In this document: positions 1 to 64,000 of the stretch, in pieces
Layout of the letters: every line of letters starts with the position of its first letter
Numbering within the stretch: position 1 is the stretch's first letter
DNA from: Candidatus Thorarchaeota archaeon
GTDB taxonomy: Archaea > Asgardarchaeota > Thorarchaeia > Thorarchaeales > Thorarchaeaceae
DNA length: 64,000 nucleotides
Assembly (NCBI GenBank): GCA_008080745.1
Contig: SHMX01000003.1
Location: 30,971-94,970 of the forward strand
Reading direction: 5' to 3'
Program-made: the position numbers and the translations under genes
The notes under the pieces: generated by a model
What the model was told of the DNA's origin: nothing
Seen by the model: only the letters and a program-made list of their open reading frames with translations
The model's database searches: none

Positions 1-442
1 TATCAGAGAGTAATTTTTGTAGCTGTGTTTTCTTTTCTTGATATGCTTGAGTATAAGAACTAGTATATAGGTCCCTCACGGCTTCAGCTCTAATTTCTCT
101 TGCAGTATCATAGTCTCCTCGCTCATCAAGAATCATTGAATGTAAGAGTTTGTCTGCGGGATTCAAATTATCCAAATCAGTTTGCATGAGTTTTCGTTCA
201 TATTCAGGATTGCTACGCAATGCCTTTGATAGATTACTTTGCACAACTTTCCAAAAATCTTCATCATTTGATGCATCTAAAAGAAAAATAGCAATACCAT
301 TCTTTACAAAATAAGATTTATGACATGCGATACAAGAAACCTCAGCATCAATAATCCGATGATCTGTTTCTTTTTGAATATCCCATGCTAAAGAATCATG
401 ACAGATAGGACAATAAAGCAAATTTTGAATAGATTTTAGCAT
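1..442 (-). CDS. Partial protein with N-terminal Trm112-like zinc ribbon, probably a methyltransferase; runs off the left edge
   Basis: Read by hand from the minus strand: MLKSIQNLLYCPICHDSLAWDIQKETDHRIIDAEVSCIACHKSYFVKNGIAIFLLDAS...; two CxxC pairs; open to the window edge, so absent from the ORF track. Confidence 0.6.
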   Translation of the reverse strand, partial: MLKSIQNLLYCPICHDSLAWDIQKETDHRIIDAEVSCIACHKSYFVKNGIAIFLLDASNDEDFWKVVQSNLSKALRSNPEYERKLMQTDLDNLNPADKLLHSMILDERGDYDTAREIRAEAVRDLYTSSYTQAYQEKKTQLQKLLSD

Positions 443-588
443 GAATATCAAAGATTGAAGATATTCGAAATCTAAAATAGATTTACAACTAAGCAAAATA
501 AAGAAAATAGCCCATTCTATTTTAGAAAACAATTCAGTAATTCACTCGTAAAGATTAAGAGGGCTCGTTAATAATTCTAATTTGAGAT

Positions 589-831
589 TTGAGAATGAAT
601 GCCTCCAAACTAATGGCTATATTAACTGGAATACTCGGATGTGTAATTCTAGCGATTAGCGGCTGGCTAATACTCTTTGGAATTCAATGGGCAATATGGA
701 ATGCACCATTATCAGGTCATCCTCCAACTGATATTGCATGGTTAGTCAATTCTGCAGTACCGCTAGGTTTTTTTCTCTTAGGACTAGGTTTTATGATGAT
801 ACTATGGAGTAAACCATTAAGTGTGCAATAA
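589..831 (+). CDS. Small membrane protein, two predicted TM helices
   Basis: 80 aa ORF with two hydrophobic segments. Confidence 0.5.
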   Translation: MRMNASKLMAILTGILGCVILAISGWLILFGIQWAIWNAPLSGHPPTDIAWLVNSAVPLGFFLLGLGFMMILWSKPLSVQ

Positions 832-959
832 TCTCTGCAATCGGTTCTTATTTCATAAAAGAATGATATGATAGTGAAGAACCCAGATAGATAAAAAAGC
901 AGAGGTGAATACTTTAAGATATTATTACCTCTAACAAAATTCCATCGAGAGAGTCATCT

Positions 960-2801
960 ATGAGTATGAGAGAAAAATTTCAGAAAGTCAGAAATGATAA
1001 GCTGTTCGATGAAATAAAAGAACATATGATAATGGGCCAATTTAAAGACGCACTTGAGAAAATTGATCTTCTCGATTTACAGTACCATTCAGATGCAGAA
1101 AAGGCAAAACTAAGAATTAAAGCATGGGAGATAATGTGCATCACCCGCCAGGGGAAATATCAGGAAGGTCTGCAACTTGCAGATGAGTTCCTCCAATCTT
1201 ACAATGATGAAGAGCTATACAAAGAACCTATTCTGGATATTATAATTGCAAAATCATACTCATTTAGTGCACTTGGTAAGATTGATGAAGGTTTAGAAAT
1301 GTGTAGAAAGGCAGAAGAGATACTCAAGAATCTCGACCTGACTACACGAGAGAATCGAGCTCGTCTGGCAAGTGTCTTGACTATTCAGGGATTGAATGCA
1401 CTTCACCAAGGAGATCTCGACCTAGCAATAGAGATCTATTCACAAAGCTATCCAATATTGGATGAGCTGGGAAATAAAAAGAGCGCTGCTGCAGCACTGC
1501 ATAATATTGGTAGCACATATAGAGTCATGGGATACCTTGACCGAGCTTTAGAATATGTCGAGATGTCTAGAGCAATATCTGAGGAAATAGGATATACTCC
1601 AAATCTGGCAGGTGCATACACAACAACCGGAATCATACTCTATCAAAAAGGACGCCTTAAAGAAGCTGCAGATAGTCTTGAAAAGAGTCTTGATATGTTC
1701 GGAGAGATTGGGCATAAGGTATACCTTGCGAGAGGATTATACTACGCAGTAATAATCGAGGTAGCTCAGAAAAATCTGGAACGTGCAGAAGAGTATCTTT
1801 TCCAAATGGCATCGATAAATGACGAGCTTGAGAGTCTACTCATCAGTCAACATTATCGAGTAGCTAAAGCTATCTGGCTTAAGGCAAAAGCAGATCCCGT
1901 ATCACTCCAACAAGCACAAGAATTATTCGATTGTGTTGTCGATGAAAAAATTACCTTCTTCGAAGTGACATTTCAATCGCTCCTTAGCCTTAGTGATCTT
2001 CTAATAGACCAAATGAAAAGATCCGAAAGTGAGAAAGATATAGCAATCATTAAGGAATATACTGAGATAGCACTTGAGTTAGCAACAAGTCAAGGTTCAC
2101 ACTGGCTTGAGGCGGAAACATATTGTTTACAGGCACAGATTGCATTGGTTGAACTTGAGTATGAAGAAGCCAAGAAGCTTCTTACAAAAGCCCAATTGAT
2201 TGCAGATGAAAGAGGTCTATATCAGCTTGCTAGACGAATCTCTAATGAATTCGATGAGCTACTTAGGAAGGAAGAGAGATGGACAGAGATAAGCAAAAAG
2301 GGTGCGACATTTTCTGAGAGAGTAGAGATAGCTCAGATAAATGAACGAGTAGAACGGATGGCAAAGATTCAGGAAGCTGTTCCTCTACAAGAATCTAAAG
2401 ATCAGCCAATTCAATTCATGCTTCTCTCAGCACACGAAGGATATTGTATTGTTTCTAAAGAGTTTGAAACTACATTCAAAGTAGACGAGTCTCTTGTGAG
2501 TGGCTTTCTAAGTGCTATTACCAGTTTTAGCGACGAGGTTTTTTCGTTGCCTCTTGACAGAATCAAAGTTGGTGAGTTTATACTTCTGTTTAGAGCAATA
2601 GTACCATTCCTATTCTGCTATGTCTTCAAAGGAGAATCATATTCAGCGTTAAAAAAGGTTGAACAAATTATCGAATATATACAACAAGATGAAGACCTAT
2701 GGAGTTCACTGGAAGACACAATAGATACTGGAAAACAGAATACTCTTGTAAATCAACAGATACAAAGAATGGTTACAGAAGTTTTTCAAATGACTGGTTA
2801 G
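960..2801 (+). CDS. TPR-repeat protein with a C-terminal longin/roadblock-like domain
   Basis: Repeated TPR-like helices (ALEYVEMSRAISEEIGYTPNLAGAYTTTGIILYQKGRLKEAADSLEKSLDMF); C-terminus IQFMLLSAHEGYCIVSKEF...LVSGFLSAITSFSDEVF...YVFKGESYSALKKVEQII. Confidence 0.75.
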   Translation: MSMREKFQKVRNDKLFDEIKEHMIMGQFKDALEKIDLLDLQYHSDAEKAKLRIKAWEIMCITRQGKYQEGLQLADEFLQSYNDEELYKEPILDIIIAKSYSFSALGKIDEGLEMCRKAEEILKNLDLTTRENRARLASVLTIQGLNALHQGDLDLAIEIYSQSYPILDELGNKKSAAAALHNIGSTYRVMGYLDRALEYVEMSRAISEEIGYTPNLAGAYTTTGIILYQKGRLKEAADSLEKSLDMFGEIGHKVYLARGLYYAVIIEVAQKNLERAEEYLFQMASINDELESLLISQHYRVAKAIWLKAKADPVSLQQAQELFDCVVDEKITFFEVTFQSLLSLSDLLIDQMKRSESEKDIAIIKEYTEIALELATSQGSHWLEAETYCLQAQIALVELEYEEAKKLLTKAQLIADERGLYQLARRISNEFDELLRKEERWTEISKKGATFSERVEIAQINERVERMAKIQEAVPLQESKDQPIQFMLLSAHEGYCIVSKEFETTFKVDESLVSGFLSAITSFSDEVFSLPLDRIKVGEFILLFRAIVPFLFCYVFKGESYSALKKVEQIIEYIQQDEDLWSSLEDTIDTGKQNTLVNQQIQRMVTEVFQMTG

Positions 2802-2887
2802 CTACCAATAAGAGAGGATGCATTAAGAATAACTTCAATTAGTAACTTTAAAACGAAAATTTTACAACTGAGAAATAGGTTATTTTC

Positions 2888-3172
2888 ATGCAAAACAAAT
2901 GTACAAGATGTGGTCAAGAGATTGATGCGCGAAAAGCTAAGTTTATGCAAAAATACCAATCAAGCGAAGGACTTGTTTGTTTAAAGTGTATAAATGAAAG
3001 TATTAGGGAAACAGAAATTGAATACCCAATATGCACAAAATGTGCAGAACCCATAGATCCATCCCAATTGCAAATCTTTGCTATTAGTAAGACCAAGGAA
3101 ACCATTCCAAAGTTATGTGAAGGGTGCCAGAGCAAAGACCATCCTAAGTTACCACCAAAACGTTTACACTGA
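2888..3172 (+). CDS. Small protein with tandem treble-clef/zinc-ribbon-like CxxC motifs
   Basis: CTRCGQ...CLKC...CTKCAEPI...CEGC: four CxxC pairs in 94 aa. Confidence 0.6.
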   Translation: MQNKCTRCGQEIDARKAKFMQKYQSSEGLVCLKCINESIRETEIEYPICTKCAEPIDPSQLQIFAISKTKETIPKLCEGCQSKDHPKLPPKRLH

Positions 3173-3218
3173 CTCGGAATATAAAATTTCAAAGATGTGA
3201 CAATTTAGTAATCTTTGA

Positions 3219-5036
3219 TTATTCCGCTCTCGGGAGCCAAATTATGAACTCGGTACCTTTTGTATAATCTCCTTCAACACGATTGTTAACATCAATTGTA
3301 CCACCATATTTCTGTACCATATGTTTGCATAAGTGAAGATCTACACCACCATATCGACGGGAAATATCAAACAGAGCTTCTTTTCGTTGATCGGGTATGC
3401 CAATACCATTATCTGAGATGCTAATGCGATAACCATCATTGAACTCAAAGACTTGAATCCATACACGTTTGGATTCAGAAACGTTATGCTTGATAGCATT
3501 CTCAATCAGCATTATGAAGAGTTGTTCCAATAGTGCATCTCCTACAATATTAGCTCGAGTATAATGTCCTTCTATTTGGATAGAAACTTCACCATATTTT
3601 GATTGGATATGATTGATTGTATTAGCGAGGGCAATATCCAATTGTCGTATAGCAATAGGATTAGATGTCAAAGATTCTGTTAGAGTCATTTTCGTAAGGA
3701 GGTCTCTACATTCTGCGATAGCATTCTCAGACTCAATGATCAAGTTATCATGCTGTTCTCCTGTAGTCTCACGGGTTATGAGGTTCATGCAGGCAATTAT
3801 GACTTGAAACTTGTTCATTATATCGTGCCCAATCAAATCGAGATAGAGAACTGCACGGTCCTTTGATTCCTCTAGACTTCTAACCATCTTATTGAGACTA
3901 ATTGATAATGTCTTTAGTTCGGTAGTACTATATTCAGTAATCTCGTGGTCAAGAACACCTTGAGAGATAATTTGCGCATCCTCTGCAATCTTATGAATTG
4001 GTTTTGTTAGTCTAGATGTCCCGAAATATGTGATAAGTGAAGTAAAGAAGAAAGTGACAATTCCCAGAAGTATATGATATCCAATTAGACTTGTTAGTTG
4101 ATTGCTGATGATGGTGGTAGTATAGACCAATTCGATTACAAAATCAACCGATTCGGTGGGATAATCGCCATTTGTCAGACTCAGAAATATGTATTTTGTA
4201 AGAGTATTCGAGGTTATGTTGGAAACGGTTCGGTCTTGTTCTGTGTCACGGACATCAAATACAATTTCCAATAGAGAGTTCGAAGGATGAAAACTTGTAT
4301 CTCCTAGAAGATCTCCAAAAATGGAAAAGATACGTATTGATTCTAGAAATGAATTGCCAGAAACAAATTCATCTGCTGCATGTAGATAGCTTAATTCACT
4401 CGTGAGTTCAGAAAATTCATCTATCACTAAGCCCAATTCAAACACGTATTGTCGGTCGGGACTTGGCATATATGCGTAAATTCTAACATCCCCTGTCTGA
4501 ATTTCAGGAGAAACCCGATCCAGAGTAAAATTACCCTCAAGTCGAATTTGGGTAAGTTGTTCATAAAAGGAACATGAGAAATCACTAAAATTTAGTCCCA
4601 AATCTGGTGCATAAGTTGTGGAAATAATAATACCGTCACAATCAATAATATACAAATCGTATGTCTTATTCAATATCTCATAGACCTTTGTGAGATTCAT
4701 ATCTTCAACATTACGACCAACGTCCTCGTATTCAGAAATGAAATATTGAAAACCATCAAGCATATCTGATTCGTAATTTTTTCCGATGGTGTTTAATCCA
4801 ATGTCTACCAAATTGAAAGTAGTTTCAATATCTTGCTCTATTTGATTCTGCATGAGCTCATGACTACGCTCAAGATTGACCTTTGCAGTATTGTAATCAG
4901 AATAGGATATGAAACTAATAAGTGGAATAATCAAAAGCAGAATAGCTAAAGTCAATTGAATTTTAAATGACCGTTTTTTAAGGAAGTCAATCACATTTGA
5001 CAATTTATCTGCCTCAAATGAAATATTCTTGTCCAT
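3219..5036 (-). CDS. Membrane sensor histidine kinase (extracytoplasmic sensor, HAMP, HATPase)
   Basis: N-terminal TM, long extracytoplasmic region, second TM, HAMP-like LTKPIHKIAEDAQIISQG, H-box LIGHDIMNKFQ, N/G boxes IENAIKHN and ISDNGIGIP. Confidence 0.85.
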   Translation of the reverse strand: MDKNISFEADKLSNVIDFLKKRSFKIQLTLAILLLIIPLISFISYSDYNTAKVNLERSHELMQNQIEQDIETTFNLVDIGLNTIGKNYESDMLDGFQYFISEYEDVGRNVEDMNLTKVYEILNKTYDLYIIDCDGIIISTTYAPDLGLNFSDFSCSFYEQLTQIRLEGNFTLDRVSPEIQTGDVRIYAYMPSPDRQYVFELGLVIDEFSELTSELSYLHAADEFVSGNSFLESIRIFSIFGDLLGDTSFHPSNSLLEIVFDVRDTEQDRTVSNITSNTLTKYIFLSLTNGDYPTESVDFVIELVYTTTIISNQLTSLIGYHILLGIVTFFFTSLITYFGTSRLTKPIHKIAEDAQIISQGVLDHEITEYSTTELKTLSISLNKMVRSLEESKDRAVLYLDLIGHDIMNKFQVIIACMNLITRETTGEQHDNLIIESENAIAECRDLLTKMTLTESLTSNPIAIRQLDIALANTINHIQSKYGEVSIQIEGHYTRANIVGDALLEQLFIMLIENAIKHNVSESKRVWIQVFEFNDGYRISISDNGIGIPDQRKEALFDISRRYGGVDLHLCKHMVQKYGGTIDVNNRVEGDYTKGTEFIIWLPRAE

Positions 5037-5121
5037 CAGAATGATTATTATGAATTATAATACATAACTGATGTTTTATTATTTTAATATACTAGAGGAA
5101 GGAAGACAGCTATTAAAGACT

Positions 5122-5589
5122 TCAGTTTTCTAAGGTGGTTTGCGGGCTGTAATCTGATTCATCTACTTCAAGTGTGCCTAAAGAAGTACTCTCGTCCAAC
5201 GAATGCATGACGGATAGTCCACCTGCTATAAAGAGTGCTGCTCCTGTGCCCCAAGAAGTTAGAAAGAGAGCGTCAGAAAATGTAGCAGAACCTTCAAGGA
5301 TGGGCATAATTAAAGCAGTGATGAACATCATTGTTACAATTACCACTGATACTGCCAACATGGTTGGTTTTATCCTACTTCTTTCAGGTTTCAGATAACC
5401 AACAAATGTAAAAATTAGAATTAATGGTGCAGGAAGCAACCAAGAAAGGAAAGACACTCTTGCTAATACGTATCCAGGATTTGCTAGTTCTAGATAGAGA
5501 AAGTTGAAAAAATACGCACTAAGCAATAATATGCCGAGCCAGAGAATGCAATATGGTTCACTGTCCTCACGTAGTTTCATTATCATCAC
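5122..5589 (-). CDS. Multi-pass membrane protein of unknown function
   Basis: 155 aa, about four hydrophobic segments, begins immediately after the stop of the upstream fusion gene. Confidence 0.5.
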   Translation of the reverse strand: MMIMKLREDSEPYCILWLGILLLSAYFFNFLYLELANPGYVLARVSFLSWLLPAPLILIFTFVGYLKPERSRIKPTMLAVSVVIVTMMFITALIMPILEGSATFSDALFLTSWGTGAALFIAGGLSVMHSLDESTSLGTLEVDESDYSPQTTLEN

Positions 5590-7530
5590 CTATGAAATAA
5601 TCCCAAGAGCATCTTGGTTCTCATTCTTCATCTGCCAGTGAGTGGTCCCAGCTCTGATCTTATTCTGGAGAATAAGATGAGCACGAATGAAATCTGATGG
5701 TTTTGGTGGACAACCGGGTAGATAGACATCCACAGGTACAACCTTATCCGGAGGAGTAACTAGAGAATATCCATCCCAGAACAAACCACCACTTGCAGCA
5801 CATTGTCCGAAAGAGATAACGAATTTTGGTTCTGGCATCTGTTCGTAAATTCTTCTTAATCGGGGTGCCATTTTCTTAGTCAGACTTCCAGAAATCCAAA
5901 GTACATCAGTCTGACGTGGACCAAATAGAGGAAGCATTCCAAAGCGTTCCACATCCCAACGAGAAGCAACACCAGCTGCTCCATCAACCATACAACAACC
6001 AAGACCATATTGGATTGGCCATGGGCTATGGGCCCGACCCCAACGGAGAAGCCATTTAATAGGAGGTACATTTTGGAGCCATTTGAGAAGAATTGGTGCA
6101 ATCCTACCAAAACCATTTCGAAGGAAATCAAAAGCTACCCACATGAAATATTTTCCAATGCGTAGGATAAATGGCAGCCAGTATGCGAAAATTTTTCCTG
6201 GATTTGAAATTTCCTTAGGATCATATTTCAGCTTCGCACTTCGAATCCGACTGAGTCTTTTCTTTCCAAAATACTCTGCGGCATAATTGGCAAACCATAT
6301 TCCCGTTGAATGTGCATGTCCACCATGGCGTTGTGCAATTTTGAAAATGACAAAACTTTGAGACCATGATAACATATAGAACCGACGTCGCTCATCCTCA
6401 AGAAAATAGCCCATCATGGTAACTCCTGATTTGGACGTGACATAGCCATCCACACCAGCCTTAGCCGATGCCTGTTCGAATTGAAAATCATCAAGAATAG
6501 CATGGAGATTTTCTAGAGGTGCAAAAGCCTGACCAACAACTAAAGTAGGTCCTGCTTTCTTTATCTTCATTGGATAGAAACGTTCTTCCCATTCGTGTTC
6601 AGCTACATGACGGTCATATATGGTACCTTTGTATTCCTCAACAACATTACGAACTATTCTAAGCCCAGCCTCTCGATCTTCATTACTTCCGTCGAATGCA
6701 AATAGCACTACGCAATGATGAACCGGATATGGGAAAGGTGTATCTTTATCCCAGATTTTCTTCTTGAGATCAACATACTTGCTCTCTTTGAATTTAATAG
6801 TATGAGGTAGTGGTGCTTCTTCTATTATCTTCTCTATTGCCATGTTCATAAGATAATTTTCTGGGAAACTTGCAACGATTGGGTCGATGGGTGTAAGTTT
6901 CTTAGCTTTGATTCTTATCTTTGTGATGATTCCAAGAATACCCTCTGTATCACAGAACAACTCACGTTCTTTGGTCTCGATGATTCTACCATTTGGGAGT
7001 ACCACTTCAAACTCAAGAACACTGTCATTAACTAATCCGTATTTCAACGAGCCAATACCATCTCCACCCTGAGCAACCCACCCACCAACAGTTGCTGAAA
7101 GACCTGATGAAGGGTAGCAACGAAGGTCCAAACCATGACGGTTAAGATGATGCTGAAGATGCGCCCAAGATATTCCTGGTTCGGTAATCACCCATTCTTC
7201 TTCCTCGTTTATCTCAAGAACACGATTCATTTCTCGCATATCAACAATGATTCCGCCCTTACGAGGAATAGCTCCACCATAGCCAGATGTCCCAGCTCCA
7301 CGGGGAACAAGGGGAACCTCCTCTTCGTTAGCAAATTTGTAAAGAGCCTTTACCTCTTCTGTAGTAACAGGCCTAACAAGAGCGTCAGGGTTGTTGTTCA
7401 TCAGCCAACCAACCTGTTTAGGTAGAGACCCCACATCCTGGGAATGAACTATCAATTCGTGTTTAGCAGTGACCAATCGATGGTTGAATATCGCCTTGAG
7501 TTTCTCAAGCTGCTTTTCCTTCAATCCCAT
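5590..7530 (-). CDS. FAD-linked oxidase (GlcD-like) fused to a C-terminal NuoB-like (complex I 20 kDa / PSST) domain
   Basis: N-terminal FAD_binding_4 pattern VRPVTTEEVKALYKFANEEEVPLVPRGAGTSGYGGAIP; oxidase C-terminal motif NPGKIF; then GLGCCMVDGAAG...DRFGMLPLFGPRQTDVLWISGSLTKKMAPRLRRIYEQMPEPKFVISFGQCAASGG...VPVDVYLPGCPPKP, characteristic of NuoB. Confidence 0.88.
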   Translation of the reverse strand: MGLKEKQLEKLKAIFNHRLVTAKHELIVHSQDVGSLPKQVGWLMNNNPDALVRPVTTEEVKALYKFANEEEVPLVPRGAGTSGYGGAIPRKGGIIVDMREMNRVLEINEEEEWVITEPGISWAHLQHHLNRHGLDLRCYPSSGLSATVGGWVAQGGDGIGSLKYGLVNDSVLEFEVVLPNGRIIETKERELFCDTEGILGIITKIRIKAKKLTPIDPIVASFPENYLMNMAIEKIIEEAPLPHTIKFKESKYVDLKKKIWDKDTPFPYPVHHCVVLFAFDGSNEDREAGLRIVRNVVEEYKGTIYDRHVAEHEWEERFYPMKIKKAGPTLVVGQAFAPLENLHAILDDFQFEQASAKAGVDGYVTSKSGVTMMGYFLEDERRRFYMLSWSQSFVIFKIAQRHGGHAHSTGIWFANYAAEYFGKKRLSRIRSAKLKYDPKEISNPGKIFAYWLPFILRIGKYFMWVAFDFLRNGFGRIAPILLKWLQNVPPIKWLLRWGRAHSPWPIQYGLGCCMVDGAAGVASRWDVERFGMLPLFGPRQTDVLWISGSLTKKMAPRLRRIYEQMPEPKFVISFGQCAASGGLFWDGYSLVTPPDKVVPVDVYLPGCPPKPSDFIRAHLILQNKIRAGTTHWQMKNENQDALGIIS

Positions 7531-7702
7531 TGCTAGACCTCTAGAAGATTTGGTTAGGAAACAACAGACTAATTCCGTACATAAAAAGTTAGCGAGTGAT
7601 ACAAAACGAACATGATAGTTATTTCCTCTTTCGAATACGTTAAAGATATTAGATACAATAGAAAAAAGAAAGATTATCTCCGCATTGTTAAAATGAATAG
7701 GA

Positions 7703-8935
7703 GTGAAACGAATGGAATTTCCATCTCTAAAAGAACGTGGTCTAGATATTCACGCATTCACATGTGCCCAATGTAGCTTCTGCCAAGTTGGGCATGGAGC
7801 ATGTCCCACCTACAAGGTGAAACGTGTAGATAGCTATTCAGGAAAAGGAAAGATGCTGATAACTAGAGCTCTAGCTCAAAAAAGAATTAGTAAGGAAGAG
7901 GGTCTCGAAGGATTACGTGATGGAATATTTGGATGCACACTCTGTGGTGGATGTGAAGAAGTTTGCCAAGTAGATATTCCATTCATTCAAATATACCAGT
8001 TGATGCGATCAGACTTCAAGGATATGGGGATGTGGCCCGAAGGTCTTGGTGATGCGAAAGCTATGCTCATGAAATCAAGAAATATTCAAGGCCAACCACA
8101 GATGGATCGAATTGAGGGATGGTCTTATTGGCATCCAGAGGAAGATTACCTACTTGATCGTGAAGGTGTAAAAAGTAAGACGGCAATTTTTTTGGGTTGT
8201 GCCTCATCCTTCAAAGCGGTACCAATTCAGGCTTCAATTGCAACAGCCATGATAATGGAGAAGATTGATGAAGAATTCACCATGCTTGGAGAAGAGGAAT
8301 GGTGTTGTGGGGCCCCCCTCATAATGACAGGGGATTTCGAAGGAGCTAAAGAGTTTGCCCTTCATAATATTCGGAAATACAAAGAATTGGGAGTTGAGAG
8401 AATCGTCACTAATTGCCCCGGATGTTATAAGATGTGGGCTCATGAATACCATGAGTTTCTAGATATAGATCATGAGTTCGAAATAATATATGGTGCAGAT
8501 TTCTTCATGCGACTGATTGACGAGGGAAAGATGAACAATATCAGTAGCGATTACGAGGCCACCGTAACTTTTCATGATGGGTGCGATGCTGGACGAAATG
8601 CAGGATTCTATGAAGAACCTAGAAAAGTACTTGAAAATCTCCCAGGGGTCACGTTTGAAGAGTTACCCCATAATAAAGCAAATTGTTATTGTTGCGGTTC
8701 GGGTGGAGTTCTGAGAGCTTTTGACAACGAATTCGCACTTCAGATTAATGAGTTAAAAGTGGAAGATATTGAACAGACAAATACCGATATCGTAGTTTCC
8801 ATGTGCCCATCATGTGTTGACTTTATGCATGGTCAGCTACCTGTAGCCGGTTCCGAAAAGGCCTCGATGGATTTGGCTGTAATCATAGCAAAATCTCTTG
8901 GTCTTGAATGGGAGGGATTGGACGAAGTATATTAG
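7703..8935 (+). CDS. GlcF/HdrD-like Fe-S oxidoreductase with two ferredoxin-like motifs and two CCG domains
   Basis: CAQCSFCQVGHGACP and CTLCGGCEEVCQ; CCG domains EEWCCGAP...NCPGCYKMW and NCYCCGSGG...MCPSCVDF. Confidence 0.85.
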   Translation: MKRMEFPSLKERGLDIHAFTCAQCSFCQVGHGACPTYKVKRVDSYSGKGKMLITRALAQKRISKEEGLEGLRDGIFGCTLCGGCEEVCQVDIPFIQIYQLMRSDFKDMGMWPEGLGDAKAMLMKSRNIQGQPQMDRIEGWSYWHPEEDYLLDREGVKSKTAIFLGCASSFKAVPIQASIATAMIMEKIDEEFTMLGEEEWCCGAPLIMTGDFEGAKEFALHNIRKYKELGVERIVTNCPGCYKMWAHEYHEFLDIDHEFEIIYGADFFMRLIDEGKMNNISSDYEATVTFHDGCDAGRNAGFYEEPRKVLENLPGVTFEELPHNKANCYCCGSGGVLRAFDNEFALQINELKVEDIEQTNTDIVVSMCPSCVDFMHGQLPVAGSEKASMDLAVIIAKSLGLEWEGLDEVY

Positions 8936-8936
8936 T

Positions 8937-10031
8937 TCAATCCATGAATAATTTAATGCTAAATAGTGGTCCAATGAAAATAGTCAGAAGAAGCGCAATC
9001 TCCCAGGGTAGCATAAGGCCCAGCATAAGATAAGCAATACATAGTAATATGCCAGTAATCATGTGATTTTGAATGGTGCCTACATTAGCAGAAACAAGTT
9101 TTGGTATGGTATCAAAATTTGTAAGAGTCACTATTGAGCATTTGATAGCAAGTGGAATCGTAATCAATGCGAGAAGAGTATGGAGATGTACATACCCTAG
9201 GAGCATTCCAATTATCAGAAAGATATAGGTAGCAAACATGATTAGACTGTATCCAATCGAGGCTTTTTTTCTGCCAAGTCTAACAACTAGAGTCTTCTTT
9301 CCAGCATCACGGTCAGCATCATGATCGGGAAATTCGTTGATGTAGAGAACCCCCATGATTAGAAAGGCGATGGGTAATGAAGCGATGATGGGTTCTATTA
9401 GAGCTTGGAGGAGAAGGAATGGAATTGATAGGAGGGGTTCAAGGAGGATACTTTGAACAGAATAAGGATATTGAACATAGTATGCACCGATTACCATTAA
9501 CGTACCAAAATTCAGAGCAATAAAAAACTCACCGAATCCGCGTGTCACGAGCTTGAAAGGAGGAGCGGTGTAGAAGAATCCAGAACCAACTCCAATGACT
9601 CCAAGCAGTATTATGAAAATACCCAATTGTAAGAACAGATAGATTCCAATCAGGGCTCCGATTACAAAAAAGACTAAAGAGCCAATTAATACCTCACGCG
9701 CTGAAAGAAACCCTCTTTGAATCATTCTACTACCCCCTGTAAAGGGGCGTATGAATTCTTTGTTAATATCGTCTGATCCAGTCAGGTCTTCGCTATGATC
9801 AAAATAATCATTGGAAACATTAGCTCCTATATGAAGACAAATACCTGCAATTAATGTTAGGAGAAAATAGTCCAATCGAAACACCGAATGCAATCCCCAG
9901 GCAATAGCAGACCCTAGTAAAATTGGAATAGTAGATGCTGTAAGAAATGGAACTCTTAGCTCTATTAACCAAGCTCGGAATTTACCAGGATTCATTTTAT
10001 CCTGAACTGGAATCGATTCGTCTTCGGTCAT
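8937..10031 (-). CDS. UbiA-family prenyltransferase, MenA-like
   Basis: NVSNDYFDHSEDLTGSDDINKEFIRPFTGGSRMIQRG and NEFPDHDADRDAGKKTLVVRLG; start moved to the internal ATG (MTEDESIP) because the long ORF overlaps the divergent gene. Confidence 0.8.
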   Translation of the reverse strand: MTEDESIPVQDKMNPGKFRAWLIELRVPFLTASTIPILLGSAIAWGLHSVFRLDYFLLTLIAGICLHIGANVSNDYFDHSEDLTGSDDINKEFIRPFTGGSRMIQRGFLSAREVLIGSLVFFVIGALIGIYLFLQLGIFIILLGVIGVGSGFFYTAPPFKLVTRGFGEFFIALNFGTLMVIGAYYVQYPYSVQSILLEPLLSIPFLLLQALIEPIIASLPIAFLIMGVLYINEFPDHDADRDAGKKTLVVRLGRKKASIGYSLIMFATYIFLIIGMLLGYVHLHTLLALITIPLAIKCSIVTLTNFDTIPKLVSANVGTIQNHMITGILLCIAYLMLGLMLPWEIALLLTIFIGPLFSIKLFMD

Positions 10032-10150
10032 AAGAAACATGCATCCAAATCCAATCCAATAGAAAAGATTTGCCCCAGAACGAATTTGGTCCAGAATCGC
10101 AAGTGCTAATAAGTTAATTTTTCTACAAGCACTATCACGGAGGAGCTCTC

Positions 10151-11221
10151 TTGGAGGAAAAACCCAAAGACTTGATGAAAGGTATACCAATAACTGATGG
10201 TGAAAAACTGATCAGGGATAACCAAGAAGAGATTATACTAAAGGAGTCCTTCAAGAAACTCTATAGACATCCAGCATTAGTCGAAAGAGTTACTAGAATT
10301 GAAAAGAGCATTCAGGATTTTATCAGAAATAATGATGGTCAACCACAAATTCTCTATGATGCGGCCAACCACTTGATTCAAGCAGGAGGTAAGAGAACGA
10401 GGTCGCTTCTCTCTTTGCTCGCCTGTGAATCAGTGGGTGGCGATACGGAAAAAGCCCTACCTCTTACAATAGCAGCTGAATTATTGCAGACAGCTTCATT
10501 GATTCATGACGATATCATTGATGCGGGGACAACTCGAAGAGGGGTCGAAACAGTCCACCAAAAATATGGCCATCATATAGCAATCTTAGCAGGAGACCTC
10601 CTAATTGCAAAGTCAATAGAAATGATTGGTAAACATGGCTCAACCGAGCTTCTACAGCACATTGGAAATGGCGGTGTCAGGATGTGTGAAGGAGAGGCAA
10701 TCGATCTTGCCCTAAGTACAGATAAGCCAGATGTATTCTCAAAAGATCAATATTTCAAAATGATTGAACTAAAAACCGTCGCATTTCTTAGTGAATCAGC
10801 AAGGCTAGGAGCCATGATGGGAGAGGGAACAGAAGATCATGTGGAGGTTCTATCCGAGTTTGGAGAACATTTGGGATATGCATTCCAGATTCAAGATGAT
10901 ATGCTTGATATGAGAACAACCCATGAAGAGAGCGGCAAGGTTCCTCTTGCCGATTTAAAAAGTCGAAGATGTAATTTCCTCTTGGTCCATGCGTTAGAGG
11001 TTTCACACCAGAGCCATATAGACACCATCAATCAAGCGATAAATGAAGGTAAATTCTTTGATGCCGCAGAATATATTTTAGAAACTGGTGCAGAACAGGT
11101 AGCAATGGATTTAGCTGAAGGTTATGTGAAAAAGGCAAAAGAAACTCTATTACAAAGTAACCTAAGAGGCATAGACTTGCTCAATGAATTTGCAGACTCT
11201 GTAATTCACCGAAACCGTTGA
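10151..11221 (+). CDS. Polyprenyl (geranylgeranyl) diphosphate synthase
   Basis: Aspartate-rich motifs LIHDDIIDAGTTRRG and FQIQDDMLDM; GGKRTRSLL; TTG start. Confidence 0.88.
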   Translation: MEEKPKDLMKGIPITDGEKLIRDNQEEIILKESFKKLYRHPALVERVTRIEKSIQDFIRNNDGQPQILYDAANHLIQAGGKRTRSLLSLLACESVGGDTEKALPLTIAAELLQTASLIHDDIIDAGTTRRGVETVHQKYGHHIAILAGDLLIAKSIEMIGKHGSTELLQHIGNGGVRMCEGEAIDLALSTDKPDVFSKDQYFKMIELKTVAFLSESARLGAMMGEGTEDHVEVLSEFGEHLGYAFQIQDDMLDMRTTHEESGKVPLADLKSRRCNFLLVHALEVSHQSHIDTINQAINEGKFFDAAEYILETGAEQVAMDLAEGYVKKAKETLLQSNLRGIDLLNEFADSVIHRNR

Positions 11222-11229
11222 TTTTGAAC

Positions 11230-12423
11230 CTAATTAAGAATCCTCGTTAAAGGAATTAGAATTTTTGACCCAAGCTTAACAGCAAAAGGCAATCTACATC
11301 TAATCAATGATTCAAGCAGATATGGACCAGCAAGGCTCATACAGATATGTGTTACAATATCATTAGACAGTACTGAATCTGCGATATTCCTAACAGCAAC
11401 AGCTGAGCTAAGTGTTTGTCCAATCTCTGAGGTCCACCTTAGGGCATAATCTGATAGCGGAGTGGATTTCGAAAAGTGATCTAGTATTGTTTCTGCTGCT
11501 ATCTCTCCACCAATAATAGCCGTTGGAATTCCCCCACCATTTGACGCCATAACATGACTTGCCGCATCACCCACTAACAGAACATTGTTACTAAAGGTGC
11601 GGCCAACGGGACCTCCAATAGGTATTAGCGCAGAAACTCTTTGTTCAATTTCTCCACCTCTCATAAGAGGAGATATCAGAGGATTGTGTTTCATGAGATG
11701 CTGCAAAAGTACTCGCAAAGGAGTATTGAACTTGTTGAAGTGTTGTCTTAGACCGAGTCCAAAATTTACTCTCCCATCTCCTTTAGGGATAATCCACGCA
11801 TATCCACCAGGCGCTATTTGCTCACCAAAATACATCTCGGTAACATCAGGATTACAATGAGTGTTCTTTACCACGAATTGAATAGAGTGACTAACAGCAG
11901 AAGAATCTAGGATGTTACCAATGGAACGGGATATCATCGAATTGGGACCGTCTGCACCTACTACAACCCGCGCTGAAAGTGTTCGAGTGCTGTTTCCTTT
12001 TCTGATTTTCAGTTTGTTCGAAGAAGACCTTTTTGCAACACTAGAATCCAGATATAATTCAGCACCAGAATCAATGGCTTCGTCTACCAGATGTTTGTCA
12101 TACAATTTGCGATCAATAATGTTTGCTTTGAATCTGAATCGAGTTCTATTACCAAAAGGAGAAACCAGATGTGTCCAATAAGTCTGGTTTGTTACAAATC
12201 GTGAAGGAATGCAAGCAATTCTCTTAGCTCTTGATGAATAAGGAAATAGATCCGCACATTCTGTAGATGTTGGAAAATATTCACCACATTGGATTGGAAC
12301 CCCGATTGTCTTTCTTCTCTCTATAAGTGCTACATGTAAACCATTCTCAGCTAACATGTGAGCTACGGTACTTCCTGCAGGACCTGCACCGACAACAGCA
12401 ACGTCGTAATCAGTGTCTCGCAT
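11230..12423 (-). CDS. Geranylgeranyl reductase family FAD-dependent oxidoreductase
   Basis: DYDVAVVGAGPAGSTVAHMLAENGLHVALIERR; C-P-x-x CGEYFPT; NNVLLVGDAASHVMASNGGGIPTAIIGGEIAAE. Confidence 0.85.
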   Translation of the reverse strand: MRDTDYDVAVVGAGPAGSTVAHMLAENGLHVALIERRKTIGVPIQCGEYFPTSTECADLFPYSSRAKRIACIPSRFVTNQTYWTHLVSPFGNRTRFRFKANIIDRKLYDKHLVDEAIDSGAELYLDSSVAKRSSSNKLKIRKGNSTRTLSARVVVGADGPNSMISRSIGNILDSSAVSHSIQFVVKNTHCNPDVTEMYFGEQIAPGGYAWIIPKGDGRVNFGLGLRQHFNKFNTPLRVLLQHLMKHNPLISPLMRGGEIEQRVSALIPIGGPVGRTFSNNVLLVGDAASHVMASNGGGIPTAIIGGEIAAETILDHFSKSTPLSDYALRWTSEIGQTLSSAVAVRNIADSVLSNDIVTHICMSLAGPYLLESLIRCRLPFAVKLGSKILIPLTRILN

Positions 12424-12450
12424 GAAGGGCCTCCAAAGAACTCAGAAATG

Positions 12451-12801
12451 TTACCATTTTTCGGAGAAAAATACTAGCCAAGCAACAACAGCCTCAAGAT
12501 TGCTTAAGATTAATTCATCCAGTCTGAATAAAGTAGAACCACTCGAGGTCGATATATAATCTGATCCCAAACGAAATCTAGTGGAACCAGAGGAACTAGT
12601 AACAGAAGAATTACTGTATCTCCCAATGGTACTACCGGATGAATTGGTAACATACCCATCTCGGACTCTGCCAATAGTGCTTCCTGAGCTACTCATGACT
12701 GAGCCAGATGAGAATCTTCCAATGGTGCTTCCTGACGAATTGGTGATGTAATCACCTCGAACATAACCAATTGTAGAACCACTACTGTTCATTATTCTCA
12801 T
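12451..12801 (-). CDS. Tandem 16-aa repeat protein, resembles the 5-fold beta-flower family
   Basis: Six consecutive 16-residue units built on xSSGSTIGRxxxxxVx. Confidence 0.65.
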   Translation of the reverse strand: MRIMNSSGSTIGYVRGDYITNSSGSTIGRFSSGSVMSSSGSTIGRVRDGYVTNSSGSTIGRYSNSSVTSSSGSTRFRLGSDYISTSSGSTLFRLDELILSNLEAVVAWLVFFSEKW

Positions 12802-12934
12802 AGTAATCTAGATTAACCAGTCATAAAAGGATATGAGTGTACCTACATGACATTTTGATAGCTGGAAATGTATTTGTAGCAGTTAGAAACAAATCAAAAT
12901 ACTACATAGCTTGAATGAGTAGTGGAGAGATATT

Positions 12935-15535
12935 GTGAAAAAGCACACCCCTATGCAAAGACAATATTTGGAACTTAAGAAACAGTACAAAGACTGTATT
13001 CTTCTATTCAGACTAGGTGATTTCTATGAGATGTTCAATGAAGATGCGAAGAAAGCTAGTGAAACGCTTGAAATCGTTCTTACCGCCAGGGGTGAAGGTA
13101 TAGACAAATGGCCTATGTGTGGAGTTCCATATCATTCAATTGAAGGGTATATTGCAAAATTACTGGAAGCAGGATACACAGTTGCGATTGCAGAACAAGT
13201 TGAAGATGCCTCCAAAGCAAAGGGCCTAGTTAAACGAGAGGTTGTTCGAGTAATAACACCCGGTACCATTCTGGAGAGCTCAATGCTTGAAGATAGCTCT
13301 AATAATTATCTGGTTGCCGTGATAGAACACGACCAACAAGTGGGTATTGCATCAGTGGATGTTTCAACGGGTGAATTTGTTACTACACAATTTCCGGGAA
13401 CCCTACTGGGTGAGAAAACAATCAATGAATTAGGAAGACTTGGTCCTGCTGAGTTGCTTCTCCCAGAATCAGCTATGGGGTCTCAAAGTGTTATGCAAGC
13501 TTTTGAACCACTGGAAACAAAGATAACCTTCCGAAGTGATCTGGATTTCTCAGCACGTCAATCTGAACAGCGATTGAAAGAACAGTTCAATGTGACAACA
13601 CTGGATGGGTTTGGGCTAATAGAAAAAGAGGTAGCTATTGGAGCGGCTGGTGCGGTTCTAGCTTATTTGCATGACGTGTACAAAGAGAACGTAATCACTC
13701 TCACTGGTGTTAGGACATATTCTGTTGAAAGACACATGATTGTTGACAGGACTACTCAACGAAATTTAGAGCTTCTAAAGAACGCACGAGATGGATCGAA
13801 AAGAGGAACACTTCTGAGTGTTCTATCTAAGACTGTCACGCCTATGGGACGTAGGTTGCTAAAAAAATGGATACTTCAACCATTGATGGATATTGACGAA
13901 ATAAATGAAAGACTGGATGCAGTGGAAGAGTTTGCAAGAAGTGCAATCGACCGACAAGAAACCATGAATAGTCTATCAAATCTTGGAGACCTTGAGAGAA
14001 TAACAAGCAGAGTTGTTTTTGGGACTGGAGGAGCTCGAGACCTAGTCGCTCTTCGAAATGCTCTATCAAGAATCCCTAAAATTAAGAAAAAACTGAATTC
14101 ATGCAAAGCAGATTTAGTCTACAAGTTATGCTCAGATATTGACCCATTAGAATTTTTACATGAAACATTGGAAAAAGCACTGATTGATGATCCACCTGTA
14201 AGTATCCGAGAAGGAGGGATGATTAAGGAAGGATTCAGTGAGGATTTGGACAAGCTGAAGCAGGGCATATCGGATGATAAAAAGTGGATTGCTTCATTGC
14301 AGGTTAGAGAACGAAGAAGAACTGGAATCAAATCACTCAAAGTTGGTTTCAACAAGGTCTTTGGATATTATATTGAAGTCACAAAAGCAAACATAGACAA
14401 CGTTCCTGAGGAATATGAAAGAAAACAAACCTTAACCAATGCAGAAAGATATATCATTCCCGAGCTCAAGGAAAAAGAAGCAAGTGTTCTGGCGGGAGAA
14501 GAAAAAATCAACCAACTTGAATATCGAATCTATGAAGACCTAAGAGCATTAGTAAAGGAGAGGGTTGACGCTCTGAGAAAAAATGCAGATGCCATTGCAA
14601 AGATTGATGTTTTGGCATCACTTGCAGAAGTGGCTGTTCTTAGGAAATATCACAGGCCAGAATTAACAAAAGGAAAAAGAATCAAAATTATTGATGGGCG
14701 ACATCCTTCATTGGAGATGATGCTAGGGCCAAATGAGTTTGTACCAAATAGTCTTGAGATCGGCGATGGGGGAGCTACTTTACTCATCGTTACAGGGCCA
14801 AATATGGCTGGAAAATCAACCTATATGAGACAGACTGCAATAATTGCACTACTAGCACAGATGGGAAGCTTTACTCCAGCAAAGGAAGCAGAAATCGGAT
14901 TGGTTGATAGAATATTTACTAGAGTAGGTGCTTTTGATGATCTTACCGCTCGACAGAGTACATTCATGGTGGAAATGGTAGAAACAGCAAACATTCTGAA
15001 CAATGCCACTGAAAGAAGTCTTGTCATTCTGGACGAGATAGGTCGAGGTACATCGACTTTCGATGGAATGGCACTCGCTTGGGCAGTAGCGGAACAGATA
15101 GTCCAAATAAAATGTCGAACCCTCTTTGCCACACATTTTCATCAATTGACTGATATGGCATCATCCTATCATGGTGTGAAGAATGTACACACTTTAGCAC
15201 GTGAAACGGGAAACACCATTGTGTTTCTTCATAAGGTTGTGGAGGGAGGTACAGATAGAAGTTACGGAGTTCATGTCGCTTCATTAGCAGGTGTGCCAAA
15301 CTCTGTTGTTCGACGTGCTCAACAACTTCTTATAAAATTAGAAAAAGAGAGTACCTTGGAACTTGGTAAAGGTATGGAGGATGCAGAAGAGGCAATTCAA
15401 ACCAGTCTTGAGGCTCTAACAATTGATGACCCAATTGTCGAACGAATTAAACACCTAGATCTTGACCGTATGACACCAGTTGATGCCTTGCTCAAACTTA
15501 AAGAAATGCAAGAAGAAGCTAAAAAACGAAGCTAG
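12935..15535 (+). CDS. mutS: DNA mismatch repair protein MutS
   Basis: FYEMF mismatch-recognition motif; TGPNMAGKSTYMRQTA Walker A; LVILDEIGRGTSTFDGMALAWAV; full MutS1 length; GTG start. Confidence 0.95.
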   Translation: MKKHTPMQRQYLELKKQYKDCILLFRLGDFYEMFNEDAKKASETLEIVLTARGEGIDKWPMCGVPYHSIEGYIAKLLEAGYTVAIAEQVEDASKAKGLVKREVVRVITPGTILESSMLEDSSNNYLVAVIEHDQQVGIASVDVSTGEFVTTQFPGTLLGEKTINELGRLGPAELLLPESAMGSQSVMQAFEPLETKITFRSDLDFSARQSEQRLKEQFNVTTLDGFGLIEKEVAIGAAGAVLAYLHDVYKENVITLTGVRTYSVERHMIVDRTTQRNLELLKNARDGSKRGTLLSVLSKTVTPMGRRLLKKWILQPLMDIDEINERLDAVEEFARSAIDRQETMNSLSNLGDLERITSRVVFGTGGARDLVALRNALSRIPKIKKKLNSCKADLVYKLCSDIDPLEFLHETLEKALIDDPPVSIREGGMIKEGFSEDLDKLKQGISDDKKWIASLQVRERRRTGIKSLKVGFNKVFGYYIEVTKANIDNVPEEYERKQTLTNAERYIIPELKEKEASVLAGEEKINQLEYRIYEDLRALVKERVDALRKNADAIAKIDVLASLAEVAVLRKYHRPELTKGKRIKIIDGRHPSLEMMLGPNEFVPNSLEIGDGGATLLIVTGPNMAGKSTYMRQTAIIALLAQMGSFTPAKEAEIGLVDRIFTRVGAFDDLTARQSTFMVEMVETANILNNATERSLVILDEIGRGTSTFDGMALAWAVAEQIVQIKCRTLFATHFHQLTDMASSYHGVKNVHTLARETGNTIVFLHKVVEGGTDRSYGVHVASLAGVPNSVVRRAQQLLIKLEKESTLELGKGMEDAEEAIQTSLEALTIDDPIVERIKHLDLDRMTPVDALLKLKEMQEEAKKRS

Positions 15536-15544
15536 AAATTATAT

Positions 15545-16357
15545 GTGTTATATCCAATAAAATCTCAAATGATGGTCCATGAGAGGGAACAAGATAGACG
15601 ACTCAAAACTATAACTGCTACATGTTGCCTAGGCTTCATAGTCATAGTTCTAATTGGGGTATTCTTCATTGATACGGATGATTATTTTCAGGGATATCTT
15701 ATGTTGATTTGTCTGTTTGGGTTTCTTGGAATTATTGGTCATCGCTGCTATAGGTCCTTAGTGATACCTCAACTTGATAAAGACAAGCTTGAGAAAGCGG
15801 GACCATACCTTCAAGGGAAAACTGTATGGTCTAGTGAAGTCATTCATGCACCACTCACTCGTTCAGATATCAAATATATTCTAAAACTATCCAAGAATGA
15901 AGACAAATATGGAATTTTAAAAAAAGGGGAAAAAATTGAGGTAATTCTTGAAATAGACACTGAAACAATAAATCTGTTTTCTGACAAGCGAAATCTGGAT
16001 GCCTATTTGTATTATAGAATTGAGGAGCATGAACGATTATGGCGGTTAATCAAGAGAACAGTAGTAATTGGGATAGTATGGTTTGGGGTCCTATATATTA
16101 TTTTGACTCCACTCTTTCAGCATCCTATTCTCTCAATCCTTAATTTCTATGGCACTCTAAAAGTTCTTGTCGCTATATGGACATTTTTGCCTATAGCATA
16201 TCTTATGTGGAGATACCACTTTGCTTCATTTGACTTTAGTATCTATCTAAATTATACAGAATTTATTGATGTGTTAGAAAGCTTGAAAGTTAGTGCTAAG
16301 ACAAAATATGAGAAGAAAAAATTACAGAGTAGAATCAATAATCTTAGAGAAAAATAA
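15545..16357 (+). CDS. Membrane protein of unknown function, about four TM helices
   Basis: 270 aa ORF with two hydrophobic hairpins flanking a soluble segment; GTG or downstream ATG start. Confidence 0.55.
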   Translation: MLYPIKSQMMVHEREQDRRLKTITATCCLGFIVIVLIGVFFIDTDDYFQGYLMLICLFGFLGIIGHRCYRSLVIPQLDKDKLEKAGPYLQGKTVWSSEVIHAPLTRSDIKYILKLSKNEDKYGILKKGEKIEVILEIDTETINLFSDKRNLDAYLYYRIEEHERLWRLIKRTVVIGIVWFGVLYIILTPLFQHPILSILNFYGTLKVLVAIWTFLPIAYLMWRYHFASFDFSIYLNYTEFIDVLESLKVSAKTKYEKKKLQSRINNLREK

Positions 16358-16712
16358 CAGAACCCGACCTTTTTTGCCTAAGTAAGCCCCTAATATCTTT
16401 CTAATCTAGAACTCGTAATAATAACCGGATGCTTGAGAACCACGACTATATCGGCTTATTTGAAACCGTTGCACAGAACTTGGACAAAGGTGGACAGGTG
16501 TCCTCATCTGCTGTCTGTTTCCTGCTTCATCGAGGCTGCATCACTGGTCACAGAGGACTGGTGTTGTCTTACTTCCTCTTCACAGGCGTTTTGGGCCTCC
16601 GTGCAACTCACGGCGGCATACTTATCTTAGACATGATTCCTAATAACCTCCACTTCTGATGGTCTAGGTATACACTCCTGGTGGCCGAGCTGCCGGTGCT
16701 ACCGTATACAGG

Positions 16713-17270
16713 TCAATATATCAAAGAGTCAATCGATATATGTCCAAGCTTGTCCACGTTTTGATCAGCTATTGCATACCCTACAATTATAATCTCTACT
16801 ATCGAACCTATTATAATGATAATCGAAATATTATCAAATGATAGGCCAGGTGGTACAGTTGTATTGGTCGATGTAGTCCCATCAAGGACCGTGTCCATAA
16901 CTTGGTCCGACACTGTACTACCAGATTGGTCGGATACCTCTATGGTAAAATTCCAAATGCCGCTTGAGAAATCGTATAAGAGAAGAGTAACAGCAGTCTG
17001 ATTGGAATCAGCTACCCGCTATATTTCATCGTAAAAGAATAGGACATCATTTTCATAAATCGCGCAGCTAGTTGGAGTATTCTCAGTGATAATCCAAGTG
17101 ATATAAACATCATTAACACCAGTTGTGAATTTAATATCGAACGGATTGGATATCTCAAGAGGTTTTTTGTCAAGTGGATACTCTTCTCTATTACCCCATC
17201 GGTCATGAGCTGGTTTACCATCAGGGATCCAGTTTCTAGAAATAGGTGAACTGAAGAAATCAGAAGGTCA
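16713..17270 (-). pseudogene. Decayed C-terminal remnant of a DUF2341/Ig-like surface protein paralogous to the neighbour at 17431..20460
   Basis: Hand translation: DFFSSPISRNWIPDGKPAHDRWGNREEYPLDKKPLEISNPFDIKFTTGVNDVYITWIITENTPTSCAIYENDVLFFYDEI*RVADSNQTAVTLLLYDFSSGIWNFTIEVSDQ...TTSTNTTVPPGLSFDNISIIIIIGSIVEIIIVG; in-frame TAG at 17019..17021; N-terminal part missing. Confidence 0.75.
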
Positions 17271-17368
17271 TGCAGAAAAGCATCTCTACATAAAAAGTAA
17301 ACGATTTGCCCTCCTTATAATTAGTGTCTGACAGTAATGGAAATATCAATAATTTTCTGCAATATTAT

Positions 17369-17404
17369 GTCAAAGGAGATTGCAAAAAAGAGAATCTCCT
17401 GACA
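17369..17404 (-). terminator. Hairpin downstream of the DUF2341 gene, T-rich loop on the minus strand
   Basis: TGTCA(AA)GGAGATT / AATCTCCTGACA inverted repeat. Confidence 0.4.
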
Positions 17405-17430
17405 TTTTATAGGCTTATACTAGCATTCTT

Positions 17431-20400
17431 CTATCCATAATAGTATCCAGAACTACCAGTATTACCTCTAGCTCTGCAGATTTGTGCTATCACTATTATA
17501 ATCACAACAAATGAGCCAATAGTAATAATGATAGATATTGTATCAAAAGGGTTCCCTGGATTGGTAGTAGTTGTTGTTGTGTCGTTAGTAGTAGTTGAGG
17601 TCGTGTCAGCGATAACATAAACCATTACAGTATCAGATATTGCATTTCCTCCTTCATCTACAACAACAATGGTGTAGTTATACACCCCTATGTCCAGACC
17701 ATTCAGAGAAATTGCAATTCCTATTTGATCTTGGTTATCTGGCTCTCCAAATTCACTTGATACTAGTACTGTGTCGTCCAGATAGACGACATAAGATGCG
17801 GGATTTGCTTCCGTTACGGTCCATGTGATAGATTCACCCAAGGTCCCAACTATAAATTCTATATCGGAAGGTTGGGATATTTCAGGGTTGATGGTATCCA
17901 CAATGGTAACAATAGTACTAGAATTACCTGTATTTCCGCTAGTATCACGAAAGATCAGAGTATAATTATAGACCCCCAATGATAAATCATCCATTGGTAG
18001 CGTAATATCGTTTCCTGACCAAGATATCAACTCTGAAATTGTACCATTGATATATATCGAATAACTATCAGGATACAAATCCGATGCTTGCCAGGTTAAT
18101 TCATTACCAGAAGATCCCAACTCAATACTCATCGAACTAATGCTTGTAACCTCAGGTCCAGTGGTGTCGAGAACATGAACCTCAATGCTATGACTTGTGA
18201 ACCTTGAGAAGGAATCATACACAACTATCTGGTACTCATACGAACCCAGTTGAAGACCGTCCACAGAGAATACTAATTCAGAACCATCCCAAGATCCACT
18301 TGTTTCCAAGTTATCATTAATGAATAGTTCATAATTACTTGGATTATCTTCAAGAAAAGTCCAAGAAATCACATTTCCGATTGTACCTGCTTCTATAGTA
18401 TCGTTTTCAAATGATACAAGTACGGGAGGATTCATGTCAAAATTGGTAGATTCCAATTCGCCCCATTCATTATGTAGCGGTTCGCCATTAGGGTTCCAGT
18501 TTCTTATGTAGAGATGGTCTATATACCATATCTCACCTGAGATCGAACCTTCGGTCAGACAAGGTTGTAGATCGATATCGGGAACCAGAGTGGATGTACT
18601 ATGTACCTGACTATTATCTTGATACCATGTTGCAGTATCGTTCTTACGAAAGAGGGTATACGAGTGTTGATCAGTGATGGATGATGGAAAATAGGCGTAT
18701 TCACCATCGAAAGATCCAGAAACTCCGGTTTCGAAATAGAAGTAGTTTGCAGAATTAGAACCATAGGAATCGATCTTTGATACGTTTTCGGGGTAGCCAG
18801 TTCTCAATTCTACAAGATGAGTGTTTTGAGTGGACAGACCGTTGGCATAACCGCGAACTGTATATGCTGTATTATAGGAGATATTTACTTTACCATCTAT
18901 ACTTCCTCGTGTTCCATCTGTGGATATCAATTCTAGGTAGCCATTTGAAGTACTGATGTCCCCACTGGTCATATTCCATTTGTTCAGGTCAAGGTCCGCA
19001 TTGAAATCGTCAAAGAACAGGAAGGTGGCTTCGCCATCACTGATACTCTCAGCTGTGGGATTCCCATAGTAGAGATAGATGCTCTGGTCAACATCCAGCG
19101 TATCATTCATCTCCACCCAGACCGTAGCGTAATCACCTGAAGTGGATTCCTCAATCCAGTAATCAAGAAGCGTTATTCCATCATCATCTGTGAATCGGAT
19201 ATCAGCAAAGTCACTCTTGCAGAGTTCGTCAAGATAGACAGTTGACCCAGAATCCGTACCCGATCCATACTGTAGGTCGAATGCAATCTGATAGTTGGTT
19301 CCAGAGCCAACCGCTCCACTGATGTTGTGGGCCTTTCTGTACTGCCAACTGGTCAACCATGGGCTCTCCACTTCACCACTAGAGCTCACAGCAGGTTCAT
19401 TATAGATATACTTTCGAACGTAGAAGTCGTCCAGCATGAACTCGTCACCCAGTCCATTTTTCCCCCAGCCATAGACCCGGAAGCAGCTGAACCCACTTAT
19501 TGGGTCCTCTCGTCGGTTCTCTCCTGGATAGGTGGTCCCGTCAAGGGTGAGATTGGTCTTTCCAGCTGAACTGGCCTTGTACTCGAGATCATACCAGGTA
19601 TCTGGAAGGGCACTGATTCCATCCTGAAAGTCATGCAATACCCCAGCAGTGTCACGATATGCAAAGTCGTACTGTATTTCCGTAAAAGCGGACACTGAGA
19701 AGGCAGGGTCCCAGGTATGTCTGTCTACGATACTACTGATGAACTGATAGGCCCGGATCTCCCAGTAGAACTTGAAATGTACCGCAATGTTGGTATGTTC
19801 TTCAAAGTAGGTCCCGATAACCTGGGAACCCGTTCCAGTGGGATCTTCTTGAAGATGACCAACCATACCAGAACGACCACCAGGAGCTGCTGCAAGCTCC
19901 CAGGTGTCACCAGCCTCTGTTTCGTTTACCTCCCACTTGGACAGGTCGGCCTCAAAGTCGTCAAAGGCGATGAAGGTGGCTGTACCATTGCTGATAGACT
20001 CAGCAGCTGTGTTGCCATAGTAGAGATAGATGGTCTGGTCAACATCAAGGTTATCAGCTATCTCTACCCAGACTATTGCGTTGTTTCCAATAGTCATCTC
20101 CTCCATCCAGTAGTTCAAGAGGGTGACTCCATCATCGTCTGTAAAGCGGATGTCGCTAAAATCACTATTGCATTGACTATCGAGATAGATATCCCAGCAG
20201 ATATCAGATCCGCTTCCAAAATGGATCGTGAATCGAACTTGATAATTATTACCTGCTCCCATACTACCTTTAATGGTTACAGATTTACGACATTGCCAAT
20301 CATATAACCAATTAGATTCTGCAGAGAGAGATGAATCTTTCTGCATATATCTCGATACGGAATCAAAGTCTTCAGAAATTTCAATCTGCGGCGTATAGAA

Positions 20401-20460
20401 AGCACTTAAGACAAAAAGCACAATCACTATCACTATGGGTATTATTTTCTTTGCCCTCAT
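17431..20460 (-). CDS. Secreted membrane-anchored protein with two DUF2341 domains, Ig-like repeats, Thr-rich stalk and C-terminal TM
   Basis: Signal peptide; two copies of WxxxWQxRK...SDFxDIRFTDDDGxTLLxYWxEE...YLYYGN; repeated Ig-like ITWxxxxxxPxSYxxYxN units; TTTSTTTNDTTTTTTN. Confidence 0.8.
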   Translation of the reverse strand: MRAKKIIPIVIVIVLFVLSAFYTPQIEISEDFDSVSRYMQKDSSLSAESNWLYDWQCRKSVTIKGSMGAGNNYQVRFTIHFGSGSDICWDIYLDSQCNSDFSDIRFTDDDGVTLLNYWMEEMTIGNNAIVWVEIADNLDVDQTIYLYYGNTAAESISNGTATFIAFDDFEADLSKWEVNETEAGDTWELAAAPGGRSGMVGHLQEDPTGTGSQVIGTYFEEHTNIAVHFKFYWEIRAYQFISSIVDRHTWDPAFSVSAFTEIQYDFAYRDTAGVLHDFQDGISALPDTWYDLEYKASSAGKTNLTLDGTTYPGENRREDPISGFSCFRVYGWGKNGLGDEFMLDDFYVRKYIYNEPAVSSSGEVESPWLTSWQYRKAHNISGAVGSGTNYQIAFDLQYGSGTDSGSTVYLDELCKSDFADIRFTDDDGITLLDYWIEESTSGDYATVWVEMNDTLDVDQSIYLYYGNPTAESISDGEATFLFFDDFNADLDLNKWNMTSGDISTSNGYLELISTDGTRGSIDGKVNISYNTAYTVRGYANGLSTQNTHLVELRTGYPENVSKIDSYGSNSANYFYFETGVSGSFDGEYAYFPSSITDQHSYTLFRKNDTATWYQDNSQVHSTSTLVPDIDLQPCLTEGSISGEIWYIDHLYIRNWNPNGEPLHNEWGELESTNFDMNPPVLVSFENDTIEAGTIGNVISWTFLEDNPSNYELFINDNLETSGSWDGSELVFSVDGLQLGSYEYQIVVYDSFSRFTSHSIEVHVLDTTGPEVTSISSMSIELGSSGNELTWQASDLYPDSYSIYINGTISELISWSGNDITLPMDDLSLGVYNYTLIFRDTSGNTGNSSTIVTIVDTINPEISQPSDIEFIVGTLGESITWTVTEANPASYVVYLDDTVLVSSEFGEPDNQDQIGIAISLNGLDIGVYNYTIVVVDEGGNAISDTVMVYVIADTTSTTTNDTTTTTTNPGNPFDTISIIITIGSFVVIIIVIAQICRARGNTGSSGYYYG

Positions 20461-20523
20461 AATTATTCCAACCTATATAGTAAACATGAAACTTTCTAAA
20501 TAAATAAATCGGTTGTTGGTTCT

Positions 20524-20673
20524 GTGCTTCTTACTGTTGGATTAGTAATTTTAGGGCCCTATATTACTATAAATTGGAAAAGAAAAGTTGACAATTATGT
20601 GTATGACATATTCGATTCCGATTTTATATCAGTTCTAGAAAGACACGAGGAATTACAGGATGATGAACTATAA
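20524..20673 (+). pseudogene. Possible C-terminal fragment of a membrane protein (short ORF)
   Basis: GTG-initiated 49 aa reading VLLTVGLVILGPYITINWKRKVDNYVYDIFDSDFISVLERHEELQDDEL*; one TM plus charged tail. Confidence 0.3.
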
Positions 20674-20874
20674 TAAGAAATTATCAAAGGATAAGAAATC
20701 TACAGGAATCATAGTTTTACCACTATATTATGAATTTACGTAAGTTATCCATAATAGGAATGACGAATAGAGTGAAGCTTAAATATCGCCTGACCGGAGC
20801 GAATCTTGAAGGATAGATTACATTTCTGAAGAGATCTATCATTCGACTCATTCAAATCTACGAGTAGGACCCCA

Positions 20875-21537
20875 ATGAAGCAGATAATTGCCCCTTCCAT
20901 TTTGTCAGCAGATTTTACTAATCTCGAACAAGACATCAAGGCAGCAGAACGCGGTGGAGCTGACTATTTCCACATTGATGTGATGGATGGTCACTTCGTT
21001 CCCAACATTTCCTATGGACCAATCATGGTAAAGACCATGAAGAAAATAACGGATGTTCCACTAGATGCGCACCTGATGATAGAAAACCCCGACAAATATA
21101 TCCCAGATTTTGTCAAAGCAGGAGCTGACCTGATTATTCCGCATGTGGAAGCTCCTCATGACATCTACAGATCTGTTCAGTTAATTAATAATCTAGGAGT
21201 GAAAGCGGGAATTGCTCTGAATCCAGGTACGCCAATTTGCTGTATCGAGCCATTAATTGAACAAATTGATGCAGTTTTGGTCATGAGTGTATGCCCAGGG
21301 TTTGGTGGCCAGTCATTTCAGTTGGAAAGTCTAAGAAAAGTAAGAAAAATTAGGGAACTCCTAGATGATCTCAAACCTAGTGTTCACGTTGCAATCGATG
21401 GCGGAATTAAAAGACAGAATGTCGAAGAAGTTCAAAAAGCGGGTGCAAATTTCTTTGTGATGGGTTCGGCAGTCTTTGGTCAAGAGGACATAGAAAATAC
21501 TGTTAGAGAATTGAAGGGAGTAGTAGAAAATAGATGA
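20875..21537 (+). CDS. rpe: Ribulose-phosphate 3-epimerase
   Basis: APSILSADFTNLEQDI, DYFHIDVMDGHFVPNISYGP, HVAIDGGI, MGSAVF. Confidence 0.95.
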   Translation: MKQIIAPSILSADFTNLEQDIKAAERGGADYFHIDVMDGHFVPNISYGPIMVKTMKKITDVPLDAHLMIENPDKYIPDFVKAGADLIIPHVEAPHDIYRSVQLINNLGVKAGIALNPGTPICCIEPLIEQIDAVLVMSVCPGFGGQSFQLESLRKVRKIRELLDDLKPSVHVAIDGGIKRQNVEEVQKAGANFFVMGSAVFGQEDIENTVRELKGVVENR

Positions 21538-22376
21538 ACATTGAAGAGTTGAGGAAGCAATCCATCCATAATAGAATAGATATCATTGAGATGATTGCTG
21601 AGGCTGGTTCAGGTCACCCTGGAGGGTCGTTGTCTTGTATCGATATTCTCACAGTCCTCTACTTTGATAAAATGAATATTGATCCCGCTAATCCAGAGTG
21701 GAGTGATCGTGATAGATTTGTACTTTCAAAAGGACATGCCGCTCCTGCACTCTACGCTTGCCTAGCAGAGAAAGGATATTTTTCCAAACGCACATTACTC
21801 ACACTTAGAAAGCTAAAATCAATTCTTCAAGGACATCCAGACTGTGTACGCACTCCTGGAGTAGACACCTCATCTGGTTCTCTCGGACAGGGACTTTCAA
21901 TCGCGAATGGCATGGCTCTTGCGGCAAAGATTGATGGGAAAGACTACCTTGTATATGCGGTACTCGGTGATGGTGAGATACAAGAAGGACAAATTTGGGA
22001 GGCAGCAATGACTGCAGCTCATCATTGTCTTGGGAATCTTATTGCGTTTGTTGATTGGAATGGATTACAGATAGATGGTCGATGTGATGAGCTAAAATCT
22101 ATTTGTCCAATTGAAGACAAATTTTCAGCTTTCGGTTGGCATGTAATATCAATTGATGGGCACGACTTTGAACAGATTATCCGAGCTATTGAAGAAGCTC
22201 AAGGTGTTACTGATAAACCGACTATGATTGTGGCAAAGACAACCAAGGGAAAAGGTGTAAGTTTCATGGAAGATAATATTGGTTTTCATGGAAAAGCCCC
22301 TAATGAAGAAGAAACCAAGCAAGCATTACAGGAACTCCAAGAATCACTAGAGCAAGAAGGGGGTACAGATGAGTGA
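21534..22376 (+). CDS. Transketolase, N-terminal (TPP-binding) subunit
   Basis: EAGSGHPGGSLSCIDILTVLYF, DRFVLSKGHAAPALYA, GSLGQGLSIANGMALAAK, GDGEIQEGQIWEA. Confidence 0.93.
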   Translation: MNIEELRKQSIHNRIDIIEMIAEAGSGHPGGSLSCIDILTVLYFDKMNIDPANPEWSDRDRFVLSKGHAAPALYACLAEKGYFSKRTLLTLRKLKSILQGHPDCVRTPGVDTSSGSLGQGLSIANGMALAAKIDGKDYLVYAVLGDGEIQEGQIWEAAMTAAHHCLGNLIAFVDWNGLQIDGRCDELKSICPIEDKFSAFGWHVISIDGHDFEQIIRAIEEAQGVTDKPTMIVAKTTKGKGVSFMEDNIGFHGKAPNEEETKQALQELQESLEQEGGTDE

Positions 22377-23335
22377 ATAAGGGAGACCTCTATGAAACTC
22401 GTGGTGCATATGGAGATGCCTTGGTAGAGCTGGGAGAAGAGATAGGCAAACAGATTGTTGTGCTTGACGCAGACCTTTCTGGCTCCACCAGAACAAGCAA
22501 GTTTGCTGCAAAATTCCCAGAACAATTCATCAATATGGGAATTGCAGAGCAAGATATGATGGGGACAGCAGCAGGTTTAGCTCTATCCAGCAAGACTGTA
22601 TTCGCTAGCACCTTTGCAATATTTGCAGCAGGACGACCATATGAACAGATTCGTAATTCAATAGCGTATTCGAAGCTAGACGTAAAAATCGTCGCTTCAC
22701 ATGGGGGAATCTCTGTAGGTCCCGATGGATCATCACATCAAGCCATTGAGGACATCTCACTAATGAGAGCAGTACCAAATATGCGAGTAGTGGTGCCGTG
22801 TGATGCTCGTGAAACTATTAGTGTGATAAAGACAGCAGCAAAAACCCCCGGTCCGTTCTATATCAGAGTAATGAGACCCAAAACCAAAATTATCACTGAG
22901 GAGGATTATGAGTTTAAGTTAGGAAAATCTTCAACAATGCGAGCAGGTTCAGATATCACAATGGTCGCTTGTGGTCTTATGGTAGAGATGGCCTTGGATG
23001 CTGCTGAATTTCTAAGCAGAGAAGGAATCGAATGTGAAGTCATAAACTGTTCAACTATCAAACCAATTGATGAGGATACAATTACAAGAAGCACACTAAA
23101 CACGGGAGCTTGTATCACCTTAGAAGAAAACACAATCATTGGAGGATTGGGTTCTGCAGTAGCAGAAACTCTAGGTGAAAGAAATCCTGTTCCAATGCTC
23201 CGAATAGGCATTCAAGACAAATTTGGTCAATCCGGAACACCTAAGGAGCTTATGGATACATATGGATTGAATAGAGCTCATATTGTGTATGCAGTACGAG
23301 AAACCCTAGCAAGAAAAGTTGAAAACGGGAGATAA
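22373..23335 (+). CDS. Transketolase, C-terminal (pyrimidine-binding) subunit
   Basis: [63 protein letters not shown] start overlapping the previous stop. Confidence 0.93.
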
Positions 23336-23342
23336 AAGAAAC

Positions 23343-23990
23343 ATGAAATTCTTTATAGACACAGCAAATGTTGATGCAATCAGAAAGGCACATGAACGAG
23401 GAATGGTGGATGGAGTTACGACTAATCCTTCACTCGTTGCAAAAGAAGGAAAAGACTTTAGAAAGATAGTCGATGAAATCGCTTCTTTCGTCAAAGGACC
23501 AATTAGTCTTGAAGTGGTAAGTGAAGATGCAGAAGGAATGTTCAAAGAAGCAAAAGAACTGAATGGATGGATAGACAATGCTGCAATTAAGGTTCCCATG
23601 ACATGGGAAGGACTTAAGGCTACTAGAATGTGCGCTGACGAGGGAATCGCAACAAATGTTACTCTTTGTTTTAGTGCAAATCAAGCCTTACTAGCAGCAA
23701 AGGCCGGAGCTACGTTTGTATCACCATTCATTGGTAGATTAGATGACATAGGTCATACAGGAATGGATCTCATTGCTGAGACCGTTCAGATCTTTTCAAA
23801 TTATGGCATGACTACCGAGGTAATCGTAGCAAGTGTAAGACATCCCATTCACGTCAAAGAAGCAGCAATCCTAGGTGCGGATATTGCAACAATTCCACCT
23901 TCAGTGCTTGAGAAAATGGTTAATCATCCTCTAACTGATATTGGAATTGAGAGATTTCTTGCAGACTGGGAGAAAGTAAAGAATAAGTAA
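23343..23990 (+). CDS. tal: Transaldolase of the small (TalC / fructose-6-phosphate aldolase-like) type
   Basis: [62 protein letters not shown]. Confidence 0.93.
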
Positions 23991-24066
23991 TGATAAGATA
24001 CTTCACACTGAAATGGGAAGACAGATATGCTCGTTGCATCTTGTCTTTCCTATCAGGGTGTGGATT

Positions 24067-25620
24067 ATGCAAATCGAGGCAGACCTTGTTGCTTTCAATG
24101 GTAATATCATTACAATGGATCCCGAGCTTCCAAAGGCATCTTGTCTTGCCATAAAAAGTTGGAAGTTCCTTACTGTAGGAGAAGAAGAACACATTGAGGA
24201 TTTAATCACCACAGCAAAAAGAGTCATAGATTTGGGTGGTAAGACAGTTCTTCCGGGTTTCATTGATGCTCATACTCATATCACCAGTGCAGGAATTCGA
24301 GCAAACCATATTCATCTTCATGCCATGAATTCTATTGAAGAAATAAAGAATGCCCTGAAAGAGGCTTTACCCAGATACGAACAAGGCTCTTGGGTATTAG
24401 GTCACGGTTGGGATGAAAGTAAGTGGGCTGAAAAGAGGTATATTGTTGCAAAAGACCTTGATGATGTCAGTACGGACCATCTCATTCTTCTAGATCGAGT
24501 AGATGGACATCTAACCTCTGTCAACTTAGCTGCATTTCAAAAGCTCAAAATTCCCGAAGATCATGAAGGAATTATCAGAGATGAAAAAGGAAACCCTACA
24601 GGGGTCCTGAAGGACATTGAAGATCTACATAAGGCCATAAAACTTACAGATAAGGAGATATTTGATGGGATTCTTGCTGCTGGGAAGATAACTAGTCGTA
24701 ATGGTATCACTACTGCAGTGGATAATGCAAGAGCTGGAATGCTTCGACACCTCAGAACTGCAGAATTTAGTAATCATCTTCACGCGAGACTTGTTATCAA
24801 TCCTCCTGTAAATATGATGGATTCAATGATTAAACTAGGAGTCACCTCATGTTGGGGAAGTCCTATGCTAAGAATTGGAGGGGTTAAGATATTTGTCGAT
24901 GGGTCAATAGGAGCTAGAACTGCATACCTCTCCAAGCCTTATGATGACGATTCAGAAAACAGAGGAATACTTCTCTATGATAAGAAAAAACTGAAGAAAA
25001 TTATCGAAAAGGCAGTGCAAAATGATATCCAAACTGTAACTCATGCAATTGGTGATGAAGCAATTGAGATTGTAATTTCTGCCTTTGAAGAGATAGAGGA
25101 AAAAGAAGCAATCCGGCGACAAAGACATAGAATTGAACACGCAGAGATGATTAGTGAATATCAGATTCGGCGTGCGGTGGGACAAGGTCTCATACTCTCT
25201 ATGCAACCTAATTTTGTGGGTGAATGGCAACAGGAGGATGGCATGTATGTGCAAAGAGTTGGTAAAGAACGTACTCGTGGAATGAATATGTTTCGAGTCG
25301 CATTAGATAATGGAGCCAGAGTTTGTTTTGGTTCAGATGGTATGCCTTACGGTCCACTCTATGGTATCTGGTCTGCAGTGACTCATCATAACGACAGGGT
25401 GCGTTTAGATGTAGATGAAGCAATTCGATGTTATACCATGGAAGGAGCATATTCAGTATTTATGGAAAAAACTATCGGCAGCATTTCTGTTGGAAAACGA
25501 GCAGACTTTGTAGTTCTCTCCGAAAACCTGACTAAAGCAGCCCCTGAAAGAATCAGAGATATAGCCATTGAATCGACCTTCGTAGGCGGTATAGAGGAAT
25601 ATTCAGCGCATCGTGTGTGA
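24067..25620 (+). CDS. Amidohydrolase, YtcJ-like
   Basis: VLPGFIDAHTHITSAG, GHGWDESKW, KIFVDGSIGARTAYL, RIEHAEMIS, GSDGMPYGPLYGIWSAV; internal ATG (MQIEADLVAFNGNIITMD) preferred. Confidence 0.88.
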   Translation: MQIEADLVAFNGNIITMDPELPKASCLAIKSWKFLTVGEEEHIEDLITTAKRVIDLGGKTVLPGFIDAHTHITSAGIRANHIHLHAMNSIEEIKNALKEALPRYEQGSWVLGHGWDESKWAEKRYIVAKDLDDVSTDHLILLDRVDGHLTSVNLAAFQKLKIPEDHEGIIRDEKGNPTGVLKDIEDLHKAIKLTDKEIFDGILAAGKITSRNGITTAVDNARAGMLRHLRTAEFSNHLHARLVINPPVNMMDSMIKLGVTSCWGSPMLRIGGVKIFVDGSIGARTAYLSKPYDDDSENRGILLYDKKKLKKIIEKAVQNDIQTVTHAIGDEAIEIVISAFEEIEEKEAIRRQRHRIEHAEMISEYQIRRAVGQGLILSMQPNFVGEWQQEDGMYVQRVGKERTRGMNMFRVALDNGARVCFGSDGMPYGPLYGIWSAVTHHNDRVRLDVDEAIRCYTMEGAYSVFMEKTIGSISVGKRADFVVLSENLTKAAPERIRDIAIESTFVGGIEEYSAHRV

Positions 25621-25629
25621 GGAGTTTAC

Positions 25630-27426
25630 ATGTCAAGAATTAGAGTATTGGACGATGCCCTCGTGACATTAATTGCTGCAGGAGAAGTAATTGAAAATCC
25701 AGCTTCGGTTGTCAAAGAACTGATAGAGAACTCTCTTGACGCTGGTGCAACCCACATCGATGTAAATATTCGTGGTGGGGGTATCGATAGTATCGTGGTT
25801 TCGGATAATGGTTCAGGAATATTGAAAGAGGACGTGCCTATCTGTGTTCTAAGACATTCAACTAGTAAAATATCCAAACGAGCTGATCTTGATGCGATAA
25901 TGACTTACGGATTTCGCGGTGAAGCTCTAGCAACAATGACTGCAGTTGCGGATGTAAAAATTACTACTCGTCATAGAAGCGAAGAGATTGGTTCCCAACT
26001 TGTAGCACGGATTGGAGCAGATGTTTCTGTGACCCCGTCTAATCGATCGACAGGTACACGTGTAGAGGTTACAGACTTGTTCTCACGGGTTCCTGCACGG
26101 AGAAAACATCTTGGTTCGGAAAGAGTCGAAGGTCAACGGGTTCATGAAGTTATGATAAAACATGCAATTGTGAGAAATGACGTTGGATTTCGATTAATAC
26201 GAGATGGAGAAGTCATTCTTGACTGTCCCGAGGGTCAGAGCGCAAGAGAAAGAGTTGCACTGTTATGGGGTAGTGATGTAGCAAAGAATCTGGTTGAGGT
26301 TAGATATAGGGAAGACCAGATTCAGATAACGGGATTTATCGTTCGGCCTCCCGTTTCTAGAGGAAATCGTGGAAGAGAATATTTCTCAGTCCTAAAGCGT
26401 CCCATAGAAGATCAGAGACTTAGTAAGGCAGTTGAGAGCGCATATTCAACTCTGCTTATGTCAGGCCGATTTCCTATCTGTTCATTGGATATATCTCCAC
26501 CCATATCTCATGTAGACGCTAACGTGCATCCTGCAAAAAGAGAGGTTCGTATCCAAAACATAGACGAGCTTGTTAGCACAGTCCGCCGAGCTGTGAAACT
26601 TGCACTCGAGTTGGAAACACCACCTGAAGTGACCGATACTCTTGACGCGTTTGTGGATGAAGAAACAGTACCCTATCGATATGATAGACAACCTTTCGAA
26701 ACCACTGAGAGATATGAAGATACGTTGATAGAACAACAAAGTTTTGGACAAATAGATTCAACAGCTGATATTCTTCATCTGGAAGAAATTGGAGGCGTCT
26801 TTAGAGTAATTGGTCAAATTATGGAGGTTTACTTACTCCTAGAATTTGATGAAGCACTAGTAGTTATAGATCAACATGCAGCTCATGAACGTGTGCTTTA
26901 CGAAATTTTGAGAAAGCAAGTAAACGAGGGAAAAACTGCAGTGCAAGAACTGCTAGAACCAATTGTACTACATTTGGATACTAGTGATGTTGAGAGAATA
27001 TTGGAGCTTGCTGATGTTTTGGAAGACATTGGATACTCTGTAAGCAGTTTTGGAGGAAACGAGATTCTTGTATCAAGTCTTCCTGAAATTCTTGGAAAAC
27101 GTGCGAATGAGGATGAGCTGATTTCATTGGTTGACAGGATACTAGATATTGGAGAAGATGTAACAGAGAAATTTATGGATGATTTACTTCGAGTAACAGC
27201 ATGTCACTCGGCAATACGAGCAGGACAGACTTTGAGTAATAGCGAGATTCGAAAACTCCTCCTAGAGCTGTCAAAGACACCAAATCGGTATAATTGTGCT
27301 CACGGAAGACCAACAATCCTGCGAATTGATAGAGAGGAATTAGACAGAAGATTTGGAAGAACTGGAGTAGCCTATTTCAAGCGGTACAAAGCCAGACATG
27401 GCATCAAAGATGATTTGGATTTATAA
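25630..27426 (+). CDS. mutL: DNA mismatch repair protein MutL, endonuclease-motif type
   Basis: IAAGEVIENPASVVKELIENSLDAGA; GFRGEAL; C-terminal DQHAAHERVLYE, ACHSAIRAGQTL, CAHGRPTIL. Confidence 0.95.
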   Translation: MSRIRVLDDALVTLIAAGEVIENPASVVKELIENSLDAGATHIDVNIRGGGIDSIVVSDNGSGILKEDVPICVLRHSTSKISKRADLDAIMTYGFRGEALATMTAVADVKITTRHRSEEIGSQLVARIGADVSVTPSNRSTGTRVEVTDLFSRVPARRKHLGSERVEGQRVHEVMIKHAIVRNDVGFRLIRDGEVILDCPEGQSARERVALLWGSDVAKNLVEVRYREDQIQITGFIVRPPVSRGNRGREYFSVLKRPIEDQRLSKAVESAYSTLLMSGRFPICSLDISPPISHVDANVHPAKREVRIQNIDELVSTVRRAVKLALELETPPEVTDTLDAFVDEETVPYRYDRQPFETTERYEDTLIEQQSFGQIDSTADILHLEEIGGVFRVIGQIMEVYLLLEFDEALVVIDQHAAHERVLYEILRKQVNEGKTAVQELLEPIVLHLDTSDVERILELADVLEDIGYSVSSFGGNEILVSSLPEILGKRANEDELISLVDRILDIGEDVTEKFMDDLLRVTACHSAIRAGQTLSNSEIRKLLLELSKTPNRYNCAHGRPTILRIDREELDRRFGRTGVAYFKRYKARHGIKDDLDL

Positions 27427-27431
27427 AAAAG

Positions 27432-27461
27432 TATGAAGTAGAGAAAATCTCTACATTCATA
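27432..27461. terminator. Symmetric hairpin between convergent mutL and the flavoprotein gene
   Basis: TATGAA-GTAGAGA-aaa-TCTCTAC-a-TTCATA inverted repeat between two convergent stops. Confidence 0.5.
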
Positions 27462-27471
27462 TCATCGAAGA

Positions 27472-28341
27472 TTAGTCCTTCTCGCCACTTCGTTTGTCCC
27501 GTACCTTGTCCATAAATTCTGCAGTGATAACGGTGACACCCTCTTTTTTAGCCTCCTCAACAACACCAGCAAAAACACGTTTCAAAAATATTCGCGGCAC
27601 ACTAACAAGTTTAGCAGCAGCCTCCTCTGTCCACTGGACACTTGGATCAAATCTCTTTGCGGCGAACATAATCGAATTAACATTAGTATCGTGACGGTCT
27701 GTTATCTGGACTTTATAGGGTTTATTAGCCTCGGTAAACCAGAAATATATGTTATCTCGAAAACCATAATCAATTGGAAGTTTGGGAAATTTCTTTGCTT
27801 CCATACCATGAATGATTGCTTCTCGGTAATCCTTCTGTAGATATATCTCATCTACTCGCAGAAGGAAGTGATTGCACTCGGGAGTTACTTCTAATGGAAA
27901 ACTATCATCCCACGTGCACTCCATAATTTGAACAGACTCCTTCACAACTTCAGGATATTCGATACCACTTTTCTTTTCTTTACGCATCGAAGGAATTAGA
28001 CTGAAAATACTATGCTTCATTTTCTCCTCTGTTGACTCACCTGGCCAACCAAGTTCAACACAACACTCCATGTACTTTTTATCATCTGGAATGAAATTCA
28101 AAGCACATACACCGGTTCTCCGGATGTTCTCAGCTGTATTGCTTGTTGATCTGGAAATAAACATCATCGCGTGTTCTCCAGGTTCACCTGCAATAATATG
28201 TGGAAAGACAAGAGAATAAGGACCAAGATTGGTCATTCCTGATTCTGAAACAGTGCTTACCAATACAACAGGCATTGGAAAGAAAGAGCTAGTCTGATAG
28301 AAATTATCAAGTATGCGTATTGATTCAAAGTCTGCGGTCAT
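27472..28341 (-). CDS. Flavin reductase-like (FMN-binding split-barrel) protein
   Basis: PMPVVLVSTVSESGMTNLGPYSLVFPHI...FISRSTSNTAENIRRTGVCALNFI. Confidence 0.7.
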   Translation of the reverse strand: MTADFESIRILDNFYQTSSFFPMPVVLVSTVSESGMTNLGPYSLVFPHIIAGEPGEHAMMFISRSTSNTAENIRRTGVCALNFIPDDKKYMECCVELGWPGESTEEKMKHSIFSLIPSMRKEKKSGIEYPEVVKESVQIMECTWDDSFPLEVTPECNHFLLRVDEIYLQKDYREAIIHGMEAKKFPKLPIDYGFRDNIYFWFTEANKPYKVQITDRHDTNVNSIMFAAKRFDPSVQWTEEAAAKLVSVPRIFLKRVFAGVVEEAKKEGVTVITAEFMDKVRDKRSGEKD

Positions 28342-28500
28342 AGTCCTTTATCGATACATACTGTCTTTTTTACCCTCTTGAAGATTAGAATGTTTTCTAA
28401 TAATTTAATAATAATTGTGTGAATATTCTATCGAAGAATAGTAAGAGTGGAGTATTGCGTTGTCTGATGTTTTCTTAAGGACAATCAAGAGGGAGGAGTC

Positions 28501-29430
28501 ATGAATGCTGAATCCCCTAGAAAAAATAAGTTGGCTTTCAATACCATAGTATTTCCAAATACTTCATCTGAAAATGATGCAGTTCTGTTGGCTAAGAGTA
28601 TCAGAAAGAATGGAGGTAATCTCTCTGAGTTTCAAATTAGAATGTTTCAGCCAGCTATCAGTAAAGAGGTATCCCTCGATGCCAAAAGGCATCTAAAAGA
28701 GCTTGATGTGGATATCATTCAATTCAAAATTAAGAATGAGAAGTTGACATTCCCATTCATGTCAGAGGCAATCGCAATGGCTGAAGCTGAAAAGTTGGGA
28801 CTTAATGACTCAGAACAGATTGTGTGGTTAGCGAGGAATTCAGTAATCATCAGGGAACCGGTAGAACTTCTACTAAGAGAAAAAGAACAGTTACGATATA
28901 GACCCGTTCATCATATACTCATAGGATCACGGTATAACGAAGACAAAGATGCTTTTTGGAATTTAGTATATCAATCTTGTCGGATAGATGATGACCAGAT
29001 ATTTCCCATGAGGACTCACATCGATAATATAGAGATACGACCATATTTCAATGCGGGATGTCTGGTTACAAGGCCGGAATCGGGTATATTCCAAAAATAC
29101 TTGAACAATTTTCAGCGAGAATATTTGCGAGATGATTTCAAAAGATTCTACCAGAAGAATGAACTATACATGATATTTATTCACCAAGCAATTCTCTCTG
29201 GAACGATAATATCAACCGTTCAGAAAGATATGATGGTAGAGTTACCTAGCTCATACAATTACCCAGTTCATTTACACAATGATGACAGGACGGAAAACCG
29301 TCCCAGAGTTCTTGACGATATTGTAACATTCCGACATGAAGGATTTCATCAAGAAAGTGATTGGATGGATAAGATGCCAGCTTCAAGAGGATTAAAGAAA
29401 TGGTTGAGTGATAGTCTAGTTCATAGATAA
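28501..29430 (+). CDS. Hypothetical protein, weakly glycosyltransferase-GT-A-like
   Basis: 309 aa; NTIVFPNTSSENDAVLLAKSIRKNGG..., IEIRPYFNAGCLVTRPESGIFQKYL. Confidence 0.4.
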   Translation: MNAESPRKNKLAFNTIVFPNTSSENDAVLLAKSIRKNGGNLSEFQIRMFQPAISKEVSLDAKRHLKELDVDIIQFKIKNEKLTFPFMSEAIAMAEAEKLGLNDSEQIVWLARNSVIIREPVELLLREKEQLRYRPVHHILIGSRYNEDKDAFWNLVYQSCRIDDDQIFPMRTHIDNIEIRPYFNAGCLVTRPESGIFQKYLNNFQREYLRDDFKRFYQKNELYMIFIHQAILSGTIISTVQKDMMVELPSSYNYPVHLHNDDRTENRPRVLDDIVTFRHEGFHQESDWMDKMPASRGLKKWLSDSLVHR

Positions 29431-29625
29431 ATCACATCAGATTCTCGCAAGGTGTAGATAAATTGTTACATTGGAATAGAGTCCGAAGTTTAGACCAGCT
29501 ACACCTACTCGATTATCCTTTAGTTTGGCATTAAGTATTCTTTCTGCGACAGAATGATCATCTATGATTAGGAGCTTATTTTCCGATACAAAATCATGGT
29601 TGGAATTCTAAAATCTGGAATATGT

Positions 29626-30003
29626 CTAAGAGGTTTCAGATTCCTCTTGCATCTTAGCCCGGACCATATCTATCAGTTCATCAACAGAAGACACGCTGTT
29701 CATCTTTTCAGCTGAAATGAAATAGGAAAGCTTTCCATTCTTCAGCAAAAAGGCAGAAGGAAAAGAAGGATTATCAAAGTTGTGTCTATTATTGAACTCG
29801 TCCTTATGCAAAATCTCCACAGAGATGTCCAAGGAGTCAAGGAAACTCTTCCATTCACTTATCATACCTGTATTGTTGTAGGTGACTGCACAGAGATTGC
29901 ACTGATAGGTATCCGGAGAAATTAACCTATGAAAGAAATCCTTGGTAGCATTCAGAATCCCACTATCAGCGTTATAAACGAAAATGATTTTCGAATTTGG
30001 CAT
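29626..30003 (-). CDS. Small conserved hypothetical protein
   Basis: MPNSKIIFVYNADSGILNATKDFFHRLISPDTYQCNLCAVTYNNTGMISEWKSF...; internal ATG at 30003 preferred. Confidence 0.5.
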   Translation of the reverse strand: MPNSKIIFVYNADSGILNATKDFFHRLISPDTYQCNLCAVTYNNTGMISEWKSFLDSLDISVEILHKDEFNNRHNFDNPSFPSAFLLKNGKLSYFISAEKMNSVSSVDELIDMVRAKMQEESETS

Positions 30004-30126
30004 GGTAAAAGATAGGGAGAAACCTATTTGAATAAATGCTTTGAAGATATTCCATATAGATAACCTCCATCTTGTAGAAAATGACATCATTAGTTGACAT
30101 AAAGTTCCAAAGGAAAATGAAATTCT

Positions 30127-31374
30127 ATGGTAAGAGAACTTCTATGGATAGATAAAGATCGAAGACTCAACGAACTAGAGATTCCAGATACTCTATTAGA
30201 ACTTGATTTAGAACATATGGAAATCATGGAGATAGACCTTGAGCCATTGAGAGGTCTAGAAAATCTGGAAATGATCAACCTATCAAATAATCCAATAGAG
30301 TATATAGACCTTGAAGCCATAGCAGAATGTCCCAGCTTAAAAGCGCTAAAGCTCGCATATACCAACCTGGACAAGATTGATCTGTTACCATTTAAAGAAA
30401 ATACCGAGTTGGAGGTATTTGACATCAAATATACAGATGTCAGCGAATTGGATCTTACCGCATTTTCAAATTGTACAAAACTGAGAGAACTACGTCTTGA
30501 ATTTACCGAAATTCACAATCTTGATTTAGCACCTTTAGTTCATTGTAAAAATTTGGAGTTCTTTTCAATAACATCACCAGAGGTTCTAGATTTTACGGTT
30601 TTTGCAGGACGTGATAAGCTGAGCGTTCCTGACACAGACTTTGTAGGTGACCCTCCGCATCTTGTCACATTTATTGGAGAAGAGCATTATCCCAATCTAT
30701 CCCGTCGTGATATCAATTCTCATTTTCCAGTAATTTTTACTAGTCTTGATGTTATTGTAGAGATTCTTCCTCTTATCCAGAACCAAACTGAAACTTGGAA
30801 GTATATTCATCTATTTTGGAATATATGCAGACTTACGGGTTTGGGTATGCTAGGCTTAGTTGAAGCTGACTTCGAACTGATATCTGATATGATAGGAGCT
30901 CGTGATTCACCAGATGCTCTCAGAGAAATTGTACTAGACAAGGTTCTGAACCATCTTGATAAAGGAGGAACAACATTGGGTTTAGACCTAGATTCTGCTT
31001 TGAAATATTCAGAAATCGCAATAAGAACGCCTCAAATTCTTGAGCAACGAAATAAAGAAATCAAAGAATTTCTCATCCCACAGAAGCCTAAGTTTCGGGA
31101 TTTCCTATATTTATGGATTACTTCCTTTGGATTCCGTATTCTTACTAAAATCAAACCAGCTAATTGGGATAATATCTCAAAAGAACTAACTAAAGAAATT
31201 ATAAACGAATTAGAAAAAAATGGAATACCTATTCAAAGAGTACCAATAGACGAATTTCAACACTCTCAGATTTCTTGGGGACCAATTCAGGATTACATCA
31301 AATTGTTGCTAGAAATGAAATACTATCAAAATATGCCGTGGGCTATTTTTGAGATACTTGCGGGATTAAATTAA
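30127..31374 (+). CDS. Leucine-rich-repeat protein with an uncharacterised C-terminal half
   Basis: Successive LRR-like units LEMINLSNNPIEYIDLEAIAECPSLKALKLAYTNLDKIDLLPFKENTELEVFDIKYTDVSELDLTAFSNCTKLRELRLEFTEIHNLDLAPL. Confidence 0.65.
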   Translation: MVRELLWIDKDRRLNELEIPDTLLELDLEHMEIMEIDLEPLRGLENLEMINLSNNPIEYIDLEAIAECPSLKALKLAYTNLDKIDLLPFKENTELEVFDIKYTDVSELDLTAFSNCTKLRELRLEFTEIHNLDLAPLVHCKNLEFFSITSPEVLDFTVFAGRDKLSVPDTDFVGDPPHLVTFIGEEHYPNLSRRDINSHFPVIFTSLDVIVEILPLIQNQTETWKYIHLFWNICRLTGLGMLGLVEADFELISDMIGARDSPDALREIVLDKVLNHLDKGGTTLGLDLDSALKYSEIAIRTPQILEQRNKEIKEFLIPQKPKFRDFLYLWITSFGFRILTKIKPANWDNISKELTKEIINELEKNGIPIQRVPIDEFQHSQISWGPIQDYIKLLLEMKYYQNMPWAIFEILAGLN

Positions 31375-31576
31375 TTGGCGGATTATTCATTAAGAGGTCG
31401 AGTCGTTTTTCCTCCTCTAGTACAGAGAGCAGATATAGGATCGGTGAGCAAACACGGTATGCTCATAACACCTGAATATGGACCAAGAGTGATGTTAGCT
31501 GCAATTTAATAAGTATCAACAACCTTCCTTTCACACATGAAAATACACATAACTGGATTTCTGAATACTGTGTTCT

Positions 31577-31810
31577 ATGTCGACGATGATAAAGGAATGT
31601 CCATTTCAGGCAATCCTTGAAGAAGCTATTGTCAACGATTCCAGCCTCATAACAAAATTCAGACAAAACGAATGTTTTGAGTACTTTGTGCAGTATTATG
31701 GCTGTTCGACCTATGCTAAGGTCGGTCTGTTTTCAAAAGGCATGAATGCATTTACTGGATTAATAACGGTCGTGGAAAAAAGAAAAATCAGTGAATTAAT
31801 GAAATCATAA
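31577..31810 (+). CDS. Short ORF, possibly a C-terminal gene fragment
   Basis: 77 aa, protein-like composition (CPFQAILEEAIVNDSSLITKF...CSTYAKVGLFSKGMNAFTGLITVVEK). Confidence 0.35.
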   Translation: MSTMIKECPFQAILEEAIVNDSSLITKFRQNECFEYFVQYYGCSTYAKVGLFSKGMNAFTGLITVVEKRKISELMKS

Positions 31811-31877
31811 GAATATAACTCGAAAAGTAATCATAATACTATTATATCGCCAATAATGCCAAAATTTGTGATTCACA

Positions 31878-32189
31878 TTGTCTCAAGAGCAAAGTACACT
31901 TCAGAAATATATTCCACATCTCATTATTCTCTCTGTTTTATTGGTAATAGAATACTGGGCGTTCATGACACAGATATCATCTTTCACCCTTAGTGGAGAC
32001 TATGGTCCTATATTGGGAATAATTTCTATGGTAGGTCTTGTACTATTCACCATTATTGTTTTAGGATTCTACACAATTATCAGTGACTCAGATAAGTATA
32101 AGCTAATGGTAAAACTAAGCCTTTTTGTTTTCCTCATCCAAATGTTCTTGCTGTTCATAGGTTACGTATTCATTGCAACAAACATGTAA
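31878..32189 (+). CDS. Small three-TM membrane protein
   Basis: 103 aa with three hydrophobic helices; TTG start. Confidence 0.5.
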   Translation: MSQEQSTLQKYIPHLIILSVLLVIEYWAFMTQISSFTLSGDYGPILGIISMVGLVLFTIIVLGFYTIISDSDKYKLMVKLSLFVFLIQMFLLFIGYVFIATNM

Positions 32190-32222
32190 TGAAAAGGAAA
32201 AGAAGAATAGTATTCTAATTGT

Positions 32223-32258
32223 AAGGGGAGAGTTTCCAATACTCTCTCCTTTTAGTTT
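32223..32258 (+). terminator. Intrinsic-terminator-like hairpin plus T-rich tail
   Basis: AAGGGGAGAGT-ttccaat-ACTCTCTCCTT followed by TTAGTTTT. Confidence 0.55.
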
Positions 32259-32348
32259 TACAAAGTAAAACAGTGTTCATATCAATTTATTTTTTGAAAT
32301 GTCAAAAATTTTTATCCAAAAGAAAAGGATCGGTAGCAGTGAGATATA

Positions 32349-32770
32349 ATGATACGAGAGGCAGTTGGTGCAATTGTCTATAAAGGCGATAAGTTTCTTT
32401 TAGTTGGAAAGTAAAAATGATGGATTTACCTAATGGTCTAACCGATATTCCATTTCAATAGCATATCCCTGGGGGAGAAGTATTGGAAGGGGAAAAACCT
32501 CTTGAGGCGATGAAAAGAAAACTTTTAGAAGAAACAAGTTCAGAACAATTTAAGATTATTAAACAATTAAATAAGAGAACCCAATTCAAATTTCCAAAAG
32601 AAATCCAAGAAAAAGTAGGATACGATAAACAAGAAACCATTGTGTATTTGGTAGAGTATATGGGAGATGGAGATGCTTTAGTTCCAATTGATGATGAGAT
32701 AGATAGAATTGAATTTATTACAAAAGATGCGCTTTTCGAGGGAATATTTGTAGAAGAAACGCGAAAATAG
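32349..32770 (+). pseudogene. Nudix hydrolase pseudogene (frameshift plus nonsense)
   Basis: Frame of 32349: MIREAVGAIVYKGDKFLLVGK*; other frame: KMMDLPNGLTDIPFQ*HIPGGEVLEGEKPLEAMKRKLLEETS...; TAG at 32459..32461; Nudix box has K where the first E of RExxEE is expected. Confidence 0.8.
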
Positions 32771-32806
32771 CTTGTAGGAAAAATATCTAATGTTCTCGTC
32801 TAGTTT

Positions 32807-34252
32807 CTATACTACTATTTTTCTAGCACTGATGCAATTTAGTATCTCTTCATCAATCACATTAAAAGAAGACTCCGAGTATGAGAGAATATTTTTTTCA
32901 CAATGATAAGATTCTCCATTTGCATACAAAAAAGTTGCATCTGGAGATTCATACTCGATTACTCCTTCGACCATAGTCATTAGTACATCCAGGTTTACCA
33001 GCTCATTAGCAGGAATCGAAACTGGATTTTTAGATAATACAACCAAATCAGCTAATTTTCCAACCGTTATACTCCCCTTGATATCTTCTTGAAAAGTACC
33101 ATATGCAGCATCAATAGTCAGTAAACGAAGAGCTTGCTCTATTGTGAGTTTCTGATTCAACATCCAGTCTGTAGGTGTTAGGTTATTTATACCAATACGA
33201 GTGACTGCCATAGAAAGAATTTTTGGTACAGAACGAATATCTAGTTGATTCCAGGGATAATCACTGCTTCCAATTGCGGGAGCACCAGATTCTACTACAT
33301 CTCTCCATCTCGCAACTAGGTTAGAATTTTGTTCTAAAAGGGGAAAAGAACCGGCCTGTTTCCAGTCTGATGTGAACCAAGTAAGCTGAAATGAAGGGAG
33401 AATTTCAAGATTTCTGATTCTATCAATCTGATCATCTCGAAGATAGATCAAATGTTCAATTCGATGACGAAATATACTATTTGATTCAGCATTTAAAACG
33501 GATTCATAGACATCAAGTACAACATCTGTAGAGTTGTCCAATACGCTGTGGATAGCAACCTGAAATCCCAAATCATGAGCTTCCTGCACCAAACTTTTCA
33601 GTTCAGAGAAATTAAAATAATGAATAGGTCTTACATATGAACCATCCATGAATAGTTTTACACCTCCGATTCGCAATTTCGAACTGAATTCTTGCCCTGG
33701 CTGATACGCTTTGTACCAATCTCCAAAACGATCAAATTGCCAACTTAGTGGAAGATACGCATTTACATGTACTCGAAGAGCATTCTCCTGGTCAAGTGCT
33801 CGTAATTCATCTAACCGATCTTGATCGACAAAGAGTTCAGATACACTTGTCCAACCTGATTCAAGTAAATGATTGACAACTTCGTTCATATTATCTATAC
33901 TAGTAAGAGCCCTATCACCAAAATCATGAGTATGCGAGTCAATGAAGCCAGGTAGAATGGTCTTTCCACCCATATCAATAAGAGTCGTATTTGCACCCTG
34001 CATAGCGAGAATCTCAGAATCGGATCCAACAGCAATGATAGAATCATTGTGTATCGCAATCGCCTCGGCTTGAGCAGGAGAACTTTCCATTGTGATTACT
34101 TTAGCATTGTATAATATCATATCGGGTTCCTGTGTCACTAGTGAATCCAATGATATCCGTAAAAAAACAAATCCTATAGAACCTATCAGGATTATAAGAG
34201 CAATTACAATCCACATTCTAGATCTTACAGTAGACATTGTTATCTTCACCAA
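32807..34252 (-). CDS. Membrane-anchored or secreted amidohydrolase, YtcJ-like
   Basis: N-terminal TM IVIALIILIGSIGFVFL; TILPGFIDSHTHDFGDRALT; GGVKLFMDGSYVRPIHYF; FRHRIEHLIYL; IGSSDYPW. Confidence 0.8.
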   Translation of the reverse strand: MVKITMSTVRSRMWIVIALIILIGSIGFVFLRISLDSLVTQEPDMILYNAKVITMESSPAQAEAIAIHNDSIIAVGSDSEILAMQGANTTLIDMGGKTILPGFIDSHTHDFGDRALTSIDNMNEVVNHLLESGWTSVSELFVDQDRLDELRALDQENALRVHVNAYLPLSWQFDRFGDWYKAYQPGQEFSSKLRIGGVKLFMDGSYVRPIHYFNFSELKSLVQEAHDLGFQVAIHSVLDNSTDVVLDVYESVLNAESNSIFRHRIEHLIYLRDDQIDRIRNLEILPSFQLTWFTSDWKQAGSFPLLEQNSNLVARWRDVVESGAPAIGSSDYPWNQLDIRSVPKILSMAVTRIGINNLTPTDWMLNQKLTIEQALRLLTIDAAYGTFQEDIKGSITVGKLADLVVLSKNPVSIPANELVNLDVLMTMVEGVIEYESPDATFLYANGESYHCEKNILSYSESSFNVIDEEILNCISARKIVV

Positions 34253-34416
34253 TACAAATGACAGAATATTAGAAAGTCTATTCTAATAATGGTGTAAATC
34301 TCGATATATGAATGTATAGTATTATTTCCAAATAACAAGAACATTCCAACTTGAACTAAAAAAAGCGAAGACTTTTACTAGAATAAAACCATACTATATG
34401 CATCATAGATTGGACT

Positions 34417-34854
34417 TTGCATGCGCTGCCACCAAGGAGTCCAAATCAAATGGGCACAGTATGGTTTATAGCCAAAGAATACCTGAAACGGCTTGAGGTC
34501 GATTTCGAGGAACATGGGAGAAAAACATTTAGTCTCTATCCTTTTGGGCAGACTAAAACTGAACAAATTGAGATTTTCCCAGGCACACACTGGATTACAT
34601 TAACTACAAGATTACAGGACATCTCGGATTTGCCCGAAGATACCAAACAAGATTTTTGTCAGATATTATTGAAAGCAAATGCCAAACTCGCTGAGGTTAG
34701 TTTTGGGATTGATAAGAAGGATTGTGTCATAATTCGAAATGCAATTCCTGTTGTGGGAATCAGCTATGACTCGTTTAATGCTACATATGAAGCACATAAG
34801 AATGGTGTTAAATTCTATCAAAAAAGTCTTGCACAAAAAGTTGAATCGAAATAA
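34417..34854 (+). CDS. Conserved hypothetical protein, weakly CesT/YbjN-like
   Basis: 145 aa alpha/beta protein; fold guess only. Confidence 0.35.
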   Translation: MHALPPRSPNQMGTVWFIAKEYLKRLEVDFEEHGRKTFSLYPFGQTKTEQIEIFPGTHWITLTTRLQDISDLPEDTKQDFCQILLKANAKLAEVSFGIDKKDCVIIRNAIPVVGISYDSFNATYEAHKNGVKFYQKSLAQKVESK

Positions 34855-34864
34855 AAGGAGAGAA

Positions 34865-34881
34865 GAGGGGACAAGCCCCTC
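34865..34881. terminator. Hairpin between convergent genes; on the minus strand followed by TTCTCTCCTTTTATTT
   Basis: GAGGGG-acaag-CCCCTC. Confidence 0.5.
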
Positions 34882-34888
34882 ATTTATG

Positions 34889-37800
34889 CTATTTCTTCCG
34901 TCGAGATGCTAGTATGACTACTAGTATTACGACAACACCAGCACCACCAAGCAGAATCAAAAGATCCATTGGTAGTTCGCCACCAGGATTCTCAGGTCCT
35001 GTTGGAGAGGTAGTGGTCACGGTTACAACACCTTGACCTACAATGTAGGAACCAACCTGTGATGGGTAGTTCTGACCATCAGCTACAACTAGTACTTTGA
35101 AGAATACTTGAGTGCCATCTGGGAATGCCTCAATGATACCGGTCCAGTGAGAACCGTATTCATTGTTCATATCAACCATAGTCCATGTTGATTCATCCGT
35201 ATTGATTCCGTACAGAAGGTAGACGTCGTAATTCTCTACATCAGTAAATATGTCAACACCAATCTCCACATTATCAGTAGAGGTCGGTATGCTTGGACTG
35301 ACAGAGAAGGTTGAAAACTCAACACCGGTAATGGGGCCTCCTTGAGAACCACCATTTGCTGATGTATAACCGACAAAGACTGGGTCCTGATAGACACTAT
35401 AGCCATCCCACTCAGGGAAGCCAATTGTCACATAGAACATGTTACTGCTGAATGACCAACCAGTAGCGCTCTGTCCATTCTGAGATTGGAATGCAGTCTG
35501 GAAAGTATTCATGGGAGTAGTATAACTCAACACGTCATAGCGTTGAGATGTGTTCTTACCCCAATCATATGCCACACCGCCCATTATCATCTCAGCGAAC
35601 TTAGCGCCTGATGTAGCAAAGTCAAACGTAGCAGAAGACACGGTCATATCAGACGTTGCTTCTGTCCCATTAGCATTGACTGTATAATAGTCGCTCATGG
35701 TTACGTCGGCAAAGTAGTTCAAAGCTAAGGATCGATTAACTAAGTTATCACGTCCACCACTACGATCGACATCCCAGTTTCCAACATAGTTGTCTACTTT
35801 GATATCCGCATAGTTATTGATTGCACCTGCGGTCTCATTAATGTGACCCTGGAAATGTACGAGGAAGGAGAGTTCATCTATTGAAATCTTGGTAGGACGT
35901 TCATCAAAGGTTCTCAAGTCAGAACCTTCTTGAATACCATCGTACCAACCCCAATATCCTCTTAGAGTATATGGAAATACGGTTCCATTGACCTCATTGA
36001 ATGTTACACCCCATGTGACCTCATCGGTCAGATTAAGACGCATATAATCACTCTCGTTGGTATTACCATATGCAACACCAGGAGTAACAAATTCGACACT
36101 ATTAACAGAGTCAGGAATCAAATAGTGAGATAGCTCACCACTACCTGGATCTGTAAGGTCGACATCCATTTGGTCGTTCTTGTTCTCATCTTCCCAAATC
36201 ATTAGACCACTGTATTCATAATGCATGTTGATACCAAGCCAGTGCTCAATATCATCTTCTATGTATGAAGTACCATAATCCTGTCCGACACCGAAACTTA
36301 GCCAGGTCCATGATTGCTCATTAGAGGTAATCCAATCCCAACCATTGGCCTCTGCCTCAGCTACGATATCAGTCCATGTGACATTCTTAGCCATCCATGA
36401 CAAATCCCAGTAACCTGGTTGTGGATCTCCTTCTTCAGTTAGGAGAGTAGCAGTCACATCAGCCATCTCGCTCTCGCTAAGTGGACTAAATGTGTTCGCA
36501 TCATACCAATAGAAGGTCTGATTCCATTCGTAAGTCCAGGTAAATGTGTCAAGTCCCATCCATGAATGGATGTCCATATTATCACCATATAATGTGGCAT
36601 TGGGATCCCAATCAATGTGTACCGACATACGGTCCCATGTATGGGTCCAACTGTCAGTGGAAGAGTATTCCTCCTTCACAAAGTATTGGTCAGTAGTAGT
36701 ATCGAGATTACCATCGAGGTCCAGAGCACCATTATCAGGGTTGGTTGTCCAACTCTGAACACCCCACATACCCCAACGAGGTACACCGATTACAAGTTCA
36801 TTGAAGTTCTTGTTTACAGTACTATCGATTGGCTCAAGTCCGTATACCATTGGGTGACCCCAACGCTGTCGAACTCTCTTGATACTCTCCAAGCTAGCAG
36901 CAGCGGTAACCTCTGTTCCATCGTAGGTGAAGTTAAACATTGGACGAGTACCTCGTTCCATGTTCAAGAAAATGTCACCAGACGCTGTGGCATTAACAAG
37001 CCTGAAGGACCAGAAACTGTATCCGTACCATAAATGCTCGTAGGTCTCGCCATTGAAGTCAAAGACCCAATCAGCGAGGGTATCGTTGTAGTAGGTGTAT
37101 GCCATATAGGTAGCAACTCTTGGAAGTTGTATCCAATCGGTCAGATTGACCCAAGTACCATTCAAAGCCTTGTAGTAGTAATAGGTGACATTGTCAATGA
37201 AGTTTGACTCGGGATATGTCATCTGTGAATAGAAGGTTGTTCCATTCAGGTCATATTCATTAATTCTGAAGACATATGTTTCTTGAACTAGCCAGTCAGT
37301 ATTGTTACTTACTAGATCGAGATAACGGTAGGTGTCATTGTATTCCTTTGGCCAATTTGAATCGGGCCATATTGGTTCATATTGAATAGACTCCATGACC
37401 GTAAATCCAAGATTGTCATTGAAAGTTCCAATGTCTCCCGAACGACCCACCATATATGGATTCCATATATCTGTACCATTTGCACTAGTGTAGTGCATGT
37501 TTGGATATTCATCCAGATTGTAGGCGGTACCACCGACATCTATCCATGCATCGAATTCCGTCATGTTATACACTGGATAGTATGTACCAAGATACTTAGC
37601 GAATTTTAGAGTAGGTACCTTTCCACCGTCAGTATCAACATATTCCATATGACTATGCCATTCTGCGTTAGCACCATCATAAGGCATCTCGTACTGGACA
37701 GCATCAATCTCTGTAAACCAAGATCTATGTACCCGCCAGCTCTCAAGAACAAATGTTCTCTCAAAACCATCATAATCCATACTATAGTAGTGTAAAGGAT

Positions 37801-40795
37801 AACTGATGTATGTTAGAACTCCATCAATGGTAGTTTGGTATCTGTACTGATAATAAATACTATCATAGACCTCCTCGACCTCATAGAGATTTCCATCGAG
37901 ATCGGTCATGTAATACTTGCTATCTCTACTTGACCACCACCATTGTGATATTTCCATGGTGCTACTAACACCATAACGAATGAACTTGTCTTGATTATAT
38001 CGCTCTACTTCTACCTTGTCATAAAATTCAAAGCTTTGTAGGTTCCATTTCTGGTACTCTGAACCACCTTGGTGAACACCTCCATCGATATCAACCCAAT
38101 AGAAGTATTCTGTGCTTCCGTGAATCCAATACCGATGCTCTTCCATTGTAGTAAGGAAAGTATCACCAGTGTTAGTAGTCACATTATAGATGTATGCTAC
38201 ATCATCATAGGTCACATAGATCTTTTCAGAGTCATTTTGACGTTCGTAATAGTAGTAATCCCTATCATTTTGTGGATCCCAGTGATCATAGAAGAAGAAC
38301 TGTTCCCAAGTGTTTCCACTGCTAGGATCGAAGTTCTCATAGACTTTGATGGGGATTATTTCACCATTGATTTCAACATAAGGAATCTCTTTACCAGTGA
38401 GGTAATCTGAGCCCTCATTTGCATTGAGTGTATTATTGTAGTAAGCTAGTTGTTGTGTAATTGGTGCTACGTATATCTGATCACCATTGTATTCGAAGCT
38501 ATTTACCCATTCTCGGTCCCAAGATAGTATTTCATGATAACCATAGGGTTGGGAATAGTCTTCATGCCAGGTGTTGTTCATAAAGGCAAAGTTCCACCAG
38601 TAACTGGTATCAGCGACAGTTTCACTCATATTAACCAAGAAAGAAACAACGAGATCGCCACCATCTGTCCAATTATTGAAACTAGATATCTGACAGAAAT
38701 CAGCGGTTATAGCAGCCTCGGGGCTTCTTGGAGGTATGTATTCCTCCTGCCATTTTCCTTCAGCTTGATTATAGTACCACCATTGCCAGTGCCAGCCTTC
38801 AACCTCAGTCCACTCCCACTCCCAGTACTCGCCATAAGCCCAGTCCCAGGTATTGGTAGCTTCATTATATTCATAGTGCCAGCCAGTAGCATTCGTGTAA
38901 ACAAAATCCCAGTAGGTACCATAAGTGTAGTTGTATTTCTCTGTTCGATTGAACGCTGTAAAGGTAGGATTGCCGAGCATATCAAGAGTTACTTGATATG
39001 TGAGTTGAGAATACCAAGATTCTTCCTCACTCCAGTAACCATCATATGCATTTAGAGAGAATCTAGCTCCGTCGATAGAAGCAGCTACTTGTGCACCACC
39101 CTGAAGTCTACCGCGAACCATGAAGTTCTCACCTTTATCAGTATGGAACATCCAGCTATTGGGTTCAGAACCATCTTCAAAGAGAATCTTTGCAATAGTA
39201 ACAGGGGTTTCGATTGCGATTTCTTTGGCATCTTCATATTCATTCCAAGTCATTGGAGAACCATCTCCACCTGCATTGGGCCAGTATTGATAACCATCTG
39301 CACCCATGACGAAATCTTCAAAGTAGAATGTATGTTGATTAGAAACAGGCATATCTTCTGTGAAATGTCCCACAAAATCAACAACAAGTTCTCCGCGTGC
39401 AGTGTAAGCGATACACTCTGATTCATTTAGCTCAAAGAGGTTTGGAAAATCAGTAGGTATTGATTTTAAAACGAGTTCTTCTTCGTCCCAGATACCCTCA
39501 ACATAGTGGTCATAAGGATAGACCCATGCTCTATATCCAACCATTGTATCGAAATTCTCAGTTATGGCATTGTAAATTAGATAGAGGTTCATCTTTTTGG
39601 ATTCATTCCGGAGAACAACATCATAAGAACCAGTCTGAGTGGTTTCATTCCAAATCCATTCAAGGGCATAATATTGTACATCCTCGAATGTGGCGATATC
39701 AACATACTCTCGTCGTTGGTATTCACCGAATACCTCTCGTTGATATGATACTTCAACAGTTTCATCCCAGACATAGGTCTCCAGAGTGTTGTTGTATATC
39801 CAACCACCATTGGTAGTGACGGTTTCCCAGTGTAATCCAGATTCATTTACCCAAGTTTCAATTGAGTAGGGCATATCAAATACCAGGGAAGCATATTCAA
39901 TTTCACCAGTGATATTGAAACGCATAGTAAAGTCAGTTTCACGACTAACAGAGTATAAGGTATCTCCATCTTGGTCAAGCTTCTGAAGTGTGAAGGAACC
40001 ACCATAAGAGAAGCTCCATGCATCCTCCCAAGCTATACCAACCGCAATTCCTTGAAACTCGTAACCACTTCCGTAGTTATAGGATCCAATTGAGTTCCAG
40101 TTCTTATCCAATACCGTCATGTCTAGTTGGAAAAGTCCAATTGGAGCACGATTATTGAACTGTACTCTGAATTCTACATAGTATGTATTCGCATCAGAAT
40201 GATTTGAACAGCTATCGATATCCAAATCCATGAAAGGATCAGTTGGATAGGGGTCAGCTAAGCTCATATTTCTAAGATTGGTATAGATCCACCAGGGTTC
40301 CCATGTGTACTCCATATCCTCATAAGATATGGTAAAGTCAGCACTGAAATTCTCCCAGTCATCTGTCATATACCAACCATGTAGTTCTACACGGCCAAGT
40401 TCTCCATTATCGAATACATTCTTTGGAATTATCGTTTTGATAGTAATCCATTCATTGATATCTACATACTCATCTTGTTGCATCAGATATCCTGTGGAAT
40501 TGTATATCTCGAATCGTGGAGATGGACCGAATAACCAATTTTTGTTATCCCAAGACCATTCATCGCTTGTCGTGTTTGCATCCTGATGCCATGAAACATA
40601 TGTACCATTCTCTTCATGGGGCATATATGGGTCATAAGCAGTGTGGGGTTGAATTGAAGTTACATCTGTTGTATAATCATAAGTAGTAACAGGTACCGCA
40701 GAATTCGACCCTACTGCAATCATGGAAACAAGGAACAACGCAACAGATACAAGTGATAGAATTGTCTTTTGTCTATATCGTCGCATCTTCATCAT
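34889..40795 (-). CDS. Giant (1968 aa) aromatic-rich, sequon-rich surface protein with signal peptide and C-terminal TM anchor
   Basis: N-terminal signal ILSLVSVALFLVSMIAVGS; C-terminal TTTSPTGPENPGGELPMDLLILLGGAGVVVILVVILASRRKK; many NxT/S sequons; uninterrupted ORF. Confidence 0.8.
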   Translation of the reverse strand: MMKMRRYRQKTILSLVSVALFLVSMIAVGSNSAVPVTTYDYTTDVTSIQPHTAYDPYMPHEENGTYVSWHQDANTTSDEWSWDNKNWLFGPSPRFEIYNSTGYLMQQDEYVDINEWITIKTIIPKNVFDNGELGRVELHGWYMTDDWENFSADFTISYEDMEYTWEPWWIYTNLRNMSLADPYPTDPFMDLDIDSCSNHSDANTYYVEFRVQFNNRAPIGLFQLDMTVLDKNWNSIGSYNYGSGYEFQGIAVGIAWEDAWSFSYGGSFTLQKLDQDGDTLYSVSRETDFTMRFNITGEIEYASLVFDMPYSIETWVNESGLHWETVTTNGGWIYNNTLETYVWDETVEVSYQREVFGEYQRREYVDIATFEDVQYYALEWIWNETTQTGSYDVVLRNESKKMNLYLIYNAITENFDTMVGYRAWVYPYDHYVEGIWDEEELVLKSIPTDFPNLFELNESECIAYTARGELVVDFVGHFTEDMPVSNQHTFYFEDFVMGADGYQYWPNAGGDGSPMTWNEYEDAKEIAIETPVTIAKILFEDGSEPNSWMFHTDKGENFMVRGRLQGGAQVAASIDGARFSLNAYDGYWSEEESWYSQLTYQVTLDMLGNPTFTAFNRTEKYNYTYGTYWDFVYTNATGWHYEYNEATNTWDWAYGEYWEWEWTEVEGWHWQWWYYNQAEGKWQEEYIPPRSPEAAITADFCQISSFNNWTDGGDLVVSFLVNMSETVADTSYWWNFAFMNNTWHEDYSQPYGYHEILSWDREWVNSFEYNGDQIYVAPITQQLAYYNNTLNANEGSDYLTGKEIPYVEINGEIIPIKVYENFDPSSGNTWEQFFFYDHWDPQNDRDYYYYERQNDSEKIYVTYDDVAYIYNVTTNTGDTFLTTMEEHRYWIHGSTEYFYWVDIDGGVHQGGSEYQKWNLQSFEFYDKVEVERYNQDKFIRYGVSSTMEISQWWWSSRDSKYYMTDLDGNLYEVEEVYDSIYYQYRYQTTIDGVLTYISYPLHYYSMDYDGFERTFVLESWRVHRSWFTEIDAVQYEMPYDGANAEWHSHMEYVDTDGGKVPTLKFAKYLGTYYPVYNMTEFDAWIDVGGTAYNLDEYPNMHYTSANGTDIWNPYMVGRSGDIGTFNDNLGFTVMESIQYEPIWPDSNWPKEYNDTYRYLDLVSNNTDWLVQETYVFRINEYDLNGTTFYSQMTYPESNFIDNVTYYYYKALNGTWVNLTDWIQLPRVATYMAYTYYNDTLADWVFDFNGETYEHLWYGYSFWSFRLVNATASGDIFLNMERGTRPMFNFTYDGTEVTAAASLESIKRVRQRWGHPMVYGLEPIDSTVNKNFNELVIGVPRWGMWGVQSWTTNPDNGALDLDGNLDTTTDQYFVKEEYSSTDSWTHTWDRMSVHIDWDPNATLYGDNMDIHSWMGLDTFTWTYEWNQTFYWYDANTFSPLSESEMADVTATLLTEEGDPQPGYWDLSWMAKNVTWTDIVAEAEANGWDWITSNEQSWTWLSFGVGQDYGTSYIEDDIEHWLGINMHYEYSGLMIWEDENKNDQMDVDLTDPGSGELSHYLIPDSVNSVEFVTPGVAYGNTNESDYMRLNLTDEVTWGVTFNEVNGTVFPYTLRGYWGWYDGIQEGSDLRTFDERPTKISIDELSFLVHFQGHINETAGAINNYADIKVDNYVGNWDVDRSGGRDNLVNRSLALNYFADVTMSDYYTVNANGTEATSDMTVSSATFDFATSGAKFAEMIMGGVAYDWGKNTSQRYDVLSYTTPMNTFQTAFQSQNGQSATGWSFSSNMFYVTIGFPEWDGYSVYQDPVFVGYTSANGGSQGGPITGVEFSTFSVSPSIPTSTDNVEIGVDIFTDVENYDVYLLYGINTDESTWTMVDMNNEYGSHWTGIIEAFPDGTQVFFKVLVVADGQNYPSQVGSYIVGQGVVTVTTTSPTGPENPGGELPMDLLILLGGAGVVVILVVILASRRKK

Positions 40796-41004
40796 TTCTC
40801 CTAGTGCGCCTACCTATCATCCTCACTCCTGAGTTATCTGTGAGTAATCATCCTTGGAGTAAGGAATCCTCAAGGCAAGTGGCGCGCCTTACAGAGTCTA
40901 AGCATACTCCGAAATATCAAAATATAAACTCATACACGATATACCCAATCTCAAAATAGTCTAGTAGTGTTCTATTTTTCGAGAATCAAGAAAAAAGAGA
41001 GAAA

Positions 41005-41027
41005 GAAGCAGACTTGCTGTCTGCTTC
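41005..41027 (-). terminator. Intrinsic-terminator-like hairpin after the 2265-aa gene
   Basis: GAAGCAGAC-ttgct-GTCTGCTTC; minus-strand tail TTTCTCTCTTTTTTCTT. Confidence 0.6.
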
Positions 41028-41035
41028 CGTATAAT

Positions 41036-44000
41036 CTATCCGCGTCGCTTGATCAGAACTACAATCAGGAGTATTACAACCACTCCAGCAACTCCAGCAG
41101 CAACCATCATGAGTGTTCCCACATCAATGGGTGTGCTGGGACCAGGTCCGGTCGTTGTTGTGGTAGTATCAGTTGGTTCTTCCTGAACAGTGTAGCTATG
41201 AGTGTTACAGACGTTCTCATTGCCTAGGGTGTCATATGCAACAATGCGATATGTCACAGTAGTGCCCACAGCCTGAGCGGGAATGTCACCAGAGTAGACA
41301 TCTCCACTTCCAGTCATAGTGACATTGATCCAATCACCACTTCCAATACGATACTGTAGAATGACATCATCAACACCTGTACTGTCCAATATAGTAGCTG
41401 AAACAGTTACCACATCGTCAGGTCGTGGAGTTGAAGGTTCAATGCTGACATCTAATACGGATGGCCCACTGACATCAGGACCAGAGGCGTAGAAGTGGAA
41501 GGTATCGGAATCAGACTCTACTCCATTTCCAGCACCGTCAATCGCTAGGACGTGGAAGGAAACATAGGAGTCTTCTGGTTGATTAGGAATCGTTCCTTCG
41601 TAGGTATCTCCGCTAGTTACAGTCATGGTGACATTATGTTCAACAGATTGACTATCCGAATAGGTGAGTATGACCTCTGAGAGACCAGAACCACCAGTAT
41701 CGGTGACATCTGCGCTGACGATAGCAATCTCCTTACCTTCAGAATCTGTGCCATTTCTAACACTCTGATTCGTGATTTGGGGATCGATATTATCAGGGAA
41801 GGTATAGCTCTGCTGACTTGATACACCCTCGTTGTCTGCTCCATCAATAGCAACAACTACGTAATTGTAGTCATATTGACCAGCTTGAGACCGAGAGATA
41901 TCTGCCTCCCATCTGTTACTCGCTGTGTTGAATGTAGCACTGACATTAGCGTTTGTATCAGTATTCATGACAAGAACATCTGAAACTCCAGAACCAACAT
42001 CTGAAACCTCGATATCGAGATGCAGATTGTTAACAGTACCACTTTCAGTGATACTATCCACTGTCGGACTCGTTGCATCGGATGTACCCGAGGATGAGTA
42101 TCCTACAAAGACGGGATCAACTGTCACCTTGTATCCATCCCACCACTTGAAGTTAATCAAGGTGTAGAATTGGTTTGAAGACACACTGAAAGTAGTAGCA
42201 GTTCCACCAACATCGGACATGTATGTAGCCTCAAAGGCACTCAGGGGTACCGTCTGAGAATCGACAGTTGCATTGAATGATGCGTTCTTCGCCCATGTAT
42301 AGGGTGAACCTCCAAGATTCATTGCCGCGATTGGTACGCTACCAAACAACTTGGCAGTGAAGTTGGAAGAAGCACTGGTTCCAGTGTTCTCTAACTGTGA
42401 ATCAAAGTCATCGTGGTATGTTGCATTGTAAGGTGTATCACCCAATACGATTGACACATCACTGTAAAATGCCAAACCAAGACTGTATCCATCTAGAACG
42501 CTTCGCCCACCAGGAGCATCAACATCCCAGTTACCAACAGTCATGTCGTATTTTATCTCAGCATTGTTAGTAGATTGACCGGTTATTTCACCGCTGAAGT
42601 TTACGGTAATGCCTATCTGATCAACCGAGGCCCCACTTGGACGACTATCAAACGAATTCAAGTCAGTTCCATAGTATTGGCCTTGATACCAGTCCCAATA
42701 GGAGTATTCACCAAATGGGAACACAATCCCTGAAACATTGTTGAAGGTAACACCAAACGTGATGGTCTCATCAACCGCTCTGTAAGCTTCCCCAGTGTCG
42801 CTTGAGTTACCCCAAGCCTCACCTGGTCGCACGAAGCTGACCGATTCAACATCGACAGGCATCCAATAGTGAGTGATTTCAGAGTCATCCATACTCGCTG
42901 TGTTTAGCTCCATAATAGTGCTGTCATCAGTATCGTTCCAAGCAAACATTCCTGCGTACTCGTACCATATGCTGACATCAGCATATACCGTATCAGAACC
43001 GTTCACATATTCAGTCTGGTAATCTTCCGATATCTCCCACCAAAGCCAGCTCCACTCCCGACTATCTTCGACAGCCCAAGCCCAGCCCTCCTCAATTGCC
43101 TGTTGTTTCAGGTCGGCAGAGGTGAAGTTCTCAGCCATCCAAGCAACACCCCAATAGCCAGCATTGGGATGTCCCTCAGAATTGAAGACGGTTGTGTTGA
43201 TGAGATCAAAACGTGAGGAGTTAACAACCTCGCCAGTTTCGACCTCGTACCAGGTGAAGTTATCCCACCAGTATCCAGTCCAATTGACCGTGTACATTCC
43301 CGTATATGAGGACATATAGACCTCGTCCCCAATCAATGTAGAGTTGGGATCCCAGGTAATATCCACCTTAAGGTACTCCTGTGTGATATTATAGGTCTCA
43401 GTGCTATTCCAGGTATTTCTTACAAAGAACTGGTCATCAGTGGTGTCTAAATTACCATCTAGGTCAATAGCTCCATTATTTGGATTGGTAGTCCAAGTAT
43501 CTACACCCCACATGCCAAACTCCGGACTTCCGGTCACAAAGGACCATTGTTCGCGAACTATGGATATTGGTAGAGGAACATAGTCGAGCTTCTTAGAATG
43601 ACCCCAGACTTTGTAAGCCTTATAGATCATATCTCTAGATCCTTTGATGACATATTCCTGAGCATTGTGGCTGAAATTGAAACTGGGTAGGTTGTAGTTT
43701 CGACCACCTTCAGAGAGACTTACTATCTCAAAAGTATCAGTCGAATTAACCAGAGCAACATAGTCTTCAATCTCAAGATTCCAGTAGTCAGAATTTGACG
43801 TCCAATTTTGGATATCAATATTCCAATAATCAACTGTGTAGTTGGTATAGTTATACCAATAACTATTGAACAGAAACTGACCGATATTCGTGGCATTATC
43901 GTAGTCGTCTGGCTCCATCACTTCGATTGTGAATTTTTGCCAGTCATACCATTTGTGCATAGTTCCATTCAGATCATATACATACCAGAACTCAGGTTCG

Positions 44001-47000
44001 TAGTAGTACCTGTCCGCTTCAATATCATACTTCTCAACAGCTTTGTCAGCAACATATGGATCTCCTGTGTAAATAGAGGTTCCATTCTCAAGGGTGATGT
44101 TATAGAAGTAACCACGCTGTAAAGTAGTATAATTCAGGTAAGTACCATCTATAGTTTCAACATATTGGTATGCTGGAGCGGCAGTATTATTCCAGTTGTA
44201 GATAGCAGCATCATTCTGATTATTCAGGTATCCTGAAACCAAATCAAGCCAACCCTGTACCTCGAACTCTCGGGTCTGAGGATTGGTGGTGCCATAAGCT
44301 ACAGTCCAGTCGTGATGACGAATATCAGGTATGAACATACCATCGCGATTGGTAGTCACCCATGGATATTCACTCTCTATTGGATCCCACCGATAATTCT
44401 CATTGGTTCCATACCAAGTAAGGTTGTAGTCAGTCGCTCCAACAGTAGCAATGAAGCCAGAATACTCGTAGCCATATAAAGCGTCAGTATACTTGACTTC
44501 TTCCTTGATTGCTTCAACCCATTGCTCTTCAATGTAGACCCGAGTGTCTGCAGGAGTCTTGTATTTAAGATCCCAGAAGTCCCAAACTTCGGCACCAGGA
44601 TAGGGTAGCTGTTGGTGATTAGATCCTATTTCTGTATAAGCATAGAAATCAACAGCATCCTTTGGTAGAGTTATATCATATCCATTCCATGAACCCTGGT
44701 ACATACGATGCGGCCAAGGACCTCGGAACAACCAATTAAGATCTGAGCCATTGTAATAATAATACTCCCAATTATCGGTAAGTGGACAATACATGTCATA
44801 AACTTTCAATTCTTCCCAGGTCTGATTCACGTAAAGCACATAATGATCAAATTGCCAGAATGGTTCTGTTGCAACGTTTATTGGAATAGTACCATTTGCA
44901 TATACAACAAGATTGCCTTCCTGTACTGGAGTAGTATCATTCATGTTCACTATTGTCGCAGTGGCCCAGGTACTCCAATCAGCAAAAATTTTCGTGCCGT
45001 TTAGAGCATAGATATACTCTTGCTCACTGAGTTTCCAATCTGCATAAAACCTCCAATCAGAGGCATTCATAGATGAGAGGAACCAAGTGCCATCAGAGAA
45101 GGTGGTATTGAAGATTCTACTCTGATAACCGGATTCAATGTATATCTTTGTACCGTTCAATAAACGGTAATAGTATATCCAATTACCAGTGTAAGAACCC
45201 GTTGACGGGTCATATCCATCATCATCCCATTCTTCATAAATGACTGTGTCCCAAGTATAACCGCTCTGATCAGTCTGAGTCAGCGTTCGAACATAGTGTT
45301 TTTGCCCATCTATATGAATCCAATGATCCTTTCGAACCTCATAGAGTTCATCAGTTACATTGTTCCGCATCACAGGTTCTTGATTGGGCGTATCTACAAA
45401 GTATCGATCAGTACCGTTCTCATAGCTATAAACGGAATCTGTGACCCATCCAACAAGAGTATGTTCACCCCACTCCGACTCGTAATCAGTGACCAGACTA
45501 AGGTTACCGTAGAAGTAGTCCCATTCCCATTCCATATCAGGCATATCAGACTGAACTTCGATATCAAAGATGATACGAAGATCATTTCCAATAGTTGTGT
45601 AGGTAAGATTCTCAGCTATTAGAAAGGTTCCGGGCATCACAGTCGCATTTGACTTACGTGGTACCCACTTGGTTGTCCAATCGTTTGCAGTAAAGTTCCA
45701 AATCTTATGTTCCCAATGCCAGCCAGTTATTTCAACTAGCTGCCATTCCCAAACGCCAGGTACAATCTCAATTTCTTGCCAATCCCAATAGCTACTATAC
45801 TCATAGCTTGTACGTTCTGTGAAGTTGTATGCTTTAACTTGGAAGTTGCCTTCAGGTGAACCTTTTACATAGATCTCAACCTCAGAGTATTGAGACCAAT
45901 CAGAGGTTCCATTACTACCCCATTTATGATCCCATGCCCGAAGAACGAAGGCTACACCATCAATATCAGAGGCATATTCTGCTCCTCCCTGCAATCGAGA
46001 TTTGACCTCAAAAGCATCACCATGGTCCACCGCAAACATCCAAGAGGGGTCATAAGGTTGACCATCATGTGTCAATCTGACAACAGCAATAGGGCTCTCA
46101 ACAGATAACTGCCTAAGGGCTTGATATGAAGACTCATCCGTAGATGAAGCTGTTGGTAAGTAAACAAATGGTGCTAATCTTTTGCCATCGGTACTTAGTA
46201 CTTTTTCTTCCACCCAGAGTGGATTTGAATTATCTCCAGTGGGCAGGATTTCTTCGCTGATATGACCTCGGAATGTAACATAGTCATATCCACCAAGTGT
46301 ATAGTTTTCGCTTGTTGTTGTGTTTAGTATGTAAGGTTTAGGAGCCTCACTGTTTGTTGGCCATGGTTCGTAGATTGTTTCTTGATACCATTGGGGACTG
46401 TATCCACTAGGATCATTTGGATCGACAACTAGAGTTTCATTATCGATTGTGTACGAATACTTGGAACTCCATGTTCCATCACTGAAGTTGAAAATCAAAG
46501 CTTGGCGAGCCCAAGCGAAAGATGTCCATTCATGTTGTATGAACCAATCTGAGCCACTCCACTCATAGTGAACCTGTCGGTATTCCTTACCTGGATCTAT
46601 CCACTTGGTACGAGTTTCCCAGTGAAACCCATTTTTGTATACTGTTGTAGTAACAGAAACGGTATCATTCCAATAATAGGTATCAGTTGTGGAATTGTAT
46701 TCCCATCCACCAGTAACTTCCTGAGTCTCAGTATAGGGCCCATAGACCCACTCTTCATCCTCTACAGATTGCGGAAGCTCAATATATACGATAACTGCAC
46801 CAGGATTATCACTCTTGATTTTGGCAGTCATGTTGAAATCTACTCCACGTGTAGCTGAATAGACAGGATTGCCATCATCATCGTAACGATCCCAATAATA
46901 GTAACCACCAGCACCTTGCTGAATGACTTCATCGAAGGACATACCAACAGCTCTGGCGCTTAGTTCATCGTGCTCACTCTCTGCAAGTGTGCCAAGGTTT

Positions 47001-47833
47001 TCATCCAAAGCCACTGCTGAAATCTGATACACTCCTATTGGAGTTGTTGTATTGAATTTCAGTTTGAATGTAGTCCAATAATTTTCAGGTCCTACTTGAT
47101 AACTAGAATTATCTGCATCCAACTCGACAAAGGAATCAACTGGTTCACCAAAGGCCATCCAGACAAATTCCTCAAGGCTTCCTGGTTCAGGAGCAAGTTT
47201 TGCCTCTGCAAGCTGAGCAATCGGACTTGATGTGACTGAATCGGTACCTGTTGGTGGTTTTGGTTCTCCACCACCGCCACCATCATCTCCGCCCGTACCA
47301 CCTTCCATGGTTGCGTTCTGAGAGGAGTAAATCACCCAAGTATCTGTTGGTATCTCATAGATGCCCAAGAACACAATGCCATTTTGGCTAATTGGTCCTT
47401 CCTGCATCTGTTCAGATACATTCCAATACATTCCCATCAGAGCGATGGAATGAGGAACTTTTCCTTGGAGGGCATTCATTGGTAGTTTAAGTTGGAAGTT
47501 AGCCCAACCGTCTACTTCTAACTCATCAGTAAGAGAGATGAGAGAATTCGAGCTGGCATTTCTAACAGACCAAGTAATCTTTGGCCCGAATTGCCAGTGG
47601 CTATGTTGAAATGACTCCTGCCATTCTTCGCTTATCGTACCCTGATCCCAATTAACATAGGTATAATTGGTTGGTAAAGCAGAAGGACTAGATATTCTAG
47701 ATTCTGCAAAAGATTCTAAGGAAGTATCAGCTACACTTGTGTTTGTACCCATAGGCACATACGTGAGTGATACTAAGAATAGTACAATAGCGAACAGTGA
47801 CAGTATTCTACTGTTCGATGTAATCATAAACAC
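41036..47833 (-). CDS. Giant (2265 aa) aromatic-rich surface protein, paralog of 34889..40795, with C-terminal Ig-like repeats and TM anchor
   Basis: Shared block GMWGVDTWTTNPNNGAIDLDGNLDTTDDQFFV...WDPNSTLIGD versus GMWGVQSWTTNPDNGALDLDGNLDTTTDQYFV...WDPNATLYGD; C-terminal TTTTTTGPGPSTPIDVGTLMMVAAGVAGVVVILLIVVLIKRRG. Confidence 0.82.
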   Translation of the reverse strand: MFMITSNSRILSLFAIVLFLVSLTYVPMGTNTSVADTSLESFAESRISSPSALPTNYTYVNWDQGTISEEWQESFQHSHWQFGPKITWSVRNASSNSLISLTDELEVDGWANFQLKLPMNALQGKVPHSIALMGMYWNVSEQMQEGPISQNGIVFLGIYEIPTDTWVIYSSQNATMEGGTGGDDGGGGGEPKPPTGTDSVTSSPIAQLAEAKLAPEPGSLEEFVWMAFGEPVDSFVELDADNSSYQVGPENYWTTFKLKFNTTTPIGVYQISAVALDENLGTLAESEHDELSARAVGMSFDEVIQQGAGGYYYWDRYDDDGNPVYSATRGVDFNMTAKIKSDNPGAVIVYIELPQSVEDEEWVYGPYTETQEVTGGWEYNSTTDTYYWNDTVSVTTTVYKNGFHWETRTKWIDPGKEYRQVHYEWSGSDWFIQHEWTSFAWARQALIFNFSDGTWSSKYSYTIDNETLVVDPNDPSGYSPQWYQETIYEPWPTNSEAPKPYILNTTTSENYTLGGYDYVTFRGHISEEILPTGDNSNPLWVEEKVLSTDGKRLAPFVYLPTASSTDESSYQALRQLSVESPIAVVRLTHDGQPYDPSWMFAVDHGDAFEVKSRLQGGAEYASDIDGVAFVLRAWDHKWGSNGTSDWSQYSEVEIYVKGSPEGNFQVKAYNFTERTSYEYSSYWDWQEIEIVPGVWEWQLVEITGWHWEHKIWNFTANDWTTKWVPRKSNATVMPGTFLIAENLTYTTIGNDLRIIFDIEVQSDMPDMEWEWDYFYGNLSLVTDYESEWGEHTLVGWVTDSVYSYENGTDRYFVDTPNQEPVMRNNVTDELYEVRKDHWIHIDGQKHYVRTLTQTDQSGYTWDTVIYEEWDDDGYDPSTGSYTGNWIYYYRLLNGTKIYIESGYQSRIFNTTFSDGTWFLSSMNASDWRFYADWKLSEQEYIYALNGTKIFADWSTWATATIVNMNDTTPVQEGNLVVYANGTIPINVATEPFWQFDHYVLYVNQTWEELKVYDMYCPLTDNWEYYYYNGSDLNWLFRGPWPHRMYQGSWNGYDITLPKDAVDFYAYTEIGSNHQQLPYPGAEVWDFWDLKYKTPADTRVYIEEQWVEAIKEEVKYTDALYGYEYSGFIATVGATDYNLTWYGTNENYRWDPIESEYPWVTTNRDGMFIPDIRHHDWTVAYGTTNPQTREFEVQGWLDLVSGYLNNQNDAAIYNWNNTAAPAYQYVETIDGTYLNYTTLQRGYFYNITLENGTSIYTGDPYVADKAVEKYDIEADRYYYEPEFWYVYDLNGTMHKWYDWQKFTIEVMEPDDYDNATNIGQFLFNSYWYNYTNYTVDYWNIDIQNWTSNSDYWNLEIEDYVALVNSTDTFEIVSLSEGGRNYNLPSFNFSHNAQEYVIKGSRDMIYKAYKVWGHSKKLDYVPLPISIVREQWSFVTGSPEFGMWGVDTWTTNPNNGAIDLDGNLDTTDDQFFVRNTWNSTETYNITQEYLKVDITWDPNSTLIGDEVYMSSYTGMYTVNWTGYWWDNFTWYEVETGEVVNSSRFDLINTTVFNSEGHPNAGYWGVAWMAENFTSADLKQQAIEEGWAWAVEDSREWSWLWWEISEDYQTEYVNGSDTVYADVSIWYEYAGMFAWNDTDDSTIMELNTASMDDSEITHYWMPVDVESVSFVRPGEAWGNSSDTGEAYRAVDETITFGVTFNNVSGIVFPFGEYSYWDWYQGQYYGTDLNSFDSRPSGASVDQIGITVNFSGEITGQSTNNAEIKYDMTVGNWDVDAPGGRSVLDGYSLGLAFYSDVSIVLGDTPYNATYHDDFDSQLENTGTSASSNFTAKLFGSVPIAAMNLGGSPYTWAKNASFNATVDSQTVPLSAFEATYMSDVGGTATTFSVSSNQFYTLINFKWWDGYKVTVDPVFVGYSSSGTSDATSPTVDSITESGTVNNLHLDIEVSDVGSGVSDVLVMNTDTNANVSATFNTASNRWEADISRSQAGQYDYNYVVVAIDGADNEGVSSQQSYTFPDNIDPQITNQSVRNGTDSEGKEIAIVSADVTDTGGSGLSEVILTYSDSQSVEHNVTMTVTSGDTYEGTIPNQPEDSYVSFHVLAIDGAGNGVESDSDTFHFYASGPDVSGPSVLDVSIEPSTPRPDDVVTVSATILDSTGVDDVILQYRIGSGDWINVTMTGSGDVYSGDIPAQAVGTTVTYRIVAYDTLGNENVCNTHSYTVQEEPTDTTTTTTGPGPSTPIDVGTLMMVAAGVAGVVVILLIVVLIKRRG

Positions 47834-48009
47834 CTCATATTTTGAAGTTCGTAATCATCTCAGCGTGCTGGCCATATGTTGCGAAAGATCATATCGCCAT
47901 AATCCTGATAGATGATATTTACTAATTTCAATCTCACAACTCATAATATAAGCCTACTTTGGGTGAAGGTGTGCGATTTTTTGAAGAATAGTCACAAAAA
48001 GAAAGAATG

Positions 48010-48029
48010 GTACCGGATTTCTCCGGTAC
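48010..48029 (-). terminator. Intrinsic-terminator-like hairpin after the 888-aa membrane-protein gene
   Basis: GTACCGGA-tttc-TCCGGTAC; minus-strand tail CATTCTTTCTTTTTG. Confidence 0.6.
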
Positions 48030-48038
48030 ATCAAACTA

Positions 48039-50705
48039 TTACATGTTCAGAAATAACCAGGCAAGATGTCTAACCAAATGGGATATCTCTGTTTCAACAA
48101 GTGCAGCAATTGCGAGGAAGAAAGCACAGAAGAGATAAGTCCTCCATACCCTACCATCAGTCAGAAGCTTTCTTGTTTCTTCAGGAATCTTCTCAAATTC
48201 CTCAGCCATGATACTGGGAGTGAGTTCACGAGCAATTCTCAATGATGCTGCAGCAACGAAGAGAAATGCTGGAATCTCAATGATAGCATGGGGAAGAATT
48301 CCTGCCCAGAATATCAAAGGATCTGGTTGCATCATTGCAAGTCCACCAACGGTTAATGCTGTTGAGAGTACTTCAGATATTGCCAAAGCCATTAGACTGA
48401 ATTTGATGTATAAGAGAAGTGTATCCTGTTGTTGAACTTCGGGTTTGTTAAAGAACACTGCTTTATACAATAAGGCTATGACCATTGGAAGCACTATCAA
48501 TGCAATTAGAGTAAATTGGTCGTCATATACAAAATACTCTAAGACAAATAGGACTAACAAGGGTGGGAACCACCAACCACCATCGGTTCCACGTATCTTG
48601 TTTATCAACCATATCAGGAAATATCCCAAGAATAAAATTCCCAATAGAATGCCAACTATCATTCCAATAAAAGCCTCGGCTGTCCATGGTGGTGTTAGTG
48701 CTACAGTGGAATTCAGGAGTATCAAAGACACTATCAAACCTGCAGCCATTGTGAAAATCACAATAAATACAGAGTAGAGTGCATTGGTTTTTTCCTCATG
48801 GCCTTGTCTTCTGACGGCAATCAGCCAGAGAACCAGTGACCAGAAGACAGGTCCGATTAGAAGCATTAGCAATGTTCGTATCAGGTTGTGCTCCAAGATG
48901 ATAGGGAGTATTGAACCTGTGGCTGCAATAGTCCATTCTCCAAAGATAAACTCAAGTCCATTCGGGTCGCCTATCTCTGTTAGGACGGTATATACAAGAT
49001 AGTCCAAAATTCCTGGTGGAATAATATAGGATAATAGAGCTATACCGATGGCTGAAATAATTAAACCACCAAAGAACATGTATACAACATCTTTAATGTC
49101 GCGCACATGCACATTTACCAAAGGTCCTGATTCAATGCCATGTTTTTGACGATATCTATCACTTGAACGGAGATAGTACATGACAAACATGGTTCCAAAG
49201 ATGTATAATGGAACATTGATCAGAAACTCAGACATATACCTAAACAATGCATCAGCTTCTGTTGGAAGCGCAATTAATGGTCGAAGGCGAACTATCTCTA
49301 CTGAAGCATATTCCATTGGTGTAGGCGAAATTCCTAAAATGTAGTCCAAGCTTGGAAATACTATCCAAGTTACAACTGCTAATAGAAATCCACCAATAAT
49401 AGCAAATCCTTCAACACCACCAGAAACACGTTTTCTACTGAAGTGTCCCACAACCCCCAAGAATAGAATCATCAAGAAGGGTATTGCAAGTATTAGTAAT
49501 ACCCAACGAGTGGCATTTATCAGTGCCATATTGCTTGAGGCATTCATTAGTATTGACGCAACAGTAGAATCAACTTGCCCTGGTAAATAGTTGTATGTGA
49601 AATTGTTATTGACAGAAAAGTGAAGAGTTGCTGCCATAATGGATCCTACAAAGGCTGCAATACCGATGGTAGAGATAAGTACAGAAGCGCCATAATTTGC
49701 AAGAGCAGCTTTGAAGTCAAACTCTGATGCTTTAGATCTAAGCTGAGTGAGAGCTTCAAAAGTACGCTTATAGAAAATAACTGCAAAATCTTCAACCAAC
49801 GGGAATATTATGATAGCAAATAAAACGGGTGGAAATGCCAAGACAATTCCAACAAAGTATTGGAATAATACTGTGTTCAGACTGGCGGGATCACCAATCA
49901 ATCCGTAAATGGAAAATCCAATGGTTCCAAGAGATAAGAGAAGATTCAGCCTGAAGAACCACCCTAGTACACCGCGCATCATTTCTTCGCCAATCTTCTT
50001 ATTTCCTAAAGTTAGTCCTGCACCTTTTGCAATCCTATTAGATGCGGGATAACCAAACCGGTATATCCATGTAAGAAATACAATGATACCATATCCATAG
50101 AATGACTCATAATACCCCATGTATACACCGATAGAGGGTAAGAGAGTAGCAAGTCCGATTATTAGATAATCTTTCCATGCATCACTATAAGCCTTAGAGA
50201 TTATCTCTGGATTTAGAGGTTCTTTATCAGGGATATCAAACTGGATATTGTTTAATCGGTCACGGAAACCTGAAAAACCATCGGTCTCGGGCTCATGTCC
50301 AATAATCCTTTTAATAAGATTTGAAAAAGTTCGTTTCATAGGATCTTGTAGAGCCAATTTTATTGCTAATACTAGCATTCCAAACAAAACAGCAAAGAAT
50401 GCTACCATAACCCACGTTAGAAAGTCTTGCAGTGCACTAGCAAAATGAAACAGATATTCCAATGCGAAGAGGTTCCAGAAACCACTATCTGAAACGGGGG
50501 AAGTGAACCCTCCAACTACTCCAATAGGGTAGTACCAAATATTCCATATATAGAAGAATATTGCCCGAACATAGAGTACAGCTAGAAAGGCTTCAATGTA
50601 CCTGTTTCGTTTTGATCTAAATAGAAGTAGATAAACTATTGTCGAGATCAAAGCGGGAGCTAATTCAAACAAGACAGTTGCTAAGTTTAGTTCTGCCATA
50701 AACAC
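48039..50705 (-). CDS. Large polytopic membrane protein with a C-terminal SpoIIM/DUF95-like region
   Basis: 888 aa, many TM segments; ILPHAIIEIPAFLFVAAASLRIARE resembles the SpoIIM signature. Confidence 0.65.
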   Translation of the reverse strand: MFMAELNLATVLFELAPALISTIVYLLLFRSKRNRYIEAFLAVLYVRAIFFYIWNIWYYPIGVVGGFTSPVSDSGFWNLFALEYLFHFASALQDFLTWVMVAFFAVLFGMLVLAIKLALQDPMKRTFSNLIKRIIGHEPETDGFSGFRDRLNNIQFDIPDKEPLNPEIISKAYSDAWKDYLIIGLATLLPSIGVYMGYYESFYGYGIIVFLTWIYRFGYPASNRIAKGAGLTLGNKKIGEEMMRGVLGWFFRLNLLLSLGTIGFSIYGLIGDPASLNTVLFQYFVGIVLAFPPVLFAIIIFPLVEDFAVIFYKRTFEALTQLRSKASEFDFKAALANYGASVLISTIGIAAFVGSIMAATLHFSVNNNFTYNYLPGQVDSTVASILMNASSNMALINATRWVLLILAIPFLMILFLGVVGHFSRKRVSGGVEGFAIIGGFLLAVVTWIVFPSLDYILGISPTPMEYASVEIVRLRPLIALPTEADALFRYMSEFLINVPLYIFGTMFVMYYLRSSDRYRQKHGIESGPLVNVHVRDIKDVVYMFFGGLIISAIGIALLSYIIPPGILDYLVYTVLTEIGDPNGLEFIFGEWTIAATGSILPIILEHNLIRTLLMLLIGPVFWSLVLWLIAVRRQGHEEKTNALYSVFIVIFTMAAGLIVSLILLNSTVALTPPWTAEAFIGMIVGILLGILFLGYFLIWLINKIRGTDGGWWFPPLLVLFVLEYFVYDDQFTLIALIVLPMVIALLYKAVFFNKPEVQQQDTLLLYIKFSLMALAISEVLSTALTVGGLAMMQPDPLIFWAGILPHAIIEIPAFLFVAAASLRIARELTPSIMAEEFEKIPEETRKLLTDGRVWRTYLFCAFFLAIAALVETEISHLVRHLAWLFLNM

Positions 50706-50792
50706 ACCTCGGTGTTATCTGAAGAGTACTTCAGCGTTAGCGGATAGAAAAAGCTTCGTTGGACGAACTACTTTCATCATATTATCGAATCA

Positions 50793-50808
50793 CCGAAAAC
50801 TTAAAATA
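50793..50808 (+). promoter_or_regulatory. Candidate archaeal BRE/TATA for the ferritin gene
   Basis: CCGAAAACTTAAAATA about 55 nt upstream of the ATG. Confidence 0.4.
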
Positions 50809-50862
50809 CTAAACAATAGTTAAATAGACCAGAGTATTCCTAAAACAGGAGAAATAATACAA

Positions 50863-51390
50863 ATGGAAATTAGTAAAGAATTAGCAGATATGATAAATGA
50901 CCAACTGAATTTTGAAATCTACAGTGGTTACATCTATCTTGCAATGGCGGCTTGGTTCGAGGACCAAAATCTTGCGGGTATTGCACACTGGATGGAAATC
51001 CAGTTTGATGAAGAATATGCACATGCAATGAGGTTTTGGAGACATCTTTACGAACGAGGTGCCAAGGTCGAATTGAAGGCTATTGAAGGCCCAAAGACTG
51101 AGTGGGCATCACCTCTAGAGGCATTTGAAGATGCCTATGAACATGAGAAATTAGTCACCCAACGAATCTATAAAATTGGAGAACTAGCTGAAGAACAAAA
51201 GGACAGGGCAACTCTGTCATTTCTCAATTGGTTCTATGACGAACAGGTTGAGGAAGAAGACAAGACCATGGAGATTCGAGATCTACTGAAGATGATCGGT
51301 GATAGTATCCCGGCGCTTCTACAACTAGATGCAAAACTGGGTGCAAGAGGAGAAGCTCCACCGGTACCACAAGAATCGACAGGTCCATAA
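50863..51390 (+). CDS. Ferritin
   Basis: LNFEIYSGYIYLAMAAWFEDQNLAGIAHWMEIQFDEEYAHAMRFWRHLYERGAKVEL...WFYDEQVEEE. Confidence 0.93.
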   Translation: MEISKELADMINDQLNFEIYSGYIYLAMAAWFEDQNLAGIAHWMEIQFDEEYAHAMRFWRHLYERGAKVELKAIEGPKTEWASPLEAFEDAYEHEKLVTQRIYKIGELAEEQKDRATLSFLNWFYDEQVEEEDKTMEIRDLLKMIGDSIPALLQLDAKLGARGEAPPVPQESTGP

Positions 51391-51408
51391 AAACATCTTA
51401 TGTATTGC

Positions 51409-51438
51409 GCGGCTCAGATAGCCGCCACTACTTTTTCT
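51409..51438 (+). terminator. Intrinsic-terminator-like hairpin after ferritin
   Basis: GCGGCT-cagat-AGCCGC then CACTACTTTTTCTTTTTTT. Confidence 0.6.
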
Positions 51439-51500
51439 TTTTTTGCATTGATGGGAATAACTTATTTCCTACCGTTTCATTCAATTTCTCTGTGTCAGCC

Positions 51501-53495
51501 ATGTTACCAGAGAAAGTAATTGAATCTGTTAATGAAATTGTTTCAGGAATCCGAGCGAAAGATAACGTCGATAAGATTTCAGGATATCATCGAATACAAG
51601 TTACATCGGAGATTGATCAGGCGATAGATTGGGTAAAAGAAAATATCGATGGATTGGATAATGTCGAAACTAGAATTTTCGAGTACCAGTCAGATGGAAA
51701 AACATCTATTGAAACATGGGACTCATTGTACTCATGGAGCCCAGATTCAGCTATGCTGAAATTGCTAGAACCAGAAGAAAAGATCCTAGCTGATTTTGGA
51801 GCTGAAAAAATATCTTTAGCTGCTCATTCAACCACAGCAGATTGTGAGGCGGAGGTGGTTTTTGTAGGAAAAGGTGAAGAGGATGCAGATTATGAATCTA
51901 AAGATATCAAGGGTAAAGTCGTTCTCACTACTGGTAAAGCAAAAACAGTACATAAGAGAGCGTGCATAGATCGGGAAGCACTTGGTGTTCTTACGTACAT
52001 CCCCCCCTCTGGAAAGAATGAGTTAGCCGCAATTAGAAGATATGAAGGTCTCTGGCCCAACTTGGGAGAGGCGGAGAAGACAAAATTTGGCTTTGCACTA
52101 ACACAGGCTGACGGTATAAAAATAAAAACTTGGTTGGATGACGGAAAAACTGTCAAAGTTAGAGCCCAGGTAAAAGCCGAGCTAGGTACTGGGAAACAAA
52201 GAATTCTCTCAGGATATATCAAGGGAAAAGATGACTCAAAGGAAATATGGGCGTTCGCTCATATATGCCACCCACATCCCGGTGCGAACGATAATGCTTC
52301 TGGAGCAGGTGCATTAGTGGAGTCAATACGAGCCATTAATTATCTGATTAATGAAGGAATCATTCAACAACCTGAGTATTCTATTCGATTCCTCTGGGGA
52401 GCTGAATGGCATTCAACAATTCATCTCATCGATCAAGAAACGGACCTCTTAGAGAAATGCGTGGCAATGATAAATATGGATATGGTTGGTGCAAATCCCG
52501 CTTTGTCTGGAAGTGTAATGAAATTATATCGCACACCCTTCTCTTTACCCTCATCCTTGAACAATATTGTCAGATACTGGATGGAACACGAAGGAAAGAA
52601 ACTACCAAAAGCTGCCAATGGGGGTTCAATCACACCACATGTTTACAGATATAGTAGATATGGAGCAGGAAGTGACCACTTCCTCTTTACTGATGCAACA
52701 GTTGGAATACCAGCCGTGATGCTCAATCAGTTTCCGGATAAATTCTATCACACATCTACTGATACTATAGATAAGATAGACCCATCACAAATGGCTTACT
52801 CAACCAGAGTACTCAGTCTCTCTCTTCTATCAATGGCTCTGAGAAAAACCATGTGCAAGGAGGTCCTATTGACCACTATCAGGAATGAGATGGTCGAACT
52901 TTTGCAAGAAATATCAATGAACGCTATAAGCAAGCTCGGGCAATGTATTGGAGACCCGGAGGATATCTATGCAATGGCGTTTACATTCTTGGGATACGTG
53001 AGAAATTTGGGATTTGCCACACTTGAAAAAGCGAAGACTGAATGGTATCTCATAAGTGAACAAGAGCAGCTAAGACAATCACTCAAGACAAGTATTGAGA
53101 TGAGTTATACTGCAGAGATGGTGGTTTTGAGAAGAGCCTATGAGGGTGCATGTGCGGAGGTTGGACTTGAGGCAAAGGAGGAAGGTCTTATCGACTTGGA
53201 TAAGGTAAGTTTTGAATTAGAGGTCAAAAGGACCTTTAAGTACGCCCTGAGTCCATCAAAAGTATTTGAGGTTGTAGGAGACGAAGCATCATACTATATT
53301 GAGAAAAGAATGAAAGATGAACACTACTTTGACAGAATAGACGAACTGATGAATCTCTCTGTTGAATGGGCTAATCTTGATAATATATGGAAACATTTAG
53401 CCTTCCAGTTCGGTTACTTTGAACAAAAGGAACTTTCCAAGATTGTAAGAGATTTAGAAGCTGGAGGACTTCTTGAAACTCGGAGTACTAGCTAA
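51501..53495 (+). CDS. M28-family-like aminopeptidase (DUF4910-like)
   Basis: AHICHPHPGANDNASGAGALVESIRA; GSDHFLFTDATVGIPAVML...YHTSTDTIDKID; internal ATG (MLPEKVIES) preferred. Confidence 0.75.
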   Translation: MLPEKVIESVNEIVSGIRAKDNVDKISGYHRIQVTSEIDQAIDWVKENIDGLDNVETRIFEYQSDGKTSIETWDSLYSWSPDSAMLKLLEPEEKILADFGAEKISLAAHSTTADCEAEVVFVGKGEEDADYESKDIKGKVVLTTGKAKTVHKRACIDREALGVLTYIPPSGKNELAAIRRYEGLWPNLGEAEKTKFGFALTQADGIKIKTWLDDGKTVKVRAQVKAELGTGKQRILSGYIKGKDDSKEIWAFAHICHPHPGANDNASGAGALVESIRAINYLINEGIIQQPEYSIRFLWGAEWHSTIHLIDQETDLLEKCVAMINMDMVGANPALSGSVMKLYRTPFSLPSSLNNIVRYWMEHEGKKLPKAANGGSITPHVYRYSRYGAGSDHFLFTDATVGIPAVMLNQFPDKFYHTSTDTIDKIDPSQMAYSTRVLSLSLLSMALRKTMCKEVLLTTIRNEMVELLQEISMNAISKLGQCIGDPEDIYAMAFTFLGYVRNLGFATLEKAKTEWYLISEQEQLRQSLKTSIEMSYTAEMVVLRRAYEGACAEVGLEAKEEGLIDLDKVSFELEVKRTFKYALSPSKVFEVVGDEASYYIEKRMKDEHYFDRIDELMNLSVEWANLDNIWKHLAFQFGYFEQKELSKIVRDLEAGGLLETRSTS

Positions 53496-53984
53496 ATGTC
53501 AAAGAGTAAGAAACCATATTCAAAGGTCATCTTTGCAGGAACATTTGATAGATTGCACGAAGGGCATAAACATCTCCTTCGTGTCAGTCTTAGCCTTGGA
53601 GACCATCTAGCTATAGGTATGACGACGGATAAGATGCTTGAGCAAAAAGCAGATCGGGAATCAATCCAATCATATGAAATGAGATACAACAAGCTGATGG
53701 AATTTCTCAGAGAGGAAAATGTAGTTGATAGATGTGTTATTTTTCCAATCAGCACAATTGAGGGGGGTGCAGATAAGATGGAGGATCTAGATGCATTGAT
53801 AATCTCTGATGATAGAAAAGTGTTGGAAAACGCTTTGAGAATTAATCATCTGAGAGAGAAGAATGGTCTACAGAGATTTCATATTGTGATTGTACCTCTG
53901 GTCAAGACAGAGGATGGAAAACCGCTATCATCAACACGAAAGAGACACGGAGAAACGTTCAGAGAAGAAGATGTTATTTACTAG
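53496..53984 (+). CDS. Phosphopantetheine adenylyltransferase, archaeal type
   Basis: KVIFAGTFDRLHEGHKHLLRVSLSLGDHLAIGMTTDKML; SSTRKR. Confidence 0.88.
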   Translation: MSKSKKPYSKVIFAGTFDRLHEGHKHLLRVSLSLGDHLAIGMTTDKMLEQKADRESIQSYEMRYNKLMEFLREENVVDRCVIFPISTIEGGADKMEDLDALIISDDRKVLENALRINHLREKNGLQRFHIVIVPLVKTEDGKPLSSTRKRHGETFREEDVIY

Positions 53985-55243
53985 AGTTTAGCGAACCTAT
54001 GTCCAGTTAGATAGTAACTATCGAAAACCGAATTATTCTCTAAAGGCACATATTTAATTCGAGTGCATAATTCAGATAGTTCTTTTTCCGAGTCATCCAT
54101 GCAACTAAGGTTTATAGCTCCCTCCAAAGCGCCGTGTTTCGCTTGTTCATGATTTGCTTTATCCAGGCTTGGAAATAACCCAATAGTGGTAGCATCAGTG
54201 ATATCAATATTACTCCCGAAAGACCCAGTTAAGAAGAGATATTCAATTTCCTCTTGAGGTACATTTGCAGCATCAAGGAGTGTCTTGATAGCCCCAAAGA
54301 TAGCCGCTTTTGATTGCTGAACCATACGAATATCAGGTTGAGATATGTATATTCTTGTACCAATTGATGCATCAGACGCACTAACAAGAGTGTAGCTAAG
54401 GATAGAATTTCTCTCTTCAATTTGTGGAATTGCAAGTTCCCTACTGATCGAGCCATTTTCATTGATAATGCTGTGTTTCAATAGTTCGGCTATTGCAGAA
54501 ACAACTCCTGTTCCGCATATACCCATAGGTTGACCACTACCAATCACAATAAGATGTGGATTGAATATCTCATCTAGCTCAATATTCGTAATAGCACCTT
54601 GCTCAGCCATCATGCCGCAGTCCAAACTCATGCCTTCAAATGCGGGCCCAGATGGAGCTGAGGTCACAAAATAATCGTCATGTTTTTTGAGGATGATTTC
54701 TGTGTTTGTTCCAATATCCAGAAGGAGCTGGGTATCATAACCCAGCAGTTTTGCAAGATGAGACAAGCATAGAGCATCCGATCCTACAAAGGCATCAATT
54801 ATTCGAGGTATGAAGATAGGCACATCCTGGATGGCATAGAGTTGCACCTCATGACCCTTCACCCATAGCGAATCAAGAAATGAAGGCCGATATGGAGGAT
54901 ATTTGAAACCTGTTACATCATGAGATAAAAAAATATGATGAAGCACAGGATTACCAATTAGTATGGCTTGACTAATGTTATTTTCAGAGATTGTGTTTTT
55001 TATACAAAGCAGTTTAATCTGAGAATCTATTTGCTTTCGGATAGTTGTTGTTAGAATCTGTAAGTTACTTGGAGATTTTTGAACGAAATCAACAAGGCTA
55101 ACAAGCTCAATCCCATATTGAAGCAGGTAGTTGGGTTGAGTGATGGAAAGTTTTTCATTAGATTTACAGGAGAACAATCGAGTGGATATCTGAGAGGTAC
55201 CCATATCGATTGCTAACCTGTACTTTCTCTCACTTCCCACCAA
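53981..55243 (-). CDS. ASKHA-fold protein, RACo C-terminal/DUF4445-like, without an N-terminal ferredoxin domain
   Basis: YRLAIDMGTSQISTRLF; LLLDIGTNTEIILK; SAPSGPAFEGMSLDCGMMAEQGAI; GICGTGVVSAIAELL; LFLTGSFGSNID. Confidence 0.78.
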   Translation of the reverse strand: MVGSERKYRLAIDMGTSQISTRLFSCKSNEKLSITQPNYLLQYGIELVSLVDFVQKSPSNLQILTTTIRKQIDSQIKLLCIKNTISENNISQAILIGNPVLHHIFLSHDVTGFKYPPYRPSFLDSLWVKGHEVQLYAIQDVPIFIPRIIDAFVGSDALCLSHLAKLLGYDTQLLLDIGTNTEIILKKHDDYFVTSAPSGPAFEGMSLDCGMMAEQGAITNIELDEIFNPHLIVIGSGQPMGICGTGVVSAIAELLKHSIINENGSISRELAIPQIEERNSILSYTLVSASDASIGTRIYISQPDIRMVQQSKAAIFGAIKTLLDAANVPQEEIEYLFLTGSFGSNIDITDATTIGLFPSLDKANHEQAKHGALEGAINLSCMDDSEKELSELCTRIKYVPLENNSVFDSYYLTGHRFAKL

Positions 55244-55277
55244 ATACCACCAGCAAATGGTATCGTAGCAATGACGA

Positions 55278-55727
55278 TTATCTTACCAACATCACTGGAC
55301 AGGATGCATGATGGGCTACCTTGTCGCTGATTGAACCAACGAATAGGCGTTTTATTCCACTTACACCTCTTGAACCCATGATGATGATATCAGCATCGCG
55401 TTCTTCAGCAATCTCAATAATCCGTGATGCCGGATCCCCGTGGGATATGAGGTCAGTCACAGGACAATTAAGTGAGTTTGCTATCTTCTTTGCGTTTTCC
55501 AATATATCCTCACCCAACTTCTGAAGCGCCAGAAAAGGCTGATCGGAAACCGTATCATGATAAGGAGTGGCAGAAACGAGCATTGGTACAACATTCAACA
55601 GAATGACCTCTGCTTCAAGCAATGGCCCCATCGAACATGCATACCGAACAGCTTTGTCCGAGTGCTCGGATCCATCAATTGCTACTAAGATGGTTTTAAC
55701 TTCAACTTTCTCAGATTCTGAACTCAT
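55278..55727 (-). CDS. Universal stress protein (UspA family)
   Basis: KTILVAIDGSEHSDKAVRYAC; IIMGSRGVSGIKRLFVGSISDKVAHHASCPVMLVR. Confidence 0.93.
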   Translation of the reverse strand: MSSESEKVEVKTILVAIDGSEHSDKAVRYACSMGPLLEAEVILLNVVPMLVSATPYHDTVSDQPFLALQKLGEDILENAKKIANSLNCPVTDLISHGDPASRIIEIAEERDADIIIMGSRGVSGIKRLFVGSISDKVAHHASCPVMLVR

Positions 55728-55876
55728 ATCACACCAACATATGATTCAGGGTAAGCGAGCCTTATCTCTCTTGCGCCAAACAAAGTTTGAATCGTAACAA
55801 AAGAATACAGAAACACACAATGAGGTTATATTCCAGTTCGTCTCATTATTCACATAAATATTTGGAGCCATTTACA

Positions 55877-56110
55877 ATGCGAATTACAGGCACACGCTAT
55901 ACAATTGATAAGAAACCTAACGTATTAGAGATGCGACATCAGGGTAGAGTTGTTGCCAAGTTTGAATATGTCGGCAAGACCCTGAATGACTTATCCGATG
56001 AAATTTGGGAGGATTTGAAACGTAAAGGAACAACAGTTCTCAAGGGAGCACTAAAGGATGAGCTCGCAACATTGTTCCCCGGAATCCGAGTTACAGGCCC
56101 ATTGAAATAG
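55877..56110 (+). CDS. Small conserved hypothetical protein
   Basis: MRITGTRYTIDKKPNVLEMRHQGRVVAKFEYVGKT...; internal ATG preferred. Confidence 0.5.
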   Translation: MRITGTRYTIDKKPNVLEMRHQGRVVAKFEYVGKTLNDLSDEIWEDLKRKGTTVLKGALKDELATLFPGIRVTGPLK

Positions 56111-56130
56111 ACAATAATATCTGTAAGAGG

Positions 56131-57636
56131 TCAGAGGTCCGAAAACCTCTTCTCACCTCTTACCAAATTACGTAGGACAACCACTAGATTCTCTCTTTTT
56201 ACACGCACCTGATCCATACTATCACGGTCACGAATGGTGACGGTTGTATCCTCAAGGGTATCATAATCGATTGTAACACAATATGGGGTCCCAACTTCGT
56301 CCTGCCTTCGATAACGCCTTCCTATAGAACCACTACGGTCATAATAAATTATCAATCCACTTTCAAGAATATCATCGTAGATATCCTTTGCCACAGATTC
56401 AAGTTCATCTTTCCCCATAAGAGGGAATACAGCAACCTGAATGGGGGCGACACGTGGAGGGAATCGTAGCCAACTTCGTTCCTCATCCTCTTCATAAGCA
56501 TTATCTATCAGACAGTAGAGGGGGCGTTCAACACCAAATGCAATCTCAAGGACATTTGGAACAACAGGTTTTTTGTCAACCTTCACATAGAGCTTTTCTT
56601 TGGAGAACTCTTTGTGTCGAGTCAAATCATAGTTGCCTCGATCGTGAACGCCGCAGCATTCTACCCAACCAAAGCTCTCAGTGAAGATTTCTACGTCCCA
56701 AGCATCCTTTGCATAATGAGCCCGTTCGTTCATGAGATGTTGACGAAGTCGCATAACTTCATTTGTGAAGCCCATACTCCTGAAAATCTGATAGGCTAGA
56801 TGCACACACCAAGCATAAGCTTGAGTTGCAAAATATCCCTTCTCCAGGGCTTCTTTTACAGTGATATTCGAAACCTCATCAGATTCTTCTTCTTGGATTT
56901 GATAGGGGAGTAAGGGTAGTTTATCATCTGCAATATCAGGGAAATATTCCCAGTCCACCTCATCTGCCTTGAGTATGAATATTTGACCTTCAACCTGAGT
57001 AAATTCTCTAAGTCTAAGCATACCCTGACGAGGGGAGATTTCATTACGATATGCCTTTCCAATCTGAAAAACTTGAGCAGGGAGTTTGTTTCTGAAAAAC
57101 GTAAGGAATCTTTTGAAGAGGAGATAAGTAGTAGTAGCGGTTTCGGGACGCATATAGGCAACTTGGTCAAGACCTAACTGCGTACGTAGCATGAGATTGT
57201 ATTGAGTGACAGGTCCGAGTTCACCTTTGCATGAAGGACATACTATCCCTAATTCATTTATCTTTTCAGTCAGTTCATCTAAGGATAATCCTTTGATTTT
57301 AGCATCTGGAGCCAGTTCTTCAATGAGATCATCTGCCCGATAATTCTGGCCACATTTGATACATTCGGTGATGGGATCGATAAATCCATCTAGATGACCA
57401 GAAGCTTTCCAAACTATTTCAGGGGAAACTGTTGGACATTCGACCTCCCAGAAATTGGCCTTGACAAAAGAACTACGTATCTGTCCCTCTAACCGATTCT
57501 TGAGTAATTTACCTAATGGGCCCAGATCATAAAGACCAGCAGCACCCCCATAAATTTCAGGAGAGGGTCCCCAAAAGAAACCGCGTTTTTTGCAAAGCCC
57601 ATAAATTATCTCTTGATGGTCTTTATCGTCACTCAT
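56131..57636 (-). CDS. glyS: Glycyl-tRNA synthetase (eukaryotic/archaeal alpha2 type)
   Basis: GLCKKRGFFWGPSPEIYGGAAGLYDLGPLGKLLKNRL; RPETATTTYLLFKRF; FQIGKAYRNEISPRQGMLRLREFTQVEGQIF; GIADRGNYDL-like GVHDRGNYDLTRH. Confidence 0.95.
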   Translation of the reverse strand: MSDDKDHQEIIYGLCKKRGFFWGPSPEIYGGAAGLYDLGPLGKLLKNRLEGQIRSSFVKANFWEVECPTVSPEIVWKASGHLDGFIDPITECIKCGQNYRADDLIEELAPDAKIKGLSLDELTEKINELGIVCPSCKGELGPVTQYNLMLRTQLGLDQVAYMRPETATTTYLLFKRFLTFFRNKLPAQVFQIGKAYRNEISPRQGMLRLREFTQVEGQIFILKADEVDWEYFPDIADDKLPLLPYQIQEEESDEVSNITVKEALEKGYFATQAYAWCVHLAYQIFRSMGFTNEVMRLRQHLMNERAHYAKDAWDVEIFTESFGWVECCGVHDRGNYDLTRHKEFSKEKLYVKVDKKPVVPNVLEIAFGVERPLYCLIDNAYEEDEERSWLRFPPRVAPIQVAVFPLMGKDELESVAKDIYDDILESGLIIYYDRSGSIGRRYRRQDEVGTPYCVTIDYDTLEDTTVTIRDRDSMDQVRVKRENLVVVLRNLVRGEKRFSDL

Positions 57637-57774
57637 TGTTAAAACCAATCTTCGTGCTCGTTACCACTTTCTTAAACCTATGGTTGGATGATTTGAAAAC
57701 AATTTTGTTTCGAGTAAAACATTGGTTCGTCATTCTTATTAGTAGAACAGAACTCAATTTGAGTGGGTGTGGAA

Positions 57775-59037
57775 ATGGTCGACGATTCACGAATATCAGG
57801 TTTTTACAAGTTATCGATAAAAGAGCGTCAGAAGAAACTGAAAGAACTTACTGGTTTGACTGACGAGGAACTTGCTTCGCTTTTTGACCCTGGAAAAGTA
57901 GACATGGAAGTACTAGACCACATGATTGAGAATGTTGTTGGGTCTATGACGCTTCCTCTTGGAATTGCCACTAACTTCCAAGTTAATGAACAAGACTATC
58001 TTGTTCCAATGGCCATTGAAGAGCCATCTGTAGTAGCTGCAGCGAGTAATGCTGCAAGAATGACTCGACCACATGGAGGATTCTTCGCAACAGACACAGG
58101 TCCAGTCATGATAGCTCAGATACAAACTACCGAAGTACCAGCACCATTCTCAGCTAAAGTTGATATCCTCCTAAAAAAACAAGAATTGATAGAGTTTGCC
58201 AACGAGCAGGACCCTATCCTGGTTAAATTTGGCGGCGGAGCAAAGGATATTCGTGTAAGAGTGATCGATTCGAAAATTGGTCCCATGCTGATAACCGAGC
58301 TAATTGTTGATACACGAGATGCTATGGGTGCAAATGCAGTCAATACAATGGCCGAGGCATTGGCACCAAAAATCGAGAAAATCACTGGTGGAAAAGTTCT
58401 TCTTAGAATCCTTTCGAATCTGGCAGACCTGCGTCTTGTTCATGTTAGGGCTGTTTTTGATGCAAAGTTGTTAGGAGGAGAAGAAGTTGTGGATGGTATC
58501 ATCGCTGCATGGGCCTTTGCTGAAGCTGATCCATATCGCTGTGCAACACATAACAAGGGAATCATGAATGGTATTGATGCAGTGGTTGTCGCAACTGGTA
58601 ATGACTTCCGTGCCATTGAGGCGGGCGCTCATAGCTATGCTGCACAGAATGGATATAGCTCACTTACAAAATACGAGAAAGACCCAGACGGGAATCTTGT
58701 GGGTAGCATCGAGATACCCATGGCAGTAGGTCTTGTCGGCGGTGCTACAAAAGTTCACCCTGTTGCAAGAGCCAGTGTGAAAATATTGGAGGTTAATACT
58801 TCTGTAGAACTTGCCCACGTCATCGCTGCTGTAGGGCTTGCTCAAAATGCTGCTGCTCTCCGAGCACTTGCTGCTGAAGGAATTCAAAAGGGACACATGG
58901 CACTACACGCTCGTAATGTTGCTTCGACTGCTGGGGCACGTGGCGAAATGATTGAAATCATAGCAGAGAAAATGATCAAAGAGAAGATGATTAAAGTAGA
59001 ACGAGCAAAGGAGTTGTTAGAGGAGCTTCAGAAGTAG
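57775..59037 (+). CDS. Hydroxymethylglutaryl-CoA reductase, class II-like
   Basis: SRISGFYKLSIKERQKKLKELTGL; MIENVVGSMTLPLGIATNFQVNEQDYLVPMAIEEPSVVAAASNAARM; GLVGGATKVHPVARASVKIL. Confidence 0.92.
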   Translation: MVDDSRISGFYKLSIKERQKKLKELTGLTDEELASLFDPGKVDMEVLDHMIENVVGSMTLPLGIATNFQVNEQDYLVPMAIEEPSVVAAASNAARMTRPHGGFFATDTGPVMIAQIQTTEVPAPFSAKVDILLKKQELIEFANEQDPILVKFGGGAKDIRVRVIDSKIGPMLITELIVDTRDAMGANAVNTMAEALAPKIEKITGGKVLLRILSNLADLRLVHVRAVFDAKLLGGEEVVDGIIAAWAFAEADPYRCATHNKGIMNGIDAVVVATGNDFRAIEAGAHSYAAQNGYSSLTKYEKDPDGNLVGSIEIPMAVGLVGGATKVHPVARASVKILEVNTSVELAHVIAAVGLAQNAAALRALAAEGIQKGHMALHARNVASTAGARGEMIEIIAEKMIKEKMIKVERAKELLEELQK

Positions 59038-59038
59038 A

Positions 59039-62000
59039 TTACTTAACAACATCTCGCTTTGGAATATGAATCAAAAAACTAATCGTCCGAGACTGGTCTA
59101 AGTTTATTTTCCATCCATGCGCCTCAATAATACGTTTAACGATTCGCAAACCAAGTCCCCCATGTTCCTTAGTACTTACTTGGGAATAGAACAATTTCTC
59201 TCGGATACCCTTTGGAATTTCCTCACCATCATTTGAGATAATTATTACAACCCTATCTTCACGTTGTTCCGTTCTTATTCTGATTTCCTTTGGTTGACCA
59301 TGCTCCACTGCATTACTGATAATATTTTGGAAGACTTGGACAATCTTTGCCGAGTCACATTCCACTAGTGGAAGTTCAGACATTTTTATTTCAATTGATG
59401 AGGGAATAGTTGTGTCTATTATGGACTGAAGAACATCTTGAAGATTACAATGCTCACGTTCACCTATTATTAGACCAGCATCGGCCAGCTGGATAGATTG
59501 TTTCAATAAAATCTCCATCTGTTCAACCATCATTTTCATTCTTGATAGATGTTCTTGGTTATAGTCATCTTCCAGCAGAGAAATCAGACCCATCATGTTA
59601 TGCAAAATATTAGTCACATCATGTTTCATTTGATGCGTAAACTTAGATAGTTCATCTCGTTGTGCTTCTAGAGCAATTTTAGCCTCCATTTCTGCAGTTA
59701 CATCTCGTGCTGACCCAATTATTCGAATCTTCTCAGAGTCGGTGTCCACTTCCTGTACTGATCCAAAACCATGAATCCACCGCCAATTTCCATCAGGCAT
59801 GTGAATTCGATAAATCAAATTCACCACATCTATGGGGTATTGCAGTTGAAGAAGCTGTATGAAACGCTCTTGATCATCTGGATGTACCACTGATAAAAAC
59901 CACTCCCATAGTTTTCTTGGGTTCTTGGAAATCGTTTCTCTAGTTAGTCCATGAAGTTCACGCCACTGTTTGCTGATATACGCATGACTCAGATCTGACC
60001 ATAGTTCAAAATATCCGATTCCGGTTGCCTTCAGAGCGATACTCAATCGCTCCTGACTTTTGTTGAGAGCCTCTTCGGCCTTTACGTGGTCGGTTATATC
60101 TGTAGCAATCATTAATAGAATATCATCACTTACCTTTTTGAATTGCCAGATTAGGTGAAGACTATGGTCTTGTGTTATCATCTGATAGTGCGTATCAAAA
60201 CGAATTGTATCATCGCTATGCATAGCTTCCCGTATTTTCTCTATGTATTGAGGACGCTCTTTGTACACCTCACCAAGACTCATTCCAATCAGATATTCCA
60301 CTTTTCCATTTGACGCCTCGTATAGACTAGAATTGACTGCAATAAGCCTAATAGTTCCATCATCTTCTCTTTCCCAAACCTGAACATAGTCAGGAATTGA
60401 ATTGAATAATGCTTTGAAAAATGCCTTTCGCTCAGATAATTCGGATGAAAGTTTCTCCCGCTCAGTAGTATCTCGAATACTGGTTCTGAATCCTAGCAGT
60501 TCACCAAATTCATTTCTCATCGGATTGAATGACAGTGCCATCCATCGCTCTTCTCCGCTTTTATTGATGATTCGGAATGGAATGTCATTACCTTGAGAAT
60601 CCCCTTTGGATGCCTCAGTAAGTATCTGATGAATACGACTTCGGTCGTGCGGGTGGATAATAGGTAAGGGGTACTGTTCCATATCCATGCATTCATCTGT
60701 ACTATAACCGGTGTGATTTTCAACCGCTTCATTTACCCAAATCAGCTTGCCATCACAGCCTATCCAGCTTTCCCAATCATAGGTAGAATCTGCAATTATT
60801 CGGAAATATTGGTCCTGTATTTGTGTAGCCAATCCATCCAAATCACTGGTCACATCATGGATTATACAGTGACTCATTTCATAGGTACCATCTTTATTGT
60901 AAGATATTCGTCCATAAGCAGCTATATTTCTAATTTTACCATCCTTTCTAACCATTGAATATCGCACATCATCAGCTTTCCCAGTATCCTTGAAAAGATT
61001 GAAGTTTTCTTTGAAGAGTTCTCGATGGATTTCAACAAGAAACTCTGAAAAATTACGACCTATAACCTCTTCTCGATCGTACCCCATTAATTGCTGCCAT
61101 GCATCATTAACAGTGATAATCAATCCATCAACATCTAGAGATTGATATGGTAATGGGGCTGATTCAAATAATGCCTTGAAATATGCAGTACGCTGCTTTA
61201 TCATTTCCTCAGCATGAAATTCCTCGGTTCTATCTCTGAATACCACAAGTGCTGACTTTTGTCCATCGTAGTAAATTGGATTTAGATATGCTTCTAACCA
61301 TTTTGTTTCCCCCGAGGGAGTGATTATCTTGTAATGTTTTTTCAGTGGCTCCTTGAACCCTTCCAGATACTCATCGTAATTGCGTGCAAGTTTGAGATGT
61401 TCGGATTTGTCAAGAAGTTCAGATAGAGATTTCGAAGTCAGTTGATGCATCTGTTCTTGAGAGTACCCAAGCATATTGCTAGCTAATTCATTAGAAAACA
61501 ATATTTTTGGTGGACTCAACCGAATAACCAGAATTCCTTGTGGGGATGAATGGATCAATGAATTTGCTAAATCCTCAATCATTCTTCTGGATTGGATTGC
61601 TTCTCTTTCAGTTGTAATATTGGATGCCAAGACAATAATACTCTTTCCATCTTCGTGCAGGCTTAGGTATGCCCGATACCACAATATTTCGCCATCGATT
61701 TCTAACCAATATTCCATTTTTTCAGTTGTTCCAGTATTTCGAATTCGTTCTGCTCGTTGAATATATACCTCAGAGATTCTTCTAGGCATTATTTCCTGAA
61801 TTCGTTTTCCAAGAAACGTATCTATAGATAAAAATGGTCTAGAGGTAGGTGAACCTATGAATTCCACATACCTTTCTTGTTCATCTAAAACGAAAACCAT
61901 ATCTTGCATTGATTCTACCAAGACACGATTCAATAATCTAGTTTCTTCTAGGTCTCTTTTGATTCGAGTAAGAAGTATTGAAGATTGGATTGAGTGAGCC

Positions 62001-62347
62001 AATTCGGAATACATTGATTGAGGGTCTGCATCCTTTTTGATATAGCGAGTTGCACCTCTATTCAGAGCTTCGATTGCCACGTCCTCTCTTGACTTGCCTG
62101 TAAATAGTATAAAGGGAATCTCAGAATCATGTTTACGTACAAAATCAAGTACATCTAGCCCATTATGTTCTGGCATCTCAAAATCAGAAATTATTGCATC
62201 GAATTCATCCATAGAAAACAATTGAAGTGCTTCCGAACTAGAAGAAACTGTGATTATATCCATACCTGTGAGTTTAGCTAAGAATTTCTCTGCAATTATA
62301 CATGTTGATTCATCATCATCGATGAATAATACCTTTGCAGAGTTCAT
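59039..62347 (-). CDS. Response-regulator-receiver / multi-PAS (about six) / histidine kinase hybrid, apparently soluble
   Basis: N-terminal REC KVLFIDDDESTCIIAEKFL...DAIISDFEMPEHNGLDVL...FTGKS; successive PAS/PAC units; H-box THQMKHDVTNILHNMMGLI; N/G boxes ISNAVEHG and GLGLRIVKRIIEAHG. Confidence 0.9.
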   Translation of the reverse strand: MNSAKVLFIDDDESTCIIAEKFLAKLTGMDIITVSSSSEALQLFSMDEFDAIISDFEMPEHNGLDVLDFVRKHDSEIPFILFTGKSREDVAIEALNRGATRYIKKDADPQSMYSELAHSIQSSILLTRIKRDLEETRLLNRVLVESMQDMVFVLDEQERYVEFIGSPTSRPFLSIDTFLGKRIQEIMPRRISEVYIQRAERIRNTGTTEKMEYWLEIDGEILWYRAYLSLHEDGKSIIVLASNITTEREAIQSRRMIEDLANSLIHSSPQGILVIRLSPPKILFSNELASNMLGYSQEQMHQLTSKSLSELLDKSEHLKLARNYDEYLEGFKEPLKKHYKIITPSGETKWLEAYLNPIYYDGQKSALVVFRDRTEEFHAEEMIKQRTAYFKALFESAPLPYQSLDVDGLIITVNDAWQQLMGYDREEVIGRNFSEFLVEIHRELFKENFNLFKDTGKADDVRYSMVRKDGKIRNIAAYGRISYNKDGTYEMSHCIIHDVTSDLDGLATQIQDQYFRIIADSTYDWESWIGCDGKLIWVNEAVENHTGYSTDECMDMEQYPLPIIHPHDRSRIHQILTEASKGDSQGNDIPFRIINKSGEERWMALSFNPMRNEFGELLGFRTSIRDTTEREKLSSELSERKAFFKALFNSIPDYVQVWEREDDGTIRLIAVNSSLYEASNGKVEYLIGMSLGEVYKERPQYIEKIREAMHSDDTIRFDTHYQMITQDHSLHLIWQFKKVSDDILLMIATDITDHVKAEEALNKSQERLSIALKATGIGYFELWSDLSHAYISKQWRELHGLTRETISKNPRKLWEWFLSVVHPDDQERFIQLLQLQYPIDVVNLIYRIHMPDGNWRWIHGFGSVQEVDTDSEKIRIIGSARDVTAEMEAKIALEAQRDELSKFTHQMKHDVTNILHNMMGLISLLEDDYNQEHLSRMKMMVEQMEILLKQSIQLADAGLIIGEREHCNLQDVLQSIIDTTIPSSIEIKMSELPLVECDSAKIVQVFQNIISNAVEHGQPKEIRIRTEQREDRVVIIISNDGEEIPKGIREKLFYSQVSTKEHGGLGLRIVKRIIEAHGWKINLDQSRTISFLIHIPKRDVVK

Positions 62348-62555
62348 AATGTCACCACCAAAAGGGTTCTTGGGAAGAACTCTATTGGTAAGGTTCCCAG
62401 GACTATAGTAAATATAATACAGAATGTAATTTATTTCTGTTTATTGAGTAGTTTAGGAATTAATGGTCTATCAGCGGAACATATTTGTACAAATCATTTC
62501 AAATAGGCAACTGACCTCAGGCTTGCAGAGGGAACTATAACGGGTCGGAATAGCA

Positions 62556-63287
62556 ATGGAAGACGAATGTAGCCAATGGGAAAAACTTGCGGGTGAATTC
62601 GCAGAGAAGGAGAAATACTATCAAGCAGCAAACCAATATAGAAACTCTGCTGCATGCCACCTCGATAAGGTTCTGGAGATGACTAGAAAGGCAGCTGAGT
62701 ATTATCATATGCATGCCGAAGCTAGTGCTGAAGCAGATGATCATAAATCTGCTGCAAGGTCATACTTTGAGGCAGCTAATCAATATCGGCAAGTTAGTGA
62801 CTTTGCTACTGCTCTGACCCTCTTTGAAAATGCAGCTTCTGAAGCCCTCGATGAAGGAATGACAGAAACCGCCGCATCTTCCTATCTTTGGGCAGCCTTT
62901 GCTTGCCACAAGCTGGGAAATACCGATTACTTTCTAACTTGTGCTGAAAATATGGCCAATCTATATGACAAAGCAGCTGAGTCAGTTCTCGAAGAAGGAA
63001 AGGCAGAGAGAGCTGTCATCAACCTCTCATTATCAGCCATGGGTTTTGCTACCATTGAAAAGGTTGATGAAGCAAAGAAACGCATTGAAAAGGCAAAACG
63101 AGTTATCGATAAGACTAGTTGGCCATGGCTAAAGACGCTTCTCTCGTTCAGTGACGACTTGGCAGAGGGACGCCTGATTGAAGCTGAAGATCAATGGAAG
63201 AGTTTCAAAGAAGAAGAAACCATCCAAGAGGTTATGAAGGCCTGCCATAGTATTATCGAGGACCGACAGAGAAGAGGGAAGAAGTGA
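62556..63287 (+). CDS. Alpha-helical TPR/SNAP-like protein
   Basis: Repeats AANQYRNSAACHLDKVLEMTRKAAEYYHMHAEASAEADDHKSAARSYFEAANQYRQVSDFATALTLFENAASEALDEGM. Confidence 0.6.
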   Translation: MEDECSQWEKLAGEFAEKEKYYQAANQYRNSAACHLDKVLEMTRKAAEYYHMHAEASAEADDHKSAARSYFEAANQYRQVSDFATALTLFENAASEALDEGMTETAASSYLWAAFACHKLGNTDYFLTCAENMANLYDKAAESVLEEGKAERAVINLSLSAMGFATIEKVDEAKKRIEKAKRVIDKTSWPWLKTLLSFSDDLAEGRLIEAEDQWKSFKEEETIQEVMKACHSIIEDRQRRGKK

Positions 63288-63288
63288 C

Positions 63289-64000
63289 CTAAGTAACCTT
63301 GACGGTTACGGTCTTTGAAACCTCTTCACCAGTTTTTGTATCGATGAGTTTTAGTGTGGTAATTTGGTCACCAACATCCTCCGCCATGATGTATACTTGG
63401 AAGGACATTCTTTCACCAGCACCAAGAAATTGTATGCTCTTCTCAGTTCCACCAAGGGAAATCCTTAGTCCATCTGATAGTTCTGTCCTAACAGTGATGT
63501 TTCCAGCAGGTCCATCTCCAGTATTTTGAATCATAACATCAAATACAACTTCGTCACCAATATCTGCAGATACCCTTTGAGGGCTTACATCTAGAGCCAG
63601 CTTGGAAGGAGCCTTCCCAATTCTAAATTCAATAGCGTTACTATGTTTATTGACTAATACAGATTCTCCTTGAAGAGTTAATACAAAGGGACCTATTTTC
63701 CCATCTCCGCTTAATACTGGATTTACTACCAAGAGCCAGGATTCTTGGGTCTGATTCACGGCATTTAATGCAATATCATTTGCAAAAGAGAGGCTATTTG
63801 ATAGATTGTATCTATAATCTACAATACTCACGGGGACGGGGCATGAAAATTTTAGTTCAAATTCGATAGGGGTTTTTGCACTAACTTCGTATTGTTTTTG
63901 ACCGGCCCATTGCAACTCTACTTCCGTCTGAATTGCAACCTTCACACTCTCAGCAACATAGTTTACCAAATAACTCTCAACTTCAGTAGGTTTTGCAGAT
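63289..64000 (-). CDS. Partial protein with a C-terminal CARDB/NEW3-like beta-sandwich; runs off the right edge
   Basis: Frame stays open upstream of the listed start (SAKPTEVESYLVNYVAESVKV...); VSADIGDEVVFDVMIQNTGDGPAGNITVRTELSDGLRI. Confidence 0.6.
   Translation of the reverse strand, partial: SAKPTEVESYLVNYVAESVKVAIQTEVELQWAGQKQYEVSAKTPIEFELKFSCPVPVSIVDYRYNLSNSLSFANDIALNAVNQTQESWLLVVNPVLSGDGKIGPFVLTLQGESVLVNKHSNAIEFRIGKAPSKLALDVSPQRVSADIGDEVVFDVMIQNTGDGPAGNITVRTELSDGLRISLGGTEKSIQFLGAGERMSFQVYIMAEDVGDQITTLKLIDTKTGEEVSKTVTVKVT

Follow-up and report, generated by a model that had tools for sequence, protein, structure and literature searches.

Given an open reading frame of a Thorarchaeal genome that joins a flavin oxidase to a NuoB-like domain, we wondered whether its product is an enzyme in its own right or whether it belongs to a complex I and, if so, what the flavin does there. 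This touches two open questions, namely how the archaeal complex I that lacks NuoEFG is fed and how complex I gained its input modules, and a flavin enzyme fused to the N2 subunit suggests an unrecognised electron feed into a main respiratory pump. Thorarchaeota belong to the archaeal group closest to eukaryotes. The window analysed here is a stretch of 64,000 nucleotides that begins at C3:30971 of what we call the home genome; the main features around the fusion are collected in Table 1.

The reading frame runs from ATG to TAG without interruption, with Pfam matches to FAD_binding_4 (E 1.6e-40), FAD-oxidase_C (E 1.6e-9) and Oxidored_q6 (aa 523-617, E 9.9e-24). Its C-terminal part passes the NCBIfam model nuoB_fam TIGR01957 (172.5 bits, cut-off 142.7) and PRK06411 (180.2, cut-off 116). 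Matches in the PDB fall into two separate groups, the complex I subunits PSST/NdhK/Nqo6 for aa ~491-630 (best 147.9 bits), and LctD with D-lactate dehydrogenase for aa 44-447. All four N2 cysteines are invariant in the 18-21 aligned orthologues and show the tandem CC spacing of complex I, as opposed to CxxC in the hydrogenase-type sequences compared; the FAD loop is likewise invariant across the aligned orthologues. A sequence-only reading of the locus had described a single 646-codon frame, a GlcD-like flavin oxidase followed by a NuoB-like domain, and four N2 ligands, and all of this is borne out. Its further proposal, that the flavin is wired directly to the N2-type cluster, is plausible given that both domains sit in one polypeptide under strong constraint. 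The two are connected by a linker of ~43 residues, many of them invariant across orthologues, in which hydropathy predicts no transmembrane helix. No linker ATG is common to all fusion homologues, which makes a separate start of NuoB inside the frame improbable, although a single species may differ. An AlphaFold2 model of the fusion, computed from 21 close orthologues, had a mean pLDDT of 49.9, with values below 50 in the NuoB part.

Table 1. Features at and around the fusion gene, in window positions.
Feature	Position	Strand	Evidence
Fusion protein, 646 aa: GlcD-like FAD oxidase + amphipathic linker + NuoB domain	5590..7530	-	ORF, Pfam, NCBIfam, orthologues
FAD_binding_4 domain, aa 48-186, pyrophosphate loop PRGAGTSGYGGAIP	6973..7389	-	Pfam 138.5 bits
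FAD-oxidase_C domain, aa 231-447	6190..6840	-	Pfam, alignments
Linker, aa 449-491, W/F/R-rich amphipathic, conserved	6058..6186	-	alignment, hydropathy, hydrophobic moment
NuoB domain, aa 493-630; N2 ligands C512, C513, C577, C607	5641..6054	-	Pfam, NCBIfam, PDB matches, alignment
Small membrane protein, 155 aa, 3-4 predicted helices, abuts fusion stop	5122..5589	-	conserved neighbour, hydropathy
HdrD/GlcF-like Fe-S protein, two [4Fe-4S] motifs, two CCG domains	7703..8935	+	Pfam, motif conservation, linkage
UbiA-family prenyltransferase, MenA-like rather than lipid-type, start codon uncertain	8937..10190	-	Pfam, NCBIfam
Polyprenyl synthase	10151..11221	+	Pfam 208.5 bits
Geranylgeranyl-reductase (GGR) family protein	11230..12423	-	TIGR02032 above cut-off

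The fusion recurs, at 74-90% identity, in 23 contigs of other assemblies, nearly all labelled Thorarchaeota (20 of them complete, a few truncated where the contig ends), and the mean column identity of the aligned orthologues is 86%. We also surveyed 228 Asgard genomes, all metagenome assemblies, of which 47 belong to the window's own Thorarchaeal family. Within that family, 31 genomes encode the fusion (complete or truncated only where a contig ends), while none of the 181 other Asgard genomes does; beyond Asgard archaea, the scan covered close relatives only. Recurrence in 23 contigs and 31 genomes rules out an assembly joining error or a missed stop. In the open-access literature, we found neither an earlier description of an FAD oxidase-NuoB fusion nor a covalent link between Asgard complex I lacking NuoEFG and Dld-HdrD. 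For complex I, B-C and B-C-D are the only fusions named in the main text of a survey of archaeal fusions that includes Thorarchaeota (PMC11237513).

The sequence-only reading had found the window devoid of NuoD and of all other complex I genes and had supposed that the protein acts without the rest of complex I. The first statement holds inside the 64 kb, but a nuo cluster begins just beyond them. It encodes homologues of NuoA, C, D and H-N as well as a fourth antiporter-like subunit, and the second statement is not supported. The cluster (C3:18501-29876; NuoD, C3:26836-27966) has the order NuoA-J-K-C-D-H-I-M2-L-M-N, all on one strand, with NuoA starting 1.1 kb left of the window edge; M2 is the additional antiporter-like subunit beside NuoL, NuoM and NuoN, and NuoI has two 4Fe-4S motifs. 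NuoB, NuoE, NuoF and NuoG are all missing from it. Four other Oxidored_q6 proteins are encoded in the home genome, all away from the fusion locus; one belongs to a cluster in which NuoD carries the CxxC pairs of hydrogenases, one adjoins a hydrogenase large subunit, and others lie on C5 and C10. Among the sequences compared, which included the hydrogenase-type ones, the fusion is the only complex-I-type NuoB seen in this genome. A nuo cluster devoid of NuoB, with the fusion as the only NuoB of complex I type seen, leads us to read the fusion as the missing B subunit.

About five unrelated genes separate the fusion from the nuo cluster in the home genome, whereas in most relatives the fusion stands immediately upstream of it. 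In four relatives (L002, L005, L019 and L066), the divergent HdrD-like gene, the fusion and the small membrane gene are followed by NuoA-J-K-C-D-H-I-M2-L-M-N. The linked type of NuoD (74-100% identical) is present in 30 of the 31 fusion genomes, and in 25 of the 31 it lies on the same contig as the fusion, at a distance of 3.0-9.8 kb. Two genomes have this NuoD without an intact fusion: in G200 only the first 116 residues of the fusion are visible, at a contig end, and G183 is a 74%-complete assembly in 480 contigs. The co-occurrence, the linkage on one contig, the tandem CC pair and the upstream position together favour the complex I reading, and the fusion is very probably the B subunit of a Thorarchaeal complex I. 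A free-standing flavin-N2 enzyme, as first proposed, agrees with the content of the 64-kb window itself; given the complex I genes 1.1 kb outside it and the co-occurrence and linkage across the family, it can hardly be right, all the more as one family member that has lost this complex I (G217, below) has lost the NuoB domain as well. Membership of the group 4 [NiFe]-hydrogenases is ruled out, as the linked NuoD lacks both Ni-ligand CxxC pairs. These pairs are present in a separate, hydrogenase-type cluster on home contig C11 (L035:2303-6436), which encodes homologues of NuoA, B, D, H and I.

Divergent from the fusion stands the gene of the HdrD/GlcF-like protein, with CxxCxxC at aa 21 and 78 and CCG at aa 201 and 330 with flanking C and CxxC (Pfam CCG, 113 bits). 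Its cluster cysteines are kept in the aligned copies from Thorarchaeota and from a second Asgard family, f27. The gene occurs in 30 of the 31 fusion genomes, in 28 on the same contig as the fusion, and its product is the likely redox partner of the FAD domain. At the other end, the small membrane gene is kept beside the fusion in nearly all loci, its start overlapping the stop of the fusion in many relatives (TAATG or ATGA); its product matched no Pfam or NCBIfam family. Genes for UbiA, polyprenyl synthase and GGR recur near the fusion or the HdrD-like gene in relatives. Another recurrent neighbour of the HdrD-like gene in Thorarchaeota encodes a pyridoxamine-phosphate-oxidase-like flavin/F420-binding protein (L016:6760-8512 and relatives), and a protein of this kind is encoded beside nuoA in f27 (L057:8711-9193).

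In some relatives the modules are arranged differently. A separate NuoB, 57-60% identical, adjoins NuoA in G001, which suggests from the sequences that the fusion is the derived state. In the complex I cluster of family f27 (G178, G179), NuoB is likewise a protein by itself, of 171 aa, and NuoL-M-N are followed by genes for an FAD protein, an HdrD-like protein, a flavin amine-oxidase-like protein, UbiA, GGR and polyprenyl synthase (L056:4723-11133 and L061:6369-13893), possibly a biosynthetic set for a prenylated carrier. The FAD protein of f27 is 36% identical to the FAD part of the fusion and has a C-terminal transmembrane helix. G217 lies inside the Thorarchaeal family; it has only a hydrogenase-type NuoD, without this complex I, and keeps a 498-aa FAD domain with a linker-like tail, the HdrD-like gene, UbiA, polyprenyl synthase and GGR. 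No NuoB domain is present on this FAD protein (L060:9882-11378), which thus offers a natural separation of the FAD and NuoB functions. In G006, FAD and HdrD are joined in one protein of 1070 aa (L058:1547-4759). The FAD-HdrD pairing therefore exists as divergent genes, as an operon (G217, f27) and as a fusion (G006), from which we conclude that FAD-HdrD is a unit that occurs with or without complex I and that the NuoB domain follows complex I.

These arrangements raise the possibility that FAD-HdrD by itself reduces a membrane carrier and that the fusion only co-locates two enzymes, with no transfer between FAD and N2. G217, where FAD, HdrD, UbiA, polyprenyl synthase and GGR persist without this complex I, fits such a tether, as do the FAD-HdrD units of f27 and G006 that are unfused from NuoB, the amphipathic linker and the membrane helix of the f27 protein. 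However, the near-perfect co-occurrence with complex I and the invariance of linker residues point to a tight role in the structure, and a complex I that lacks NuoEFG and FpoF needs an input; on this evidence, we consider a mere tether unlikely.

Under closer inspection, the FAD-oxidase_C domain departs from its characterised relatives. In the alignment, the metal motif GHxGDGNxH is replaced by GYVTSKSGV and GEHGIG by AHSTGIW, and an invariant histidine motif, RHGGHxHS, is found; the metal motif is likewise missing in the relatives of the FAD domain from f27, f9 and G006. The GHxGDGNxH and EHGIG motifs hold the metal and catalytic residues in D-2-hydroxyacid dehydrogenases, and their replacement means that the substrate is probably not lactate or glycolate. 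The FAD part is ~26% identical to LctD and D-LDH, and the GlcD model TIGR00387 is not passed (144.7 bits, cut-off 567.9). Judging from the sequence, a classical D-2-hydroxyacid is an unlikely donor; lactate- or glycolate-type donors would also offer thermodynamically little driving force for complex I. Of the GlcD-type oxidase proposed earlier, the two FAD domains stand, whereas the typical GlcD/lactate reaction is doubtful. The same replacements could indicate that the FAD domain is catalytically dead and merely a structural or assembly part of complex I. With the FAD-binding loop and the new histidine motif invariant and the cluster cysteines kept in the partner Fe-S protein, we regard this as very unlikely.

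We next turn to the electron input. NuoF was not detected in the home genome, nor in 9 of the 12 genomes tested, and the FrhB/FpoF C-terminal domain PF04432 is absent in the home genome; FrhB-type or NuoF-type proteins are encoded elsewhere in other Thorarchaeota genomes tested. NuoEFG are normally missing from archaeal complex I, so that their absence excludes only the NADH type. As for electron direction, substrate, acceptor and ion pumping, we infer the following scheme. The FAD domain and the HdrD/GlcF-like protein would stand in for NuoEFG or FpoF as the electron entry: a donor would be oxidised at the FAD of the fusion, and the clusters of the HdrD-like Fe-S protein, perhaps together with NuoI, would relay the electrons to N2. 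From N2 they would go to a lipophilic carrier inside the NuoB/NuoD/NuoH chamber, with ion movement by the antiporter-like subunits.

This electron-entry reading is supported by the FAD-HdrD pairing in three arrangements together with f27, where the same modules are unfused, and by the absence of NuoF and of the FrhB/FpoF domain in the home genome. Several observations count against it. G217 indicates that the FAD-HdrD unit can work without this complex I; the replaced metal and catalytic residues leave the activity of the FAD domain putative; ferredoxin could feed NuoI directly; some five genes intervene between the fusion and the nuo cluster; other Thorarchaeota encode FrhB- or NuoF-type proteins; and Tyr87 of the quinone site is replaced by Met in NuoD, with MqnA/D and MenD not found (below). 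The electron-entry role makes confidence in the whole reading lower than in the B-subunit identity alone. On balance, we lean towards a complex I variant in which NuoB bears its own flavin, and in which this flavin, together with the HdrD-like protein, serves as the electron entry. The more specific proposal, that a VAO-family flavoenzyme in the N2 subunit and an HdrD-like protein provide an entry without NADH, F420H2 or necessarily ferredoxin, with an undescribed flavin chemistry and prenylated carrier, is a tentative one.

On the acceptor side, NuoD keeps His38 and has Met at the position of Tyr87 in all eight Thorarchaeal sequences aligned; both residues have roles at the quinone head group (PMC7684303). 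The futalosine enzymes MqnA/D were found in none of the 47 family genomes, and all MenD matches in 12 genomes fell below the cut-off. Menaquinone is thus unsupported as the carrier. The nearby UbiA, GGR and polyprenyl synthase genes suggest a prenylated carrier. As to the quinone-like acceptor of the sequence-only reading, a canonical quinone is doubtful with a NuoD that lacks Tyr87.

Alternatively, the flavin may be the exit or a second redox site, with electrons running from ferredoxin through NuoI and N2 to FAD/HdrD and an acceptor, and with ion pumping as in MBH/MBS. The FAD sits on NuoB, where the chain of clusters ends; both cluster motifs are present in NuoI, fit for ferredoxin-type entry; the quinone-site residue Tyr87 is missing, as it is in MBS (PMC7684303); and ferredoxin has been put forward, as a hypothesis only, as the donor of the complex I without NuoEFG of other Asgard archaea, namely Sifarchaeia and Jordarchaeia (PMC9723677). 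Yet His38 is kept in NuoD, N2 is held by the CC pair of complex I and not by the MBS arrangement, and the MenA-like, GGR and polyprenyl synthase genes hint at a lipid carrier as acceptor, which together make an exit role rather unlikely.

Returning to a flavin that feeds complex I, we compared the Thorarchaeal enzyme with known systems. It shares with the 11-subunit complex I of archaea and some bacteria, which lacks NuoEFG, the homologues of NuoA, B, C, D and H-N, the tandem-CC N2 ligands and a NuoD without Ni ligands; it differs in the NuoB-FAD oxidase fusion, the HdrD-like partner, the fourth antiporter-like subunit and the Met at the Tyr87 position. Fpo/Fqo (F420H2:phenazine/quinone oxidoreductase) is likewise a complex I of archaea that is fed through an alternative flavoprotein, and the FpoD, FpoH, FpoI and FpoC models match the Thorarchaeal nuo genes below cut-off. 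In contrast to Fpo/Fqo, no FpoF-type protein was detected in the home genome, and the Thorarchaeal flavoprotein comes from another family and is fused to NuoB. By analogy, the enzyme thus appears most like a complex I without NuoEFG that has an alternative flavoprotein input, comparable to FpoF in Fpo. MbsL of the membrane-bound sulfane reductase (MBS) of Pyrococcus is the best single PDB match of the Thorarchaeal NuoD (199.7 bits), and Tyr87 is absent in both. MBS has a proximal cluster with three cysteines and lacks His38 as well as Tyr87, whereas the Thorarchaeal proteins have four cysteines with a tandem CC and keep His38, which sets the enzyme apart from MBS. We know of no FAD fusion in MBS. 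With GlcD-GlcF, Dld-HdrD and LctD, the Thorarchaeal pair shares the FAD fold family and a two-CCG Fe-S partner; it differs in that the FAD part is fused to NuoB and has other residues in place of the metal-binding and catalytic ones of 2-hydroxyacid dehydrogenases. Dld-HdrD gene pairs and a complex I without NuoEFG have already been described in Asgard archaea, each separately (PMC9723677). The fusion to the N2 subunit now names a candidate redox partner, the same modules being kept apart in another Asgard family. What feeds the complex can thereby be tested on a single polypeptide, and the range of enzymes that couple to the complex I core becomes broader.

Elsewhere in the window, homologues of MutS (12935-15535, +) and MutL (25630-27426, +) lie ~10 kb apart in this archaeal genome. 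Next to MutS, a 116-aa protein of SSGSTIGR-type repeats (12451-12801, -), conserved beside MutS in two relatives (L001:4581-5093 and L002:2313-2663), is probably a small beta-solenoid. Two adjacent genes (34889-40795 and 41036-47833, -) encode giant W/Y-rich proteins of 1968 and 2265 aa with a C-terminal transmembrane tail, which look like related surface-layer-type proteins.
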